Under the pieces are notes generated by a model that did not search any database, was not told the origin of the DNA, and saw only the letters and a list, made by a program, of their open reading frames with translations. Both the position numbers and the translations under genes were made by a program. Of a stretch of DNA of 64,000 nucleotides, positions 1 through 64,000 are shown one piece after another. The stretch is from contig NZ_OY762905.1 in the NCBI RefSeq assembly GCF_963666525.1, forward strand, positions 682,001-746,000, in the 5' to 3' direction. Each line of letters begins with the position of its first letter. Position 1 is the first letter of the stretch. The DNA comes from an uncultured Cohaesibacter sp. GTDB taxonomy: Bacteria; Pseudomonadota; Alphaproteobacteria; Rhizobiales; Cohaesibacteraceae.

Positions 1-3000
1 ACCCTCAGCATCAATGCCGCAGGGACCCTCATCACCGGCGCATCCGCAACCGGTGGCACCGTCTTCACAATCAGCCTCGATCCCGACACCGGCACCATAA
101 CCCAGACCCAGATCCGCGCCGTCGAGCATGACGACCCGGCCGATCCGTCCGAGGCAACCGCACCATCCGTCCTCTCCGGCGTCTCCATCACATTGACCGC
201 CACCGTCGAGGATGGCGATGGCGATACCCAGTCGGCATCAACCGACATCGCAGCCGCCTTCACCTTCGAGGATGACGGGCCATCCATCACCCGCAATGCC
301 ACCGCCGTCCCGACCCTGGTCACCGACGACAGCGCCCTGGCCTCCGGCAATCTGGATACCGGCGCCGAGCAGACAACCGACAGCGCCGACTTCTCCTCCC
401 TGTTCGACAGCGTCTTTGGCGCCGATGGCGGCAAGGATGATGACGATGATGGCGTCGCCGACAGTGATGCCGTCCGCTATCAGATGGCCATCTCGACCTC
501 CGCTTCCGGTCTCGTCGACAGCCTCACCGGCGAAGCGGTCACCCTCAGCATCAATGCTGCCGGGACCCTCATCACCGGCGCATCCGCAACCGGTGGCACC
601 GTCTTCACCATCAGCCTCGATCCCGACACCGGCACCATAACCCAGACCCAGATCCGCGCCGTCGAGCATGACGACCCGGCCGATCCGTCCGAGGCAACCG
701 CACCATCCGTCCTCTCCGGCGTCTCCATCACATTGACCGCCACCGTCGAGGATGGCGATGGCGATACCCAGTCGGCATCAACCGACATCGCAGCCGCCTT
801 CACCTTCGAGGATGACGGGCCATCCATCACCCGCAATGCCACCGCCGTCCCGACCCTGGTCACCGACGACAGCGCCCTGGCCTCCGGCAATCTGGATACC
901 GGCGCCGAGCAGACAACCGACAGCGCAGACTTCTCCTCCCTGTTCGACAGCGTCTTTGGCGCCGATGGCGGCAAGGATGATGACGATGATGGCGTCGCCG
1001 ACAGTGATGCCGTCCGCTATCAGATGGCCATCTCGACCTCCGCATCCGGTCTCGTCGACAGCCTCACCGGCGAAGCGGTCACCCTCAGCATCAATGCCGC
1101 AGGGACCCTCATCACCGGCGCATCCGCAACCGGTGGCACCGTCTTCACCATCAGCCTCGATCCCGACACCGGCACCATAACCCAGACCCAGATCCGCGCC
1201 GTCGAGCATGACGACCCGGCCGATCCGTCCGAGGCAACCGCACCATCCGTCCTCTCCGGCGTCTCCATCACATTGACCGCCACCGTCGAGGATGGCGATG
1301 GCGATACCCAGTCGGCATCAACCGACATCGCAGCCGCCTTCACCTTCGAGGATGACGGGCCATCCATCACCCGCAATGCCACCGCCGTCCCGACCCTGGT
1401 CACCGACGACAGCGCCCTGGCCTCCGGCAATCTGGATACCGGCGCCGAGCAGACAACCGACAGCGCCGACTTCTCCTCCCTGTTCGACAGCGTCTTTGGC
1501 GCCGATGGCGGCAAGGATGATGACGATGATGGCGTCGCCGACAGTGATGCCGTCCGCTATCAGATGGCCATCTCGACCTCCGCTTCCGGTCTCGTCGACA
1601 GCCTCACCGGCGAAGCGGTCACCCTCAGCATCAATGCTGCCGGGACCCTCATCACCGGCGCATCCGCAACCGGTGGCACCGTCTTCACCATCAGCCTCGA
1701 TCCCGACACCGGCACCATAACCCAGACCCAGATCCGCGCCGTCGAGCATGACGACCCGGCCGATCCGTCCGAGGCAACCGCACCATCCGTCCTCTCCGGC
1801 GTCTCCATCACATTGACCGCCACCGTCGAGGATGGCGATGGCGATACCCAGTCGGCATCAACCGACATCGCAGCCGCCTTCACCTTCGAGGATGACGGCC
1901 CATCCATCACCCGCAATGCCACCGCCGTCCCGACCCTGGTCACCGACGACAGCGCCCTGGCCTCCGGCAATCTGGATACCGGCGCCGAGCAGACAACCGA
2001 CAGCGCCGACTTCTCCTCCCTGTTCGACAGCGTCTTTGGCGCCGATGGCGGCAAGGATGATGACGATGATGGCGTCGCCGACAGTGATGCCGTCCGCTAT
2101 CAGATGGCCATCTCGACCTCCGCTTCCGGTCTCGTCGACAGCCTCACCGGCGAAGCGGTCACCCTCAGCATCAATGCCGCAGGGACCCTCATCACCGGCG
2201 CATCCGCAACCGGTGGCACCGTCTTCACCATCAGCCTCGATCCCGACACCGGCACCATAACCCAGACCCAGATCCGCGCCGTCGAGCATGACGACCCGGC
2301 CGATCCGTCCGAGGCAACCGCACCATCCGTCCTCTCCGGCGTCTCCATCACATTGACCGCCACCGTCGAGGATGGCGATGGCGATACCCAGTCGGCATCA
2401 ACCGACATCGCAGCCGCCTTCACCTTCGAGGATGACGGGCCATCCATCACCCGCAATGCCACCGCCGTCCCGACCCTGGTCACCGACGACAGCGCCCTGG
2501 CCTCCGGCAATCTGGATACCGGCGCCGAGCAGACAACCGACAGCGCCGACTTCTCCTCCCTGTTCGACAGCGTCTTTGGCGCCGATGGCGGCAAGGATGA
2601 TGACGATGATGGCGTCGCCGACAGTGATGCCGTCCGCTATCAGATGGCCATCTCGACCTCCGCTTCCGGTCTCGTCGACAGCCTCACCGGCGAAGCGGTC
2701 ACCCTCAGCATCAATGCCGCAGGGACCCTCATCACCGGCGCATCCGCAACCGGTGGCACCGTCTTCACCATCAGCCTCGATCCCGACACCGGCACCATAA
2801 CCCAGACCCAGATCCGCGCCGTCGAGCATGACGACCCGGCCGATCCGTCCGAGGCAACCGCTCCATCCGTCCTCTCCGGCGTCTCCATCACATTGACCGC
2901 CACCGTCGAGGATGGCGATGGCGATACCCAGTCGGCATCAACCGACATCGCAGCCGCCTTCACCTTCGAGGATGACGGCCCATCCATCACCCGCAATGCC

Positions 3001-6000
3001 ACCGCCGTCCCGACCCTGGTCACCGACGACAGCGCCCTGGCCTCCGGCAATCTGGATACCGGCGCCGAGCAGACAACCGACAGCGCCGACTTCTCCTCCC
3101 TGTTCGACAGCGTCTTTGGCGCCGATGGCGGCAAGGATGATGACGATGATGGCGTCGCCGACAGTGATGCCGTCCGCTATCAGATGGCCATCTCGACCTC
3201 CGCTTCCGGTCTCGTCGACAGCCTCACCGGCGAAGCGGTCACCCTCAGCATCAATGCTGCCGGGACCCTCATCACCGGCGCATCCGCAACCGGTGGCACC
3301 GTCTTCACCATCAGCCTCGATCCCGACACCGGCACCATAACCCAGACCCAGATCCGCGCCGTCGAGCATGACGACCCGGCCGATCCGTCCGAGGCAACCG
3401 CACCATCCGTCCTCTCCGGCGTCTCCATCACATTGACCGCCACCGTCGAGGATGGCGATGGCGATACCCAGTCGGCATCAACCGACATCGCAGCCGCCTT
3501 CACCTTCGAGGATGACGGGCCATCCATCACCCGCAATGCCACCGCCGTCCCGACCCTGGTCACCGACGACAGCGCCCTGGCCTCCGGCAATCTGGATACC
3601 GGCGCCGAGCAGACAACCGACAGCGCCGACTTCTCCTCCCTGTTCGACAGCGTCTTTGGCGCCGATGGCGGCAAGGATGATGACGATGATGGCGTCGCCG
3701 ACAGTGATGCCGTCCGCTATCAGATGGCCATCTCGACCTCCGCTTCCGGTCTCGTCGACAGCCTCACCGGCGAAGCGGTCACCCTCAGCATCAATGCTGC
3801 CGGGACCCTCATCACCGGCGCATCCGCAACCGGTGGCACCGTCTTCACCATCAGCCTCGATCCCGACACCGGCACCATAACCCAGACCCAGATCCGCGCC
3901 GTCGAGCATGACGACCCGGCCGATCCGTCCGAGGCAACCGCACCATCCGTCCTCTCCGGCGTCTCCATCACATTGACCGCCACCGTCGAGGATGGCGATG
4001 GCGATACCCAGTCGGCATCAACCGACATCGCAGCCGCCTTCACCTTCGAGGATGACGGCCCATCCATCACCCGCAATGCCACCGCCGTCCCGACCCTGGT
4101 CACCGACGACAGCGCCCTGGCCTCCGGCAATCTGGATACCGGCGCCGAGCAGACAACCGACAGCGCCGACTTCTCCTCCCTGTTCGACAGCGTCTTTGGC
4201 GCCGATGGCGGCAAGGATGATGACGATGATGGCGTCGCCGACAGTGATGCCGTCCGCTATCAGATGGCCATCTCGACCTCCGCTTCCGGCCTCGTCGACA
4301 GCCTCACCGGCGAAGCGGTCACCCTCAGCATCAATGCTGCCGGGACCCTCATCACCGGCGCATCCGCAACCGGTGGCACCGTCTTCACCATCAGCCTCGA
4401 TCCCGACACCGGCACCATAACCCAGACCCAGATCCGCGCCGTCGAGCATGACGACCCGGCCGATCCGTCCGAGGCAACCGCACCATCCGTCCTCTCCGGC
4501 GTCTCCATCACATTGACCGCCACCGTCGAGGATGGCGATGGCGATACCCAGTCGGCATCAACCGACATCGCAGCCGCCTTCACCTTCGAGGATGACGGCC
4601 CATCCATCACCCGCAATGCCACCGCCGTCCCGACCCTGGTCACCGACGACAGCGCCCTGGCCTCCGGCAATCTGGATACCGGCGCCGAGCAGACAACCGA
4701 CAGCGCCGACTTCTCCTCCCTGTTCGACAGCGTCTTTGGCGCCGATGGCGGCAAGGATGATGACGATGATGGCGTCGCCGACAGTGATGCCGTCCGCTAT
4801 CAGATGGCCATCTCGACCTCCGCATCCGGTCTCGTCGACAGCCTCACCGGCGAAGCGGTCACCCTCAGCATCAATGCCGCCGGGACCCTCATCACCGGCG
4901 CATCCGCAACCGGTGGCACCGTCTTCACCATCAGCCTCGATCCCGACACCGGCACCATAACCCAGACCCAGATCCGCGCCGTCGAGCATGACGACCCGGC
5001 CGATCCGTCCGAGGCAACCGCACCATCCGTCCTCTCCGGCGTCTCCATCACATTGACCGCCACCGTCGAGGATGGCGATGGCGATACCCAGTCGGCATCA
5101 ACCGACATCGCAGCCGCCTTCACCTTCGAGGATGACGGCCCATCCATCACCCGCAATGCCACCGCCGTCCCGACCCTGGTCACCGACGACAGCGCCCTGG
5201 CCTCCGGCAATCTGGATACCGGCGCCGAGCAGACAACCGACAGCGCCGACTTCTCCTCCCTGTTCGACAGCGTCTTTGGCGCCGATGGCGGCAAGGATGA
5301 TGACGATGATGGCGTCGCCGACAGTGATGCCGTCCGCTATCAGATGGCCATCTCGACCTCCGCTTCCGGCCTCGTCGACAGCCTCACCGGCGAAGCGGTC
5401 ACCCTCAGCATCAATGCTGCCGGGACCCTCATCACCGGCGCATCCGCAACCGGTGGCACCGTCTTCACCATCAGCCTCGATCCCGACACCGGCACCATAA
5501 CCCAGACCCAGATCCGCGCCGTCGAGCATGACGACCCGGCCGATCCGTCCGAGGCAACCGCACCATCCGTCCTCTCCGGCGTCTCCATCACATTGACCGC
5601 CACCGTCGAGGATGGCGATGGCGATACCCAGTCGGCATCAACCGACATCGCAGCCGCCTTCACCTTCGAGGATGACGGGCCATCCATCACCCGCAATGCC
5701 ACCGCCGTCCCGACCCTGGTCACCGACGACAGCGCCCTGGCCTCCGGCAATCTGGATACCGGCGCCGAGCAGACAACCGACAGCGCCGACTTCTCCTCCC
5801 TGTTCGACAGCGTCTTTGGCGCCGATGGCGGCAAGGATGATGACGATGATGGCGTCGCCGACAGTGATGCCGTCCGCTATCAGATGGCCATCTCGACCTC
5901 CGCTTCCGGTCTCGTCGACAGCCTCACCGGCGAAGCGGTCACCCTCAGCATCAATGCTGCCGGGACCCTCATCACCGGCGCATCCGCAACCGGTGGCACC

Positions 6001-9000
6001 GTCTTCACCATCAGCCTCGATCCCGACACCGGCACCATAACCCAGACCCAGATCCGCGCCGTCGAGCATGACGACCCGGCCGATCCGTCCGAGGCAACCG
6101 CTCCATCCGTCCTCTCCGGCGTCTCCATCACATTGACCGCCACCGTCGAGGATGGCGATGGCGATACCCAGTCGGCATCAACCGACATCGCAGCCGCCTT
6201 CACCTTCGAGGATGACGGCCCATCCATCACCCGCAATGCCACCGCCGTCCCGACCCTGGTCACCGACGACAGCGCCCTGGCCTCCGGCAATCTGGATACC
6301 GGCGCCGAGCAGACAACCGACAGCGCCGACTTCTCCTCCCTGTTCGACAGCGTCTTTGGCGCCGATGGCGGCAAGGATGATGACGATGATGGCGTCGCCG
6401 ACAGTGATGCCGTCCGCTATCAGATGGCCATCTCGACCTCCGCATCCGGTCTCGTCGACAGCCTCACCGGCGAAGCGGTCACCCTCAGCATCAATGCTGC
6501 CGGGACCCTCATCACCGGCGCATCCGCAACCGGTGGCACCGTCTTCACCATCAGCCTCGATCCCGACACCGGCACCATAACCCAGACCCAGATCCGCGCC
6601 GTCGAGCATGACGACCCGGCAGATCCGTCCGAGGCAACCGCACCATCCGTCCTCTCCGGCGTCTCCATCACATTGACCGCCACCGTCGAGGATGGCGATG
6701 GCGATACCCAGTCGGCATCAACCGACATCGCAGCCGCCTTCACCTTCGAGGATGACGGCCCATCCATCACCCGCAATGCCACCGCCGTCCCGACCCTGGT
6801 CACCGACGACAGCGCCCTGGCCTCCGGCAATCTGGATACCGGCGCCGAGCAGACAACCGACAGCGCCGACTTCTCCTCCCTGTTCGACAGCGTCTTTGGC
6901 GCCGATGGCGGCAAGGATGATGACGATGATGGCGTCGCCGACAGTGATGCCGTCCGCTATCAGATGGCCATCTCGACCTCCGCTTCCGGCCTCGTCGACA
7001 GCCTCACCGGCGAAGCGGTCACCCTCAGCATCAATGCCGCAGGGACCCTCATCACCGGCGCATCCGCAACCGGTGGCACCGTCTTCACCATCAGCCTCGA
7101 TCCCGACACCGGCACCATAACCCAGACCCAGATCCGCGCCGTCGAGCATGACGACCCGGCCGATCCGTCCGAGGCAGCCGCTCCATCCGTCCTCTCCGGC
7201 GTCTCCATCACATTGACCGCCACCGTCGAGGATGGCGATGGCGATACCCAGTCGGCATCAACCGACATCGCAGCCGCCTTCACCTTCGAGGATGACGGGC
7301 CATCCATCACCCGCAATGCCACCGCCGTCCCGACCCTGGTCACCGACGACAGCGCCCTGGCCTCCGGCAATCTGGATACCGGCGCCGAGCAGACAACCGA
7401 CAGCGCCGACTTCTCCTCCCTGTTCGACAGCGTCTTTGGCGCCGATGGCGGCAAGGATGATGACGATGATGGCGTCGCCGACAGTGATGCCGTCCGCTAT
7501 CAGATGGCCATCTCGACCTCCGCTTCCGGCCTCGTCGACAGCCTCACCGGCGAAGCGGTCACCCTCAGCATCAATGCTGCCGGGACCCTCATCACCGGCG
7601 CATCCGCAACCGGTGGCACCGTCTTCACCATCAGCCTCGATCCCGACACCGGCACCATAACCCAGACCCAGATCCGCGCCGTCGAGCATGACGACCCGGC
7701 CGATCCGTCCGAGGCAACCGCACCATCCGTCCTCTCCGGCGTCTCCATCACATTGACCGCCACCGTCGAGGATGGCGATGGCGATACCCAGTCGGCATCA
7801 ACCGACATCGCAGCCGCCTTCACCTTCGAGGATGACGGGCCATCCATCACCCGCAATGCCACCGCCGTCCCGACCCTGGTCACCGACGACAGCGCCCTGG
7901 CCTCCGGCAATCTGGATACCGGCGCCGAGCAGACAACCGACAGCGCCGACTTCTCCTCCCTGTTCGACAGCGTCTTTGGCGCCGATGGCGGCAAGGATGA
8001 TGACGATGATGGCGTCGCCGACAGTGATGCCGTCCGCTATCAGATGGCCATCTCGACCTCCGCTTCCGGTCTCGTCGACAGCCTCACCGGCGAAGCGGTC
8101 ACCCTCAGCATCAATGCCGCAGGGACCCTCATCACCGGCGCATCCGCAACCGGTGGCACCGTCTTCACCATCAGCCTCGATCCCGACACCGGCACCATAA
8201 CCCAGACCCAGATCCGCGCCGTCGAGCATGACGACCCGGCCGATCCGTCCGAGGCAGCCGCTCCATCCGTCCTCTCCGGCGTCTCCATCACATTGACCGC
8301 CACCGTCGAGGATGGCGATGGCGATACCCAGTCGGCATCAACCGACATCGCAGCCGCCTTCACCTTCGAGGATGACGGGCCATCCATCACCCGCAATGCC
8401 ACCGCCGTCCCGACCCTGGTCACCGACGACAGCGCCCTGGCCTCCGGCAATCTGGATACCGGCGCCGAGCAGACAACCGACAGCGCCGACTTCTCCTCCC
8501 TGTTCGACAGCGTCTTTGGCGCCGATGGCGGCAAGGATGATGACGATGATGGCGTCGCCGACAGTGATGCCGTCCGCTATCAGATGGCCATCTCGACCTC
8601 CGCTTCCGGTCTCGTCGACAGCCTCACCGGCGAAGCGGTCACCCTCAGCATCAATGCCGCAGGGACCCTCATCACCGGCGCATCCGCAACCGGTGGCACC
8701 GTCTTCACCATCAGCCTCGATCCCGACACCGGCACCATAACCCAGACCCAGATCCGCGCCGTCGAGCATGACGACCCGGCCGATCCGTCCGAGGCAACCG
8801 CTCCATCCGTCCTCTCCGGCGTCTCCATCACATTGACCGCCACCGTCGAGACCGCGGCCGATCCGTCCGAGGCAACCGCTCCATCCGTCCTCTCCGGCGT
8901 CTCCATCACATTGACCGCCACCGTCGAGGATGGCGATGGCGATACCCAGTCGGCATCAACCGACATCGCAGCCGCCTTCACCTTCGAGGATGACGGGCCA

Positions 9001-10088
9001 TCCATCACCCGCAATGCCACCGCCGTCCCGACCCTGGTCACCGACGACAGCGCCCTGGCCTCCGGCAATCTGGATACCGGCGCCGAGCAGACAACCGACA
9101 GCGCCGACTTCTCCTCCCTGTTCGACAGCGTCTTTGGCGCCGATGGCGGCAAGGATGATGACGATGATGGCGTCGCCGACAGTGATGCCGTCCGCTATCA
9201 GATGGCCATCTCGACCTCCGCTTCCGGTCTCGTCGACAGCCTCACCGGCGAAGCGGTCACCCTCAGCATCAATGCTGCCGGGACCCTCATCACCGGCGCA
9301 TCCGCAACCGGTGGCACCGTCTTCACCATCAGCCTCGATCCCGACACCGGCACCATAACCCAGACCCAGATCCGCGCCGTCGAGCATGACGACCCGGCCG
9401 ATCCGTCCGAGGCAACCGCACCATCCGTCCTCTCCGGCGTCTCCATCACATTGACCGCCACCGTCGAGGATGGCGATGGCGATACCCAGTCGGCATCAAC
9501 CGACATCGCAGCCGCCTTCACCTTCGAGGATGACGGCCCATCCATCACCCGCAATGCCACCGCCGTCCCGACCCTGGTCACCGACGACAGCGCCCTGGCC
9601 TCCGGCAATCTGGATACCGGCGCCGAGCAGACAACCGACAGCGCCGACTTCTCCTCCCTGTTCGACAGCGTCTTTGGCGCCGATGGCGGCAAGGATGATG
9701 ACGATGATGGCGTCGCCGACAGTGATGCCGTCCGCTATCAGATGGCCATCTCGACCTCCGCTTCCGGCCTCGTCGACAGCCTCACCGGCGAAGCGGTCAC
9801 CCTCAGCATCAATGCCGCCGGGACCCTCATCACCGGCGCATCCGCAACCGGTGGCACCGTCTTCACCATCAGCCTCGATCCCGACACCGGCACCATAACC
9901 CAGACCCAGATCCGCGCCGTCGAGCATGACGACCCGGCCGATCCGTCCGAGGCAACCGCACCATCCGTCCTCTCCGGCGTCTCCATCACATTGACCGCCA
10001 CCGTCGAGGATGGCGATGGCGATACCCAGTCGGCATCAACCGACATCGCAGCCGCCTTCACCTTCGAGGATGACGGCCCATCCATCAC
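1..10088 (+). repeat. Tandem 540-bp coding repeats, about 18.5 copies
   Basis: The same segment recurs exactly every 540 bases: 1, 541, 1081 and so on to 8641, then 9259 and 9799 after a 78-base interruption. The copies are nearly identical in DNA and almost fully identical in protein. Differences fall at a few sites, mostly third-codon positions (for example GCTGCC, GCCGCA or GCCGCC near the unit start, GACGGG or GACGGC before the FEDDGP end, CTTCCGGT, CATCCGGT or CTTCCGGC). These variants are shuffled between copies rather than ordered. The only amino-acid variant I see is Ala for Thr at about 7177 and 8257. The array probably continues left of the window. Confidence 0.98.
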
Positions 10089-12525
10089 GATCTCGCTCAA
10101 CCAGTTGGCACCGCTTGCCACTGACGAGTCGGTGGGCGAAGACGACGGTCTTGTCAACTTCGCGGCTCCTGACGATGAAGACGGGGAAACCGATCCGTTT
10201 GGCCTCCGTCCAACCATGATCGGCTATGCACTACTGGTCGCCAGTGCCATATCTACGTCCGCCAGCTATGGTGCAGACGGATCGGACGGCAATGCTCCGG
10301 TACTGACGCTGACCGCCTCTGATGGCAGCGGCCTGAACGGGACGGCAACCGGCCTGACCGATTCTGCCACGGGTAGAGCCATTCATCTGTTCACGGAGCT
10401 TGATGGCTCCATCACCGGCCGCGTTGCGAACGGCGATGGCACAGCCAACTCATCCGGTGTGATTGCCTTCGTGGTCGGGTTCGACCTTTCAGGCAACATC
10501 GTTCTGGTGCAGTATAGCGCGCTCCATCACCCGGATTCTTCCAACCCGGATGACTTTGTCTCTCTGACAAACATCTTCGTAACGGCAAGCATCACTGATG
10601 GCGATGGTGACTCGGCTTCGTCAACCACCGCCAGCGCTCTTGACATCGTCTTTGAAGATGATGGCCCGGCAGCGATCCAGACAGAAAATGCCTACCTGCT
10701 CAACTCGTCTGGAGCGACCTTCACGGGGGATCTCGATCTCGACGTCAACATTGACGACAATGTCGGTCAGGATCAGCTCGGCTCCATCACCTTCGCATCG
10801 GGCATGAACGGTGCCAACAGTGGCTTCACCTCGGGAGGGGCTCCGATCTACTACACGCTGATCAACGGGTCCCAGACGCTGATCGCCTACACCGGCGCAA
10901 CGGTTCCGACCACAATCGCATCGGCTGGCGTGGTATTCTATGTCACACTCGACACCGACGGAGCTTTGGCATCGGCCAGCGATACCTACAGCGTCACGAT
11001 GGTGGGCACGGTCGATGGTGGCGCAACGGAGATTTCCTTCACGGACGGAGGATATGATCCTGCGGGCGGCAACCTCGACTGGAACGGTTTTGTTCCAACC
11101 GGCGATGTGCTCACGGTTCCGAAGAAGGCAGGAGACCCGCAACCGGTCGACAACAACAGCTCGGATCTGCTGATCACACCGGTAGCAACCAATCCTGCGA
11201 CCCCAAGCTACCCATATTATACGACCATCAACAACACCGCGAACGGCTTTGGCACCGGCGGCGGCGGCGGCGGTCAGAATATCGGCTCTGGCGAAGGCAT
11301 CAGGCTTGATTTCGTCACCGATCTGGTTGGCAATCCTGCCAGTACGGCAGGCGACTACACCACAACAACAAACCAGGATCATATGTATGACGGCCACTAT
11401 GGTGTAAATGGTGCATTTGTTTCCTTCGGTTCCATCGGGACGTCGTCAACAGTTCGCTTCTACACAAAGATTGATGACGACAGCGATCTTCCTGCGGCCC
11501 CAGGAACCTATCCGACTGTTGGCGATGGTGCAAACGAGACCATCATGAGCATCACGGTCAGCCACATGACCAACAGTCTGACAACACCGCCGACTTACAC
11601 CACGATGACATTCTATCGTTCGGGCGGGGATCTGACCGGTGTTCTGATCGGAACCCAGAGTTACGACATCACCTGGAATGGTGATGGCTCGGTTGATGTC
11701 GCCGGCTTGTCTTCTCCGTCGGTCAGCGGCACCTCCTATGGAGACAATGTCTCGATCAATACGGCAAGCAACTACAACAGTCTGGAAGTCCATTATGTTT
11801 CCGGGGACGCGTTCGTGCTGTCCGAATTCGGCGCCACGGCCATTGATCCCGGTGCAGCAGTCGACATCCAGCTGGATCTGAGCCTCACGGATTCCGATGG
11901 CGACATCTTCGATGGAACACTCAATCTGTCCATGTTGCCGCCGGATCCATTGACCACAGCCAATTTCACGACGAGTGCTTCGACCACTTACATCCTCGGC
12001 ACAGAACAGCACGCAATCGGTTCGTATTTCGACGACACGATCACGGGCAATGCCGGAGATAACGTGATTGCTGGCCTCGACGGCATCGACACACTCTTCG
12101 GCTTGGCGGGGGATGATGTCCTTGATGGCGGATATGGCGATGACATCCTCGACGGTGGTCTTGATGATGACCTTCTGATCGGCGGAGCCGGTGAAGACAC
12201 GATGACGGGCGGTGATGGAGCCGATACCTTCGTTATCGATCTTGACAGTCTGGATGCGTCGATTACCGATCTCATCACCGACTACGACAAGGCCGAAGGG
12301 GATATCGTGGATCTGTCTGCGGTACTGGAAGCGCTCGGCACGCCACCAATTGACGCAGCCTCAGCTGACGCCGTGGTCGATCTTGCCTATGACGGCGGCA
12401 GCAATACAACAGCGGTCATCGTCGACTACAATGGTACCGATGTGGAAGTCGCAACGCTGAATGATGCGCATGCGACGATCTCCATCCTCTTCAATGATAC
12501 CGATGCTCCGACGGATGTCTCATAA
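1..12525 (+). CDS. Giant RTX/VCBS-like repeat adhesin, type I secreted (5' end outside window)
   Basis: The reading frame is open from base 1 and ends at TAA 12523-12525, so at least 4174 residues are seen and the N-terminus lies to the left. Bases 1-10088 encode about 18.5 copies of a 180-residue repeat. Each copy holds a short acidic DDDDDG stretch, a VEDGDGD motif and the FEDDGP signature of DUF5801/VCBS-like repeats-in-toxin domains. From 10089 the sequence becomes unique, with another FEDDGP-type domain near 10660 and a domain around 11260-11930. Classical RTX nonapeptides of GGxGxD type follow at about 12040-12230, then the acidic C-terminal tail typical of T1SS substrates. Known family role: calcium-stiffened surface adhesin or biofilm protein exported by an ABC/MFP/TolC system. 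No secretion genes are in the window. The adhesin role is inference; the repeat and RTX architecture is direct. Confidence 0.93.
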   Translation, partial: TLSINAAGTLITGASATGGTVFTISLDPDTGTITQTQIRAVEHDDPADPSEATAPSVLSGVSITLTATVEDGDGDTQSASTDIAAAFTFEDDGPSITRNATAVPTLVTDDSALASGNLDTGAEQTTDSADFSSLFDSVFGADGGKDDDDDGVADSDAVRYQMAISTSASGLVDSLTGEAVTLSINAAGTLITGASATGGTVFTISLDPDTGTITQTQIRAVEHDDPADPSEATAPSVLSGVSITLTATVEDGDGDTQSASTDIAAAFTFEDDGPSITRNATAVPTLVTDDSALASGNLDTGAEQTTDSADFSSLFDSVFGADGGKDDDDDGVADSDAVRYQMAISTSASGLVDSLTGEAVTLSINAAGTLITGASATGGTVFTISLDPDTGTITQTQIRAVEHDDPADPSEATAPSVLSGVSITLTATVEDGDGDTQSASTDIAAAFTFEDDGPSITRNATAVPTLVTDDSALASGNLDTGAEQTTDSADFSSLFDSVFGADGGKDDDDDGVADSDAVRYQMAISTSASGLVDSLTGEAVTLSINAAGTLITGASATGGTVFTISLDPDTGTITQTQIRAVEHDDPADPSEATAPSVLSGVSITLTATVEDGDGDTQSASTDIAAAFTFEDDGPSITRNATAVPTLVTDDSALASGNLDTGAEQTTDSADFSSLFDSVFGADGGKDDDDDGVADSDAVRYQMAISTSASGLVDSLTGEAVTLSINAAGTLITGASATGGTVFTISLDPDTGTITQTQIRAVEHDDPADPSEATAPSVLSGVSITLTATVEDGDGDTQSASTDIAAAFTFEDDGPSITRNATAVPTLVTDDSALASGNLDTGAEQTTDSADFSSLFDSVFGADGGKDDDDDGVADSDAVRYQMAISTSASGLVDSLTGEAVTLSINAAGTLITGASATGGTVFTISLDPDTGTITQTQIRAVEHDDPADPSEATAPSVLSGVSITLTATVEDGDGDTQSASTDIAAAFTFEDDGPSITRNATAVPTLVTDDSALASGNLDTGAEQTTDSADFSSLFDSVFGADGGKDDDDDGVADSDAVRYQMAISTSASGLVDSLTGEAVTLSINAAGTLITGASATGGTVFTISLDPDTGTITQTQIRAVEHDDPADPSEATAPSVLSGVSITLTATVEDGDGDTQSASTDIAAAFTFEDDGPSITRNATAVPTLVTDDSALASGNLDTGAEQTTDSADFSSLFDSVFGADGGKDDDDDGVADSDAVRYQMAISTSASGLVDSLTGEAVTLSINAAGTLITGASATGGTVFTISLDPDTGTITQTQIRAVEHDDPADPSEATAPSVLSGVSITLTATVEDGDGDTQSASTDIAAAFTFEDDGPSITRNATAVPTLVTDDSALASGNLDTGAEQTTDSADFSSLFDSVFGADGGKDDDDDGVADSDAVRYQMAISTSASGLVDSLTGEAVTLSINAAGTLITGASATGGTVFTISLDPDTGTITQTQIRAVEHDDPADPSEATAPSVLSGVSITLTATVEDGDGDTQSASTDIAAAFTFEDDGPSITRNATAVPTLVTDDSALASGNLDTGAEQTTDSADFSSLFDSVFGADGGKDDDDDGVADSDAVRYQMAISTSASGLVDSLTGEAVTLSINAAGTLITGASATGGTVFTISLDPDTGTITQTQIRAVEHDDPADPSEATAPSVLSGVSITLTATVEDGDGDTQSASTDIAAAFTFEDDGPSITRNATAVPTLVTDDSALASGNLDTGAEQTTDSADFSSLFDSVFGADGGKDDDDDGVADSDAVRYQMAISTSASGLVDSLTGEAVTLSINAAGTLITGASATGGTVFTISLDPDTGTITQTQIRAVEHDDPADPSEATAPSVLSGVSITLTATVEDGDGDTQSASTDIAAAFTFEDDGPSITRNATAVPTLVTDDSALASGNLDTGAEQTTDSADFSSLFDSVFGADGGKDDDDDGVADSDAVRYQMAISTSASGLVDSLTGEAVTLSINAAGTLITGASATGGTVFTISLDPDTGTITQTQIRAVEHDDPADPSEATAPSVLSGVSITLTATVEDGDGDTQSASTDIAAAFTFEDDGPSITRNATAVPTLVTDDSALASGNLDTGAEQTTDSADFSSLFDSVFGADGGKDDDDDGVADSDAVRYQMAISTSASGLVDSLTGEAVTLSINAAGTLITGASATGGTVFTISLDPDTGTITQTQIRAVEHDDPADPSEATAPSVLSGVSITLTATVEDGDGDTQSASTDIAAAFTFEDDGPSITRNATAVPTLVTDDSALASGNLDTGAEQTTDSADFSSLFDSVFGADGGKDDDDDGVADSDAVRYQMAISTSASGLVDSLTGEAVTLSINAAGTLITGASATGGTVFTISLDPDTGTITQTQIRAVEHDDPADPSEAAAPSVLSGVSITLTATVEDGDGDTQSASTDIAAAFTFEDDGPSITRNATAVPTLVTDDSALASGNLDTGAEQTTDSADFSSLFDSVFGADGGKDDDDDGVADSDAVRYQMAISTSASGLVDSLTGEAVTLSINAAGTLITGASATGGTVFTISLDPDTGTITQTQIRAVEHDDPADPSEATAPSVLSGVSITLTATVEDGDGDTQSASTDIAAAFTFEDDGPSITRNATAVPTLVTDDSALASGNLDTGAEQTTDSADFSSLFDSVFGADGGKDDDDDGVADSDAVRYQMAISTSASGLVDSLTGEAVTLSINAAGTLITGASATGGTVFTISLDPDTGTITQTQIRAVEHDDPADPSEAAAPSVLSGVSITLTATVEDGDGDTQSASTDIAAAFTFEDDGPSITRNATAVPTLVTDDSALASGNLDTGAEQTTDSADFSSLFDSVFGADGGKDDDDDGVADSDAVRYQMAISTSASGLVDSLTGEAVTLSINAAGTLITGASATGGTVFTISLDPDTGTITQTQIRAVEHDDPADPSEATAPSVLSGVSITLTATVETAADPSEATAPSVLSGVSITLTATVEDGDGDTQSASTDIAAAFTFEDDGPSITRNATAVPTLVTDDSALASGNLDTGAEQTTDSADFSSLFDSVFGADGGKDDDDDGVADSDAVRYQMAISTSASGLVDSLTGEAVTLSINAAGTLITGASATGGTVFTISLDPDTGTITQTQIRAVEHDDPADPSEATAPSVLSGVSITLTATVEDGDGDTQSASTDIAAAFTFEDDGPSITRNATAVPTLVTDDSALASGNLDTGAEQTTDSADFSSLFDSVFGADGGKDDDDDGVADSDAVRYQMAISTSASGLVDSLTGEAVTLSINAAGTLITGASATGGTVFTISLDPDTGTITQTQIRAVEHDDPADPSEATAPSVLSGVSITLTATVEDGDGDTQSASTDIAAAFTFEDDGPSITISLNQLAPLATDESVGEDDGLVNFAAPDDEDGETDPFGLRPTMIGYALLVASAISTSASYGADGSDGNAPVLTLTASDGSGLNGTATGLTDSATGRAIHLFTELDGSITGRVANGDGTANSSGVIAFVVGFDLSGNIVLVQYSALHHPDSSNPDDFVSLTNIFVTASITDGDGDSASSTTASALDIVFEDDGPAAIQTENAYLLNSSGATFTGDLDLDVNIDDNVGQDQLGSITFASGMNGANSGFTSGGAPIYYTLINGSQTLIAYTGATVPTTIASAGVVFYVTLDTDGALASASDTYSVTMVGTVDGGATEISFTDGGYDPAGGNLDWNGFVPTGDVLTVPKKAGDPQPVDNNSSDLLITPVATNPATPSYPYYTTINNTANGFGTGGGGGGQNIGSGEGIRLDFVTDLVGNPASTAGDYTTTTNQDHMYDGHYGVNGAFVSFGSIGTSSTVRFYTKIDDDSDLPAAPGTYPTVGDGANETIMSITVSHMTNSLTTPPTYTTMTFYRSGGDLTGVLIGTQSYDITWNGDGSVDVAGLSSPSVSGTSYGDNVSINTASNYNSLEVHYVSGDAFVLSEFGATAIDPGAAVDIQLDLSLTDSDGDIFDGTLNLSMLPPDPLTTANFTTSASTTYILGTEQHAIGSYFDDTITGNAGDNVIAGLDGIDTLFGLAGDDVLDGGYGDDILDGGLDDDLLIGGAGEDTMTGGDGADTFVIDLDSLDASITDLITDYDKAEGDIVDLSAVLEALGTPPIDAASADAVVDLAYDGGSNTTAVIVDYNGTDVEVATLNDAHATISILFNDTDAPTDVS
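8851..8928 (+). repeat. 78-bp in-frame partial duplication inside the repeat array
   Basis: Bases 8856-8928 duplicate 8778-8850 exactly (73 bases). With five junction bases they form a 78-base, 26-codon insertion that keeps the frame open. It shifts the 540-base register for the last two copies. The junction gives the residues VETAADPSEA where other copies read VEDGDGD. It is the only length change in the array. Confidence 0.95.
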
Positions 12526-12560
12526 CTCCGCCAGCATCACCAAGGCCAAATAGGTGAGAA

Positions 12561-12592
12561 CGGGGAGGTTCCTGACATCAGAAGCCTCCCCG
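12561..12592 (+). terminator. Hairpin after the adhesin gene
   Basis: CGGGGAGG (12561-12568) pairs perfectly with CCTCCCCG (12585-12592) across a 16-base loop, 36 bases after the stop codon. No T-run follows, so it may be a weak terminator or an mRNA 3' end stabiliser. Confidence 0.5.
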
Positions 12593-12732
12593 ATGCTGCA
12601 TCTAAGGGCCGCCACACCATTGGACATCTCCCCGGGGTCGCCCCATGGCATGGATCACCTGGCCGAAGCCAGGCACATTCCGCTTGAAATCCATTACTCA
12701 CCATCACCAAAACACCACGTATTCTTCCGTAT

Positions 12733-12771
12733 TTGACAGGTTGGTACAGCTATGTGATTAATCGATTAATC
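12733..12771 (+). promoter_or_regulatory. Promoter with perfect LacI-type operator upstream of the FAD oxidoreductase
   Basis: TTGACA at 12733-12738 is a consensus -35 box. The 16-base perfect palindrome GATTAATCGATTAATC (12756-12771) begins 17 bases later and covers the expected -10 region. It has the central CG typical of LacI-family operators. A near-identical site at 19378-19393 precedes the TRAP operon, and a LacI-family gene lies between the two, so this is the likely operator of that regulator (inference). Confidence 0.75.
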
Positions 12772-12814
12772 TAACAACATGAACCAGTGTTGGAATTGAA
12801 TGTTAGGAGCCTCC

Positions 12815-14920
12815 ATGCCTGATCGGACATCCGCAACTGCCTCCCCCCTTACCCCACAGGTCCTTCAGGCACTGACCCGCATACCGATGCCGCGCGGCTA
12901 CAAAACCGGAAAGGCAGACCGCGTCGAAGATATTGATGGCTATAGAATGGCGATCTTCCGCTGTCAGTCGCTGGTACTGGGATCCGGAGCCGCTGGCCTG
13001 CGCACCGCCTGCGAGCTGAAGCGCCGCGACCGCGATGTCATGGTGGCGACCGGTGGCATGTATATGGGCACATCGGCCTGCTCGGGCTCCGACAAGCAGA
13101 CCATCCACACCGCCTCCACGAGCCGCAATGGCGACAATTTCGAACAGCTCGCAAAGGATCTGGCCGCAGGAGGCTGCATGGACGAAGACATTGCCTATGT
13201 GGAGGCAGTCGGGTCCATCAATGCCATGGCCGGGCTGCAATATATGGGGCTGGATCTGCCCGAGGATCAGTTCGGTGCAATCCTGCGCTACCAGACAGAC
13301 CATGACGACTATGGCCGCGCAACAAGCTGCGGGCCGCGAACATCCCGCCTGATGGTCAAGGTGCTTCTGGAAGAAGCCATTCGCCTCGACATCCCGTTCC
13401 TGACCAGCTCAACAGGGCTCAGAATTCTCACTGCAGGAACAGCCGGGAACAGGCACATCACCGGCCTTGTGGTCGCCAACAAAGACTTTGAGCACAACCC
13501 CTTCGGACTTGCAGTGATCGAATGTGACGAGCTGGTGATTGCATCCGGCGCACCGGGCGAGATGTATCGCGACAGCGTTTATCCCAAGAAGTGCTTCGGC
13601 TCTCTGGGCATGGCCCTTGAAGCCGGGATTGCGCTTTCCAACCTCACCGAGAGCCAGTTCGGCATCGGCTCCCCGAGGGAAACCTTTCCGTGGAACCTGT
13701 CTGGCACCTATGTTCAGGTCATGCCCCATGTCTTTTCCCGCGATGCAGACGGACGCGAGCATAACTTCCTTTCCGATTACTATCGCACCACGCGGGAAAT
13801 GGTCTCCAACGTCTTTCGCAAAGGCTATCAATGGCCGTTTCATGCAGGCCGGATGATGGACTTCGGCTCATCGCTGGTGGACATTGCCGTCCATCTGGAA
13901 ATCAAGAAAGGCCGTGAGGTCTTTCTCGATTTCCTGCGCAACCCGTTGCCGGTGGAAGGGGGGGCACCATTCAGCCTTGATGATCTGGATGACGATGTCC
14001 GGGCCTATCTGGAGAATAACGACGCGTTGGCAGACTTGCCCATAGATCGACTGACGAGAATGAACCCTCTGGCGAACGAGCTTTACCGCATGAACGGCAT
14101 CGATCTGAGACACGAGCAACTCAGGATGGCCATCAACAACCAGCATATGAACGGCGGGATCGACATCGACCGTTGGGGCGCAACCAATCTTGATGGCGTC
14201 TACGCGGTTGGAGAGGCAGCAAGCAGCCACGGGGTCACCCGACCAGGTGGGTCGGCTCTGAACGCGGGTCAGGTGTTTGGCCTGCGGATCGCCAAACATG
14301 TGGCATACAGGGGCAGGTCTCATGCAGGCAGCATTGATCTTTCAGCTGTCTCTGCCTTGTTCAGGGAACTGGAACAGGCAAAGGCTGGCTCCTTGTCCAT
14401 CGCGGCTGTGAAACTGACCATTCAGGCCCGGATGAGCGACAGCGCCGGCTTTGTGGTTGATGGCGTTGATGTGAAGGCAGCCTATGGCGAAGCGCTGGGC
14501 CTCATTGAAGCCATCCAGAGATCCGGCCTCCAGCTCAGAAGCGATAGAAGGGTGGCGGACTATTTCATCTGGAAGCAATTGGCCCTCACCTCGGCGGCGG
14601 TTCTTGCTGCCCTTGATCACTATATCGCCAATGGTGGCGGCAGCCGCGGCGCAAGGGTCATCCGGGATCCGTCATCTCCCCTTGTCCCACAGATCAGCTC
14701 AGGAGCCCTCTCGGACTTCGCCTACCGCGAAGAACAGGAATGCGACAAGAACAGAAAGATCATTGTGACCTACGATGGAACGGCGCTTTCCTGCCGTGAA
14801 CGCCCGATCCGCGTGCGCGACTCCAGCCCCGTCTATTTCGAGAAGGGATGGGGCGCCTTCCTCAGGGAAGAAATATTCGAAACCGGGGACAGCGACAGAC
14901 AAATCGGCCCCACCCTCTGA
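12815..14920 (+). CDS. FAD-dependent oxidoreductase, succinate dehydrogenase/fumarate reductase flavoprotein family
   Basis: The protein has about 701 residues. The ATG at 12815 is preceded by AGGAG at 12805-12809, a better start than the in-frame ATG at 12800. A Rossmann FAD-binding motif GSGAAG lies near residues 56-61, followed by a TGG and a SACSGSDK segment. The C-terminal half has NQHMNGGI, a GEAASSHG segment and GGSALNAGQ, the typical second FAD-contact region of fumarate reductase and L-aspartate oxidase flavoproteins. It lacks a recognisable signal peptide, so it is probably cytoplasmic. It stands alone under a LacI-type operator, converges with the LacI gene (6 bases between stop codons) and shares its operator sequence with the TRAP transporter. 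I infer that it oxidises the TRAP substrate or a derivative. The substrate cannot be named from sequence. Confidence 0.85.
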   Translation: MPDRTSATASPLTPQVLQALTRIPMPRGYKTGKADRVEDIDGYRMAIFRCQSLVLGSGAAGLRTACELKRRDRDVMVATGGMYMGTSACSGSDKQTIHTASTSRNGDNFEQLAKDLAAGGCMDEDIAYVEAVGSINAMAGLQYMGLDLPEDQFGAILRYQTDHDDYGRATSCGPRTSRLMVKVLLEEAIRLDIPFLTSSTGLRILTAGTAGNRHITGLVVANKDFEHNPFGLAVIECDELVIASGAPGEMYRDSVYPKKCFGSLGMALEAGIALSNLTESQFGIGSPRETFPWNLSGTYVQVMPHVFSRDADGREHNFLSDYYRTTREMVSNVFRKGYQWPFHAGRMMDFGSSLVDIAVHLEIKKGREVFLDFLRNPLPVEGGAPFSLDDLDDDVRAYLENNDALADLPIDRLTRMNPLANELYRMNGIDLRHEQLRMAINNQHMNGGIDIDRWGATNLDGVYAVGEAASSHGVTRPGGSALNAGQVFGLRIAKHVAYRGRSHAGSIDLSAVSALFRELEQAKAGSLSIAAVKLTIQARMSDSAGFVVDGVDVKAAYGEALGLIEAIQRSGLQLRSDRRVADYFIWKQLALTSAAVLAALDHYIANGGGSRGARVIRDPSSPLVPQISSGALSDFAYREEQECDKNRKIIVTYDGTALSCRERPIRVRDSSPVYFEKGWGAFLREEIFETGDSDRQIGPTL

Positions 14921-14926
14921 CACCGG

Positions 14927-15952
14927 CTAGCCAGCAACAGAAAACGTGGATTTCCGTTCGATCAGCTTTGGTTCAAGACGAACGGTACGGTGCTTGCCCG
15001 TGTCCCCGTTGATCCGCGAAATGATGAGCTCTGCCGCAATTTTGCCGACGGAACGGGAGTAGGTCTCGACGCTCGTCAGCGGAGGGTTCCAGATGCCAGC
15101 CTCCGGCAGATTGTCACACCCGATCAGCGAGAGGTCCTCACCAATCACTCGCCCCCTTGAAAGAAAGCCTGCGGTGGCCCCCATGGCAACGATGTCATTG
15201 TGGCAGAAAACGGCTGTAAAGGGCGCGTCTGTTTCGGCCAGATCAACAGCCGCTTCCCGACCGAAATTGCGACTTTGCGGCCCCTGCTTGACGACAATGG
15301 AGTGATCAGGAATATCCGCCTTGCGCAGCGTATCCACGAACCCCTTGACGCGCAATCGGCCCGTAGAGGAGCTTTCCAGCCCACCGATCACGGCGAACTG
15401 CGAATGGGCATCCTTGAGAAACTGTTTTGCTGCCAGTTCGCCACAGCGATAGTCATCGATGCCTACAAAATCAAAATCCGCATTCGCGATTTCACGGACA
15501 AAGGTGACAACCGGTATTTCATGCGCGAACGTCCGCTCCAGATCATCCACTTCCGTGTTGGCGCTTGGCGAGACGATGATACCGGCCACCCCGTGTGCAA
15601 TGACTTCGGCGAGCAGAGTGGACTGGCGCTCCTTGTCTTCACCGATATTGGCAATGATCGGCAAATATCCCTCATTGGACAGGGCCGCCTCGAAGCTTGC
15701 CGAGAATTCGCCATAGAACGGGTTGGCTATGTCCTGAACGAGAACGCCCACCAGACGAGACCGGCCCGTGCGCAGCTTGGCTGCGGTGTAATCGCGCACA
15801 AACCCCAGCTCTTCCATTGCCTGTTTCACCTTGACACGGGTCGTTTCAGACACCCGCCCGGTACCATTCATGGTATTGGAAACAGTAGCGGTGGAAACAC
15901 CCGCCCGCTTTGCAATATCCGAGACTGTCACCTTCTGGCGATTCTTTGCCAT
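14927..15952 (-). CDS. LacI-family transcriptional regulator
   Basis: The protein has 341 residues. The N-terminal helix-turn-helix reads VTVSDIAKRAGVSTATVSN (about residues 8-26) with a hinge helix through AAKLRTGRS, then a periplasmic-binding-protein-like effector domain (VGVLVQDIANPFYG; GCDNLPEAG near residue 275). It has full family length. It sits downstream of the TRAP genes on the same strand, separated by about 316 bases with a terminator-like hairpin, so it probably has its own promoter. The two palindromes at 12756 and 19378 flank its locus, and it is the best candidate to bind them. The effector is probably the transported substrate (inference). Confidence 0.92.
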   Translation of the reverse strand: MAKNRQKVTVSDIAKRAGVSTATVSNTMNGTGRVSETTRVKVKQAMEELGFVRDYTAAKLRTGRSRLVGVLVQDIANPFYGEFSASFEAALSNEGYLPIIANIGEDKERQSTLLAEVIAHGVAGIIVSPSANTEVDDLERTFAHEIPVVTFVREIANADFDFVGIDDYRCGELAAKQFLKDAHSQFAVIGGLESSSTGRLRVKGFVDTLRKADIPDHSIVVKQGPQSRNFGREAAVDLAETDAPFTAVFCHNDIVAMGATAGFLSRGRVIGEDLSLIGCDNLPEAGIWNPPLTSVETYSRSVGKIAAELIISRINGDTGKHRTVRLEPKLIERKSTFSVAG

Positions 15953-16268
15953 GCTCTTCCTGCGTATTCAAAAGCCAATGCTGCCGGATCAGACAGGATC
16001 CGAACCTCAAGTCTCCACCAAATCCTCAAAGAGTCCATCGGTATATTGAGTGCTCTCAAAATTTCCTCCGACAGGCAAGTAGTTTCTTTTGAACAAAATC
16101 GGAAAGACAGGCATCCGTTCCTGTCTTCCCGTCTTTCGGGGACCGTTGGAGCAATCAGCGATAACCCTTCCTCTCACGACCATAGGAAAACCCGGTTTCC
16201 AAGAAGGCAAGGCATGTCAGACAGAGGCTCAGCGCGCCAGACGGGGCCCATCCGGCGCGATGCAGCAA
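15953..16268. other. Spacer between the LacI and TRAP large-permease genes
   Basis: No coding frame here is supported. The stretch holds the upstream region of the LacI gene and a hairpin at 16101-16129 that could end TRAP transcription. I see no copy of the GATTAATC palindrome, so there is no sequence sign of autoregulation through that motif. Confidence 0.6.
16095..16129 (-). terminator. Likely terminator of the TRAP operon
   Basis: On the minus strand, GGAAGACAGG and CCTGTCTTTCC pair with one bulged base and are followed by ATTTTG. It lies about 140 bases after the TRAP large-permease stop codon. Confidence 0.5.
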
Positions 16269-17576
16269 TCAGTTGATCAGTCCGAACATTCTGGGCAGGA
16301 AAAGGCTCAGCCATGGGACATAGGTGATGAACATCAGCGTGACGATCAGCACAGCACAAAAAGGCAGGATCGCGCGGATCACGCTTTCTATTTTCGCACC
16401 ACTGACACTGCAGCCAACGAACAGGGCCGTGCCGACCGGTGGCGTTGCGATCCCGATGCACAGGTTGAAAACGATCATCATGGCAAAGTGGATCGGATGC
16501 ATACCGAGCTGGACCGCAATCGGCATGAAAATCGGCGTGAAGATCAGCAGCGCAGGCGTCAGGTCCATGAACATCCCGATAATCAGCAGTATGATGTTCA
16601 TCATGATGAAAATGATGATCGGATTGTCGGAGACCGACAGCATCCAGTCGCTGATCATGCCCGGCAGTCCGGTGAAGGCCATGGCCCATGACATGATCGA
16701 GGACGCTCCAACAAGGAACAGCATGATCCCGGTGATTTCCGCCGTCTCCTTGCAGATGGTCCACATGTCTGACATAGAAAGCGACCGATAGCAAAGAGAG
16801 AGGCCGAAGGAATAGAGGACCGCGATACACGCCCCTTCCGTTGCCGTGAAGACACCACCGATGATTCCGCCGATCACCACGACAATGAGGCCAAGGCTCG
16901 GAATGGCCTGCCAGACCACCTGCAGGGCGACCTGCACGCTCGGGCAGCTGTCGGCCTGATTGCCATAGCCACGCTTTCGAGCGATGACATAGGCAACGAC
17001 CATGCAACTGAGGCCCATCAGAATGCCTGGAATGTAACCCGCAACGAACAGGGCAGCCACCGAGGTGCCACCGCTGACGACCGAGAACACGATAAGCGAG
17101 TTGCTCGGCGGGATCAGCAGACCTGAGGGGCACGAGGCGACATTCACCGCCGTCGCAAAGGACTTGTCATAACCGTCCTTCTCGAACTCCGGGGCAACGG
17201 TCTTGCCGACGGCCGCCGCCGCTGCCACCGCCGAGCCTGAAACAGCCCCAAACAGCATGTTCGACAGAATGTTGACATGGGCGATGGAGCCCGGCATGCG
17301 CCCAACCATGAGCTTGGCGAAATTGACCAGTCTTGCGGCAATACCGCCGGAATTCATGATGTTACCGGCCAATACGAAAAACGGGATCGCAAGCAGACTG
17401 AAGCTGTCCACGCCAGTCACGAGCTTCTGCCCTGCAGTGACACTCGCCACCTGCACTGGCAGCACCATGAACATCACTAGCAGCGAAGACAGGGCAATGG
17501 CCACGGCAATGGGGACGCTGAGCGCGATCATCAAGGAAAACAGACAAAGGAGCCAGGCTCCGACAGAGATATCCAT
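16269..17576 (-). CDS. TRAP transporter large permease (DctM-like)
   Basis: The protein has 435 residues, normal DctM length. Sequence shows many hydrophobic helices, the family-typical LLIPPSNSLIVFSVVSGG segment and a late PPVGTALFVG segment. DctM subunits carry the substrate through the inner membrane, driven by a sodium or proton gradient. The gene starts 6 bases after the DctQ stop, within a DctP-DctQ-DctM operon. The substrate class is not readable from the sequence; most relatives move C4-dicarboxylates, sugar acids or other carboxylates. Confidence 0.93.
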   Translation of the reverse strand: MDISVGAWLLCLFSLMIALSVPIAVAIALSSLLVMFMVLPVQVASVTAGQKLVTGVDSFSLLAIPFFVLAGNIMNSGGIAARLVNFAKLMVGRMPGSIAHVNILSNMLFGAVSGSAVAAAAAVGKTVAPEFEKDGYDKSFATAVNVASCPSGLLIPPSNSLIVFSVVSGGTSVAALFVAGYIPGILMGLSCMVVAYVIARKRGYGNQADSCPSVQVALQVVWQAIPSLGLIVVVIGGIIGGVFTATEGACIAVLYSFGLSLCYRSLSMSDMWTICKETAEITGIMLFLVGASSIMSWAMAFTGLPGMISDWMLSVSDNPIIIFIMMNIILLIIGMFMDLTPALLIFTPIFMPIAVQLGMHPIHFAMMIVFNLCIGIATPPVGTALFVGCSVSGAKIESVIRAILPFCAVLIVTLMFITYVPWLSLFLPRMFGLIN

Positions 17577-17582
17577 GGCCGC

Positions 17583-18104
17583 TTACTTCTCCCCGGAAGA
17601 CTTGGTGTTGAGGGCTTCCGCTTCTTTGTGCGGAAAGAGCAAATCGATGGTGTTGAGCACCACATAAATGCAGATCAGGAAGGCCGAGAGCGGCAGAATG
17701 CCGTAGACGTAGCCCATGGGGATGCGCAACGCTGGCGAGATCTGGAACATGGTGCGTCCCATAAGCGCAATTCCGCCGTTGATCATTGCCAGATAGGCGA
17801 AGGCAACAACGAGAATGCCGATCACGATTTGCAAGGCGGCATGCATCTTCGGAGAGAGGCTGTCCGATAGCAGCGTGATCGCCAGATGGCCGTTTTTGCC
17901 AAACAGGAATGACGCCCCCAACAGACCCAGCCAGATCATCATGAAACGAGCAATCTCATCGGTGAATGTGCTCGGGTTGTTGAGGATGTATCGGCTGAAA
18001 ACCTGCCATGATACGGCAGCTACGAGGAGTATGATAATGACTCCGCAAAAACTCAGTAGCAACTGATCAAGGCATGCTCTGAACTTCTTTAAGAACGCAA
18101 GCAT
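17583..18104 (-). CDS. TRAP transporter small permease (DctQ-like)
   Basis: The protein has 173 residues from the ATG at 18104, which is preceded by AAGGTGG. An upstream in-frame TTG at 18149 would add 15 residues but lacks a better ribosome site. Four hydrophobic helices are visible, with the typical DctQ segments RFMMIWLGLLGASF and GRTMFQISPALRIPMG. DctQ forms the membrane complex with DctM and docks the periplasmic binding protein. It lies about 94 bases after the DctP gene and 6 before DctM. Confidence 0.88.
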   Translation of the reverse strand: MLAFLKKFRACLDQLLLSFCGVIIILLVAAVSWQVFSRYILNNPSTFTDEIARFMMIWLGLLGASFLFGKNGHLAITLLSDSLSPKMHAALQIVIGILVVAFAYLAMINGGIALMGRTMFQISPALRIPMGYVYGILPLSAFLICIYVVLNTIDLLFPHKEAEALNTKSSGEK

Positions 18105-18198
18105 TGGCCACCTTGTTTCTTTCTTTTGTGAGACATTCGGCGCCACCAACCATGCCTTGGGAAGGCGATCTTGTCACTGGCGCCGGTTGGGTCAAAGA

Positions 18199-19161
18199 TC
18201 AGTGAAGGTCCTGAATCCGACGAACATAATCGCCAAGCTTGGGGTCGTTCAAAGCATCATCGATCATCGGTTTCACAGCCTCGCGGAAAGCCGCCTTGTC
18301 GACATCGTAGAACTGGACGCCAATTTCCTTGGCCTTCTCGACATTGGCCGCTTCATTGGATGCCCACAACTCGATTTCCTTGTCCAGAGCTTCAAGTGAG
18401 GCATCACGCAGGACCCCCTGCTCTGCTTCGCTAAGAGAAGTCCAGGTCGCTTCCGAAATCAGGATGATGTCAGGCGTCATGGTGTGCTCGTCCTTAGAGA
18501 AGTGTTTGGCCACTTCGGCGTGACGGGCCTCGACAAGGCTGGAGATACTGTTCTCGGCAGCATCCATGATCCCCTGCTGCAGGCCAGTATAGATCTCTGT
18601 CCACGGCATCGGCGTTGCGTTGCCGCCCAACAGTTCGATCATGCGCATGGAGGTCTGAGATTCCGGTACGCGGATCTTCAGGCCTTTCAGATCTGCGGGG
18701 GTATGGAATGGCTTGTGACCATAGAAGCTGCGCGCACCGGAATCGAGGAGCGAAAGACCGATGAATCCCTTGCCCTTGCTTTCCTGCATCAAGTCCCATG
18801 CTACATCGCTGCGCATGAAGGCGCGCTGATGGTCGGTATCGCGGAAGAGGAATGGCAAGCCCATGACCTTGAGCGTCGGTTCAAAGGATTCGGCCAGCGA
18901 CCCGTTGATCTTCGCCATATCCAGAGCACCATTGATGACCTGCTCCGCCTGATCACGCTCCGAACCGAGCTGGGCATTCGGAAAGATCTGAACGGTCAGC
19001 TCGCCGTTCGACTTCTCTTTGACGAGGTCGGCAAAGACCTGCATCCCCTGATGCTGCGCATTGTCCGTAGACATTGCGTGGCCAAGAGTAAGATTGCGGG
19101 CCTGGGCTGACGTGAGGGCCACAAGGCTGGAGGCCACAAAAGCCAGAATCAACTTGTTCAT
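18199..19161 (-). CDS. TRAP transporter substrate-binding protein (DctP-like)
   Basis: The protein has 320 residues. The N-terminus MNKLILAFVASSLVALTSAQA is a clear Sec signal peptide. The mature protein begins RNLTLGHAMSTDNAQHQG, typical of DctP, and contains the conserved KGLKIRVPES segment and PMPWTEIYTGLQQGIMDAAEN, where family members bind the substrate carboxylate with an Arg. GGGAG precedes the ATG. It is the first gene of the TRAP operon, about 216 bases downstream of a LacI-type palindrome. The bound carboxylate is unknown. Confidence 0.93.
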   Translation of the reverse strand: MNKLILAFVASSLVALTSAQARNLTLGHAMSTDNAQHQGMQVFADLVKEKSNGELTVQIFPNAQLGSERDQAEQVINGALDMAKINGSLAESFEPTLKVMGLPFLFRDTDHQRAFMRSDVAWDLMQESKGKGFIGLSLLDSGARSFYGHKPFHTPADLKGLKIRVPESQTSMRMIELLGGNATPMPWTEIYTGLQQGIMDAAENSISSLVEARHAEVAKHFSKDEHTMTPDIILISEATWTSLSEAEQGVLRDASLEALDKEIELWASNEAANVEKAKEIGVQFYDVDKAAFREAVKPMIDDALNDPKLGDYVRRIQDLH

Positions 19162-19376
19162 TTTTCACTCCCATTGTCGCCACGCCCGTTTCAGACATTC
19201 CGGAGACCTAAATTTGCTTCCTCTCATCCGGAAGCATCGTGATCAGGCATATGGCTCAGAATTGTTTTCCATGCGCGGATTGCCGATGGCTTGGTTGCAC
19301 GGCCGATTTTGAAAAATGGCAAGACCACCTTTCGGATCCGACTCCATCAACCCTTGAAATCCACTGCATACCCTCA

Positions 19377-19394
19377 TGATTAAACGATTAATCA
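19377..19394 (-). promoter_or_regulatory. LacI-type operator upstream of the TRAP operon
   Basis: GATTAAACGATTAATC (19378-19393) differs by one base from the perfect palindrome at 12756-12771 and keeps the central CG. With flanks it reads TGATTAAACGATTAATCA. It lies upstream of the DctP gene on the minus strand. The shared sequence ties the FAD oxidoreductase and TRAP genes into one regulon (inference). Confidence 0.75.
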
Positions 19395-20141
19395 ATGAAT
19401 TCGTAGATGTGGAAAATACCTAACCAGATACTCTTTTGAGGATTTACCTCCCGGCCGCGTTGCCCTCTCGCACAAAAAGTCCTCTCTGGCTGGCTGGCAT
19501 GACAACCCAATCGGAGCAGTCCGACAGCCCGCAGATCGAAGCCAACATAAGGAAGAGAAACGCCAAAATCCGCTTACCTTCCCCCCGCCAACGGCGCGAC
19601 AAGAGCATGGTAATGGACAACACCGAGCGGATCATTCACCGGATGAAAAATGGCACGACAACGATGAAAAAAGAGGGAAAACAAGAACCAAAAGGCAGCA
19701 CAATGTCAGATCATCTCAGCTGACGGGGCGTGCGCTCCATGCGGAAACGCCAGCTCGCACCACAGCCTGTCAGAAACTTTCAATTCACATCACAGAAAAT
19801 TCAGAACGAATATTTCAGGCACAACCATGCAATCCTCATCTTGAATCGGGACAGATATGAAACGTGGAGCAACGTCATAGAGCGAGGTTGGAGGAGGCTT
19901 CTTCCAAGCCGACGGGTCTGGCACCACGATTTGTGGGCAAGCAAAATTGATAGACATCCGTTCTGGCACATAGCAAGGGCCGTGAACCGCCTCCTCGGGA
20001 TCGCCCCATTGCGTTAACCGCCTCGGCTTTGCCAGCCACCCCCGCAGAAAAGCGAGAAAACAGAGGCTTGTTGGTGGCAAAAGCTGGTTGGCACCCGAAG
20101 CCGCAGCGGAAAAGTAGAAGTTAATTTATTTCATAAACTCC

Positions 20142-20169
20142 TTGAAACGGAATATAAATTCCATATAGT
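20142..20169 (+). promoter_or_regulatory. iolD promoter with IolR-type site in the spacer
   Basis: TTGAAA (20142-20147) and TATAGT (20164-20169) are 16 bases apart. Between them is GGAATATAAATTCC (20149-20162), matching the GGAA-N6-TTCC motif described for rhizobial IolR of the RpiR family. Binding there would block RNA polymerase. The exact reverse complement occurs at 30400-30413. Confidence 0.75.
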
Positions 20170-20353
20170 AGAACGGAAAGGCAGCGACGACTGAAATTTT
20201 GGCCGACCGAGACGTTCTTTGGAGGAATGGTTCGTTCAAAATTCACCCTGCATGAGCTAGGAAACCAAGTCGCTTTGCCACAATTCGGGAAGAGAAAACG
20301 CCTGGTGTTCCCTTGTGACACCAGCCTACATGAATATTGAGGGGGGGATTTGG

Positions 20354-22288
20354 ATGAAAACCCTGAGACTGACGACTGCCCAGGCTCTGGTGAAATTTTT
20401 GAACCAGCAATATGTGGAGATCGATGGCGAAGAACAGAAGTTTGTTGAAGGCGTCTTCACCATTTTCGGACATGGCAACGTGCTGGGGCTCGGTCAGGCC
20501 CTCGAACAGGATCCGGGTGACCTGACTGTTCATCAAGGCTGCAACGAGCAGGGAATGGCCCATGTTGCGATGGGCTTTGCCAAACAGAACAAACGTCGCA
20601 AGATCTACGCCGTAACATCCTCTGTTGGCCCAGGCGCTGCCAACATGGTGACAGCAGCAGCCAACGCTTCAGCCAACCGAATTCCGGTCTTGTTCCTGCC
20701 TGGCGATACCTTTGCCACCCGACAGCCAGACCCCGTTCTGCAGCAGGTCGAGCAATTCCACGATTTCACCCTGACAACCAACGACTGTTTCCGCCCCGTT
20801 TCCCGCTACTGGGATCGAGTCAGTCGGCCCGAGCAGCTGATGACAGCGATGATAAACGCCATGCGGACGCTTACTGATCCGGCGAACACCGGCGCAGTCA
20901 CCGTCTGCCTGCCACAGGATGTTCAGGGCGAAGCCTATGACTACCCCGAATATTTCTTCAAGAAACGGGTCCATCGCTTCGACCGCCGCCTGCCGACGGC
21001 TCCGAGCATTGCCGATGCAGTGGCACTGATCAAGGGAAAGAAGAAACCATTGCTGATCTGTGGTGGCGGTGCGCGCTATTCCGGCGCTCATGACGCCTTC
21101 AAGGCCTTTGCCGAGGAATTCAACATTCCATTTGGCGAAACTCAGGCGGGCAAGAGCACGATTGTCGCCGATCATCCGCTCAACTGTGGCGGCGTCGGCA
21201 CGACCGGCTGTTTGGCCGCCAACCTCATCGCTCTCGAAGCGGATGTGGTGATTGGCGTCGGCACCCGTTTCACGGACTTCACTACCTCCTCCAAGACCCA
21301 GTTCCGGGGCGAAGGCGTCGACTTTGTTACGATCAATGTCGCTGAATTCGACGCGATCAAACTGGATGCCGTACCGATCGTGGCTGACGCTCGCGCCGGT
21401 CTGGAAGCCCTCGGAGATGCCCTGCGCGCAATCGGCTACAAGTCCGGCTACAGCGACGAGATCGTCAAGGCACGCAACGCCTGGCAGGAAGAGCTGGATC
21501 GCCTGTTCGGTATCACGGTGAATAATGACTTCGTTCCGGAAGTCGCTGGCCATCTCGATGACAAGCTCGATGAATATGCCCAGACTTTGCAAACCCGCCT
21601 GACCCAGACCCGCATCCTTGGCTTGCTTGACAAGCATCTGGAAGACGACGCCATTGTTGTCGGCGCCGCGGGCTCCCTGCCCGGAGATCTGCAACGCATC
21701 TGGCGCCCCAAGCAGCCAGACACTTATCACATGGAATACGGCTATTCCTGCATGGGGTATGAAGTTGCAGCATCCGTCGGGGCAAAGATCGCATGCCCCG
21801 ATCAGCCGGTCTATGGTTTGCTGGGAGACGGCTCCTATCTGATGATGCACTCGGAACTGCAAACCGCCGTGCAGGAAGGCATCAAGATCACCCTGCTGCT
21901 GTTCGACAACGCCAGCTTTGGCTGTATCAACAACCTGCAGATGGGCAAGGGCATGGGCAGCTTTGGCACCGAGAACCGCAAACGGGATCCTCAAACCGGA
22001 AGACTGACAGGACCACTGGTTCAGGTTGACTTTGCCAAGAACGCCGAAAGCTATGGCTGTGCAGGGTATTCGGTACACACTGAAGAAGAACTGATCGCGG
22101 CTCTGATTGACTCTAGGATGCAGGATCGTCCGGTGCTTATCGACATCAAGGTGCTGCCAAAAACCATGACCCATGACTATGAGTCCTGGTGGCGTACAGG
22201 CCCGGCACAGGTGGCAGACAAGCCAGCCATCGAAGAGGCCGCAGCCGACGTCGTGGAAATGATGCAGAAATTTGGTCGCCAGTATTAG
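20354..22288 (+). CDS. iolD: 3D-(3,5/4)-trihydroxycyclohexane-1,2-dione hydrolase (IolD)
   Basis: The protein has 644 residues, close to other IolD proteins. I chose ATG 20354 because GAGGGGGGG ends 6 bases before it; the longer frame to 20315 lacks a ribosome site. This is a thiamine-diphosphate enzyme that opens the ring of the diketone intermediate of myo-inositol breakdown. The conserved catalytic Glu lies in [12 protein letters not shown] (about residue 73). The ThDP/metal motif begins [13 protein letters not shown] near residue 495 and continues to [10 protein letters not shown]. It is the first gene of the inositol cluster here, with its own IolR-type promoter, and ends at a probable terminator. 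Confidence 0.95.
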
Positions 22289-22388
22289 GAGATGACCTCC
22301 GCAATATGGATCAAATATTGCATTTGGGAATTGAATCACCTTTTTGCTCTGCAGTAAAAACCGGGATGCTCTTCCGCACTTTCAGACT

Positions 22389-22430
22389 GCCCGCAAGTTC
22401 ATGACAGAGCTTGCGGGCCGTTTCATTTTT
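22389..22430 (+). terminator. Terminator after iolD
   Basis: GCCCGCAAG (22389-22397) pairs with CTTGCGGGC (22410-22418) around a 12-base loop and is followed by a T-rich stretch ending in TTTTT. It lies about 100 bases after the iolD stop. Confidence 0.7.
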
Positions 22431-22657
22431 GCCAATTTGCCATTCCCTTCCCACGCTTTTCGTCAGGCTGAGCAGACAGACGACAATTCACCGAGATTAA
22501 CCGGCTGAATCAATGCATTTATTTCAAACCCTTCCAATCTCGCCGAATTCTTGATCCCAAGCCAGACTTTGACACGGCCCAACGAATGGCCGCTTTCTCT
22601 TGTTTTGGAATGCCAAATAACTCCCGCCCGAACAAAATGGAATGAAATGGAAAATTG

Positions 22658-22727
22658 GGAATTATCGTTCCAAAAACACTCTACAATAAAATTTTTGAAT
22701 TGTTTTTTCCGGTGATGTGTTTATAGT
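22658..22727 (+). promoter_or_regulatory. Promoter with IolR-type site upstream of the inositol dehydrogenase
   Basis: GGAATTATCGTTCC (22658-22671) fits GGAA-N6-TTCC. A candidate promoter TTGTTT (22700-22705) and TATAGT (22722-22727) with a 16-base spacer follows. The -10 box is identical to that of iolD. An extra GGAATGAAAT half-site arrangement lies just upstream at about 22639. Confidence 0.6.
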
Positions 22728-22869
22728 GAAAGCCATAGGAGGACATCGTGGAGAAGCACTTCTGCACGATGCCAATTCGGCGCCTTTCCAACCACGAACC
22801 AGTCGGGCCAATGGAAAGACATCATGAAGTCAAAGTGTGTCGAAACCAGTGTCGACACGGGGGAGTGAG

Positions 22870-23856
22870 ATGTTCAAAATTGCATTGTTTGGTGCGGGGC
22901 GCATTGGTCAGATCCATGCTGCCAACGTGGCAAACCATAGTGACAGCGAGCTATATTCTATCGTCGATCCATTCGGTGATAACGCTGAAATTATGGCGAA
23001 GAAATATGGTGCAAAGATTCAGACTGCGCATGAAGCGTTTGCTGATGAAGAGGTTGACGCCATTGTCATCGCTTCGGCAACCGACACCCATGCCGATCTG
23101 ATCGAGCGCGGCGCCAAGGCCGGCAAGGCAGTTTTCTGCGAGAAGCCGATCCATCTCGACATCGAGTGCGTTCGCAACTGCCTGAAAGTAGTCGACGATC
23201 ACAAGGTGCCGTTGCTTGTGGCCTTCAACCGTCGCTACGACCCTCAGTTCAAGAAAGTACGTGACATGTTCGCGTCCGGCGCCATCGGCAAGGCCGAAAC
23301 GCTGGTGATCACGTCGCGCGATCCTTCGCCGCCGCCAGCATCCTATGTCAAGGTATCCGGCGGCATGTTCCGCGACATGATGATCCACGACCTCGACATG
23401 GCCCGTTACATCATTGGCGAGGATCCGATTTCGATTTACGCCCAGGGCAGCTGCCTGGTGGATCCGGAAATCGGAGAAGCTGGTGACATCGATACCGGTT
23501 TTGTCGTGATGAAATTTGCTTCTGGCGCTATCGCCGCTATCACCAACAGCCGCCGCTCCGGTTATGGCTACGACCAGCGGCTGGAATTGCACGGCGAAAA
23601 GGGATTGCTGAAAGCGGACAACATCCTCGAAGACGCAGTGCAGCTTTGGAGCGAACCGGGATGTGTCGGCGCCAAGCCGGAGCATTTCTTCCTCCAGCGC
23701 TATGCGGCAGCCTACAAGGCCGAATGGGACCATTTCACTCAGGTGATGGCAGGCAAGGTCCCGGCAATGAGCACTGGCGACGATGGCTTGAAGGCCCTTT
23801 ACCTGGCTGACAAGGCAGGTGAGTCTCTCAAGCTTGGCAAGGAAGTCATGCTCTGA
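22870..23856 (+). CDS. iolG: Gfo/Idh/MocA oxidoreductase, myo-inositol 2-dehydrogenase
   Basis: The protein has 328 residues from ATG 22870, with GGGGGAG 4 bases upstream; an in-frame GTG at 22837 is less likely. The N-terminal Rossmann motif GAGRIGQIHA (about residues 8-17) binds NAD. FCEKPIHLD holds the conserved EKP lysine, and GGMFRDMMIHDLDMARY carries the catalytic Asp-x3-His region. The expected reaction is myo-inositol to 2-keto-myo-inositol. Its place between iolD and iolC supports the assignment (idhA in rhizobia). A second family member lies at 34499-35503, so which one prefers myo-, scyllo- or chiro-inositol is open. Confidence 0.88.
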   Translation: MFKIALFGAGRIGQIHAANVANHSDSELYSIVDPFGDNAEIMAKKYGAKIQTAHEAFADEEVDAIVIASATDTHADLIERGAKAGKAVFCEKPIHLDIECVRNCLKVVDDHKVPLLVAFNRRYDPQFKKVRDMFASGAIGKAETLVITSRDPSPPPASYVKVSGGMFRDMMIHDLDMARYIIGEDPISIYAQGSCLVDPEIGEAGDIDTGFVVMKFASGAIAAITNSRRSGYGYDQRLELHGEKGLLKADNILEDAVQLWSEPGCVGAKPEHFFLQRYAAAYKAEWDHFTQVMAGKVPAMSTGDDGLKALYLADKAGESLKLGKEVML

Positions 23857-24243
23857 TCACGACCCAGAACAAGAGCGCCCCTGTGCAACACCGGGTCGCT
23901 CGACAAGGGGATGGATTTTCGGAATGCCGAAGCGCTACCGCTTGCAGAGACGGCATCAATCTAATGTCACCCGGATTTGAAACCTGAAATCGGCATTTCT
24001 GCTTTCAGATCCGGCCTCTTCCCGGCAGCATTCTTGCAGACCGAAGACTTGCACTTTGTGTTCCTTCCAGAACCTTTTCCGGAACAAGGACCAGGAGCGT
24101 AGTGCCCCCCTGAATGATTCAATGCGCAGTCGGACGACTTCGACCTCGTTGGATCGGGAGGAAAAGTCAGCTGATCGGCCATGCAGTAAAGGACCTCACT
24201 GCAAATTTACGGCGATCTGCGACAGGTAAAAAGAGAAAGTCAA
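23857..24243. other. Spacer before iolC
   Basis: I see no promoter consensus or IolR-type palindrome here. A 71-codon minus-strand frame at 23967-24182 has several Cys but no recognisable domain, and I did not accept it. Confidence 0.5.
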
Positions 24244-26139
24244 ATGCTTGATGTCATTACGATTGGCCGCTCATCGGTTGATCTCTACGGAGCCCAAATC
24301 GGGGGGCGTCTTGAAGACATGGCCTCCTTCAACAAGTATATTGGCGGCTCGCCCACCAATATGGCCGCAGGAACCGCCCGTCTGGGTTTGAAATCCGCCG
24401 TTATCACGCGCGTTGGCGATGAGCATATGGGGCGCTTCATTCGCGAACAGCTCCAGGCTGAAGGCGTCGACACCCGTGGAGTGATCACCGACCCGGAGCG
24501 CCTTACCGCATTGGTGTTGCTCGGCATTCGCGATCGGGAACAATTCCCGCTGATCTTCTATCGCGAGAACTGCGCGGATATGGCCTTGTGCGAAGATGAC
24601 ATTGACCCCGCTTTTATCGCCGAATCCCGCTGTGTGACCGTAACCGGTACCCATCTTTCCCATCCCAATACGGAAGCAGCTGTATTGAAAGCCCTGCGTC
24701 TGGCTCGTGAAAATGGAGCCAGAACCGCACTCGACATCGACTTCCGCCCCAATCTCTGGGGTCTGTCAGGCCACAATGACGGCGAGAACCGGTTTATTGC
24801 GTCCGACAAGGTGACGGAAAAATTGCAATCCACCTTGCATCTCTTTGACCTGATTGTTGGCACGGAAGAAGAATTCTTCATCGCTGGCGGCAGCACGGAT
24901 ACCGTGACAGCCTTGCGGGCTGTGCGCACCAAGAGCAACGCGACCCTGATCTGCAAGCGCGGTGCAAAAGGCGCTTCGGCCTTTGTCGGCCCGATCCCAG
25001 ATGATCTAGACGAAGGGCTGACCGGCCCAGGCTTCCCCATCGAGGTATTCAACGTACTGGGCGCAGGCGACGGCTTCATGTCAGGATTGCTGACCGGCTG
25101 GATGCATGATGAGGACTGGCCAACAACGCTCAAATATGCCAACGCCTGTGGTGCCTTTGCCGTATCCCGGCATGGCTGTACACCAGCTTATCCATCATGG
25201 ACGGAATTGCAGTATTTCCTTGAAAACGGCTCGCCCCACAAGGCCCTGCGCAAAGACCAGAAGCTCGAACAGATCCATTGGTCGACCAACCGCAAGGGCG
25301 AGTGGCCTGACATGCATGTATTGGCTTTCGATCATCGCATGCAGATCGAGGAAATTGCCGACAACGCCGGGGTATCTCGCGACAGGATCGGACCATTCAA
25401 GCAGCTTTGCCTGCGCGCCGCAGAGAAAGTTGCCCAGGGACGGCCAGGGTATGGTCTGCTTTGTGATGGCCGTCTTGGACAGGACGCCCTGTTTGAAGCA
25501 GCCGGCAAGGGCCTGTGGATCGGACGCCCGGTCGAACTGCCCGGCTCAAGACCCCTTGAGCTTGAAATCGGGCCAGATCTCGGCACTGACTTGAAGGAAT
25601 GGCCCGTCGATCACGTGGTCAAGGTGCTGTGCTTCTATCATCCGGACGACGATGCAGCAACCAAAGCCGATCAGGAAGCGATGATCATTCGGCTGGCTGA
25701 TGCGGTACGAAGCAACGGACTGGAATTCCTTCTGGAAATCATCCCCTCCAAGGTCGCTCCAATCAATGACGACACAGCGGCAATGGTGATGGAACGCTTC
25801 TATGATCTCGGCGTCTATCCTGATTGGTGGAAACTCGAGCCGATGAAAAGCGATGCGGCCTGGGCGAAGGCCAGCGCTGTGATCGAAAAGCATGATCCAT
25901 ATTGCCGTGGCATCGTTGTCCTGGGACTGGATGCCCCCAAGGAAGCACTGCGCGACAGCTTCGCGGTTGCCGCCCGCTTCGAACGTGTTAAGGGCTTTGC
26001 CGTTGGCCGCACCATCTGGGCCGAGGTTGCCCGTCAGTGGTTTGCAGGCAAATTGGACGATGAACAGGCGCTGGCCCAAATGGCAGACAACTTCTCGGAG
26101 CTTTGTGAAATCTGGGATGCGGTGAGCAAGAAGGGGTGA
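24244..26139 (+). CDS. iolC: Bifunctional 5-dehydro-2-deoxygluconokinase / DUF2090 aldolase-like protein (IolC)
   Basis: The protein has 631 residues, about twice a stand-alone IolC kinase. Residues 1 to about 320 form a PfkB/ribokinase-like kinase: GGSPTNMAAGTARLG near the start and NVLGAGDGFMSGLLTGW, whose Asp in GAGDG is the catalytic base. The remaining 310 residues match the DUF2090 domain (start DMHVLAFDHRMQIEE), thought to cleave 5-dehydro-2-deoxygluconate 6-phosphate as IolJ does elsewhere. No separate iolJ is present, which fits. It phosphorylates 5-dehydro-2-deoxygluconate in the cytoplasm. The upstream ribosome site (AAGAGAAAG) is modest. The aldolase role is from family annotation, not seen directly. 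Confidence 0.93.
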   Translation: MLDVITIGRSSVDLYGAQIGGRLEDMASFNKYIGGSPTNMAAGTARLGLKSAVITRVGDEHMGRFIREQLQAEGVDTRGVITDPERLTALVLLGIRDREQFPLIFYRENCADMALCEDDIDPAFIAESRCVTVTGTHLSHPNTEAAVLKALRLARENGARTALDIDFRPNLWGLSGHNDGENRFIASDKVTEKLQSTLHLFDLIVGTEEEFFIAGGSTDTVTALRAVRTKSNATLICKRGAKGASAFVGPIPDDLDEGLTGPGFPIEVFNVLGAGDGFMSGLLTGWMHDEDWPTTLKYANACGAFAVSRHGCTPAYPSWTELQYFLENGSPHKALRKDQKLEQIHWSTNRKGEWPDMHVLAFDHRMQIEEIADNAGVSRDRIGPFKQLCLRAAEKVAQGRPGYGLLCDGRLGQDALFEAAGKGLWIGRPVELPGSRPLELEIGPDLGTDLKEWPVDHVVKVLCFYHPDDDAATKADQEAMIIRLADAVRSNGLEFLLEIIPSKVAPINDDTAAMVMERFYDLGVYPDWWKLEPMKSDAAWAKASAVIEKHDPYCRGIVVLGLDAPKEALRDSFAVAARFERVKGFAVGRTIWAEVARQWFAGKLDDEQALAQMADNFSELCEIWDAVSKKG

Positions 26140-26289
26140 AATCAGGTGAGGAGGCCGAGTGACTTGCCCAAGGGGTCTATACTCGCCTTCTCACCGCCCT
26201 CCCCGGCTCGCACTCAAAGATCCTTTATAAGTCAAAAATGGCATTCAGGTTCAGCCATTTGCTGACCTGGTTTGAATGGAGGAAACGAA

Positions 26290-27198
26290 TTGATCTATTT
26301 CGGCACAAACCCGATCGCTTGGGCCAATGATGACGACCAGACCCTTGGCGCCGACATCCCAACCGAACAAATTCTGCGTGAAGCTTCTGAAATCGGCTTC
26401 GATGGCATTGAAAACGGTCACCGTTGGCCAAACGACCCCAAGGAACTCAAGGAGCTTCTTGGCGGCTATGGCCTGAAATTCGTGTCCGGCTGGTATTCCC
26501 TCAACCTCCTGACCCAGTCGGTAGAAGAGGAAAAGAAGGCGATCCAGCCACATCTGGACAAGCTGAAATACAACGGCTGCAAGGTCTGCATCACCTGCGA
26601 GACGTCAAACTCCATTCAGGGACTCGACGAGCCACTGTCAAACAGCCCCAAACTGACCCCTGAAGAAATGGTCGCCTTCGGCGCAAAAGTGGAAGCGGTT
26701 GCGGCCTTCTGTGCAGAACAGGGTATCGCTCTGGTCTATCATCACCACATGGGAACCGTCGTTGAAACCCCGGAAGAAATTGATGCCTTCATGGCAGCAA
26801 CAGGTCCGGCCACACGGTTGCTGTTTGATGCCGGTCACTGCTATTTTGGTGCCAACGGTGCTGATCCGACCCCGATTCTGAAAAAATATGCAGACCGTCT
26901 GAGTCACTTCCACGCCAAGAATGTGCGTCCGGCCGTGATGAAGGAAGTCCGTGAAAAAGGCATGTCCTTCATGGATGGTGTTCGGGCAGGCGTCTTCACA
27001 GTACCGGGTGACCCGGAGGGTGCTGTTGATTTTGCCCCTCTGCTCAATCTGGTCAAGGAAGTTGGCTACGATGGCTGGATCGTGATTGAGGCTGAACAGG
27101 ACCCGGCCGTAAGGAATCCGTTCAAATATCAGTCCATGGGGCTCAAAACCCTGAAAGATCTGGCCAAAGCAGCTGGTCTTGAAACAAAGGAAGCATAA
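26290..27198 (+). CDS. iolE: 2-keto-myo-inositol dehydratase (IolE), TTG start
   Basis: The protein has 302 residues. GGAGG at 26278-26282 sits 7 bases before TTG 26290; the upstream TTG at 26272 overlaps that ribosome site, so 26290 is preferred. It is a TIM-barrel of the xylose-isomerase/AP-endonuclease-2 type. Metal ligands lie in ALVYHHHMGT, LLFDAGHCYF, LSHFHAKNVRP and VIEAEQDP. It removes water from 2-keto-myo-inositol to give the diketone used by IolD. The stop codon overlaps the iolB start (TAATG), so the two are translationally coupled. Confidence 0.95.
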   Translation: MIYFGTNPIAWANDDDQTLGADIPTEQILREASEIGFDGIENGHRWPNDPKELKELLGGYGLKFVSGWYSLNLLTQSVEEEKKAIQPHLDKLKYNGCKVCITCETSNSIQGLDEPLSNSPKLTPEEMVAFGAKVEAVAAFCAEQGIALVYHHHMGTVVETPEEIDAFMAATGPATRLLFDAGHCYFGANGADPTPILKKYADRLSHFHAKNVRPAVMKEVREKGMSFMDGVRAGVFTVPGDPEGAVDFAPLLNLVKEVGYDGWIVIEAEQDPAVRNPFKYQSMGLKTLKDLAKAAGLETKEA

Positions 27199-28007
27199 TG
27201 TCTGATCTTCTTGTCAAGCCACAAGGTACCTCTGGAAAAGTTCTCGACATCACCCCGGAAAGTGCAAACTGGGGCTATGTAGGCTTTGGACTTTACAAAC
27301 TGGCTGAAGGAGAAGTCGCCGCAGAAGCAACCGGGGACCGCGAAGTCATTCTCGTTCTGGTCGAAGGCAAGGCGGAGATTTTTGTCGAGGATGAATCCTT
27401 CGGTGTCCAGGGCGACCGAATGGATGTATTCGAGCGCAAAAAGCCCCACAGTGTCTACGTTCCAAACGGATCGAACTGGAAAGCCAAGGCAACCACCCCA
27501 TGTACGCTCGCGGTCTGCAGCGCACCGGGCAAAGGTGGCCACAAGGCCCAGGTCCTCGATCTGGAGGAACTCACTCTGGAAGAGCGTGGCAAGGGTGCCA
27601 ACACGCGGTTCATCTACGCCATCGCCATGGAAGGGCGCGATGTGGCCGACAGTCTTCTGGTGACAGAAGTCTTCACGCCACAGGGCAACTGGTCCTCCTA
27701 CCCTCCACACCGTCATGACGAAGACAATTTCCCCGACATGACCTATCTGGAAGAGACCTATTACCATCGCCTCAACCCGTCTCAGGGCTATGGCCTTCAG
27801 CGCGTCTTCACCGAAGACGGATCCCTTGACGAAGCCGTGACATTCTCCGATGGGGAAGTTGTCCTGGTTCCAAAGGGCCACCATCCGGTCGGAGCGCCCT
27901 ATGGCTATGAATCCTATTATCTCAATGTGATGGCAGGCCCATTGAGAAAGTGGCGGTTCAAGAACCATCCAGATCATGACTGGATTGCCAAGAGAGACGC
28001 AGGTTAA
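27198..28007 (+). CDS. iolB: 5-deoxy-glucuronate isomerase (IolB)
   Basis: The protein has 269 residues. It is a double cupin; SSYPPHRHDEDNFPDMTYLEETYYHR contains in pieces the metal-binding HxH and Glu residues typical of IolB, with KGHHPVGAPYGYESYYLN in the second cupin strand. It converts 5-deoxy-glucuronate to 5-dehydro-2-deoxygluconate, the IolC substrate. The ATG overlaps the iolE stop by one base, and a strong terminator follows, so it ends the catabolic operon. Confidence 0.95.
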   Translation: MSDLLVKPQGTSGKVLDITPESANWGYVGFGLYKLAEGEVAAEATGDREVILVLVEGKAEIFVEDESFGVQGDRMDVFERKKPHSVYVPNGSNWKAKATTPCTLAVCSAPGKGGHKAQVLDLEELTLEERGKGANTRFIYAIAMEGRDVADSLLVTEVFTPQGNWSSYPPHRHDEDNFPDMTYLEETYYHRLNPSQGYGLQRVFTEDGSLDEAVTFSDGEVVLVPKGHHPVGAPYGYESYYLNVMAGPLRKWRFKNHPDHDWIAKRDAG

Positions 28008-28033
28008 GGCAGCCCGCACGCCTTTACCGACAG

Positions 28034-28073
28034 GGCATATCGCATTTTGGTTTCAGAATGCGATATGCCTTTT
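28034..28073 (+). terminator. Strong terminator after iolB
   Basis: GGCATATCGCATT (28034-28046) and AATGCGATATGCC (28057-28069) form a perfect 13-base-pair stem with a 10-base loop, then TTTT. It starts 27 bases after the iolB stop. Confidence 0.9.
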
Positions 28074-28994
28074 GCTGTTTTGAAGCCAATTCTGGCAAGC
28101 TGGCACATGCTCCTTCGATCACCATCGAAACAGGAGACAAATTTCTTCTGTCATCTTCGGTGCTCAGGCTCGCCCTCCCCGATCAAGTCTGCCCTCGTCG
28201 TCCAGCACCTCTATCTACAGCCACCATCCCGTTGAAATAGACCACACAGAAACAACTGCGGGTCTGAGGTGGCTCGGTTCCGGAAGGTCACCAGTCGATC
28301 ACAAGCGCAGCTGCTCACTGTGCGGCATGGACATGAAATACAAATTCCTGAAAATTAAACAATTGATATATAAATTCCAAAAACAGCAACATTTCCCAAC
28401 ACGACCATCACGCTTTACTCTGAAACTCTCACAGCCAAAGAAAATCCCGTTCTACTTCAAACTGATAAAACAGCTCTGCCAAGTTCCAGAATCGGAAAGC
28501 CCGGAAGCATTGGCAATCATCACAGGTCATGACGCATGAGGCCAGAAAAGGCGGGATTCGTTGAGAGATGAAGGCGATTCCAGACCAGGTTTCGCCAGAA
28601 ATTTCAAAACCCTTGAAAACTATCAACAGGCCACCTGCACTGAATCGCTTCAAACAATGAAATTATATGCTCCGTTGTGGGTAAAAATTGTAGTTCATTA
28701 GGATAATGTACTTTTAGAACTCAGCTAAACGTATGCTTCCACCTCACTTAAAATCTCAGACTTTCCACTGATATATAACTAATTTTTACAATTATTGCGC
28801 AATTCTTGGTTCGCATTGTGAAGGTGTCAATCCAGCAGAAGGCCGACTCTAACAAACATAAAAATGAAATGGGCATTCAAATTTCAATTTGTTTGGGCTA
28901 TAATTTGCAAAAATGTGGATATTTGCGAGCAACATTTCATTCCAATAAAGTTTGCATTTGCTCCAATTGAATACATGAACCAGGGGCAGGAAAC
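28074..28994. other. AT-rich spacer upstream of the RpiR regulator
   Basis: No gene is supported. Two degenerate IolR-like sites 30 bases apart, GAAATACAAATTCC (28335-28348) and GATATATAAATTCC (28365-28378), lie about 630 bases before the regulator with no obvious gene next to them. The regulator promoter is at 28876-28904. Base composition is more AT-rich than the neighbours. Confidence 0.5.
28866..28904 (+). promoter_or_regulatory. Promoter of the RpiR regulator with a degenerate IolR-like site
   Basis: TTCAAA (28876-28881) and a perfect TATAAT (28899-28904) are 17 bases apart. GAAATGGGCATTCA (28866-28879) overlaps the -35 box and resembles GGAAT-N4-ATTCC with two end mismatches, which would allow weak autoregulation (inference). 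Confidence 0.5.
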
Positions 28995-29864
28995 ATGGAA
29001 AATTCCGAGCAGTCACAGCCGCCATCCGAATTTCAGGCCCTGCGGGATCTGATTATCAACTCGAAAGAAAAGTTGCCCAAACGTCTTTCTCAGGTGGCAG
29101 TATTTGCCGTGGAATACCCTGATGAAATTGCATTCGGAACGGTAGCCAGCATCGCCAAACAAGCCCTGGTGCAGCCATCCACGCTGGTTCGCTTTGCCAA
29201 AGTGCTCGGCTATAGCGGCTTCAGCGAGATGCAGGAAGTCTTTCAGGAACGTCTGAGAGATCGCTCGTCAAACTATGATGAGCGCATGAAAGTTCTGGAT
29301 AATTTCTCCGATGGCCCACCAAATTCGACAGCTCTCTTTGAGGGCTTCGCAGGGATATCCATTCGCTCGGTGGAGCGACTGAGAGACCGCATCGACGTTG
29401 CCGTTCTGGAACAGGCAGCCCAAACCATGGCACGGGCTGAAACCATCTACCTTGTCGGGCAGAGACGCTCCTACCCGATTACATCCTATATGGCCTATGC
29501 CTTCAGCAAGCTTGGAATCAAGTCTGTGCTCCTGGGGTCCCCTGCCGGTATCGACCAGGAGACGCTGACCTTTGCCACCAAGAAGGATGTCGCCTTTGCG
29601 GTGAGCTTCACGCCCTACGCTTCTGTGACCGTAGACTTCACGCGCCAGCTCGCACAACAGAACGTGCCGCTGATCGTGGTGACAGACAGTCCCTTCAGCC
29701 CTCTGATTTCAGATGAAAGCATCTGGTTTGAAGTGGTCGAAACCGACTTTGCCGGCTTCAGATCCATATCGGCCACGATGACTCTCGCCATGGCCCTGAC
29801 CGTTTCGGTTGCCGAATATCGCATGGTCAACGAAAAAAAGCGTTCTCTGCAGGCGGCCATTTAA
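28995..29864 (+). CDS. iolR: RpiR-family regulator of inositol genes (IolR-like)
   Basis: The protein has 289 residues. An N-terminal RpiR helix-turn-helix (about residues 12-90; TVASIAKQALVQPSTLVRFAK) is followed by an SIS sugar-isomerase-like effector domain starting near VLEQAAQTMARAETIYLVG. RpiR proteins of this type repress iol genes in rhizobia, with a pathway intermediate as inducer. It lies between iolB and the ABC transporter and is surrounded by GGAAT-N4-ATTCC-type sites at iolD, the dehydrogenase and the transporter. The symbol rests on this context and on rhizobial precedent. Confidence 0.88.
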   Translation: MENSEQSQPPSEFQALRDLIINSKEKLPKRLSQVAVFAVEYPDEIAFGTVASIAKQALVQPSTLVRFAKVLGYSGFSEMQEVFQERLRDRSSNYDERMKVLDNFSDGPPNSTALFEGFAGISIRSVERLRDRIDVAVLEQAAQTMARAETIYLVGQRRSYPITSYMAYAFSKLGIKSVLLGSPAGIDQETLTFATKKDVAFAVSFTPYASVTVDFTRQLAQQNVPLIVVTDSPFSPLISDESIWFEVVETDFAGFRSISATMTLAMALTVSVAEYRMVNEKKRSLQAAI

Positions 29865-30568
29865 GTAATCACACCAAATGACAATGTTTCATCTGACAGG
29901 GAAGCCATCAAGGCCCGTCTGTCATTGGCGAGCGACCGGTTTCGGGCAGCGTGACGAATGTTGCCCCTTGGCAGGTTACGTATCCTAGGCAGGCAGACCG
30001 ACCAACCACAGATCGTGCAGATCTGATTCCTTTTGCCAGATCTCCAGCCGAGTCCGGCCAGCGCTCTGCCCACTGCAATTGCCGTTTTTTGCCCTTTAGC
30101 TGGTTGAAACAGCCTTGACCGAGCAGAGACGAACCATAATTCCAATTCTACGGCACTCATTTTCTATTTTCTTCAGAATCGATGGAATACGGAAAAATAA
30201 TAGAACAAAAATTCTCAATTTCCATTGTCGCGAGCCTGTTCTATTTTTAACAAAAACAGCACGAAACATTGGAAATTTTATCTATTATGGGTTTGATATA
30301 GGCCAAATTAGCCAACATTACATACAAAAGTATAAGATAGCTCCACCCCACCTTAACTCCAAGCGATATGGAAAAGGCTTGACAGCCCAGCCAATACATG
30401 GAATTTATATTCCAAATGATTGATAATCCCACTTTCCCTCGGGAAAGATGCTGGATTGGGAGGTTCTGCTTACGTTTATCGGTCATTCGAACGGAGGAAT
30501 CGGGGCCAATTCTGGTTGGTCCCGAAGCGCTCGAGTTTTTGCTCTGGCGCTGAAATCGAGGTGAAATC
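29865..30568. other. Spacer with the transporter promoter
   Basis: No accepted gene; a 99-codon minus-strand frame has no recognisable features. The right part holds the ABC transporter promoter and operator at 30379-30414. Confidence 0.6.
30379..30414 (+). promoter_or_regulatory. ABC transporter promoter with perfect IolR-type site
   Basis: A consensus -35 TTGACA lies at 30379-30384. TGGAATTTATATTCCA (30399-30414) spans the expected -10 region. Its core GGAATTTATATTCC is the exact reverse complement of the iolD operator, so the same protein should bind both. It lies about 155 bases before the ATPase gene. Confidence 0.78.
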
Positions 30569-32083
30569 ATGTCCACCGAAAATAAGATTCTACTTAAAGT
30601 CGAAGGCCTTACCAAAAGGTTTCCAGGCGTGTTGGCGCTAGACAACGTATCGTTGCAAGCTCACGCCGGGGAAGTTGTTGGTATTTGCGGCGAAAACGGC
30701 GCCGGAAAGTCAACATTGATCAAGATGCTGACCGGTGCTTACACGCCGGATTCCGGGACGATTACCTTCGATGGCAAGACCTACAAGTCCCTTGACCCAC
30801 GCACTGCCATGGCTGCTGGTATTGCCTGTATCTATCAGGAACTCAATCTTATCCCTCACATGACTGTGATGGAAAACATCTTCCTTGGCCGCGAATACTT
30901 CATTGGCGGCAAGAGCGACATTCTCGACCGCGCTCGCATGAACGCAAAAGCGAAAGAACTGCTCGCTGATCTTGATCTTTCCATCAAGCCGAGCACACGT
31001 CTTGGAAACCTGGGTGTTGGTCATCAGCAGATGATCGAGATCTGCCGTGCCATGCTGTCCAACGCCAGGTTGATCATCATGGACGAGCCAACCTCTTCCC
31101 TTTCGGAAAAGGAAGCTGAAGACCTGTTCCGCGTCATCGCTCAGATGAAGGAACGCGGAGTGGCAATCCTCTTCATCTCACACCGGCTCGACGAAGTTCG
31201 CATGAACTGCGACAGCGTCACCGTGATGCGCGACGGGGCAACGGTTTCCAGCTTTGCCATGAAAGACAGCTCTGTTGCCAAGATCATCCAGCACATGGTT
31301 GGTCGCGAGATTCAGAACAAGTATCCCAAGGAAGTTGCCGAACACAAGAACGTAGTCCTTTCTGTGAAGCATCTGGAAAGCAAGGGTTTGCTGCACGACG
31401 TGTCCTTCGATCTCAAGGCTGGTGAAGTGCTTGGCTTTGCTGGACTGGTTGGGGCAGGTCGAACGGAGACCATGCGGGCCATCACCGGCGCGGACGGCTT
31501 TGACTCCGGCACCATCGAGGTCAACGGCAAGCCGGTCAAGATCCGTGAACCGCTTGACTCGATCAACGCTGGCATCGCCTTCCTGACCGAAAACCGCAAG
31601 GAACAGGGCCTGATCCTGATCCAGTCGGTCGCGTTCAACGCAACCATGGTCAAGATGGAAAAATACTCTTCGAGTGGTTGGCTCAATGTCAACAAGCTCA
31701 AGAAGGCAGCCAAACGCGTTTGCGATGACATGCGCCTCAAGACCGCTGGCATGGAGACACATGTTGGCAAGCTTTCGGGGGGCAACCAGCAAAAGGTTGT
31801 TATCGCCAAGTGGCTGCTTTCCAACGCCAAAATCTTCATCTTCGATGAGCCGACCCGCGGCATTGATGTCGGGGCGAAAGTCGAAGTCTACAAGCTGATC
31901 AACGAACTGGTCGCCAACGGTGCTGGCGTCATCATCATCTGCTCTGAAATGGAAGAAGTGATGGGGATGGCGGATCGCATTCTGGTCATGCACGAAGGTG
32001 CAATTACCGGCGAACTGTCTCGCGAAGAAGCAACCCAAGAAAAGATTATGTACGCAGCATCAGGTTTCAGTCAGGCCTCCTGA
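30569..32083 (+). CDS. iatA: Sugar/inositol ABC transporter ATPase (RbsA/MglA class)
   Basis: The protein has 504 residues with two fused nucleotide-binding domains. The first has Walker A GENGAGKSTL near residue 44, Q-loop ACIYQELNLIPHM and Walker B LIIMDEPTSSLS. The second, as usual in this class, has a degenerate P-loop GLVGAGRTET near residue 290, with LSGGNQQKVVIAKWL and IFIFDEPTRGID. It powers uptake by the permease and binding protein encoded next. GAGGTG precedes the ATG. The inositol assignment (iatA of S. meliloti and Caulobacter) rests on the shared IolR-type operator and position, not on sequence alone. Confidence 0.85.
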   Translation: MSTENKILLKVEGLTKRFPGVLALDNVSLQAHAGEVVGICGENGAGKSTLIKMLTGAYTPDSGTITFDGKTYKSLDPRTAMAAGIACIYQELNLIPHMTVMENIFLGREYFIGGKSDILDRARMNAKAKELLADLDLSIKPSTRLGNLGVGHQQMIEICRAMLSNARLIIMDEPTSSLSEKEAEDLFRVIAQMKERGVAILFISHRLDEVRMNCDSVTVMRDGATVSSFAMKDSSVAKIIQHMVGREIQNKYPKEVAEHKNVVLSVKHLESKGLLHDVSFDLKAGEVLGFAGLVGAGRTETMRAITGADGFDSGTIEVNGKPVKIREPLDSINAGIAFLTENRKEQGLILIQSVAFNATMVKMEKYSSSGWLNVNKLKKAAKRVCDDMRLKTAGMETHVGKLSGGNQQKVVIAKWLLSNAKIFIFDEPTRGIDVGAKVEVYKLINELVANGAGVIIICSEMEEVMGMADRILVMHEGAITGELSREEATQEKIMYAASGFSQAS

Positions 32084-32147
32084 GCGCCGACATTCCCTCA
32101 ACCCTGTTTGCTACGAATTTGAATTGTTTCCGTGGGAGGAAAAATCA

Positions 32148-33152
32148 ATGACCAATTTAGCTCTGTCCAATAATGCGTCGGAGGAACCTCCAGTAGACAA
32201 ACCCATGATGTCGGAAAGACTTTACCAGTTGGGCGTGCTGCTCAGCCTGCTGCTTCTGTGCGCCGTCATGGCTATCCTTTCCCCGCGTTTTCTGGCCTTT
32301 GACAACCTGATGAACGTTGCATCCCAGGCGGCCGTTATCGCGATTATCTCGATCGGCATGTTCCTGGCCATTCTGACCGCAGGTATCGATCTCTCTGTAG
32401 GCTCGGTTCTGGCCCTGTCCGCCATGATGCTCGGCATCGCTTCCGACCGTTGGGGCTTTGGACCATTCCTGTCGATCGTTGTATGCCTTGGCACCGGCGC
32501 GCTTCTCGGGTTGGCCAACGGTCTGTTGCTGACCAAGCTGCATCTGCCCCATCCGTTTATTTCGACTTTGGGCATGCAGAAGATGGCCCGCGGTATTGCG
32601 CTGTTCGTTACGGCCGCCATGCCAATCAGCATGTTCCCCAGAGAGATCCAGTTCCTCGGAAACGAGTCCTTCGGTCAGGTCCCTGTAAGCTTCATTCTGG
32701 TGGCCCTGCTCTATGTTGGCATGTATTTCTTCCTGAACCGTACCGCGACTGGTCGCTACATCTATGCGGTTGGTGGCAACAAGGAAGCTGCCCGCCTTTC
32801 CGGCATCAAGGTCAACTACATTCTCAATCTGGTTTATGTCATTTCCGGCTTCATGGCTGCACTTGGCGGGCTCGTTCTCGCAGGTCGTGTGAACGCGGTC
32901 TATCCGCTTGCCGGGCTTGAATATGAAACAGACGCCATCGCCGCAGTGATCATCGGTGGTGCCAGCTTCTTCGGCGGCATCGGCTCGATCGGCAACACGA
33001 TCATCGGGGTGCTCCTGATCGCAGTGCTGCGCAATGGCCTCAACCTGCTCAACGTCGACAGCGCATTCCAAACCTTCGCGATCGGTGCCGTGATCGTGGT
33101 TGCCGTTGCCGTCGACGTTTTCCGGCAAAAAGTGATGAAGTCCGCGAATTGA
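32148..33152 (+). CDS. iatP: Sugar/inositol ABC transporter permease (RbsC class)
   Basis: The protein has 334 residues, counted from ATG 32148 with GGGAGGA 7 bases upstream; the longer frame to 31998 overlaps the ATPase gene. About ten hydrophobic helices are seen, with the RbsC-type AGIDLSVGSVLALSAMM, a conserved ATGRYIYAVGGNKEAARLSG loop and AVIIGGASFFGGIGSIGNTIIG. Such subunits form a homodimeric channel. The gene is 64 bases after the ATPase gene. Confidence 0.88.
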   Translation: MTNLALSNNASEEPPVDKPMMSERLYQLGVLLSLLLLCAVMAILSPRFLAFDNLMNVASQAAVIAIISIGMFLAILTAGIDLSVGSVLALSAMMLGIASDRWGFGPFLSIVVCLGTGALLGLANGLLLTKLHLPHPFISTLGMQKMARGIALFVTAAMPISMFPREIQFLGNESFGQVPVSFILVALLYVGMYFFLNRTATGRYIYAVGGNKEAARLSGIKVNYILNLVYVISGFMAALGGLVLAGRVNAVYPLAGLEYETDAIAAVIIGGASFFGGIGSIGNTIIGVLLIAVLRNGLNLLNVDSAFQTFAIGAVIVVAVAVDVFRQKVMKSAN

Positions 33153-33183
33153 GTGAAAGACCGCGGATTTCATTGACAAGAAC

Positions 33184-33215
33184 TTCGTCCCGAACAGGAG
33201 GAAAGTCGGGACGAA
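33184..33215 (+). terminator. Intercistronic hairpin before the binding-protein gene
   Basis: TTCGTCCCGA (33184-33193) pairs perfectly with TCGGGACGAA (33206-33215) across 12 bases. No T-run follows. Such hairpins next to binding-protein genes often act as attenuators or protect the 5' end of a more abundant transcript (inference). Confidence 0.55.
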
Positions 33216-33282
33216 ACCAAACTGACTTACAATTATTGAGGCTTTCAAGACAATGGATCTTGATTGATTAGGGAGTGAGAAT

Positions 33283-34248
33283 ATGAATAGAAGAACTTTT
33301 GTTTCCTTCATGATGGCCGGCGCAATGTCGTTGTCCGTTCTGCCTGCTGCCGTCAGCTTCAGCACCCAGGCTGCAGCCGCTGAACAGAAGACGATCGCCG
33401 TGGTCTTGAAGACCCTGTCCAGCCAGTACTGGAAGATCGTTGCTGCCGGCGCACAGGCTGCTGCCAAGAAGTACGACGTCAACCTCATCCTGCTTGGCCC
33501 TCCGACCGAAGACAACGTTCTTCAGCAGATCAACATGGTTCAGGACGTACTGGCCCAGAAGCCGGATGCTCTGATCTTCTCGCCATCCCAGCCTGCAACC
33601 GCGATCAACGTTCTGACCAAGGCCAAGGAAAAGGGTATGCCTGTCCTGCTGGTTGACACCGGCATGCCAGAAGGCTTCGATGCCTATGACTCCTTCATCG
33701 GCACAGACAACTTTGCAGCGGGTCAAGCCGGTGGCGCAGCTCTGGTCAAGGTTCTGAAACCGGGCGACAAGGTTCTGCTTCTGGACGGCGCTCCTGGCAA
33801 CCCATCCATGACCCAGCGTTGTGATGGTGCCAAGGAAGTACTCGAAGCAGCCGGCATGGTGATCGCATCCCGTCAGCCTGCCTATTCTGACCGTGAAAAG
33901 GCTTACACCACCACGCAGAACGTCCTGCAGACGACCCCGGATATTGCTGGCGTCTTCGCTGGTAACGACGAAGAAGCTCTGGGGGCCCTGCGTGCTCTCA
34001 GCCAGGCTGGCAAGAACATTCCGATCATTGGTGTAGACGCCAACTCCGATAACCTGAAAGCCATGCTGCAGGGCGACCTTTATGGGTCCATCGCACAGGG
34101 CAACTACGACATGGGTTACCTCGGTGTTGAAAAGGCTCTTGATGTGCTCGCTGGCAAAACCATCGAAAAACGCATCGACTCCGGCGCAACGCTTGTCACC
34201 AAAGACAATGCTCAGAAAGTCCTCGATTTCCGTGCATCGATCAAATAG
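33283..34248 (+). CDS. ibpA: Periplasmic sugar/inositol-binding protein of the ABC transporter
   Basis: The protein has 321 residues. The N-terminus begins MNRRTFVSFMMAGAMSL and has a signal peptide ending near TQAAAA; the RR pair before a hydrophobic stretch could also suit Tat export. The fold is of the ribose-binding (Peripla_BP_4) type: KTIAVVLKTLSSQYWKI, ALIFSPSQPATA, FAGNDEEALGALRAL and IIGVDANSDN. GGGAGTGAGAAT precedes the ATG. It lies 130 bases after the permease and is followed by two terminator-like hairpins. Inositol as ligand is inferred from the regulon context. Confidence 0.87.
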   Translation: MNRRTFVSFMMAGAMSLSVLPAAVSFSTQAAAAEQKTIAVVLKTLSSQYWKIVAAGAQAAAKKYDVNLILLGPPTEDNVLQQINMVQDVLAQKPDALIFSPSQPATAINVLTKAKEKGMPVLLVDTGMPEGFDAYDSFIGTDNFAAGQAGGAALVKVLKPGDKVLLLDGAPGNPSMTQRCDGAKEVLEAAGMVIASRQPAYSDREKAYTTTQNVLQTTPDIAGVFAGNDEEALGALRALSQAGKNIPIIGVDANSDNLKAMLQGDLYGSIAQGNYDMGYLGVEKALDVLAGKTIEKRIDSGATLVTKDNAQKVLDFRASIK

Positions 34249-34259
34249 TTGAACTCGGC

Positions 34260-34290
34260 TCGACAGGTCCGACCATGTTGGATCTGTCGA
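34260..34290 (+). terminator. Hairpin after the binding-protein gene
   Basis: TCGACAGGTCC (34260-34270) and GGATCTGTCGA (34280-34290) pair over 11 positions with one G-U. It lies 12 bases after the stop without a T-run. Confidence 0.55.
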
Positions 34291-34397
34291 CCATCCAAAG
34301 GCGGGCCCCAGGCCCTGGACGTGCGTTCACGCTGACTCTTGACCTACCCTCGATCAGTCTTTCCACCCCGTACGCCCGAGCATGGGGCCTTTACTTG

Positions 34398-34436
34398 AAG
34401 CGGTCTGTGCCTCAACCGGTCTGACCGCTTCTTTTT
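34398..34436 (+). terminator. Rho-independent terminator between the transporter and the second dehydrogenase
   Basis: AAGCGGTC (34398-34405) pairs with GACCGCTT (34423-34430), followed directly by CTTTTT. Read-through would allow partial co-transcription with the gene at 34499. Confidence 0.75.
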
Positions 34437-34498
34437 GGCCTGCCGATCACGAGATCGCGGCCCCATATCAACGCATTTGCTTTTTCAAGGAATCCACC

Positions 34499-35503
34499 AT
34501 GTCCCAAGCAGTTCGCATCGGCATCGCCGGTCTGGGAAGACTCGGACGCCGTCATGCTGAAAACCTAGCCTTTCGCGTTCCAGGAGCGGAGCTCGTGGCA
34601 GCAACCAGTCCGATCAAGGAAGAGCAGGATTGGGCCACGAGCACTTTCCCCGGCCTGACAGCCTATGCCAGCTTGGGTGAGATGCTCAACCATCCGGATC
34701 TGGATGCCGTCTGGCTTGTTACCCCCACTTCCTTGCATGCCGAACAGACCATTGAGGTCATCGAGGCTGGCAAACATGTCTTCTGCGAAAAACCTCTGGC
34801 GCTCGAAACAGCAGACTGTGACCGAGTTATTGAAGTCGCCAAAAAGCATGCGGACCAGCTGGTCATGGTCGGCTTCATGCGCCGCTTTGACAGCGCCTAT
34901 GCGGAAGCCAAACGGATGATCGACGCCGGTGAACTTGGCGACATCTTCTCCATTCGCTGCTCCTCTGAAGATCCGGTTGATCCGAATGGATTCTTCATTC
35001 GGTTTGCCCCGACATCCGGCGGCATTTTCCTCGATTGCTGCATCCACGATATCGATCTCGTCCGCTGGATGCTGGATGGCGCCAAAGTGACAAATGTCAG
35101 CTCTGCCGGCAGCCGCGTGATGTATCCGGCACTGGCCGATTGTGGCGATGTCGACAACGCATTTGCAACCGCCAACTTCGAAACCGGAGCGGTTGCGACC
35201 TTCCATGTCTCACGGACGTCACACCGTGGCTATGAAGCCAACATGATCATCGCGGGAACCAAGGGAACCGTTGAGATCGGCAAGGCAATTCCCCGCCAGC
35301 CGCTGACCCTCGAGCGTGACGGCAGCCGCACGATTTGCGGACAAGTGGACTTCTTCGAACGGTTCGACGAGGCCTTCCTCAATGAAGCGCGCGCGTTTGT
35401 AGAAGCCGTTCGCAGTGGCGGACCGACGCCGAGCAGCATCGAGGACGCCCGGGAGGCAACCAGCCTTGCATGTAGCCTGCGGGATGTCCTCACTGTTTCC
35501 TGA
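34499..35503 (+). CDS. Second Gfo/Idh/MocA oxidoreductase, inositol dehydrogenase-like
   Basis: The protein has 334 residues from ATG 34499, with AAGGA 7 bases upstream; the frame extends to 34382 but that part overlaps a terminator. It has GLGRLGRRHAEN as NAD motif near residue 11, FCEKPLAL, and GGIFLDCCIHDIDLVRW with the catalytic Asp-x3-His pattern. It is very similar in layout to the dehydrogenase at 22870 but clearly divergent in sequence. Position right after an inositol-type transporter suggests another inositol isomer or a related polyol as substrate (inference). Confidence 0.85.
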   Translation: MSQAVRIGIAGLGRLGRRHAENLAFRVPGAELVAATSPIKEEQDWATSTFPGLTAYASLGEMLNHPDLDAVWLVTPTSLHAEQTIEVIEAGKHVFCEKPLALETADCDRVIEVAKKHADQLVMVGFMRRFDSAYAEAKRMIDAGELGDIFSIRCSSEDPVDPNGFFIRFAPTSGGIFLDCCIHDIDLVRWMLDGAKVTNVSSAGSRVMYPALADCGDVDNAFATANFETGAVATFHVSRTSHRGYEANMIIAGTKGTVEIGKAIPRQPLTLERDGSRTICGQVDFFERFDEAFLNEARAFVEAVRSGGPTPSSIEDAREATSLACSLRDVLTVS

Positions 35504-36272
35504 GATGCAAAGCGCGTCCCTCGGACAGGATGCATCGGCACACCTCCGTCTTACTGGGCTTGACGACAAGGGAAACCATCTGACGCATCGCAGCTGTCTG
35601 TAGACCCTTTTGAAAAGGTCGATACATTTCAATTCTGCTTGGGCGGATCCTTCGCCCAAGCGTCCGCTCTCTGGCTCCGGGCCCAAAGGCATTTCTGCCA
35701 CCTGCCTGATCGGCAACTTGCCGACATCTGCTCTCGCAACATCAAGCATGGACTTGGCGGAGTAGCCATCATCAATCCCGACTGTGCCTGCCCCCTCCTG
35801 CACTCTCCGTATTTGGGAACTCGCATACGGTTCGACGGCCAGCAATGGCTTGGGCAAAGGCAGAGTAACCTTCTTCTCCAAAACCAGACCACTTATCTCC
35901 ACCAGCTTGCCGGAAAAGACGTCCAATCAGACATCCGTTTGGAATGGCGCACTGTCCGCAAGTCGAGGCAGCTCAGAAAACATCATTTGGGATGTAAAGA
36001 GCAAGCGAAGCCTTTATGAGCTTCGTTTATCGGCTACTGCGGGAGAAATCTTGGTGAAACAAGCCCTCAACCACCCCAAGAGCGAAGTCGGGCAGCATCG
36101 CCCATATGTATACCAATTACCTATTTACACCCTATTTTGCCGCAACTCAATTTTTGACATGCATTTCATGCATATCTACTCAAAGTTCTTGTATCTGGTG
36201 AAAACTGCAACTTTTGAGTATTTGTATGTACATCAAGTCCAATCTCTCAAACCGGAACAAGGAACCAGAAAA
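35504..36272. other. Gap between the second dehydrogenase and the DUF3563 gene
   Basis: Overlapping frames on both strands (for example minus 35219-35926 and plus 35639-36019) lack domains and ribosome sites and look spurious. I see no repeats or mobile-element ends. Confidence 0.5.
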
Positions 36273-36410
36273 ATGATCAATCTGAAAAAAATCCTGAACG
36301 TGTTTCAGATCCCGAGCGAAAAAGAACGTCATGAATCCATCCTGAATGGTGCCGTCGATCTTTACGATCTGGAATTCCGCATGCGCGAACTCGACAGAGG
36401 CTCCATGTAA
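36273..36410 (+). CDS. DUF3563-family small protein
   Basis: A 45-residue protein from ATG 36273, with AAGGAA about 9 bases upstream. The C-terminal half, AVDLYDLEFRMRELDRG, is the signature of DUF3563, a family of short cytoplasmic proteins common in Alpha- and Betaproteobacteria. The function of the family is unknown. It stands alone: the upstream in-frame extension to 35784 is not coding-like. No regulator or partner is adjacent. Confidence 0.82.
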   Translation: MINLKKILNVFQIPSEKERHESILNGAVDLYDLEFRMRELDRGSM

Positions 36411-37206
36411 AACTCTTGCTTGGGTTGTTGAGAAGAAACTGCGAGACTCGCACTTTGAACCGTCCGACATCAAATGTCTTGTAACAACCGGGCGCAAGAA
36501 TTGAAGGAGGCTTCAGCCCATCTGGAGCCCTGATTTGAGCCACTCGGCGATATGTTACAAGCATCGATGTTGGGGCGTTTGCGAAACTTCACCCAACCCA
36601 AAACATGTCATTTTCACCAAATCGACATCATCCAGCGCAAGGTTGATCTGTCTTTCTCGCAATCGGAAGCGCTTGTGATGCCCAGTGAATGTGGCAAGCT
36701 GCTTTTCCTGAGCTGTCCAGAAGAAGAGACTTCGTAGGGACCTGCTTCCCTAGCATTTGATGTCAATGCCCGATGACCTGACGTTTTTGTTCGGTAGGGC
36801 AAGACGGAACCGCCAGTATACGAATAGTGGCGGAGAATGCCTTCAGAAGCCATGTTGACTATCAACATGCCGCTTACAAGCGTCCACTTCGCGCATTATT
36901 TATTTCAGCTTCAACGTTTGAAATCATCAGTGTCTGGAACCTGAACAGCAAAGCGGTTCCTGCTGTTTGTGCGCATTCATGATGCGCCCCGAAATTTCCC
37001 GTCATATCTGCATGATACTGCCATAGAAAACCACGCGCCTTTTCCATGGAATATCCGGCCTGTCGGAAGCGGTGCTTTCCAGCCAGATGCCCAGCATCCC
37101 GGACCCCATGCTTGTCGCCTCTCCAGATCACGACAGCAATTCGTCAACAACTGTTGGCGCTCGCTGGCCCGCGGCATGCCATTCAGGTTGGGTTGGGCAA
37201 GACCTT
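36411..37206. other. Gap of about 800 bases with no accepted gene
   Basis: Short frames on both strands have no recognisable content. A small inverted repeat CCGCCA...TGGCGG occurs near 36810-36833. I see no tRNA or terminator. Confidence 0.5.
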
Positions 37207-38229
37207 TCACGCACTATCGCGTATGACGATGTGTCCCTTGAAGCTGTCATAGCGGTCCAGTTTCTGATCATCTTGCAATATTTCGACCAAGCCATCTGCC
37301 ATGGCAGTGATCGGCTGGCTGTAAGTCGTCAATCGATAATTGAGGCTCGCTGCTTGCGGAACATCATCAAAGCCGACAACAGCCATGTCTTCGGGAACGC
37401 GCAAACCAACCCGGTAGCGGACGGCATCAATCGCGCCCATGGCCAGAGCGTCATTTTCGCAAACCAGTATATCGGGCAGAGCGCCCTCCGACAGGCTCTT
37501 CAAAAAATCGGCCACATGGTCGCAGGATGATAATGGATCATAAGCGGGTATGGAGATGGAAGACGGCGTTTCCCTAAAGGTTTCAAACCATTTATTGCAG
37601 AAGCCTTCCTTGCGCAGCAAACGGGCTGACCGCGCCTCAGGCCCGGCGATGAACAGCGGTTTCCTGTACCCCTTCCCGATCACATAGTCGGCCATGGTTG
37701 CCATTGCTCCCATGTCGTCACAGCAAATCGAGATGGTATTCCGATGTTCGGACTTGCGGGCAAAGACCACCAGCTTCCGGATGCGTCGCGCACCTCTCGC
37801 CGTATCCAACACCTGATCGTTGAAGTCGACACCAATCAACACAGCAGCATCCACCCGCCTTTGGCTCACATTGAGCAGAGCACGCGGCGCATCTTCCTCA
37901 TCCAGCATGTTCACCAGCAGAGTGTCCCAACCATTCCGGCGCAATACACGGGTCAGCCGCTCAAGCATCAGCAGCTTATGCGGGTTGGCGAAGTCATCCA
38001 TGATCAGAGCAACCAGATTGCTTTGGCCGGATTTCAGGCTGGATGCGGAAAGATCTGGCACATAGCCGAGCGTTTCGGCCGCTTCCAGGACCTTCTTGAG
38101 ACTCTTCTTCGAGATGGATGCATCGCGGCGAAAAGCCCGATTGACGGTCCAGCGCGATACCCCTGCCAGAGCAGCCACGTCGTCGGCTGTGCTTGCCTTG
38201 TGGGTCTGTTCTGCAACATCTTCCGTCAT
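37207..38229 (-). CDS. LacI-family transcriptional regulator
   Basis: The protein has 340 residues from ATG 38229 with AAGGAG 6 bases upstream; the frame runs on to 38718 but that part lies across the divergent gene. The helix-turn-helix reads TADDVAALAGVSRWTVNRAF (about residues 14-33), with a hinge ASSLKSGQS. The effector domain includes DDFANPHKLLM and VVGFDDVPQAASLN. It is divergent from the isomerase gene at 38434, and two LacI-type palindromes lie in the 204-base gap, pointing to autoregulation and control of that gene. The inducer is unknown. Confidence 0.9.
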   Translation of the reverse strand: MTEDVAEQTHKASTADDVAALAGVSRWTVNRAFRRDASISKKSLKKVLEAAETLGYVPDLSASSLKSGQSNLVALIMDDFANPHKLLMLERLTRVLRRNGWDTLLVNMLDEEDAPRALLNVSQRRVDAAVLIGVDFNDQVLDTARGARRIRKLVVFARKSEHRNTISICCDDMGAMATMADYVIGKGYRKPLFIAGPEARSARLLRKEGFCNKWFETFRETPSSISIPAYDPLSSCDHVADFLKSLSEGALPDILVCENDALAMGAIDAVRYRVGLRVPEDMAVVGFDDVPQAASLNYRLTTYSQPITAMADGLVEILQDDQKLDRYDSFKGHIVIRDSA

Positions 38230-38285
38230 TTTCCACTCCTTGAACTCAACACAATAGTGCAAGACTGCTGTTAACACCAGAAATT

Positions 38286-38324
38286 TTGCACTCGTGTGCA
38301 AATCAATATTGCTCTCGAGTGCAA
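38286..38324. promoter_or_regulatory. Twin LacI-type operators between the regulator and isomerase genes
   Basis: TTGCACTCGTGTGCAA (38286-38301) and TTGCTCTCGAGTGCAA (38309-38324) are 16-base near-palindromes with central CG, each with one mismatched pair, 23 bases apart centre to centre. A half-site AGTGCAA lies near 38256. A candidate -10 TATAAA for the rightward gene is at 38337-38342. The TTGCAC core differs from the GATTAATC sites elsewhere, so a different repressor is implied. Confidence 0.75.
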
Positions 38325-38433
38325 AATGCGCTCTCATATAAACACCAGATGGGCAAGAAGACTGCTTGGAGGCAGTCACGACAAATACGCATCTGGCTGA
38401 AATCGGGCAGATCAATTGAGGAGGACCCAGATC

Positions 38434-39213
38434 TTGACACCCTTTACCCTCGCAGTCTGTGCGGAAATGATATGGCAGGAGAAACCGATCGAATGGCGCT
38501 GTTCGCGCCTCAAGGAAATGGGTTTTCAGGTTGGACTGTGGAACTGGCCAGACCATGATCTTAGAAAATTGGAAACCACAGGGGCTACATTCTCTATCAT
38601 GAATGGGTACTTGACCGGGCGTCTGGCGGACGATGACGGAGCAGACGAACTGTTGAGGACAGCTCGGCAAACGGCCCAAATCGGCAAACGCCTGGGCGTG
38701 GCACGGCTCAACCTGCACGGCACAGGATTGGGTGAAGGAGGTCTTCCCGCTTTACCCTGTGAAGTCGTGACTGGCCCCATGTGGCTCAAGGCACGCGATA
38801 CTCTGGCGCGCGTTGCAGATATGGCCGAAGAGGAAGGCGTGGTCTTCACACTGGAGAATCTCAACTTGCCTGTCGATCATCCCGGCACCCCGTTTGCACG
38901 GGCCGAAGACACTTTGGCACTGGTCTCCTCAGTCAACCATCCCAGACTCCGCCTCAATCTTGACCTCTACCATGTGCAGATAGGAGAGGGAAACCTGATC
39001 GAAACCTGCAAGGCCTGCCTGCCGTGGATCGGGGAAGTCCAGGTGGCTGATGTGCCCGGTCGTTGTGAGCCGGGAACCGGCGAAATCAACTATCCTGCCA
39101 TAGCCCGGGCGCTCGCCGACATGGGTTATTCCGGACCGGTCGGCATGGAGGCCTTTGCCAAAGCAGATGTTGAAAAGGCACTGGAAGCCTTCAAAGCAGC
39201 TTTCACGCTCTAG
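38434..39213 (+). CDS. Hydroxypyruvate isomerase-like TIM-barrel sugar isomerase
   Basis: The protein has 259 residues. I chose TTG 38434, 8 bases after GAGGAGGA; the TTG at 38416 overlaps that site. It belongs to the AP-endonuclease-2/xylose-isomerase fold. Metal and catalytic residues fall in FTLENLNL (Glu), LNLDLYHVQI, VQVADVPGRCEPGTGEINYP and VGMEAFA. The VADVPGR...GTGEINYP segment is typical of Hyi-type hydroxypyruvate or 2-oxo-tetronate isomerases. No partner catabolic genes follow, so the physiological substrate is open. Regulation by the divergent LacI is likely. Confidence 0.8.
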   Translation: MTPFTLAVCAEMIWQEKPIEWRCSRLKEMGFQVGLWNWPDHDLRKLETTGATFSIMNGYLTGRLADDDGADELLRTARQTAQIGKRLGVARLNLHGTGLGEGGLPALPCEVVTGPMWLKARDTLARVADMAEEEGVVFTLENLNLPVDHPGTPFARAEDTLALVSSVNHPRLRLNLDLYHVQIGEGNLIETCKACLPWIGEVQVADVPGRCEPGTGEINYPAIARALADMGYSGPVGMEAFAKADVEKALEAFKAAFTL

Positions 39214-39573
39214 GAGGGATCTCCAACCAGCATCACCGCATTGAAAAGGCAGGAGTGGGCACCGACAGTTATGAAAACCATCCGTGGGTCTGATCAGCCC
39301 CGCGTGAGCTATCCGGCTCGAAGGACAGTGGATCACTGGCCTTCGAGCCATCGAAAGAATGGTTTCGGATGCAGGCGACGAAGGCCCCATGCACGTCGAG
39401 GCCATGAGAAGCAAAACTCTTCATGCTGATCGACCGAAAAACTGGAAGGCAATGACCAAGGAAGGGTTTAACGGCCCAGAGCAACCGACAGGGAGAATCC
39501 CAAGTGCCCGCGAATACCGTCTTGGCGACGGCCCTGCGACAAGTTGAAATTCCGGCTAAACGTTTTAGAAAAT
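39214..39573. other. Spacer between the isomerase gene and the initiator tRNA terminator
   Basis: No gene or clear regulatory site is seen. Confidence 0.5.
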
Positions 39574-39604
39574 AAAAAACCCGCAAACTCATTGAGTTAA
39601 CGGG
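39574..39604 (-). terminator. Terminator downstream of the first initiator tRNA
   Basis: On the minus strand a stem of about 11 positions with internal mismatches (CCCGTTAACTC with GAGTTTGCGGG) is followed by TTTTTT. It begins 7 bases after the tRNA 3' end. Confidence 0.8.
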
Positions 39605-39611
39605 CGAAAAT

Positions 39612-39688
<77 letters not shown>

Positions 39689-40159
39689 ATAAATCCAGTT
39701 CACGACACCAACCTTCGAAAGACCATTCGGTTTCCGTTCAGAACACTTCAAGACTGATCCTTGAAATATCTTCAGAAGTTGGCTGCGAGGGCACACTATG
39801 GTGGCATCCCTGCATATCGCTCCAGCGTTTGACGCTGCGCACCTTGTATAAGCTAAATCACCAAGATGCAACAGTTATTTCTCATAGTGGATAACCACCA
39901 TATCACAGTAGCCCAGACTTGCTTCCCAGCTTTGGATCCCACCGCCTCACTGAGGGCACATCTGCGCCAGATTAAATTTTCTCGGAGCTGAAGAGTCGCC
40001 AATAAGGCAATGGCCCCAACTCATCGCTTGACCGCCCGCCCCCGGATCAGCTCTACTCCCCCTCACCTACCTCAGCGGAATATTCCCCCCATTGTGCAGG
40101 TCCTCGTTCTTCCGAGCCTTTCGGGCGGACACATGAACAATCGACAAATGAGAATAGCC
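39689..40159. other. Region between the tRNA and the RraA-family gene
   Basis: It must hold the divergent promoters of the leftward tRNA and the rightward gene. An AT-rich TTATACA box on the minus strand near 39845 could serve the tRNA. In-frame upstream Met codons (40010, 40133, 40148) precede the start I chose for the next gene. Confidence 0.4.
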
Positions 40160-40909
40160 ATGACCGAAAAAGCACTCCCCTATGATGAGAAACGGGCAAT
40201 CAGTTTGCTGAAGACCGTAACCACTGCGACACTGACCACCATTCTGATCAAAAAGGGTCTCAGGAGTGTCTGGATGCGGAATGCGGGGCCTCTCAAGTCC
40301 GGCCAGACCCGGGTTGTAGGGCGGGCTTTCACCATGCGGTTCATCCCGGCAAGGGAAGATCTGGCAAACCCCGACAGCTGGTCGTCCCCGACCTCGACCC
40401 GTGCGGCCATCGAGGCGATGCCGGAAGGGGTGATTGCCGTGTTTGATGCAATGGGGGTGCGGGATGCCGGAATTCTCGGCGATATCCTCTGCGCACGCAT
40501 GGCGAAACGCAATGTTGCTGGTCTCGTATCCGATGGGGTCGTGCGCGATGCCGCCGGCATTATTGAAACGGGATTGCCGGTCTGGTGCGCAGGCGTTGCG
40601 GCCTCGCCAGCCATCGCCAGCCTCACCTTTGTAAGCTGGCAAGAGCCAATCGCGTGTGGCGGGGTGGCAATCTTCCCCGACGACCTGATTGTGGCCGATG
40701 ATGATGGGGCCGTGGTCATTCCGGCAAAGCTGGTCGATGAAGTCGTTGATCTTGGCATCGAACAGGAGCGCTTCGAAGGCTGGATCCTGCGCGAAGTCAA
40801 TGCAGGCCACGCCCTGACTGGCCTCTATCCCGCCAACGCAGAGAACAAGGCTCGCTATGAAGCCTGGCGTGAGGAACACATCGGAAAGGGCGATGGAGCC
40901 TCCCGATAG
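40160..40909 (+). CDS. RraA/HMG-aldolase family protein
   Basis: The protein has about 249 residues from ATG 40160. Starts at 40133 and 40148 are possible, since none has a strong ribosome site; the extension to 40010 does not resemble the family. The core shows LKTVTTATLTTILIKKGLRS, VFDAMGVRDAGILGDILC and GLVSDGVVRDAAGI, matching the family motif Gly-x20-Arg-Asp that binds the divalent metal and pyruvate enolate in 4-hydroxy-4-methyl-2-oxoglutarate/oxaloacetate aldolases. It could also be a non-catalytic RraA-like regulator; the acid residues favour an aldolase or decarboxylase. No partner genes are adjacent. Confidence 0.82.
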   Translation: MTEKALPYDEKRAISLLKTVTTATLTTILIKKGLRSVWMRNAGPLKSGQTRVVGRAFTMRFIPAREDLANPDSWSSPTSTRAAIEAMPEGVIAVFDAMGVRDAGILGDILCARMAKRNVAGLVSDGVVRDAAGIIETGLPVWCAGVAASPAIASLTFVSWQEPIACGGVAIFPDDLIVADDDGAVVIPAKLVDEVVDLGIEQERFEGWILREVNAGHALTGLYPANAENKARYEAWREEHIGKGDGASR

Positions 40910-40936
40910 GGCCAGCCTTCCCACAGAATAGACCAT

Positions 40937-40968
40937 GAAAAAGGCAGGCCACCGGACCTGCCTTTTAA
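40937..40968. terminator. Bidirectional terminator between convergent genes
   Basis: AAAAGGCAGG (40939-40948) pairs with CCTGCCTTTT (40957-40966), giving A-run and T-run on both sides. It separates the RraA-family gene from the SatP-like gene. Confidence 0.85.
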
Positions 40969-41019
40969 TATCGAACGAATAGCCCGAAAGCAGATCGAGA
41001 CTGCCCCGGAATGCGTGAT

Positions 41020-41643
41020 CTACTCGGCTGGTTCAACCTTCAGATCAGCATCGATGACAGCCGTTTTGTGATTGCCACCAACCAAAGGCTTGCCCATCGG
41101 CAGGATTTCGCGGCCATAGACATCCTTCAAAATCTCACCCGCCATCATGTACCAGGCATTGGCAGCACAGAAGAGAAGAATGACGGCGGCGACGGTATTC
41201 ATCACCGGAAAGCCGAAGTGACCGATTGCAAGGCCGGCAAAGCCCAGGAACAGCGAAATAAAGGTGGTTGCCATGGCCATGTGGACGCGTACGGCGCTGA
41301 GAACCATCAGCCCCGTGTAGATCCCCCAGCCAAGCAGGAACCAGCCGATATCGGTCGCGCTGGATTCGTAGATGCCAAAGTGATTGCCGATGAAGATCAG
41401 GCAAAGCGCAATCCAGAAAGCACCATAGGATACGAAGGCGCTATAGCCGAAGCTGTTGCCGGTCTTCTGTTCCTGAAATCCGGCAATCATCTGGGCCAGA
41501 CCACCGTAAAGCAGACCTGTCCAAAGAACGGGGCCGATCTCCATAAGCCCAAGATTGTGAATTTGCAGCAAGAATGTGGTCAGGCCAAAGCCAGCCAGAC
41601 CAACGACGGCCGGATTGGCAAGTTTACCGGAATGAGCGGACAT
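41020..41643 (-). CDS. GPR1/FUN34/YaaH (SatP-like) acetate/succinate transporter
   Basis: The protein has 207 residues from ATG 41643, with GGAG 8 bases upstream; the frame extends to 41676. It has about six transmembrane helices. LANPAVVGLAGFGLTTFLL carries the family NPA-x-x-GL motif near the N-terminus, and IGHFGFPVMNTVAAV lies in the last third. Members move acetate, succinate or related monocarboxylates across the inner membrane. It is monocistronic. The substrate is only a family-level call. Confidence 0.85.
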   Translation of the reverse strand: MSAHSGKLANPAVVGLAGFGLTTFLLQIHNLGLMEIGPVLWTGLLYGGLAQMIAGFQEQKTGNSFGYSAFVSYGAFWIALCLIFIGNHFGIYESSATDIGWFLLGWGIYTGLMVLSAVRVHMAMATTFISLFLGFAGLAIGHFGFPVMNTVAAVILLFCAANAWYMMAGEILKDVYGREILPMGKPLVGGNHKTAVIDADLKVEPAE

Positions 41644-41941
41644 AAGTGGGACTCCATAAGCGGGGAAGCACTTCACCAGAAATGCAAATAATACTTATGG
41701 CCTAGATACATAGTCTAACAAAAAGATCAAGCGACCAGAGGTTCTCTCCAGTGGCTCTTAACAGATGTCTGACAAAAAACCTCAGCAAGACAAGAGGATA
41801 TCAGTGTTTTCATGTAGACACATGCTCCGTGAGAGAAGGGCAGAAAGCAGAACACTGTCATGCAGCGTCGAGCGGGTGCCCATTCACTCACGATGCCAGA
41901 AATCCTTTCGTCAGATACGGAAGCTAACCGTCGTCAGCCCC
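41644..41941. other. Spacer between the SatP-like gene and the copper operon
   Basis: No accepted gene. It holds the leftward promoter region of the SatP-like gene; a TAGACTATGTATCTA partial inverted repeat lies near 41703-41717. Confidence 0.4.
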
Positions 41942-42442
41942 TCATTTCATGGTGTTTCTCTGGTCGTGCATTTGCCGGATCTGGGCTGGCCAGCGGCTTT
42001 TGATGTAGGAGAGTGCAGCAATGATTTCCTCATCGCTCAGAACATCCTTGAACACAGGCATATCAGTCTGATAGTCCGGCATATTGGCGATCTGGGCCAA
42101 ACCATATTTGGTAACCCCGAACAATACCTCGTCCGCATGATGCCAGGTGTGACCCGTTTCATCATGCGGCGGCGCTGGCAGGCGACCATTTTCATTGGCC
42201 TCGCGCCAGTTGGGCTGGCCTTCGAGGCTATTGCCATGACAGGAGGCACATTGTTCGGCATAGATGGCCTTGCCTTGTACCACAATCACCCTGTCATCGG
42301 GGCGCAACAGACCGGCAGAACTCCGGTCTGTTGCATAGAGCATCCCGCCAAGGCCTGCAGCAAGAACGCCCGACAGGATGGTTGCCAGAACGACAACGTT
42401 TGGCATGGAACGTTTCGCGCGGCTCGTCTTCTTGCTTGCCAT
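41942..42442 (-). CDS. Exported or membrane-anchored c-type cytochrome
   Basis: The protein has 166 residues from ATG 42442, preceded by GAGGTGG. One N-terminal hydrophobic helix (VVVLATILSGVLAAGLGGML) acts as anchor or signal. The heme site is CASCH, about 70 residues in, with a distal Met probably in MPVFKD near residue 137, as in class I cytochromes. The ATG overlaps the stop of the multicopper oxidase (TGATG), so the two are co-translated. I infer electron transfer between the oxidase and the respiratory chain. Confidence 0.88.
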   Translation of the reverse strand: MASKKTSRAKRSMPNVVVLATILSGVLAAGLGGMLYATDRSSAGLLRPDDRVIVVQGKAIYAEQCASCHGNSLEGQPNWREANENGRLPAPPHDETGHTWHHADEVLFGVTKYGLAQIANMPDYQTDMPVFKDVLSDEEIIAALSYIKSRWPAQIRQMHDQRNTMK

Positions 42443-43839
42443 CAAACCACCTCGAACCACGTTGTCATGCCGGCTGCGGCGTGTTCGAGCATATGGCAAT
42501 GAAGCAGCCATTTCCCTGGATTGTCCGCAACGAAGGCGATTTTTGTTGTCTGACTGGGGCCAATCAGAAACGTGTCCTTCCACGGGCGCCCTTCATCGAT
42601 TGTGCTGCCCTCGCGCTCCTCAATGCGGAAGTGATGGCCATGGACATGCATCGCATGGGGCCAGACGGTATCGTTGACCATTTCAATGATGACCGTTTCC
42701 CCACGCTTTGCGGTGAAGAATTGCTGCTCTGGCAAATTGGCAACCCCATTGAAAGCCCAGAATTGCCTGCTCTGCATCATGCTTTCCCGGCCAAGGGGCT
42801 TGCCTTCAAAGGTAATGCCGTCAAACCGCCCCATGGCACCGCCGGTGATCAGCAGAGGATGAACCGTTGCCTGCGCCAGATCCGGCTCAGCAAGCGGGTT
42901 GGGCTTGAGCTTCGGAACCATGGCTGACCCGGAGCCCGTTTCTGTGACGTGGAAGGTGAGGAAAGGAAAAGGCGAATTGCCGGAGAGCTCTTCCAAGGCA
43001 AAATCCTGCCCCAGTTTCGGAATGACCAACAGATCGACGCGCTGGGCCGAGGACAGCAGATAGGGCTCATAGGGCATGGCAATCGGCTCTGGCAACGGCT
43101 GACCGTCAAAGGCCAGGATCTTCGCGTCGAAACGGTTTGGATCCAGCTCCAGGGTACGGGCATTGCAGACGTTGATGAGACGCAGACGATAGGCCTCCCC
43201 GGCTTTCAGGGTCAGCTCCGGGTGGCTGATACCATTGACAGTGATCCAGTTGCCCAGCCTGCCGCCGTGGCTCCAGTCCATCATCATGCCCATCGAGCCT
43301 TCATCGAACTGGCCGTTCTGATTGAGCAGCCAGTCATCGATAACCAGCGTCATGTCATGCTCGGCATCAAATGCCGGGTAAGGCTCCTCCACAATCAGCG
43401 GGCCGTAAAGCCCCCGCCCGACCTGATTCCAGCTTTTGTTGTGAGCGTGATACCAATAGGTCCCGGCATCGGGCACCACGAAGTCATACTCGAAGCGCTC
43501 GCCCGGTCTGACAGCCTCCTGTGTGAGGCCGGGGACACCATCCATGGCGTTGTCGATGCGGATTCCGTGCCAGTGGATCGAGGAAGGCTCCTCCAATTCG
43601 TTGATAAAGCGAACCCTCACCCGCTCGCCCTGTTTGACGCGGATTTCAGGGCCGGGTGCTGTGCCGTTATAGGTCCAAAGGGTTGATGTCGGGCTATCCG
43701 GATAGAGCGATTGCGCGGCTTTCACGGCCCGGATTTCCAGAAAGCCGTCGTCGGCAAGGGCAAAGTGATAGGGGGCAAGGACAGTCGCCGCCGTGGCGCC
43801 AGCACCGAGCCGGAAAAAATCTCGTCTGTTGATCTTCAT
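42442..43839 (-). CDS. Tat-exported multicopper oxidase (CueO/CopA-like)
   Basis: The protein has 465 residues. The N-terminus MKINRRDFFRLGAGATAATV is a twin-arginine signal. All copper motifs are present: SSIHWHG (about residue 92), GTYWYHAHN (about 137), PHAMHVHGHHF (about 403) and HCHMLEHAAAGM (about 448), the last with the type 1 Cys, two His and the axial Met. Family role: oxidation of Cu(I) to less toxic Cu(II), or of phenolics, in the periplasm. The copper neighbours support Cu(I). It is coupled to the next cytochrome c gene. Confidence 0.92.
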   Translation of the reverse strand: MKINRRDFFRLGAGATAATVLAPYHFALADDGFLEIRAVKAAQSLYPDSPTSTLWTYNGTAPGPEIRVKQGERVRVRFINELEEPSSIHWHGIRIDNAMDGVPGLTQEAVRPGERFEYDFVVPDAGTYWYHAHNKSWNQVGRGLYGPLIVEEPYPAFDAEHDMTLVIDDWLLNQNGQFDEGSMGMMMDWSHGGRLGNWITVNGISHPELTLKAGEAYRLRLINVCNARTLELDPNRFDAKILAFDGQPLPEPIAMPYEPYLLSSAQRVDLLVIPKLGQDFALEELSGNSPFPFLTFHVTETGSGSAMVPKLKPNPLAEPDLAQATVHPLLITGGAMGRFDGITFEGKPLGRESMMQSRQFWAFNGVANLPEQQFFTAKRGETVIIEMVNDTVWPHAMHVHGHHFRIEEREGSTIDEGRPWKDTFLIGPSQTTKIAFVADNPGKWLLHCHMLEHAAAGMTTWFEVV

Positions 43840-43971
43840 GGGTCTATTCCAATTGTAGATCGCAGCGCGGGAACCGGTTCCGGTTCATCCGATCGCTGCT
43901 ACCGCCCGCTTTGCTTCTGGCAAAGCGCGACGGCAATCAATATGTCGATTAAAATGCGAAGGGTCCGGATA

Positions 43972-44529
43972 TCAGGGTTTTCTGGCTCGAAATGCGCTGT
44001 GGCAGGCTGCACAGGTCTCGACGAGCATCGAATAGACACCATCTGCGGGCATTTGTCCTAACACGTTGGGGTCTGGGGTGCTGCTCCCCATCATGCCACT
44101 CATATGGGCCTTGCCATTCATCATGGAGCCGCGCCCTTCCATCATCAAGCCATTGTCCGCAGCCAGTTCAAGGCCACTGGCAAGATTTTCCAGCTGGTTT
44201 GCCAGTTGCGAAAAGCGATCCCAGTCCGTCCAGATTTCCGGCTTCGCATGGGTTGGTTCCTGAAGCGATCCTTCGGGAAACTGTTTTGTGAGCTTCCGCC
44301 CAGCATGCAGCTTGATGATCTTGGCCTGCTTGCGAACATCGTCGGCACTGTAGCTGTCCTTGTCTGCCATCATGTCCTTGAGGCTGCGCGTCGCCTTGCC
44401 CATCTTCTTCATGGCATGCATGCGCGTCTCGACGATGCCTGTCGCCCCTTCATGGGCCGATGCTTGCAGAGCAATGGATGTCGGCGCCACAGCCGTCAGG
44501 GCTGCTGCAACCGCTAATGATTTTCTCAT
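43972..44529 (-). CDS. Cytochrome c'/c556-like periplasmic protein
   Basis: The protein has 185 residues. The signal peptide ends near LQASA. The heme motif CAACH is close to the C-terminus (about residue 175), as in four-helix cytochrome c' proteins. A Met-rich insert (LMMEGRGSMMNGKAHMSGMM) before it could bind copper, which is unusual for the family. AAAGGCGAG precedes the ATG. It sits between the CxxC membrane protein and the oxidase in a leftward operon. Confidence 0.85.
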   Translation of the reverse strand: MRKSLAVAAALTAVAPTSIALQASAHEGATGIVETRMHAMKKMGKATRSLKDMMADKDSYSADDVRKQAKIIKLHAGRKLTKQFPEGSLQEPTHAKPEIWTDWDRFSQLANQLENLASGLELAADNGLMMEGRGSMMNGKAHMSGMMGSSTPDPNVLGQMPADGVYSMLVETCAACHSAFRARKP

Positions 44530-44575
44530 GTGAACTCGCCTTTGATTGAGATTGGATCCGAGGTTTCAAAATCAA

Positions 44576-44935
44576 TCAGGCGTTACGAGGAGGCGGTGGA
44601 TCGGGTGTAAAGATTTGCGCGATCAGATCGCGGACTTTATGCGCGGGGACGTCATAAGGGGTTGTCGGCCGATGGGCAGAGATCTCGATGCCTAGGACCA
44701 GGATCGGAGCGCCACAATGCATCTGGTGCTCATCCTTCATTGTCGGGCAGTCCTGACAAGGCAGGGCATCCTGTCTGGTCACCTGGTTCGTGTGATGATC
44801 TTTCTCCATCATCTGGCTTGCCATCTGGACCTCGCCGGCGTGCGTGAAGCTGCCACCCGAATAGACAAGACAAACCACGCTCACCACAAGGAGCGTGTAT
44901 CCTATCCATCCAAATCGAGCCGTAAGGCGCATCAT
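44576..44935 (-). CDS. Small membrane-anchored protein with a Cys motif, copper operon
   Basis: About 119 residues from ATG 44935; a GTG at 44998 would add 21 residues but crosses the start region of the operon promoter. One transmembrane helix (GWIGYTLLVVSVVCLVYSGG) is followed by a soluble part with Met/His residues and LPCQDCPTMKDEHQMHC, a likely metal site. I do not recognise a named family with certainty; it recalls DUF2946-type copper-operon proteins. It is the first gene after a MerR-type promoter at 45011-45041 and lies 46 bases before the cytochrome c'-like gene. Confidence 0.65.
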   Translation of the reverse strand: MMRLTARFGWIGYTLLVVSVVCLVYSGGSFTHAGEVQMASQMMEKDHHTNQVTRQDALPCQDCPTMKDEHQMHCGAPILVLGIEISAHRPTTPYDVPAHKVRDLIAQIFTPDPPPPRNA

Positions 44936-45010
44936 TCCAATGGTCCTGTTGCCTGAACTGCCAGCATCATGCCATAAAAAGATGCATGACAAAGTCACAA
45001 AATTGCGAAG

Positions 45011-45041
45011 ACCTTAAAGGCTCCAGCGGCAGGAAGGTCAA
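45011..45041 (-). promoter_or_regulatory. CueR/MerR-type promoter of the leftward copper operon
   Basis: On the minus strand TTGACC (45041-45036) and TAAGGT (45016-45011) are separated by exactly 19 bases, the long spacer used by MerR-family activators. The spacer holds an imperfect dyad CTTCC...TGGAG close to the CueR consensus ACCTTCC...GGAAGGT. It precedes the CxxC, cytochrome and oxidase genes. Confidence 0.75.
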
Positions 45042-45182
45042 GCCCCGGTTTTCCAGCCTCTCGCCGTTCTGGACTAATCTTCTATGCAATTGAACAGATT
45101 GACATAATTGACCCTTTGGCAAGATTCCTAAACAAGCTGTTTCGCAATCTTGGCTTATGGAAAACTCAACAGGAGAAGTCTT

Positions 45183-45809
45183 GTGAAATCATTTCTGATC
45201 GCTCTTTTGCTCCTGATGATTCCAGGGGCAGCCACCGCCCAACACAGCCATCAAGCACATGATATGAGTGCCTCTGGAACAGATATGTCCGGGATGACGG
45301 GCATGAGCGGCATGCATGATACAGCCATGCACGCGGACGCCACGTCAGGAACCGGTGCGATGTTCACGCCGACCGAGGCTGGTCAGGGAGCTTTTGCCAC
45401 CATTGCCGAGATTGTCTCGATCCTGCAGAGCAATCCGGCAACCGACTGGTCGAACGTGTCGATTGATGCGCTGCGTGCGCATCTGATCGACATGAGCGAA
45501 GTCACCCTCAATTCAAAGGTTGAACGCACCACGACAGATCAGTCGACTGTATTTCGGGTCACTGGCGAGGGCCGCACCATTGCTTCCATCCAGCGCATGG
45601 TGACCGCCCACGCGCCCATGCTGTCCGCCGATACCGGCTGGTCAGTCGAAACCGAAACCATCGATGACGGCGCGACCATGACCATAACGGCATCAGAGCC
45701 GACTGACTTGGCAAAGATTGCTGCGTTGGGCTTCTACGGAGTGATGACCATCGGTGCGCATCATCAGATGCATCACCTGATGATTGCCGAGGGCCATGAT
45801 CCGCATTGA
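45183..45809 (+). CDS. Exported His/Met-rich protein of the copper island
   Basis: The protein has 208 residues from GTG 45183, with AGGAGA 6 bases upstream. A signal peptide MKSFLIALLLLMIPGAATA is followed by a metal-ligand-rich stretch QHSHQAHDMSASGTDMSGM and further Met/His to about residue 60. The C-terminal part (residues 70-208) is a folded domain with no family I can name; it ends in another His/Met cluster HHQMHHLM. It is divergent from the leftward copper operon, so a periplasmic copper sponge or chaperone is likely (inference). Confidence 0.75.
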   Translation: MKSFLIALLLLMIPGAATAQHSHQAHDMSASGTDMSGMTGMSGMHDTAMHADATSGTGAMFTPTEAGQGAFATIAEIVSILQSNPATDWSNVSIDALRAHLIDMSEVTLNSKVERTTTDQSTVFRVTGEGRTIASIQRMVTAHAPMLSADTGWSVETETIDDGATMTITASEPTDLAKIAALGFYGVMTIGAHHQMHHLMIAEGHDPH

Positions 45810-45838
45810 AGAAGAGACCGGATAAAAGCGATCGAGTG

Positions 45839-45958
45839 TCACTTCAGCAGATATTTGACGAGGGCGGCGATGATCAGAATGCCGATGATCAGGACAAGCC
45901 ACATCCCGATACCGCCAAAGCCGAAGCCCATTCCAAATCCCATTCCGTTGCCATACAT
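45839..45958 (-). CDS. 39-residue Gly-rich single-helix membrane peptide
   Basis: A short frame from ATG 45958, with AAAGGA 8 bases upstream, to TGA 45841-45839. The peptide begins MYGNGMGFGMGFGFGGIG and continues with one hydrophobic helix, MWLVLIIGILIIAALVKYLLK. It lies 52 bases downstream of the Cu(I) ATPase stop on the same strand, so it probably ends that operon. Met and aromatic residues in the Gly-rich part could contact Cu(I), or the peptide could be an ATPase accessory subunit. No family is recognised. Confidence 0.7.
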   Translation of the reverse strand: MYGNGMGFGMGFGFGGIGMWLVLIIGILIIAALVKYLLK

Positions 45959-46010
45959 GATTCTATCCTTTCAGTTTTCTGCTCTGGCTGCATGACATGA
46001 CACCCTGCGG

Positions 46011-48449
46011 CTAGAGCTTGACCCGCCGAAGTCGCAGGGCATTGGCAATCACCGAGACGGACGACAGGCTCATGGCCGCGGCCGCGATCATCGGCGAGAG
46101 CAGCAGACCGAACACCGGATAGAGGATACCGGCAGCCAGCGGCACACCCGCCGAATTGTAGACAAAGGCAAAGAAAAGATTCTGCTTGATGTTGCGCAGC
46201 GTCTTTGTCGCCAGCTTTCTCGCCCGCACGATACCGGAGAGATCGCCACCAAGAAGGGTGATACCTGCGCTTTCCATCGCCACGTCTGCACCGGTCCCCA
46301 TGGCGATACCGACATCGGCCGCCGCCAGCGCCGGGGCGTCGTTGACGCCGTCACCAGCCATCGCAACAAAGGCGCCCTTCTTGTGAAGCTCCTCGACAAG
46401 CTCCTTCTTGTCTTCCGGCAGAACCCCTGCCCGCACTTCATCAATGCCAAGCTTGCTGGCCACTACCTTGGCCGTGCGTTCGTTGTCGCCGGTGGCCATG
46501 ATGACAGTCAGCCCCAGCGCATGCAGGTCCTCGATGGCCTTCGCTGTCGTTTCCTTGATGGGGTCGGCAACGGCCACGATACCAGCGAGTTTGCCATCAA
46601 TTGCCACGTACATGGCGGTCTTGCCCCCTTCCTGAAGTGCTTCGGCCTGTCTGGGATCTTCACCCGTTGCAATCGACAGGACATCAAGCATGGCGGCGTT
46701 GCCAAGGGCTACCGACTTGCCCTTCACCGTGCCTTTCACGCCCTTGCCTGTCATGGCCTCGAAGTCGCAAGACTCAAGCCGTTCCGCACCGCGTTCCCTT
46801 GCGCCGCTGACAATGGCCTCCGCCAGCGGATGTTCCGATCCTCTTTCGAGAGCGGCTGCCATCGCCAGTACGGTCTCCTCCTCAAGGCTGCCCAGCGACA
46901 CCACATCGGTGAGTTTCGGCTTGCCTTCCGTGAGGGTGCCGGTCTTGTCAACGATCACGGTGTCAACCCGCGCCATGCGTTCAAGCGCTTCGGCATCCTT
47001 GATCAGCACGCCAGCCTGCGCGCCACGCCCTGCTGCCGTGGTAATCGAAATGGGGGTTGCCAGACCAAGAGCACAGGGACAGGCAATGATCAGGACCGAC
47101 ACCGCCGCAGCGATGGCAAAGGCCAGTGCGGGATCTGGCCCAAAGATCAGCCAGATGACAAAGGCCAGCAAAGCCGCCGCGACAACAGTCGGCACGAAAA
47201 TGGCCGAAACCTTGTCCGCCAGCCCCTGAATGGGGGCACGGGATTGGCGAGCGCTGGAAACCATGCCGACAATCTGGGACAGAACGGTCTCTGCGCCGAT
47301 ATGGGTGGCCCGGACGGCCAGCGTACCGTTCTTGTTGATCGTGCCGCCGGTCACCTTGTCACCCTCGTTCTTTTCGATTGGCACCGGCTCGCCGGTGAGC
47401 ATGCTCTCGTCAATCAATGAGTGCCCCTCTGTCACTTCACCGTCCACCGGAATGCTGTCACCGGGGCGGATGCGCAACAAATCGCCCACCACCACATTCT
47501 CCAGAGGCGCGTCATATTCGCTGCCATCGGGCAGGATGCGTCGTGCCGTCTTGGGGGCAAGATCGAGCAGAGCCCGGATGGCGTCGCCCGTCCGCTCGCG
47601 CGCGCGCAGTTCGAGCACCTGCCCGACGAAAATGAGGGCAACGATGACCACTGACGCTTCGAAATAGGTGTCGACCCCTTCGGCGCTGCGATACTGCTCA
47701 GGAAACACACCGGGCAGGAAGGTCGCAAAGAGCGAGTAAATATAGGCAGCACCAACGCCGAGCGAGATCAGCGTCCACATGTTGGGCGACGCATTGCGGA
47801 TCGAGTCCCAACCGCGTTTGAAGAAGGGCTGGGCTGCCCAGAAGACAATCGGTGTGGCAATCACAAATTCAATATAGGCAGCCAGCTGGTGCCCGAACCA
47901 TTCCCTTACCGGAATGCCAACCATGCCGCCCATGGTTAGGATCATCAGCGGAATGGCTGCTGCCACACTGATCCAGAGCCGACGGGTAAAGTCGACCAGT
48001 TCATCGGAAGGTTCATCCGAGGGAACCGTAGGCTCCAGCGCCATGCCGCATATGGGACAGGAACCAGGCTCGTCACGGACGATTTCGGGGTGCATCGGGC
48101 AGGTCCACTGGGTACCCTGCGGGGTCTGCTGGCCGACCTCTTTGGCATGCCCTGAAGCATAAAAATAGGGATCAGCCCTGAACTTCTCGTGACAACCATC
48201 TGAACAGAAATAGAAGCTTTCACCATCATACAGCTCGGAACGCACGCCCTCCTTCACCGTCACCTGCATTCCGCAAACCGGGTCCGTCGCGGTTTCTGTT
48301 CCCGGTTCGGTCGAACCATGATGATGGTCATGGTGCTGGTGGCCATGGGTATGCCCATCATGGTGGTCGTGCGCGTGGGAATGGACGTGCCCATGCCCAT
48401 TTTCGTGGTCATGATGGTCGTGGTGGTGTGTATTGTCCTGGCTGGTCAT
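46011..48449 (-). CDS. copA: Copper-translocating P1B-type ATPase with His-rich N-terminus
   Basis: The protein has 812 residues. Residues 1-50 are extremely His-rich. A YHS-type domain follows (DPVCGMQV...FYFCSDGCHEKF), then a heavy-metal-binding motif CPMHPEI...CPICGM near 115-138. The ATPase core has the CPCALGLATP membrane metal site, DKTGTLTEGK with the phosphorylated Asp, SEHPLAEAI and GDGVNDAPALAAADVG. CPC indicates Cu(I) or Ag(I). No HMA domain is fused; instead a double-HMA gene lies 73 bases upstream. AGGAGG precedes the ATG. It exports copper from the cytoplasm. Confidence 0.95.
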   Translation of the reverse strand: MTSQDNTHHHDHHDHENGHGHVHSHAHDHHDGHTHGHQHHDHHHGSTEPGTETATDPVCGMQVTVKEGVRSELYDGESFYFCSDGCHEKFRADPYFYASGHAKEVGQQTPQGTQWTCPMHPEIVRDEPGSCPICGMALEPTVPSDEPSDELVDFTRRLWISVAAAIPLMILTMGGMVGIPVREWFGHQLAAYIEFVIATPIVFWAAQPFFKRGWDSIRNASPNMWTLISLGVGAAYIYSLFATFLPGVFPEQYRSAEGVDTYFEASVVIVALIFVGQVLELRARERTGDAIRALLDLAPKTARRILPDGSEYDAPLENVVVGDLLRIRPGDSIPVDGEVTEGHSLIDESMLTGEPVPIEKNEGDKVTGGTINKNGTLAVRATHIGAETVLSQIVGMVSSARQSRAPIQGLADKVSAIFVPTVVAAALLAFVIWLIFGPDPALAFAIAAAVSVLIIACPCALGLATPISITTAAGRGAQAGVLIKDAEALERMARVDTVIVDKTGTLTEGKPKLTDVVSLGSLEEETVLAMAAALERGSEHPLAEAIVSGARERGAERLESCDFEAMTGKGVKGTVKGKSVALGNAAMLDVLSIATGEDPRQAEALQEGGKTAMYVAIDGKLAGIVAVADPIKETTAKAIEDLHALGLTVIMATGDNERTAKVVASKLGIDEVRAGVLPEDKKELVEELHKKGAFVAMAGDGVNDAPALAAADVGIAMGTGADVAMESAGITLLGGDLSGIVRARKLATKTLRNIKQNLFFAFVYNSAGVPLAAGILYPVFGLLLSPMIAAAAMSLSSVSVIANALRLRRVKL

Positions 48450-48522
48450 GACAGCCTCCTGTCATTCTGTTTTCGATAAAGGATGTGTGGCGCCTCCCTG
48501 CCTCATCTCCGTCAAGGGCGCG

Positions 48523-48966
48523 TCAGGCGGCATCGCTTTCTTGCGCGGCAACGGTTGCCGGAAAGCCGAGCTCATTGACAACAGCGGCAAGCTGTTTGGG
48601 ATCGGTTCGCCCTTTCCAATATTTGACGGTTGCCTTGCCGTCAGCGAGCTCCAAACTGGAATGCAGAACCCCCGGCGTGGCTTTGAGGGCGCCTTGCACC
48701 TTGCTGGCACAGCCATTGCACTTCATCCCGCTGATGGCGAGTTCAGTGAGCGACGTGACGGCGGAATAGCCAATCGTGTCGAAAGCTTCCAACAGTTGGC
48801 TTTCATCTATGGGATGGTCAAAGGAAAGGGAAATAGTCTGATGGTCGAGGTCGACTGTGGCACTGGAAACACCATCGATGTGCTTGGCAACTTTCTCGGC
48901 GTGCCGGGCGCAGTTTCCGCAGGACATACCCTGCAATTGGTAGATGCCATTCGATGTCTGAGTCAT
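48523..48966 (-). CDS. Double-HMA copper chaperone (CopZ-like)
   Basis: The protein has 147 residues from ATG 48966, with AGAGGA upstream. Two heavy-metal-associated domains are fused: GMSCGNCARHAEK (about residue 13) and GMKCNGCASKVQG (about residue 80), each with CxxC. It has no signal or membrane helix, so it is cytoplasmic. It looks like a detached N-terminal metal-binding region of the ATPase encoded next, and would hand Cu(I) to it. A CueR-type promoter lies about 125 bases upstream. Confidence 0.9.
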   Translation of the reverse strand: MTQTSNGIYQLQGMSCGNCARHAEKVAKHIDGVSSATVDLDHQTISLSFDHPIDESQLLEAFDTIGYSAVTSLTELAISGMKCNGCASKVQGALKATPGVLHSSLELADGKATVKYWKGRTDPKQLAAVVNELGFPATVAAQESDAA

Positions 48967-49090
48967 GATGATCCTCTCCATCCCTTGGCAGGCAGCGGTC
49001 TTGGCATTTTGCTTCGGGATATGGCTGACTGGGCCTTCCGAAGCGGGATTCGCACCGTCGCCTCAAAAGGGTTTCTCGTTCGATGACACC

Positions 49091-49121
49091 AACATGGTGC
49101 TTCCAGTAACTGGAAGGTCAA
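49091..49121 (-). promoter_or_regulatory. CueR-type promoter of the chaperone-ATPase operon
   Basis: On the minus strand TTGACC (49121-49116) and CATGTT (49096-49091) are 19 bases apart. The near-perfect dyad CTTCCAGTAACTGGAAG (49100-49116) fills the spacer and closely matches known CueR/HmrR operators. No merR-type gene is in the window. Confidence 0.82.
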
Positions 49122-49681
<560 letters not shown>

Positions 49682-49846
49682 TCACCGAAGTGTCATCTTT
49701 ATAGAAGTCTTTCCGAATTATGGAAGCCCAAATTCGGGTTTTCCCCTCCTTTAAAATACCCTTGGCTTTGAAAAGCTTGCGCGGAAATAAAAAAGAGGGA
49801 AAAATTCGCGTCCGCAATTTGCGGCTAAAACCGGCTTTCTGCGGGT

Positions 49847-50329
49847 TCAGCCCTTGTCGCGCATCAAACGGGCCTTGTCGCGCTGCCAGTCCCGCTTTTT
49901 GGCATCCTGACGCTTGTCGTAGTTTTTCTTGCCACGTGCGACCGCAACAGCCAGTTTGGCGATGCCCTTGTCATTAAAATAGAGCTTGAGCGGCACGATG
50001 GTCATGCCATCGCGCTGGACAGCCTGACTCATCTTGGCGATTTCGCGTTTGTGCAACAGCAGCTTGCGCGGACGGCGAGGATCATGGTTGAACCGGTTGC
50101 CCTGATCATATTCCGGTATGTTGGCATTGATCAGGACAATTTCGCCGTTCTCGTCAGACGCATAGGATTCGGCAATGGTTGCCTTGCCGGTACGCAGGGA
50201 CTTCACCTCCGTACCGGTCAGAAGCAATCCTGCTTCTACAACATCACCAAATTCATAGTCGTGTCGCGCCTTCCGATTCTCCGCGACAACGCGGTTGTTC
50301 GGATCGCTTTTCTTTTTCTTCTGTGCCAT
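49847..50329 (-). CDS. smpB: SsrA-binding protein SmpB
   Basis: The protein has 160 residues from ATG 50329. Conserved parts are [29 protein letters not shown], the YASDENGEI region and the Lys-rich C-terminal tail [19 protein letters not shown]. SmpB binds tmRNA and enters the decoding site of stalled ribosomes during trans-translation. It lies 19 bases after the dapA stop, so the two are co-transcribed, a common order in Alphaproteobacteria. An inverted repeat CCGCAATTTGCGG at 49813-49825 downstream may help end the operon. Confidence 0.97.
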
Positions 50330-50348
50330 GACACAAGAGATAAGCAAT

Positions 50349-51224
50349 TTAGATCAGACCTGCAACCTTCATTGCAGCATCGATTTCAGCTTTTACCGGG
50401 TCCGTAGCAGCCATCAGCGGCAAACGAACGATATTTTCGATCTTGCCAAGGCGAGACAGACCATATTTGGCCCCGGCCGGGTTTGGCTGAAGGAACATCG
50501 CCCGATGCAGAGGAGACAGAAGATCGTGCAACTCCAGAGCCTTGTCCCACTCACCGTTCATGCAGGCGGTCTGGAACTGGCTGCAGAGCTTGGGAGCAAC
50601 GTTGGCGGTTACTGAAATGCAGCCATGGCCGCCCTGGGCATTGAAACCGAGCGCGGTTGCATCTTCGCCGGAAAGCTGGATGAAGTCCTTGCCCATGGCC
50701 AGACGCTGACGGGTAACACGCACCAGATCGCCAGTGGCATCCTTGACGCCAACGATGTTCGGGCAATCCTCATAGAGACGTGCCATCGTCTCGACGCTCA
50801 TGTCGATCACTGAACGCGGCGGAATATTGTAGATGACGAGCGGAATGGAAATCGCCGATGCCACTGCCTTGAAATGCTCATAGAGGCCGTTCTGACAAGG
50901 CTTGTTGTAGTAAGGTGTCACGACCAGCACACCGTCCGCCCCGGCCTTTTCGGCAAACTGGGCAAGATCGATCGCTTCCAGCGTGGAATTGGACCCGGCG
51001 CCAGCTAGAACCGGAACACGTTTGTTGGCAACCTTGACGCAGGACTCCACGACCTTCTTGTGTTCGTCATGACTGAGAGTGGGGGATTCACCGGTCGTTC
51101 CAACCGGGACAAGCCCATGAGTGCCTTCGTTGATCTGCCAGTCCACAAAAGACTCAAAGGCCTTGTAGTCCACGCCGCCCTCATTGAAAGGAGTTATGAG
51201 TGCAGTGCAAGATCCTTTGAACAT
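50349..51224 (-). CDS. dapA: 4-hydroxy-tetrahydrodipicolinate synthase (DapA)
   Basis: The protein has 291 residues from ATG 51224 with GAGGAAA upstream; the frame continues to 51278 without a ribosome site. Motifs: [11 protein letters not shown] near residue 42, TPYYNKP with the catalytic Tyr, YNIPPRS and VGVKDATGD with the Schiff-base Lys near 161. It condenses pyruvate with aspartate semialdehyde in lysine and peptidoglycan precursor synthesis in the cytoplasm. It is followed by smpB. Confidence 0.97.
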
Positions 51225-51584
51225 GTCCGTTTCCTCATCTTTTCCATGCCTTGTGCATGGTATTTCCGTTATTTTCAAAAATTAATCCGGCATTTTGCTG
51301 GAATGCTACTGTTTTCCGACAATTTGCCGGGATTTGAGGCCCATATCACCACGTTTCATCGAAAGATGCAATGTTTCTGTCATTTCATCCCCATCGACCT
51401 GCAAAACAGGTTTGCAACCGTGATAAGCCCGAGATGACCGAACCTTCCCGATGACCATCACATTGCTGTGATAAGCTTATGAATTCGAAAAGAGAGCCGG
51501 TTCTAAGGAATTTCTTCACCATAATTTTGCAACAATAATGTCTTCTTCATGAAAAGCCGGTTTTTCCTCACATTTTCAGACAAT
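51225..51584. other. Divergent promoter region of dapA and the lytic transglycosylase
   Basis: No gene supported. It must hold both promoters; I did not find a clear consensus. The stretch is more AT-rich than the flanking genes. Confidence 0.5.
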
Positions 51585-53909
51585 ATGATTAGAGCACCCT
51601 TCAAATCCGCCATCGCAAGCCTCTGCCTTCTGGCAACGACAAATCTGGTCGTCGCCCAGACGCTTCCGCAAACCGTTCCCGTGCCGAGGGCCCGCCCCGC
51701 ATCAGGACCAATGGCGGCACCAACAGTTTCAACGCTGACACCCGCCCCTGTTTCTCTCGTCCCGGAGCGACTGCCCGAGCCAGCCCAGACAGCCAATGAG
51801 ACCACAGGGGCCAACGCCGGGACAGCCGCCGAAGCGGGCACAGACACCGCCATGCTGCCGGCCGATCTCACCGTTCTACCCAAGAACCGGACAGACCCGA
51901 TGGTGCCGGTTGCGACCGTGGGATCCGGCGCGACATTGCAACCGCCCAAAGCGGCTCCAACTGCGCAAAGTGCAGCAAGCGCCCTGCCTGCGGTTGAACG
52001 CCACGACAACGGCATCAGTGCCGAACGCGGCACCCTGAAAGAGGCACTGACTGCCCTTGACAAGAACGATCAGAAAACAGCGCTCGCCATTCAAAAGGGC
52101 ATGAAGCCCTCTCTTGACCGGACCTTACTGACCTACATTCTGATCATCGGCGGCTATCATGATCTGCCCGCAAGTGAGATTAAGGCCTTTTACGAACAGA
52201 AAACGGGGTGGCCGAGCCGCGATCTGACGAAACGCCGCATTGAAGAAGCGGTTGCCCGCGAAACGACCTCCGGCGCAGAAATGGTGCGGGCATTTGGCAA
52301 CAGCATTCCGGCATCGACATCAGCAGCCATCGAGCTGGCCATTTCGCAAGCGATGGTTGGCAACAAGGCACAGGCCGCCAGATTGATCAGTCCGATCTGG
52401 CGCGAGCAGGCGCTGAGCGATGACACGGAGAGCAAGATCCGCTCCAGTCTTGGCAGCGTCCTGACCAACGCCGACCACTATTACCGGGCAAGTTATCTGC
52501 TTTACAGGGAGCGGGCCAACGGAGCCTTGCGCCTCAAGGGCTATTTGACGGATGCCCAGATGAAGGTCGTCAACGCCCGTGTCGCTGTCATTCGCGGCGA
52601 CCGCAATGCCGCTTCCCTGCTTAACGCAGTTCCCAGTTCGCTCCGCAACGATCCGGGGTATATCTTCTCCAAGATCCAGTATCTGCGCCGCGCCAACAAG
52701 GAGACAGAAGCCGCAGATTTGCTGCTCAAGGCACCGCTCGACGAAGACCGCCTCATCAACCATGATGTCTGGTGGGACGAAAGACGATTGCTCGCCCGCA
52801 TGATGCTCAACAATGGCGATGCCAAGCGCGCCTACAGGATTGCGGCACGCCATTCGGCAGAATCAGGGGTCGATTTCTCGGAAGCGGAATTCCATGCGGG
52901 CTTCTTCGCCCTGCGCTATCTCAATGACCACAAGACCGCTGCCGTTCATTTCGAAAACAGCTGGAAACGGGCAACCCGTCGTCAGGACAAGGCACGCGGT
53001 CTCTATTGGCAGGGCCGCGCCTGGGAAGCGGCAGGAGATCGGGCAGGAGCGGCTAAATTCTATCAGGCCGCAGCTGATCCAACCGTCTATTACGGCCAGT
53101 TGGCCCTTGAAGAGCTGGGGGCCAAGCATCTCAATCTGCGCACTCCTCCTGCAGCAGGCTCGGCCCAGAAGAGCCGGTTTGAACGGCGCGAGTTGGTACA
53201 GGCCATCAAGCGGCTGAAGGCCGTGGGACAGGAAGAAAGAGCCGGCCCACTCTTCCGTCATCTTGCCAACACGCTTGACGATCCATCAGAAATCGAACTG
53301 GCACACAAGCTGGCTCAGAGCTATGCCCTGCACCAGAATGCAGTCCAGATCGGTCAGCTCGCACTCAACCGCGGCCTGCCGGTAGACAAGCTTGCCTTCC
53401 CGCTGCATGCTCTGCCCAGTGGCGTCAACACCAATGGCCTCGACATAGCGCTGATCTATGCCTTGACCAAGCAGGAGAGCGTGTTCAACGTCAAGGCCCG
53501 CAGCCACGCCAATGCGCTTGGCCTGATGCAGATGCTGCCCGCCACGGCAAAGAGTACGGCCCGCAAGCTCGGCGTCTCCTATTCCCAGTCGCGCATTACC
53601 AGCGATCCCAAATACGCAGTCCTTTTGGGCAGCGCCTTCCTCAAGGAAAACCTCGAGCGCTTTGGCGGTTCATACATTCTGACCTTTGCGGCCTACAACG
53701 CCGGACCGGGACGACCACCGGAATGGATCGAACGCTTCGGCGACCCGCGCACCAACGAAGTCAGCGCCATTGACTGGGTCGAGCGGATCCCCTTCTCGGA
53801 AACCCGCAACTATGTCATGAAGCTGATCGAGAATTTGCAGGTCTATGAATCGCGCATCCATAATGAGACGCTCGATATCAGCAAGGACCTCAAGCGAGGT
53901 CAGCCATAA
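51585..53909 (+). CDS. Soluble lytic murein transglycosylase (Slt-type)
   Basis: The protein has 774 residues from ATG 51585, whose first residues MIRAPFKSAIASLCLLATTN form a good signal peptide; ATG 51549 in frame is an alternative, and neither has a strong ribosome site. A Pro/Ala-rich linker covers about residues 25-150, then an alpha-helical superhelix as in Slt70. The C-terminal SLT domain has ALTKQESVFNVKARS with the catalytic Glu near residue 630, GLMQMLPATA and AAYNAGPGRPPEW. It cleaves peptidoglycan in the periplasm to give 1,6-anhydro ends. Confidence 0.92.
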   Translation: MIRAPFKSAIASLCLLATTNLVVAQTLPQTVPVPRARPASGPMAAPTVSTLTPAPVSLVPERLPEPAQTANETTGANAGTAAEAGTDTAMLPADLTVLPKNRTDPMVPVATVGSGATLQPPKAAPTAQSAASALPAVERHDNGISAERGTLKEALTALDKNDQKTALAIQKGMKPSLDRTLLTYILIIGGYHDLPASEIKAFYEQKTGWPSRDLTKRRIEEAVARETTSGAEMVRAFGNSIPASTSAAIELAISQAMVGNKAQAARLISPIWREQALSDDTESKIRSSLGSVLTNADHYYRASYLLYRERANGALRLKGYLTDAQMKVVNARVAVIRGDRNAASLLNAVPSSLRNDPGYIFSKIQYLRRANKETEAADLLLKAPLDEDRLINHDVWWDERRLLARMMLNNGDAKRAYRIAARHSAESGVDFSEAEFHAGFFALRYLNDHKTAAVHFENSWKRATRRQDKARGLYWQGRAWEAAGDRAGAAKFYQAAADPTVYYGQLALEELGAKHLNLRTPPAAGSAQKSRFERRELVQAIKRLKAVGQEERAGPLFRHLANTLDDPSEIELAHKLAQSYALHQNAVQIGQLALNRGLPVDKLAFPLHALPSGVNTNGLDIALIYALTKQESVFNVKARSHANALGLMQMLPATAKSTARKLGVSYSQSRITSDPKYAVLLGSAFLKENLERFGGSYILTFAAYNAGPGRPPEWIERFGDPRTNEVSAIDWVERIPFSETRNYVMKLIENLQVYESRIHNETLDISKDLKRGQP

Positions 53910-54027
53910 GCAGGGGGCCTTAGATCACCCCTTGGCGAAGCGGCCAAGAGACTGTAAGTATTAACAATGAGCCCGCCAGGACACGCCGGACTCAAGCCTT
54001 GCAGTATCCTGTTCGGGAATAAGTGCC

Positions 54028-55041
54028 ATGCAACAGATCGTCAGACGCTTCGAAGTGACCACCAGTGATGGCTTGACCCTGCGCGGGGAAGCCTTTGGCG
54101 ACCACACAGCAAGAGGATTACCTGTTGTCTGCCTGCCGGGGCTGGCGCGCACCAGCCGCGATTTCCATCAGCTCGCCGAGCGCCTGACTTCCGATCCGGA
54201 CCATCCGCGCCTTGTGCTGACACTCAACAGTCGCGGCCGCGGCCCTTCGGATTATGACAAGGATCCCCGCAACTACGACGTGATGACCGAGGCCCGCGAT
54301 GTGATTGATACGCTTGTGGCAGCCGGTCTGCCGGAAGCGGCTTTTATCGGCACCTCACGCGGCGGTCTGCTGATGCTGGCCATCGCCGCCATGCGCCCCA
54401 CGCTCATTGCGGCAGCCGTCTTCAACGACATCGGCCCGGTAATCGATGCCATGGGTGTAGCACGTATCAAGACCTATCTCACCCGCTCCGAACCGGTTCG
54501 CACCTGGGATGATGCCGTCGAATTCGTCAAGACAGCAAACGCCCACCATTTCACCACCCTGTCGGAACGGGATTGGGAGAGGGTGGCCCAGATGACATTC
54601 CGAGACGAGAATGGCCTGCCCGTCAGTGACTTCGATCCCTATATCATCAAGGCCCTTGAAGGCGTTGACGTCAGCGAGACCACGATCAATCTCTGGCCCC
54701 AGTTTCTCGCCCTCTCCCATTGCCCGACACTTGTCCTGCGCGGCGACCTCTCGGACATTCTCCCCCTGTCCGTTGCAAGAGAGATGACCAGACGCCATCC
54801 CGATTGCGAGCTGGTGGAGATAAAGGGCCATGGCCACGCACCGCTGATGATCTTTGACGAGGTCAACGACCCCATTGCCGCTTTTCTCGCGAGAGTGGAT
54901 GCAAGGCGGACCGCCGACGCGCCGAAAGCCTCCCCGGAGTGGCTGCCAAAAGACGAGATCGTCTATCTTGATGACGTCGCCCGACAGGTCGAACGCAACA
55001 AGGCGCAGCTCGAGGCAACCCTTTCTGGCCAGCCGATCTGA
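54028..55041 (+). CDS. Alpha/beta hydrolase
   Basis: The protein has 337 residues. The oxyanion region is VVCLPGLARTSRDF near residue 32. The nucleophile elbow IGTSRGGLL puts the Ser near residue 109. The probable acid is Asp in LRGDLSDILP, and the His is in KGHGHAPLM near 272. The substrate is unknown; it has no signal peptide and is probably cytoplasmic. It follows the transglycosylase by about 118 bases. Confidence 0.87.
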   Translation: MQQIVRRFEVTTSDGLTLRGEAFGDHTARGLPVVCLPGLARTSRDFHQLAERLTSDPDHPRLVLTLNSRGRGPSDYDKDPRNYDVMTEARDVIDTLVAAGLPEAAFIGTSRGGLLMLAIAAMRPTLIAAAVFNDIGPVIDAMGVARIKTYLTRSEPVRTWDDAVEFVKTANAHHFTTLSERDWERVAQMTFRDENGLPVSDFDPYIIKALEGVDVSETTINLWPQFLALSHCPTLVLRGDLSDILPLSVAREMTRRHPDCELVEIKGHGHAPLMIFDEVNDPIAAFLARVDARRTADAPKASPEWLPKDEIVYLDDVARQVERNKAQLEATLSGQPI

Positions 55042-55146
55042 GCATGCGACCACGCCCGGGTCTCGGCACCACCCGATGCCAGGGACTGTTCAACGGATAT
55101 CGACCAATTGTGATTGAATTCCAGGATTGTTGCCACTAGTATGACG

Positions 55147-55235
55147 CCCGTCCCGGGGTGCCTGTTACCAGGCTGAGATGCACGAGGTGCGAACCCGTCG
55201 AACCTGATCCGGATCACACCGGCGGAGGAAGCGAC
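55147..55235 (+). ncRNA. TPP riboswitch (THI element) upstream of thiBPQ
   Basis: The conserved parts are in order: GGGGTGCC, GGCTGAGATG, AACCCGT, GAACCTGATCCGG and CACCGGCGGAGGAAG. These form the P1-P5 arms of the thiamine pyrophosphate aptamer. Bases 55239-55246 (GATTGGGT) can pair with 55270-55277 (ACCCAATC), and a GCGCCTGCTC...GAGCGC hairpin lies just before the thiB ribosome site, a possible expression platform. High TPP should turn thiB off. Confidence 0.95.
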
Positions 55236-55390
55236 GAAGATTGGGTCAAAACCAGCCTTCTTCCACTCTACCCAATCCGGTCAATAGCGAGAGCATGCCC
55301 GTCTGCCATGGCTTGGCAGCATCATGTTCTGAACCATACCAGCATGGCGCCTGCTCTTGCCGGCAGAGCGCTATCCTTTGGAGGAATGAT

Positions 55391-56416
55391 ATGAAAGCTT
55401 TGACCCCAGTTCTTCTGGCAGCGACCGGCATGGCCATCGTCGCCAGTCTCGCCGCAACGCCGTCCGCTCTTTCAGCAGCCAAGCCCATCCTGACCGTCTA
55501 TGCCTATGACTCCTTCAACACCGAATGGGGTCCCGGTCCGGCCATCAAGGAAGGCTTCGAGAAAACCTGCGACTGCGTGGTTGAATATGTCGCGCCGGGC
55601 GACGCCACCGAGACCTTCAACCGCCTGCGTCTTGAGGGCTCGTCGTCAAAGGCAGACGTGCTGCTCGGCCTTGACTCCAACCTTGTGGCCGATGCCGACA
55701 AGAGTGGCCTGTTCGAGACCAACAACATCGCCGTCGACAGTCTCAAACTGCCCGTTGTCTGGAACAGCAGCACCTATGTTCCCTTCGACTGGGGCTATTT
55801 TGCCTTTGTCTATGACAGTGACAAGGTGAAGTCCGTTCCAACCAGCTTTGAAGAGCTGGTCAATGCTCCCGAAGGCCTCAAGATCGTCATCGAGGATCCT
55901 CGCTCCTCGACGCCGGGTCTGGGCCTGCTGCTGTGGGTCAAGAATCTCTACGGCGAAAGGGCCGATGAAATCTGGCAGAAACTCAGCCCGCGGATCGTGA
56001 CCGTTACCAAGGGCTGGTCCGAGGCCTACGGCATGTTCCTTGAGGGGCAGGCCGACATGGTGCTGAGCTACACCACCTCCCCCGCCTACCACATCGAAGC
56101 TGAAAACAAGACCAACTACAAGGCCGCCATGTTCAGCGAAGGTCATTACATGCAGGTGGAACTGGCCGCCATCACCAAGTCCAGCCAGAACAAGACGCTG
56201 GCCAACCAGTTCCTGAGCTACCTGATCGGCCCGGAGGCGCAGAAGGTGATCCCGACAACCAACTGGATGTATCCGGTCGCCCTGCCCGATGCCGACTGGC
56301 CAGCCTCCTTCAAGGATCTCGCACGACCGGGCAAGGCACTGCTGTTCGACACCGGCAAGGTGTCCAACATCCGCAAGGTCGCCCTTGACGAGTGGCTCGG
56401 CGCCCTCAGCAAATAA
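55391..56416 (+). CDS. thiB: Thiamine/TPP-binding periplasmic protein (ThiB)
   Basis: The protein has 341 residues from ATG 55391, with GGAGGA 5 bases upstream. Signal peptide MKALTPVLLAATGMAIVASL continues to about residue 30. The mature part begins KPILTVYAYDSFNTEWGPGP, matching ThiB, and includes LLGLDSNLV, YVPFDWGYFAFVYD and YTTSPAYH, which line the ligand site in the family. It delivers thiamine, TMP or TPP to ThiPQ. Its stop overlaps the thiP start (TAATG). Confidence 0.95.
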   Translation: MKALTPVLLAATGMAIVASLAATPSALSAAKPILTVYAYDSFNTEWGPGPAIKEGFEKTCDCVVEYVAPGDATETFNRLRLEGSSSKADVLLGLDSNLVADADKSGLFETNNIAVDSLKLPVVWNSSTYVPFDWGYFAFVYDSDKVKSVPTSFEELVNAPEGLKIVIEDPRSSTPGLGLLLWVKNLYGERADEIWQKLSPRIVTVTKGWSEAYGMFLEGQADMVLSYTTSPAYHIEAENKTNYKAAMFSEGHYMQVELAAITKSSQNKTLANQFLSYLIGPEAQKVIPTTNWMYPVALPDADWPASFKDLARPGKALLFDTGKVSNIRKVALDEWLGALSK

Positions 56417-58101
56417 TGACAGACGGCCCGCCCGTTCCAGGCGGGCAGAGCCTATCGACAGGGACGAGGGATTTTTCGGTGCTCAAACTGGCCAGACGAC
56501 AGTTATTCGCCTTTGGCATTCCAGCTGCATTCGCCTTTCTGGCACCGCTCATCCTTGTCCTTGCCAGTCTGGCCGCACTCTGGTCTATGGCTACCCCCGA
56601 TACAGGAGCTGATGCTGCGGGCGGCGGCTTTCCGCTCGCTGTTTTCGATGACATCTATGTCCGCCGCGCCATCAGCTTCACGCTCATGCAGGCTGCACTG
56701 TCGGCGATCCTGTCGACGCTTCTGGCCCTGCCCCTTGCCCGGGCATTGGCCAGCCGGGACTTCTTCGGCAAGACCGCAATCCTGTCGCTGTTTGGCGCAC
56801 CGTTCATCCTGCCGGTAATCGTTGCCATCCTTGGCCTGTTGGCCGTCTGGGGCAAGACCGGTCCGGTGCACGGGCTCGTCACGAGCCTCGGCTACGGCGA
56901 TTTCTCCATCTACGGTCTTTCCGGCATCCTGCTGGCCCATGTGTTCTTCAATCTGCCGTTGGCTACCCGCATCCTGTTGCAGGGATGGCTGGCCATCCCC
57001 CCCGAACAATGGCGCCTTGCCACCCAGCTCGGCATGGGGTCCGGTGCCATTGCCCGCCACATCGAATGGCCCATGCTGAAGGAAAGACTGCCCGGCGTCT
57101 TTGCCATTGTCTTCCTTCTCTGCGCCACCAGCTTCACGGTCGTGCTCGCCCTGGGCGGAGGCCCCAAGGCAACCACCATCGAACTGGCGATTTATCAGGC
57201 CATCCGCTATGACTTCGACCTGCAACGGGCGTCCCTTCTGGCCTTCCTGCAGATCCTGCTTTGTGCCGGGCTTGCCCTCGTTTCCCGGCTGATCGCCCGC
57301 GACCATGACACCGGCGAAAGCCTTGGCGGCTCTGTGCCGCGCGGTGACCGGACCTCCCGTCTGGCGCGCATCTTTGACGGCGCGGCCATAACCCTCACCC
57401 TCGTCTTTCTGGCGCTGCCGTTGCTTGCGGCCTTCATCCGCGGTCTGCATGGGCTCCTTGCCTATGATCTGGAATTCTCGGCCCTCCTGCCAGCAACAGC
57501 ACGTTCGATCGCGGTCGCGCTCGGTTCCTGTGTTGTCATGGGACTGATCAGCCTGCCGCTGGCCCAATTGTCCATCCACCTCCAGGGCAAGACAAAACGA
57601 TTGGTGGAACTGCCGGGATTCGCCATCATGGTAGCCCCGCCGATTGCATTGGGAGCCGGCCTTTTCATCCTGCTCAATCAGCACATCCCCATCGACAGGC
57701 TGGCCCTGCCCCTCACTGCCCTGCTCAACGGGTTGCAGGCCGTGCCCTTCGCGCTCATCCTGATCGGCCCGGCCATGGGGCAGATCAAGCGCGACCACGG
57801 CCGCCAGATCCAGCAGTTGGGCATGTCCCGTCGCACAGCCATGCGGCTTGTCCACTGGCCGTTGATGCGCAAGCCCATTGGCCTCAGCCTCGGTATCACT
57901 GCAGCGCTCTCCATCGGCGATCTGGGCGTGATTGCTCTGTTCGGCTCGCCAACGGCCCCGACGCTTCCTCTCTATCTCTATCAGCAAATGGGAGCCTACC
58001 GCATGGATCAGGCCTATGGCTCAGGCCTCCTCCTGACGGCGGTTGCCTTTGCTTTCTTCCTCCTCTTCGACAAAGGACTGGCCGGCCGTGATCAGACTTG
58101 A
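56416..58101 (+). CDS. thiP: Thiamine ABC transporter permease (ThiP)
   Basis: The protein has 561 residues from ATG 56416, overlapping the thiB stop by one base; a GTG at 56392 is less likely. It has about twelve transmembrane helices in two fused permease halves. Each half has an EAA-like loop: LATQLGMGSGAIARHIEWPML and QQLGMSRRTAMRLVHWPLM. These touch the ThiQ ATPase. It overlaps thiQ by 14 bases. Confidence 0.95.
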   Translation: MTDGPPVPGGQSLSTGTRDFSVLKLARRQLFAFGIPAAFAFLAPLILVLASLAALWSMATPDTGADAAGGGFPLAVFDDIYVRRAISFTLMQAALSAILSTLLALPLARALASRDFFGKTAILSLFGAPFILPVIVAILGLLAVWGKTGPVHGLVTSLGYGDFSIYGLSGILLAHVFFNLPLATRILLQGWLAIPPEQWRLATQLGMGSGAIARHIEWPMLKERLPGVFAIVFLLCATSFTVVLALGGGPKATTIELAIYQAIRYDFDLQRASLLAFLQILLCAGLALVSRLIARDHDTGESLGGSVPRGDRTSRLARIFDGAAITLTLVFLALPLLAAFIRGLHGLLAYDLEFSALLPATARSIAVALGSCVVMGLISLPLAQLSIHLQGKTKRLVELPGFAIMVAPPIALGAGLFILLNQHIPIDRLALPLTALLNGLQAVPFALILIGPAMGQIKRDHGRQIQQLGMSRRTAMRLVHWPLMRKPIGLSLGITAALSIGDLGVIALFGSPTAPTLPLYLYQQMGAYRMDQAYGSGLLLTAVAFAFFLLFDKGLAGRDQT

Positions 58102-58780
58102 CCATCTTTTCATCGCACTCGATGACTGGCAAATGACCGTCAGTCTTGAGGTTGCCGCAGGCAGCTTCTGTGCCCTCATTGGCCCTTCCGGCGCTGGCAA
58201 GAGCACCATCCTCAATGCCATCGCCGGTTTTCTGCCCCACGACAACGGCCAACTGTTCATCGATGGCAGGGACATGGCCTTCCTCGCACCGGCTGACCGC
58301 CCGGTGTCGATGCTGTTTCAGGAGCATAACCTGTTCAACCACATGACGGTGGAACAGAATGTCGGGCTGGGGGTCGATCCGTCTTTGAAGCTTGGCAGGG
58401 CAGAATGGCAGCAAGTGGAGGAGGCTCTGGCACAGGTGGGACTCGACGGCATGGGCAAGCGCCTGCCGCGGGCCCTTTCAGGCGGCCAGCGCCAGCGGGC
58501 GAGCCTTGCCCGCGCCATCCTTCGCAGGCGGCCGGTGCTGCTTCTGGACGAACCTTTCGCAGCCCTCGGCCCCGCTCTGCGCAAGGGCATGTTGCAGCTG
58601 GTGCGAGATCTGGCAGAAAAAAACGGCCAGACCATCATCATGGTCACCCATCACCCCGATGACGCAAGGCTCGCGGCCGACCAGATCGCTCTGGTACAGG
58701 ACGGAACCATCGCACAGGTTGGCAAGGCGGACGCCTTTTTCGCCAACCCGTCCGATGCCTTGAAGGCCTATCTGGGCTAG
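58088..58780 (+). CDS. thiQ: Thiamine ABC transporter ATPase (ThiQ), GTG start
   Basis: The protein has 230 residues from GTG 58088, with AAGGA 9 bases upstream, inside the 3' end of thiP. Walker A is GPSGAGKST (about residue 32), signature LSGGQRQRASLARA (about 129), Walker B VLLLDEPF and the H-loop VTHHPDD. It powers thiamine uptake. Length equals that of E. coli ThiQ. It converges with the ABM gene with only 15 bases between stops. Confidence 0.95.
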   Translation: MIRLDHLFIALDDWQMTVSLEVAAGSFCALIGPSGAGKSTILNAIAGFLPHDNGQLFIDGRDMAFLAPADRPVSMLFQEHNLFNHMTVEQNVGLGVDPSLKLGRAEWQQVEEALAQVGLDGMGKRLPRALSGGQRQRASLARAILRRRPVLLLDEPFAALGPALRKGMLQLVRDLAEKNGQTIIMVTHHPDDARLAADQIALVQDGTIAQVGKADAFFANPSDALKAYLG

Positions 58781-58795
58781 GCAGCACACCGGTCC

Positions 58796-59119
58796 TCAAG
58801 CAACGATTGTCAGATCGTCGATAACCTCGAAGCACTCGAGCACCGGAGGGCCGGCATAGTCCACGGTCTGCTCGCTCTTCGGCTTGCCATGCGACGCACG
58901 GAACTGCTGCGACTTTGTCCAGTCCGCAAAGGCCTCCTTGTCGCGCCACAGGGCATGCGAGGCAAACAGCACATAGCCTTCCTTTTCAGCGCCTCTCAGC
59001 AGATCAAAGCGGACAAAGCCATCCCGCTCCAACAGCTTGCTTTCACGCGACCGCCAGATTTCCTCGAAGGCAGCTTCCGAGCCGACTTTGACGCGAAACC
59101 TGTTCATCACCAGATACAT
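58796..59119 (-). CDS. Antibiotic-biosynthesis monooxygenase (ABM) domain protein, IsdG-like
   Basis: The protein has 107 residues, a single ABM ferredoxin-like domain. MYLVMNRFRVKVGSEAAFEEIWRSRES and YVLFASHALWRDKEAFADWTKS resemble rhizobial HmuD/HmuQ and IsdG/IsdI heme-degrading monooxygenases; the family's Asn (residue 6), Trp (about 58) and His (about 76) positions appear present. No heme uptake genes are adjacent, so a heme role is only inferred. Confidence 0.8.
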   Translation of the reverse strand: MYLVMNRFRVKVGSEAAFEEIWRSRESKLLERDGFVRFDLLRGAEKEGYVLFASHALWRDKEAFADWTKSQQFRASHGKPKSEQTVDYAGPPVLECFEVIDDLTIVA

Positions 59120-59226
59120 TCAAAACTCCCGTTGCTTTCAATCATACGGGAAAAACCATAGGCGCAAGGCAAGGGTAGCGGCAAGTTACAGTGCGTTCAT
59201 CTGTTCTGGTCGCCCCCCTCAAGGCA

Positions 59227-59261
59227 CAAAAAAGCCCGCCGGAACACCGTCCGGCGGGCTT
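59227..59261 (-). terminator. Terminator at the end of the dipeptide ABC operon
   Basis: AAGCCCGCCGG (59232-59242) pairs with CCGGCGGGCTT (59251-59261). On the minus strand a TTTTTT run follows. It lies 24 bases after the last ATPase stop. Confidence 0.9.
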
Positions 59262-59284
59262 GAATGCCAAACACGAAAGCAGTA

Positions 59285-60130
59285 TCAGGCGGTTGCCTTG
59301 CCTGCCAGCACGCGTTCACGAATGGACTCGATGCTGGTCTTCGGCGTCGCTGCCAACAGCGTCCTTGTGTATTCATGCTGCGGATTGGAGAAGATCTCGT
59401 CCCGCGTTCCGCTTTCCACGATCTCGCCGAAATACATCACCATCACCCGATCGGCGAAGTATTTCACGACACTGAGATCGTGCGAGATGAAGAGATAGGA
59501 GAGATTGAACTCTTCCTGCAGGTCTTTGAGCAGGTTGAGAATCTGGGCCTGAATGGACAGATCGAGCGCCGACACCGGCTCATCGAGCACCAGCATACGC
59601 GGATTGAGCATCAGGGCGCGGCCAATGGCGATGCGCTGACGCTGGCCGCCCGAGAACATGTGCGGATAGCGGCCGAAATGCTCTTTCTTCAGCCCCACCT
59701 TGAGCAACATGTCCATAGCCTTCTGGCGCCGTTCCTCGGCGGACATTTCCGGATTGTTGATCTTGAGCGGCTCTTCCAGCACGGCCCCGACCTTCTGGCG
59801 CGGGTTGAGCGAGCCATAGGGATTCTGGAACACGATCTGGATCCGCCGCCGCATTTCCGCCGAGACCTTCTTCTTGGCGATATTCACCGGATTGCCCCGG
59901 ATCAGCAACTCGCCGGAGGTCTGGGCGTCGATAAGCGTCAGAATACGGGCAAGGGTCGACTTGCCGCAGCCGGATTCACCAACCAGCGCCAAGGTTTCAC
60001 CGCGGAAGAGATCAAAATCGATGCCCTTGAGCGCATGCACCGTCTCGGCCTTGCCAAACAGCCCCCCCGGGGTCACATAATCCCGGGTGATCCCGCGTAC
60101 GCTGAGAATTACTTCCTTGTTATCGCTCAT
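59285..60130 (-). CDS. dppF: Dipeptide/oligopeptide ABC transporter ATPase (DppF-like)
   Basis: The protein has 281 residues, rather short against the 320-330 of many DppF proteins. Walker A GESGCGKST near residue 52, signature FSGGQRQRIAIGRAL, Walker B MLVLDEPVSALD and SHDLSVVKYF are intact. It overlaps the preceding ATPase gene by 4 bases (ATGA). The C-terminus ends RTLLAATPKTSIESIRERVLAG without the usual Cys cluster. Confidence 0.9.
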   Translation of the reverse strand: MSDNKEVILSVRGITRDYVTPGGLFGKAETVHALKGIDFDLFRGETLALVGESGCGKSTLARILTLIDAQTSGELLIRGNPVNIAKKKVSAEMRRRIQIVFQNPYGSLNPRQKVGAVLEEPLKINNPEMSAEERRQKAMDMLLKVGLKKEHFGRYPHMFSGGQRQRIAIGRALMLNPRMLVLDEPVSALDLSIQAQILNLLKDLQEEFNLSYLFISHDLSVVKYFADRVMVMYFGEIVESGTRDEIFSNPQHEYTRTLLAATPKTSIESIRERVLAGKATA

Positions 60131-60981
60131 AGCGCTGCACCGTCCTCTTTGCTGTAAGCTGATGCAAAATCGCTCACCGTCGGCAGGCGATCACCTTCAG
60201 CGCGCTCCGGCAGGGCCGAAAGCAGTGCTCTGGTGTAAGGATGCTTGGGAGCCTCGAACAGTTCGAGGACGCCCGCTTCTTCCATCTGCTCGCCGTTATA
60301 CTGCACGACCACCCGGTCGGCAGTCTCTGCAACCACGCCCATGTCATGGGTGATCATGATGAGGCCCATCTGGCGCTCGGCCTGAATGCGCATCAACAGG
60401 TCCAGAATCTGCTTCTGGATGGTCACGTCCAGCGCCGTCGTCGGCTCGTCTGCAATCAGCAGCTTGGGCTGACAGGCAATGGCCATGGCAATCATCACGC
60501 GCTGACACTGACCGCCCGACATCTGGTGCGGGAAGCTCGTCAGGCGTTTCTCTGGCATTGGAATACCAACCGCCTGCAGCAGTTCGATGGTCCGGGCACG
60601 GACCGCCTTGCCAGTAAGGCCAAGATGCGTCTTCAGCACCTCGCCGATCTGGAAGCCGACCGTGAAGCACGGATTGAGACTGGCGATCGGCTCCTGAAAG
60701 ATCATCGAAATGTCCTTGCCGATCACCTTGCGCCGTTCCTTGGAGGACAGGGTCTTGAGATCCCGACCGTCAAAGGTCATCACGTCGGCGTTGACCGTGG
60801 CGGTCTTGGGCAACAGGCCCATGGTCGCCAGCATGGCAACCGACTTGCCCGAACCGGACTCGCCGACGATCGCCAGAACCTCACCCTTCTCGACCGTATA
60901 GTCGACCCCCTTGAGGGCACGGAAAGGTCCCGTGGCGGTATCGAATTCAACGGTCAGATTTCTGATTTCCAACAAACTCAT
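60127..60981 (-). CDS. dppD: Dipeptide/oligopeptide ABC transporter ATPase (DppD-like)
   Basis: The protein has 284 residues, with Walker A GESGSGKSV near residue 41, signature MSGGQCQRVMIAMAI (Cys where Arg is usual), Walker B LLIADEPTTALD and THDMGVVAE. It pairs with the DppF-like ATPase. It lies 13 bases after the permease stop. Confidence 0.9.
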   Translation of the reverse strand: MSLLEIRNLTVEFDTATGPFRALKGVDYTVEKGEVLAIVGESGSGKSVAMLATMGLLPKTATVNADVMTFDGRDLKTLSSKERRKVIGKDISMIFQEPIASLNPCFTVGFQIGEVLKTHLGLTGKAVRARTIELLQAVGIPMPEKRLTSFPHQMSGGQCQRVMIAMAIACQPKLLIADEPTTALDVTIQKQILDLLMRIQAERQMGLIMITHDMGVVAETADRVVVQYNGEQMEEAGVLELFEAPKHPYTRALLSALPERAEGDRLPTVSDFASAYSKEDGAAL

Positions 60982-60994
60982 ATTGCAAATCTCC

Positions 60995-61897
60995 CTATGA
61001 CCGCTTCAGTTTCGGATCCAGCGCATCGCGCAGACCGTCACCGATGAGGTTGATCGCCAGCACGGTGATCAGAATCGACACGCCCGGGAAGGTCACGACC
61101 CACCAGGCCCGGAGGATGAATTCGCGTGCCTCGGCCAGCATCGTGCCCCATTCCGGGGTCGGCGGCTGGGCCCCCATGCCAAGGAAGCCAAGCGCCGCGG
61201 CGTCGAGAATGGCGTTGGAGAAGGACAGGGTCGCCTGAACGATCAGCGGCGCGGTACAGTTCGGCAGGATTGTCAGGAACATCAGCCGCAGCGGACCGGC
61301 ACCGGCAACCCGGGCAGCCACCACATATTCACGTTCCCGCTCGGCCATCACTGCCGCGCGCGTCAGACGCACAAAGTGAGGCTGCAGGACGATGGCAATG
61401 GAAATCATCGCATTGACCAGCCCCGGCCCGAGCACCGCCACCAGCACGAGCGCCAGCAGCAGGGACGGGAACGCCAGAATGACGTCCATGATGCGCATGA
61501 TCGTGGTGTCGACCTTGCCGCCATAATAGCCGGCAACCAGCCCCAGAATGATCCCGCCGGTCAGGGCGATGACCACGACGATCACGCCGACGAACAGCGA
61601 CAGACGCGAGCCCATGATCAGACGAGACAGAATATCCCGGCCCACCGCATCGGTTCCCAGAAGGAAGGAGCTGTTGCCCCCATCGGCCCAGGCGGGTGGC
61701 AGCAGGAAGGCTTCGCGATACTGCATGTTGGCATCATGTGGTGCTATGTATGGCGCAAAGAATGCGATCAGCACCAGTGTCAGAAACACGAACAACCCGA
61801 TGACCGCGCCACGGTTGACGCTGAAGTAGAACCAGAATTCCTTCAGAACCGCTTTGGTGGACTGGCGGGAGACAGTTTCGATTGTGTTATCAGTCAT
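60995..61897 (-). CDS. dppC: Dipeptide ABC transporter permease (DppC-like)
   Basis: The protein has 300 residues, with about six helices. GTDAVGRDILSRLIMGSRLSL and the EAA loop REYVVAARVAGAGPLRLMFL are typical of DppC/OppC, as is the late ALGFLGMGAQPPTPEWGTML. It forms the channel with the DppB-like protein, encoded 13 bases upstream. Confidence 0.93.
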   Translation of the reverse strand: MTDNTIETVSRQSTKAVLKEFWFYFSVNRGAVIGLFVFLTLVLIAFFAPYIAPHDANMQYREAFLLPPAWADGGNSSFLLGTDAVGRDILSRLIMGSRLSLFVGVIVVVIALTGGIILGLVAGYYGGKVDTTIMRIMDVILAFPSLLLALVLVAVLGPGLVNAMISIAIVLQPHFVRLTRAAVMAEREREYVVAARVAGAGPLRLMFLTILPNCTAPLIVQATLSFSNAILDAAALGFLGMGAQPPTPEWGTMLAEAREFILRAWWVVTFPGVSILITVLAINLIGDGLRDALDPKLKRS

Positions 61898-61910
61898 TTC
61901 CCTCTCCCTT

Positions 61911-62918
61911 CTATCTGTGCCGGATGCGTGGGTTGATCAAGCCATAGAGCAGATCGACAACCAGGTTGACGACCATCACCAGCATGGCAATCATCAGAAG
62001 CCCACCTTGCACGACCTGATAGTCGCGGCGGGAAATACTATCAACCATCCACTTGCCGATCCCCGGCCAGGAAAAGATGGTCTCGGTGAGAATGGCCCCA
62101 GCCATCAGCACACCGACCTGCAGGCCGATGGTCGTGACCACCGGAATGAGTGCGTTGCGCAAGGCATGCATGCCGACGATCCGCAGTTTGGAAAGCCCCT
62201 TGGCCTGAGCCGTTCGCACATAATCCTCGCCAAGCACTTCCAGCATCGCAGACCGGGTCTGGCGCGCAATCACGGCCATCGGAATGGTCGCCAGCACGAT
62301 GGAAGGCAGGATCAGATGGGAGATGGTGGACCCGAAGGCACCGCTCTGATCGGACAGCAGAGAATCGATCAACATGAAGCCGGTTACCGGTTCAAAGAAA
62401 TACATCACCGAAATCCGGCCCGAAACCGGGGTCCACTGCAACCACCCCGAAAAAACGATGATAGCCAGAAGCGCCCACCAGAAGATAGGCATCGAATAGC
62501 CGACAAGCGCACCGGTCATGACCGAATGGTCAAAGAACGAACCGCGCTTCACGGCGGCGATCACGCCTGCCGGGATGCCGACAAGAACGGCGATGATGAT
62601 GGCCACGAAGGACAATTCAAGCGTTGCCGGAAACAGCGCGAAGAACTCGTCCCAGACCGGCCGCCGGGTCACCATCGACATGCCGAATTCGCCATGGAAC
62701 AGCCCCATGAGATAATTCAGATACTGGATGATCACCGGCTGGTCGAAGCCGAAGGAATGCTGCAGTTCGGCATAGCGCTCGGCGGAAATCCCGCGTTCGC
62801 CAGCAAGCAGCAGAATTGGGTCACCCGGCAAAAGCCGAATGAAGAAAAACGCAACTAGCGTCACGCCGATAAAGGTCGGAATAAGCATCCCAACTCGGCG
62901 CATGATAAAACCAAACAT
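61911..62918 (-). CDS. dppB: Dipeptide ABC transporter permease (DppB-like)
   Basis: The protein has 335 residues, closely resembling E. coli DppB in layout: RLLPGDPILLLAGERGISAE near the start, GEFGMSMVTRRPVW, EDYVRTAQAKGLSKLRIVG as EAA loop and ETIFSWPGIGKWMVDSI near the end. It is separated from the binding-protein gene by about 220 bases with a terminator-like hairpin. Confidence 0.94.
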   Translation of the reverse strand: MFGFIMRRVGMLIPTFIGVTLVAFFFIRLLPGDPILLLAGERGISAERYAELQHSFGFDQPVIIQYLNYLMGLFHGEFGMSMVTRRPVWDEFFALFPATLELSFVAIIIAVLVGIPAGVIAAVKRGSFFDHSVMTGALVGYSMPIFWWALLAIIVFSGWLQWTPVSGRISVMYFFEPVTGFMLIDSLLSDQSGAFGSTISHLILPSIVLATIPMAVIARQTRSAMLEVLGEDYVRTAQAKGLSKLRIVGMHALRNALIPVVTTIGLQVGVLMAGAILTETIFSWPGIGKWMVDSISRRDYQVVQGGLLMIAMLVMVVNLVVDLLYGLINPRIRHR

Positions 62919-63096
62919 AGATATTGCCAGCCCGGTTGAGAGAAGGTCTTGCGCCCTTCCCTGTCAGTGTAGCAGCCCTCTTGCACATCTCTTTTTCTGT
63001 ATTCGCACGAACAAAGTGCCGCGCTTTTCTGTCGAGAGGCAAGTCTTCAGGCCATCTTTTAGCGGAACAATCCCGAATATTCCATAGGCCTGATAC

Positions 63097-63130
63097 AAAA
63101 AGGGTGAAGGCGGGAATTCCCGCCTCCACC
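63097..63130 (-). terminator. Hairpin between the binding-protein gene and the permease genes
   Basis: On the minus strand GGTGGAGGCGGG and CCCGCCTTCACC pair with one mismatch and are followed by CTTTTT. Located 11 bases after the binding-protein stop, it would give more binding protein than membrane subunits. Confidence 0.85.
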
Positions 63131-63140
63131 TGATACCGGA

Positions 63141-64000
63141 TTATTTGTCGATATCCACACCGTAGAAGATGTGGCCGCCAAACGGATCAATCTTGTAGTT
63201 CTTGACCTTGCTGCTGATCGGCATGAAGACAACCGAGTGAGCAATGGTAGCCCAAGGTGCTTCGCGCTTGAAGACAACCTGAGCCTCTTCATAGAGCTTG
63301 GTGCGTTCGGCAACGTCAGTGGTCTGCTTTGCCTTGACCAGCAGATCATTGAATTCCTTGTTGCACCATTTTGCACGGTTCGCACCGGACTCGACGGCAT
63401 CACAGCCAAGCAGGACATACATGAAGTTGTCCGGGTCGCCGTTGTCACCGGTCCAGCCGAGCAGCACGGTATCGTGTTCGCCAGCGGAAGAGCGCTTCAG
63501 ATATTCGCCCCACTCGTAGGAAACGATCTCGGCATCCACACCGATAGCCTTCCAGTCAGCCTGGATCAGTTCGGCCATGCGACGTGCGTTCGGGTTGTAA
63601 GGACGCTGAACAGGCATTGCCCAGATGTTGGTCTTCATGTCGGTGACGCCAGCTTCGGCAAGCAGCTTCTTGGCGGCTTCCGGATCGTAGGCATCGTCAA
63701 CGACCTTGTCGTTGTAGGACCACATGGTCGGCGGGATCGGGTTCTTGGCAACCTGACCGGCGCCCTGGAAGACTGCGTCCAGAATGGCCTGCTTGTTGAT
63801 GGCCATGTTCAGGGCCTTGCGAACGCGCACGTCCTTGAACTTGTCTTTCTGGTTGTTGTAGGCCAGATAGCCAACGTTCAGACCAGCCTGTTCCATCATG
63901 TTGATATTCGGATCGGCCTTCATGGATTCGATGTCAGCCGGGTTCGGATAAGGCATGACGTCGCATTCGCCAGCTTTCAGCTTCTGGTAACGGACAGAGG
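63141..64000 (-). CDS. dppA: Dipeptide-binding periplasmic protein (DppA-like), 5' end outside window
   Basis: The frame is open to the right edge, so only the C-terminal 285 or so residues are seen; the stop is at 63141-63143. It matches the SBP_bac_5 family: QKLKAGECDVMPYPN, VRKALNMAINKQAILDAVFQG, an LGWTGDNGDPDNF segment conserved in DppA, and WATIAHSVVFMPISS. Position upstream of dppBCDF-like genes supports dipeptides as ligand; some family members bind heme or delta-aminolevulinate. Confidence 0.92.
   Translation of the reverse strand, partial: SVRYQKLKAGECDVMPYPNPADIESMKADPNINMMEQAGLNVGYLAYNNQKDKFKDVRVRKALNMAINKQAILDAVFQGAGQVAKNPIPPTMWSYNDKVVDDAYDPEAAKKLLAEAGVTDMKTNIWAMPVQRPYNPNARRMAELIQADWKAIGVDAEIVSYEWGEYLKRSSAGEHDTVLLGWTGDNGDPDNFMYVLLGCDAVESGANRAKWCNKEFNDLLVKAKQTTDVAERTKLYEEAQVVFKREAPWATIAHSVVFMPISSKVKNYKIDPFGGHIFYGVDIDK

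Follow-up and report, generated by a model that had tools for sequence, protein, structure and literature searches.

Analysis of a 64,000-nucleotide stretch of DNA from an uncultured Cohaesibacter sp. (the window) points to a probable small regulon made up of the genes for a LacI-family regulator, a flavoprotein with an FAD_binding_2 domain (here called FLAV) and all parts of a TRAP importer. Between 12.8 and 19.2 kb, FLAV on the forward strand is followed by LacI, DctM, DctQ and DctP, all on the reverse strand; one operator precedes FLAV, a second precedes dctP, and lacI lies between them (Table 1). An earlier reading, made from the sequence only, had placed a shared palindrome at 12756 and 19378, flanking the regulator and ahead of the flavoprotein and a full TRAP transporter. 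Both 16-mers were found exactly there, and DctP, DctQ and DctM were all recovered by domain matches. Its proposal that flavoprotein and TRAP form one LacI regulon was also supported among related genomes: of 20 genomes from the family, the same three, this one included, carry the DctP orthologue (at least 90%), the FLAV orthologue (at least 81%) and the operator pair. The more likely start of FLAV is the ATG at 12815 rather than position 12800; that ATG aligned in all four loci compared and is preceded by AGGAG in three of them.

Table 1. Features of the LacI, FLAV and TRAP module (window coordinates)
Feature	Position	Strand	Remarks
-35-like TTGACA, FLAV promoter	12733..12738	+	17 nt ahead of operator 1; four upstream regions aligned
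Operator 1, perfect palindrome GATTAATCGATTAATC	12756..12771	.	at expected -10 position of FLAV promoter
FLAV, FAD_binding_2 oxidoreductase, predicted complex II flavoprotein fold	12800..14920	+	ORF of 706 aa; likely start 12815
LacI-family regulator, 341 aa	14927..15952	-	convergent with FLAV; Pfam LacI 60.6 bits plus Peripla_BP_1/3
TRAP large permease DctM	16269..17576	-	PF06808 392 bits; TIGR00786 above its cutoff
TRAP small permease DctQ	17583..18149	-	PF04290 108.7 bits
TRAP solute-binding protein DctP, probably hexuronate-type by sequence	18199..19161	-	PF03480 267 bits
Operator 2, GATTAAACGATTAATC	19378..19393	.	216 nt ahead of dctP start codon
Conserved GTATTTTCCA (GTAGTTTCCA in G010)	19410..19419	-	alignment of 3 upstream regions

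A genome-wide search for the palindrome, which the sequence-only reading had proposed as a check, was performed on the 5.18-Mb genome, and operators 1 and 2 were the only two places that matched with up to two mismatches. A reversed control pattern gave no matches genome-wide, and six simulated genomes of the same size, built on the dinucleotide make-up of the window from 12.5 to 64 kb, contained no sites with up to one mismatch on one strand. When up to three mismatches were allowed across the whole window, six matches were obtained, representing three places counted on both strands, versus 0.36 expected, and none of 100 shuffles of the window gave six. Two relatives that carry the module (G003 and G010) keep both operators at both promoters with the same promoter spacing, and their LacI proteins are 96% and 80% identical to that of the window, while that of P. 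flavus is 64% identical; at locus L053, tblastn found the LacI gene at 80%. P. flavus retains FLAV, LacI and one operator ahead of FLAV. Alignment of four upstream regions showed that G003 and G010, but not P. flavus, retain GTATTTGACA ahead of operator 1; its counterpart at operator 2 is GTATTTTCCA, 16 nt ahead of that operator on the minus strand. A generic sigma-70 promoter scan listed neither of the two promoters. With a helix-turn-helix and a sugar-binding domain in the regulator, palindromes at both module promoters and conservation in relatives all present, we infer that LacI is a repressor acting on both palindromes.

We then consider the importer. Eight PDB sequences matched DctP at E≤1e-50, among them 4mhf, 4n15 and 4n91; PMC7660916 describes 4N91 and 4MHF as glucuronate(/galacturonate) binders and names 4N15 as template for STM3169, which binds glucuronate. 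The solved structures most similar to DctP thus include those of glucuronate binders. Arg144, Arg164 and Asn204 of DctP lie at the spacing of Arg150, Arg170 and Asn210 of STM3169, but since the same residues are kept in an unrelated TRAP outgroup they are no proof of a uronate ligand. Two genes of UxaC type are present in the Cohaesibacter genome, along with two TRAPs related to that of the module; these paralogues (45% and 35%) are located in uxaC clusters, as are TRAP relatives in Nitratireductor and Ruegeria. Of five annotated relatives examined outside E. coli, only two have uxaC adjoining the TRAP, and it is absent beside the closest one found, from Vibrio penaeicida; no uronate catabolic genes were found beside the module of the window (12.8-19.2 kb). 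The importer shares its DctP family, represented among its best PDB matches, with the D-glucuronate/D-galacturonate TRAP systems Bpro_3107, Apre_1383 and STM3169, and like them has DctQ and DctM, but it differs in being under LacI control together with FLAV and in having no uxaC or uxuA alongside. This kinship to hexuronate systems supports the import of a carboxylate, as had been proposed earlier from gene content, and the substrate is probably a hexuronate-type sugar acid.

A related arrangement was found in E. coli, where an operon homologous to FLAV loci matched 3,150 of 5,426 complete genomes. It is located between ytfB and rplI and encodes a TetR regulator, an SDR, a TIM-barrel enzyme, an enoyl-CoA hydratase, a CoA-transferase and the FAD-binding protein, ending either with a galactonate-type MFS transporter (1,651 genomes) or with a TRAP of the window's subfamily directly 3' of FLAV (1,440 of the 5,426 genomes). 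At one locus (L180), 20 nt separate FLAV from dctQ. Since the 1,440 genomes belong to one species, they are counted as one case of TRAP-FLAV pairing. The E. coli FLAV is 55% identical to that of the window, and in the tree the window's FLAV clade is sister to that of E. coli, the group uniting both having an SH-aLRT value of 96; in the TRAP variant, DctM is 56% identical and DctP and DctQ are 41% identical. Because DctM identity to the window is about 56% for the E. coli TRAP and for uxaC-linked TRAPs alike, the former is no nearer to the window's TRAP than the latter, which suggests that E. coli harbors a second, separate pairing. Homologous loci in which flavoprotein and TRAP genes never co-occur had been named as evidence that would speak against the module; E. 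coli, a second lineage, has both adjacent. The E. coli operon differs from the window module by its TetR-type control and by four extra enzymes that the module lacks, and no close homologues of its CoA-transferase and TIM-barrel enzymes were found in the Cohaesibacter genome (best 33%; 30%, partial), these matches being unconvincing.

Two other genomes count against a tight coupling of FLAV and TRAP. The TRAP near the P. flavus FLAV is unrelated to that of the window (DctP 24%, DctM 36%), even though FLAV, LacI and operator are all present there. The closest TRAP relative found, an operon on V. penaeicida plasmid pIFO15640 (DctM 78%, DctP 56%), unlike the window has neither FLAV nor LacI annotated within 12 kb of it, and no FLAV was found on the plasmid. 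Such separation, together with the UxaC-type genes and related TRAPs elsewhere in the genome, would fit a reading in which the TRAP imports a glucuronate-like acid for those uxaC routes while FLAV handles a second compound, the two having only an inducer in common. We regard this as fairly unlikely, as the genome would then hold a third, redundant uronate TRAP and the E. coli TRAP lies inside the FLAV operon, with only the short gap of L180 between FLAV and dctQ.

The sequence-only reading also stated that no other pathway enzyme is near, and thereby overlooked a complete iolD-iolG-iolCJ-iolE-iolB set at 20315-28007, which begins 1.2 kb beyond dctP. This proximity, and the presence at many FLAV loci of Gfo/Idh/MocA enzymes related to inositol dehydrogenases, could suggest that the module serves the myo-inositol cluster, with the TRAP importing an inositol-derived acid and the products of FLAV entering the iol route. 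However, the iol genes have no operator nearby in the genome search at up to two mismatches, and the sequence examined around the module, 16 kb in G003 and 20 kb in G010, yielded no iolD. On these grounds a link between module and iol genes was rejected; the adjacency looks accidental, and service to inositol catabolism is improbable.

FLAV itself matched PF00890 (FAD_binding_2) with 88.7 bits, and a Foldseek search of the PDB with its predicted model (pLDDT 84) returned SdhA, FrdA and NadB, with TM-scores of 0.5-0.64 by query and 13-18% identity among the 50 matches listed, indicating a predicted succinate dehydrogenase/fumarate reductase/aspartate oxidase fold. His449 and Arg481, which we take to be the substrate-binding His and Arg corresponding to H369 and R404 of W. 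succinogenes FrdA, are kept in 49 of 49 aligned rows. Members of this superfamily carry a catalytic Arg in a PRD motif and a His in QFHPT. In profile alignments, these positions align with Ser357 and Gly288, each in all 49 family members aligned; in a second alignment the QFHPT His instead falls at residue 308, which is Met, Ile, Leu or Val, the capping region aligning weakly. No NCBIfam model scored over its cutoff for FLAV (best 94.9 bits versus 718), and none of the genes assigned at 12.8-19.2 kb (FLAV, LacI, TRAP) encodes an iron-sulfur subunit. FLAV shares the FAD domain, the predicted overall fold, His449 and Arg481 with the SdhA/FrdA/NadB superfamily, but differs from it in the two replaced residues, in the lack of an iron-sulfur subunit gene in the module and in its sugar-catabolic neighbourhoods in other genomes. 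Since the catalytic Arg and the QFHPT His align with Ser and Gly in all 49 members aligned, fumarate chemistry is unlikely, and identification of FLAV as a fumarate reductase or aspartate oxidase was rejected on active-site residues and model cutoffs. What had been called a fumarate-reductase-family flavoprotein has that predicted fold and domain, but fumarate-reductase-like chemistry is not supported. TRAP systems often carry C4-dicarboxylates, and with such a fold FLAV could be imagined as a soluble fumarate-reductase-like electron sink for which the TRAP brings in a C4-dicarboxylate acceptor; given the replaced residues, the low NCBIfam score, the kinship of DctP to structures that include hexuronate binders and the location of FLAV among sugar genes elsewhere, we give this reading little credence. 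Least credible is that the palindromes recur by chance or serve a different member of the LacI family: LacI-family operators do resemble each other, and two genomes (G001 and G004) have one near-match each, adjoining another gene judged LacI-type by eye, but the only two sites in the genome both lie at module promoters and were kept in G010 and, for one of them, in P. flavus despite diverged flanks.

Relatives of FLAV sit in larger operons of uncharacterised function across many bacteria, and FLAV loci number at least 579. When neighbourhoods were tallied, with each cluster named from one representative, they contained sugar importers, GMC and levoglucosan-dehydrogenase-like oxidoreductases, 2-keto-3-deoxygluconate (KDG) kinase and KDPG aldolase, while TRAP-type genes occurred in 3 of 80 FLAV loci and none was close to the window's TRAP. 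Because the related loci carry many partner enzymes, the earlier idea that the pathway might consist of the flavoprotein alone is unsupported. At many FLAV loci there is a Gfo/Idh/MocA enzyme that resembles levoglucosan dehydrogenase (316 bits against a cutoff of 650) or L-glucose-active scyllo-inositol dehydrogenase. They share this enzyme, and some of them KDG kinase/KDPG aldolase, with levoglucosan and L-glucose catabolic clusters, whereas the window module has none of these genes; we know of no FLAV-type enzyme in either pathway. In the Cohaesibacter genome, the best KDG kinase homologue reached 40%, and the best match to the GMC partner enzyme was partial and unconvincing (39%). A second GMC protein, considered as a possible C-glycoside oxidase, was most similar in the PDB to glucose and fructose dehydrogenases.

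Taken with somewhat better than even confidence, our preferred reading is a two-promoter LacI regulon in which hexuronate-type import is followed by flavin-dependent oxidation that feeds a KDG-type route. Without inducer, LacI would occupy both palindromes, each at the expected -10, and keep FLAV and dctPQM off, and the acid or its first product would release it. DctP would capture the acid, of hexuronate type to judge from relatedness, in the periplasm, and DctQM would carry it inward. FLAV, taken as cytoplasmic, would then oxidise the sugar acid at carbons near the carboxylate or carbonyl and pass the electrons to quinone or oxygen, its product entering a KDG-type route encoded elsewhere in the genome. 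Oxidation is the favoured direction, although FLAV may instead catalyse a reduction or an internal redox reaction. More tentatively, and with slightly less than even confidence, we propose that FLAV founds an unrecognised branch of the complex II flavoprotein superfamily with altered active-site chemistry, acting with its flavin on sugar acids or on oxidised sugars in a widespread undescribed catabolic route. If true, the route spans Alphaproteobacteria, Enterobacterales, Planctomycetota and other groups and occurs in most complete E. coli genomes, and the window holds its smallest form, an importer and an enzyme under one repressor. Since this regulon is minimal, with one binding protein and one enzyme, substrate and reaction are directly testable. 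A flavoprotein of the complex II type that lacks the canonical catalytic Arg would broaden the known scope of that fold. The FLAV-bearing operon matches more than half of the complete genomes searched for E. coli, and no description of it was found in the literature searched; the TRAP locus of strain BEN2908 (PMC12928451), considered as a candidate, is a different locus, at ygiQ-ftsP.

In P. flavus, control by the operator of an operon encoding SDR, TIM, ECH and CoA-transferase was considered and rejected, as the sole site on that contig with up to two mismatches is the one before FLAV. Its genome holds five further near-sites, two at one mismatch and three at two. One of the single-mismatch sites lies ahead of a gene that looks GntR-type by eye, followed by a different TRAP-like gene, and the other lies between genes that, by eye, are unrelated.

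The sequence-only reading proposed that a LacI-type palindrome is shared by two promoters, at 12756 before the gene of a flavoprotein (FLAV) and at 19378 before dctP of a TRAP importer. Both palindromes were found exactly as described and at a frequency well above chance: the window holds six matches at up to three mismatches (three places, both strands counted) against 0.36 expected, a number reached in none of 100 shuffles. A search of the whole genome (5,175,666 bases) returned only the two module sites at up to two mismatches. The reversed control pattern had no match in the whole genome at that threshold, and no site at up to one mismatch (one strand counted) turned up in six simulated genomes of equal size whose dinucleotide composition followed that of window 12.5-64 kb. 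It is very probable that FLAV, lacI and dctPQM form a genuine small regulon.

Positions of the module genes and of the compared loci
Record	Positions	Feature	Assignment
Window	12800-14920	FLAV	FAD_binding_2 (Pfam)
Window	14927-15952	LacI	LacI and sugar-binding domain (Pfam)
Window	16269-19161	DctM, DctQ, DctP	Pfam
Window	193-12525	giant ORF	by eye
Window	20315-34248	myo-inositol set and ABC importer	
G012, L057	7745-8112	FLAV remnant	
P. flavus, L058	18284-22080	CoA-transferase, hydratase, TIM-barrel and SDR genes	
E. coli, L145	9999-13441	operon end with MFS gene	
E. coli, L180	8014-12960	operon end with dctQ-dctM-dctP	
V. penaeicida plasmid, L181	12001-14898	TRAP genes	

Alignment of upstream regions revealed that GTATTTGACA and GATTAATCGATTAATC, separated by 17 nt, are common to the FLAV promoters of the window and of two family genomes, G003 and G010; in the more distant relative P. 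flavus, FLAV is preceded by the operator with one change, and the upstream box is absent. Before dctP, TAGGTATTTTCCACATCTACG is common to the window, G003 and G010 (with one base different in G010), as is, following it on the coding strand, GATTAATCGTTTAATC 16 nt after GTATTTTCCA. Since G003 is a very close genome whose flanks are mostly alike too, G010 and P. flavus are the informative operator comparisons. Both operators are positioned where a -10 element would fall, a common site for repression; a generic sigma-70 scan listed neither promoter. The ATG at 12815 is aligned in all four upstream regions, with a preceding AGGAG in three of them, and is therefore the likelier FLAV start. FLAV and lacI are convergent, 6 nt apart.

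FLAV orthologues at 81% or above, DctP orthologues at 90% or above and the operator pair were each found in the same three of the 20 family genomes compared, namely our own (G000, counted in the 20), G003 and G010. G007 and G008 encode FLAVs at 52-53% in a different context. The FLAV of G008 is identical to that of L122, the single named MAG from which this genus takes the name Cohaesibacter; G001 and G004 each have one operator near-match adjoining another gene that by eye looks LacI-type. FLAV is present in G012 as fragments only, one remnant covering residues about 133-309; neither a DctP orthologue nor the operators were found there, and the module was apparently lost. In P. flavus, FLAV and LacI are 72% and 64% identical to those of the window, and the TRAP genes 3-6 kb before FLAV are unrelated to the window's (DctP 24%, DctM 36%). 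Its genome has five further near-sites at one or two mismatches, against one control match. One P. flavus site (C3:311283), a one-mismatch operator copy, precedes a gene of GntR-type look and then a different TRAP-like gene, and is a possible extra regulon member.

A homologous operon encoding TetR, SDR, TIM-barrel, enoyl-CoA hydratase, CoA-transferase and FLAV lies in the E. coli ytfB-rplI interval and was matched in 3,150 of 5,426 complete genomes, with a coverage of at least 80% in 3,093 of these. Of two strains read, one ends the operon with a galactonate-transporter-family MFS gene (314 bits against a cutoff of 395) and the other with dctQ-dctM-dctP. A match over at least 80% to the FLAV-dctQ junction was obtained in 1,440 E. 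coli genomes, and 1,651 matched the FLAV-MFS junction; the sum of 3,091 suggests, as a comparison of totals rather than of genome-by-genome overlap, that MFS and TRAP are alternatives. Identities to the window are 55% for FLAV, 56% for DctM and 41% for both DctP and DctQ. Since this TRAP is no closer to the window's than are uxaC-linked TRAPs (DctM 55-56%, DctP 42-46%), the pairing of FLAV with a TRAP of this one subfamily probably came about twice, independently. A tree built from 76 FLAVs by a quick method without bootstrapping places the window group, together with P. flavus, as sister to a group of E. coli, E. albertii and further Enterobacterales that includes one long branch; the two groups joined have an SH-aLRT of 96. 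In P. flavus, genes for the CoA-transferase (63% identical to that of E. coli), hydratase (39%), TIM-barrel (53%) and SDR lie 6-10 kb beyond FLAV.

A genome scan returned at least 579 FLAV-encoding stretches. In the best 80 of these (flanks of at most 10 kb, often cut short by a contig end; each cluster named from one representative), the neighbours were two GMC oxidoreductases (46 and 42 loci), ABC ATPase (32), LacI and a levoglucosan-dehydrogenase-like Gfo protein (27 each), aldehyde dehydrogenase (20), Dabb protein (18), KDG kinase (13), CoA-transferase and TIM-barrel (10 each), SDR (9), enoyl-CoA hydratase (8) and KDPG aldolase (5). On a Rhizobium plasmid, a single run comprises LacI, Gfo, CoA-transferase, enoyl-CoA hydratase, aldehyde dehydrogenase and four ABC genes, then two GMC, Gfo, FLAV, sugar kinase and aldolase. 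A search with window and E. coli DctP and DctM, which other TRAP types may escape, found TRAP-type genes in three of the 80, and none of these genes is close to the window TRAP.

The proposed assignment of FLAV to the fumarate reductase family held for the fold but not for the full active site. An AlphaFold2 model (45 rows; mean pLDDT 84.1, pTM 0.89) was matched by Foldseek to succinate dehydrogenase, fumarate reductase, L-aspartate oxidase and APS/PAPS reductase chains (TM 0.51-0.64 by query, identity 13-18%, among the 50 matches listed). In an alignment of 49 proteins, picked from 75 of suitable length in an 81-member cluster, His449 and Arg481 are invariant and stand opposite W. succinogenes FrdA residues 369 and 404. 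Ser357, opposite the Arg of the aspartate oxidase PRD, and Gly288, opposite the His after QF, are each present in 49 of 49, in a capping region that aligns weakly; another profile alignment places that His opposite residue 308, which is Met, Ile, Leu or Val. No NCBIfam model exceeded its cutoff for FLAV (best 94.9 bits against 718). Full-text literature searches found no description of the large family that includes FLAV, nor of the E. coli operon; this is a weak test of absence, since some queries were narrow and returned no paper.

The best guess for the TRAP substrate is a hexuronate-type acid. Eight PDB sequences matched the window DctP at E<=1e-50, all of them DctPs, including 4MHF (Bpro_3107), 4N15 (Bamb_6123) and 4N91 (Apre_1383). 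According to one study, Bpro_3107 binds glucuronate and galacturonate, Apre_1383 binds glucuronate, and Bamb_6123 is the modelling template for the glucuronate binder STM3169 (PMC7660916). Window Arg144, Arg164 and Asn204 are spaced as STM3169 Arg150, Arg170 and Asn210, but are not discriminating because the unrelated P. flavus TRAP keeps them too. Of two paralogues in our genome, both in uronate clusters, one (45%) lies near UxaC, a mannitol-dehydrogenase-family gene, KDPG aldolase, GH2 and UxuA; next to the other (35%) is a UxaC-type gene, and a KDG-kinase homologue and KDPG aldolase are encoded no more than 11 kb away. Outside E. coli, six plasmid records were examined of 106 matched: uxaC and uxuA are present in Nitratireductor and Ruegeria TM1040, a GH88 gene in Paracoccus and GH2 in Azospirillum, and the Photobacterium record carries no annotation at the locus. 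The closest of the six, and the closest TRAP identified outside the genus, is that of Vibrio penaeicida (DctM 78%, DctP 56%), with a PL7 (alginate-lyase-type) gene at a distance of roughly 11 kb. Neither a FLAV nor uxaC is annotated within 12 kb of this TRAP, which counts against strict TRAP-FLAV coupling. It adjoins a type I-F CRISPR/TniQ transposon-like region.

With two uronate TRAP clusters, both with isomerases of their own, already present in our genome, the third TRAP probably imports an acid outside the reach of those routes. Judging from the operators, LacI would repress the importer and enzyme genes until released by the acid or its product. The TRAP would take up the acid and FLAV may oxidise it via its flavin, a direction suggested by its superfamily and catabolic neighbours, with the product entering KDG-type metabolism. 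Just upstream of the module is a giant ORF with near-identical tandem repeats and a calcium-binding-repeat-like end. Beyond the module lies a complete myo-inositol set (iolD, iolG, iolCJ, iolE and iolB, all scoring above their NCBIfam cutoffs) and, after it, a ribose-type ABC importer.
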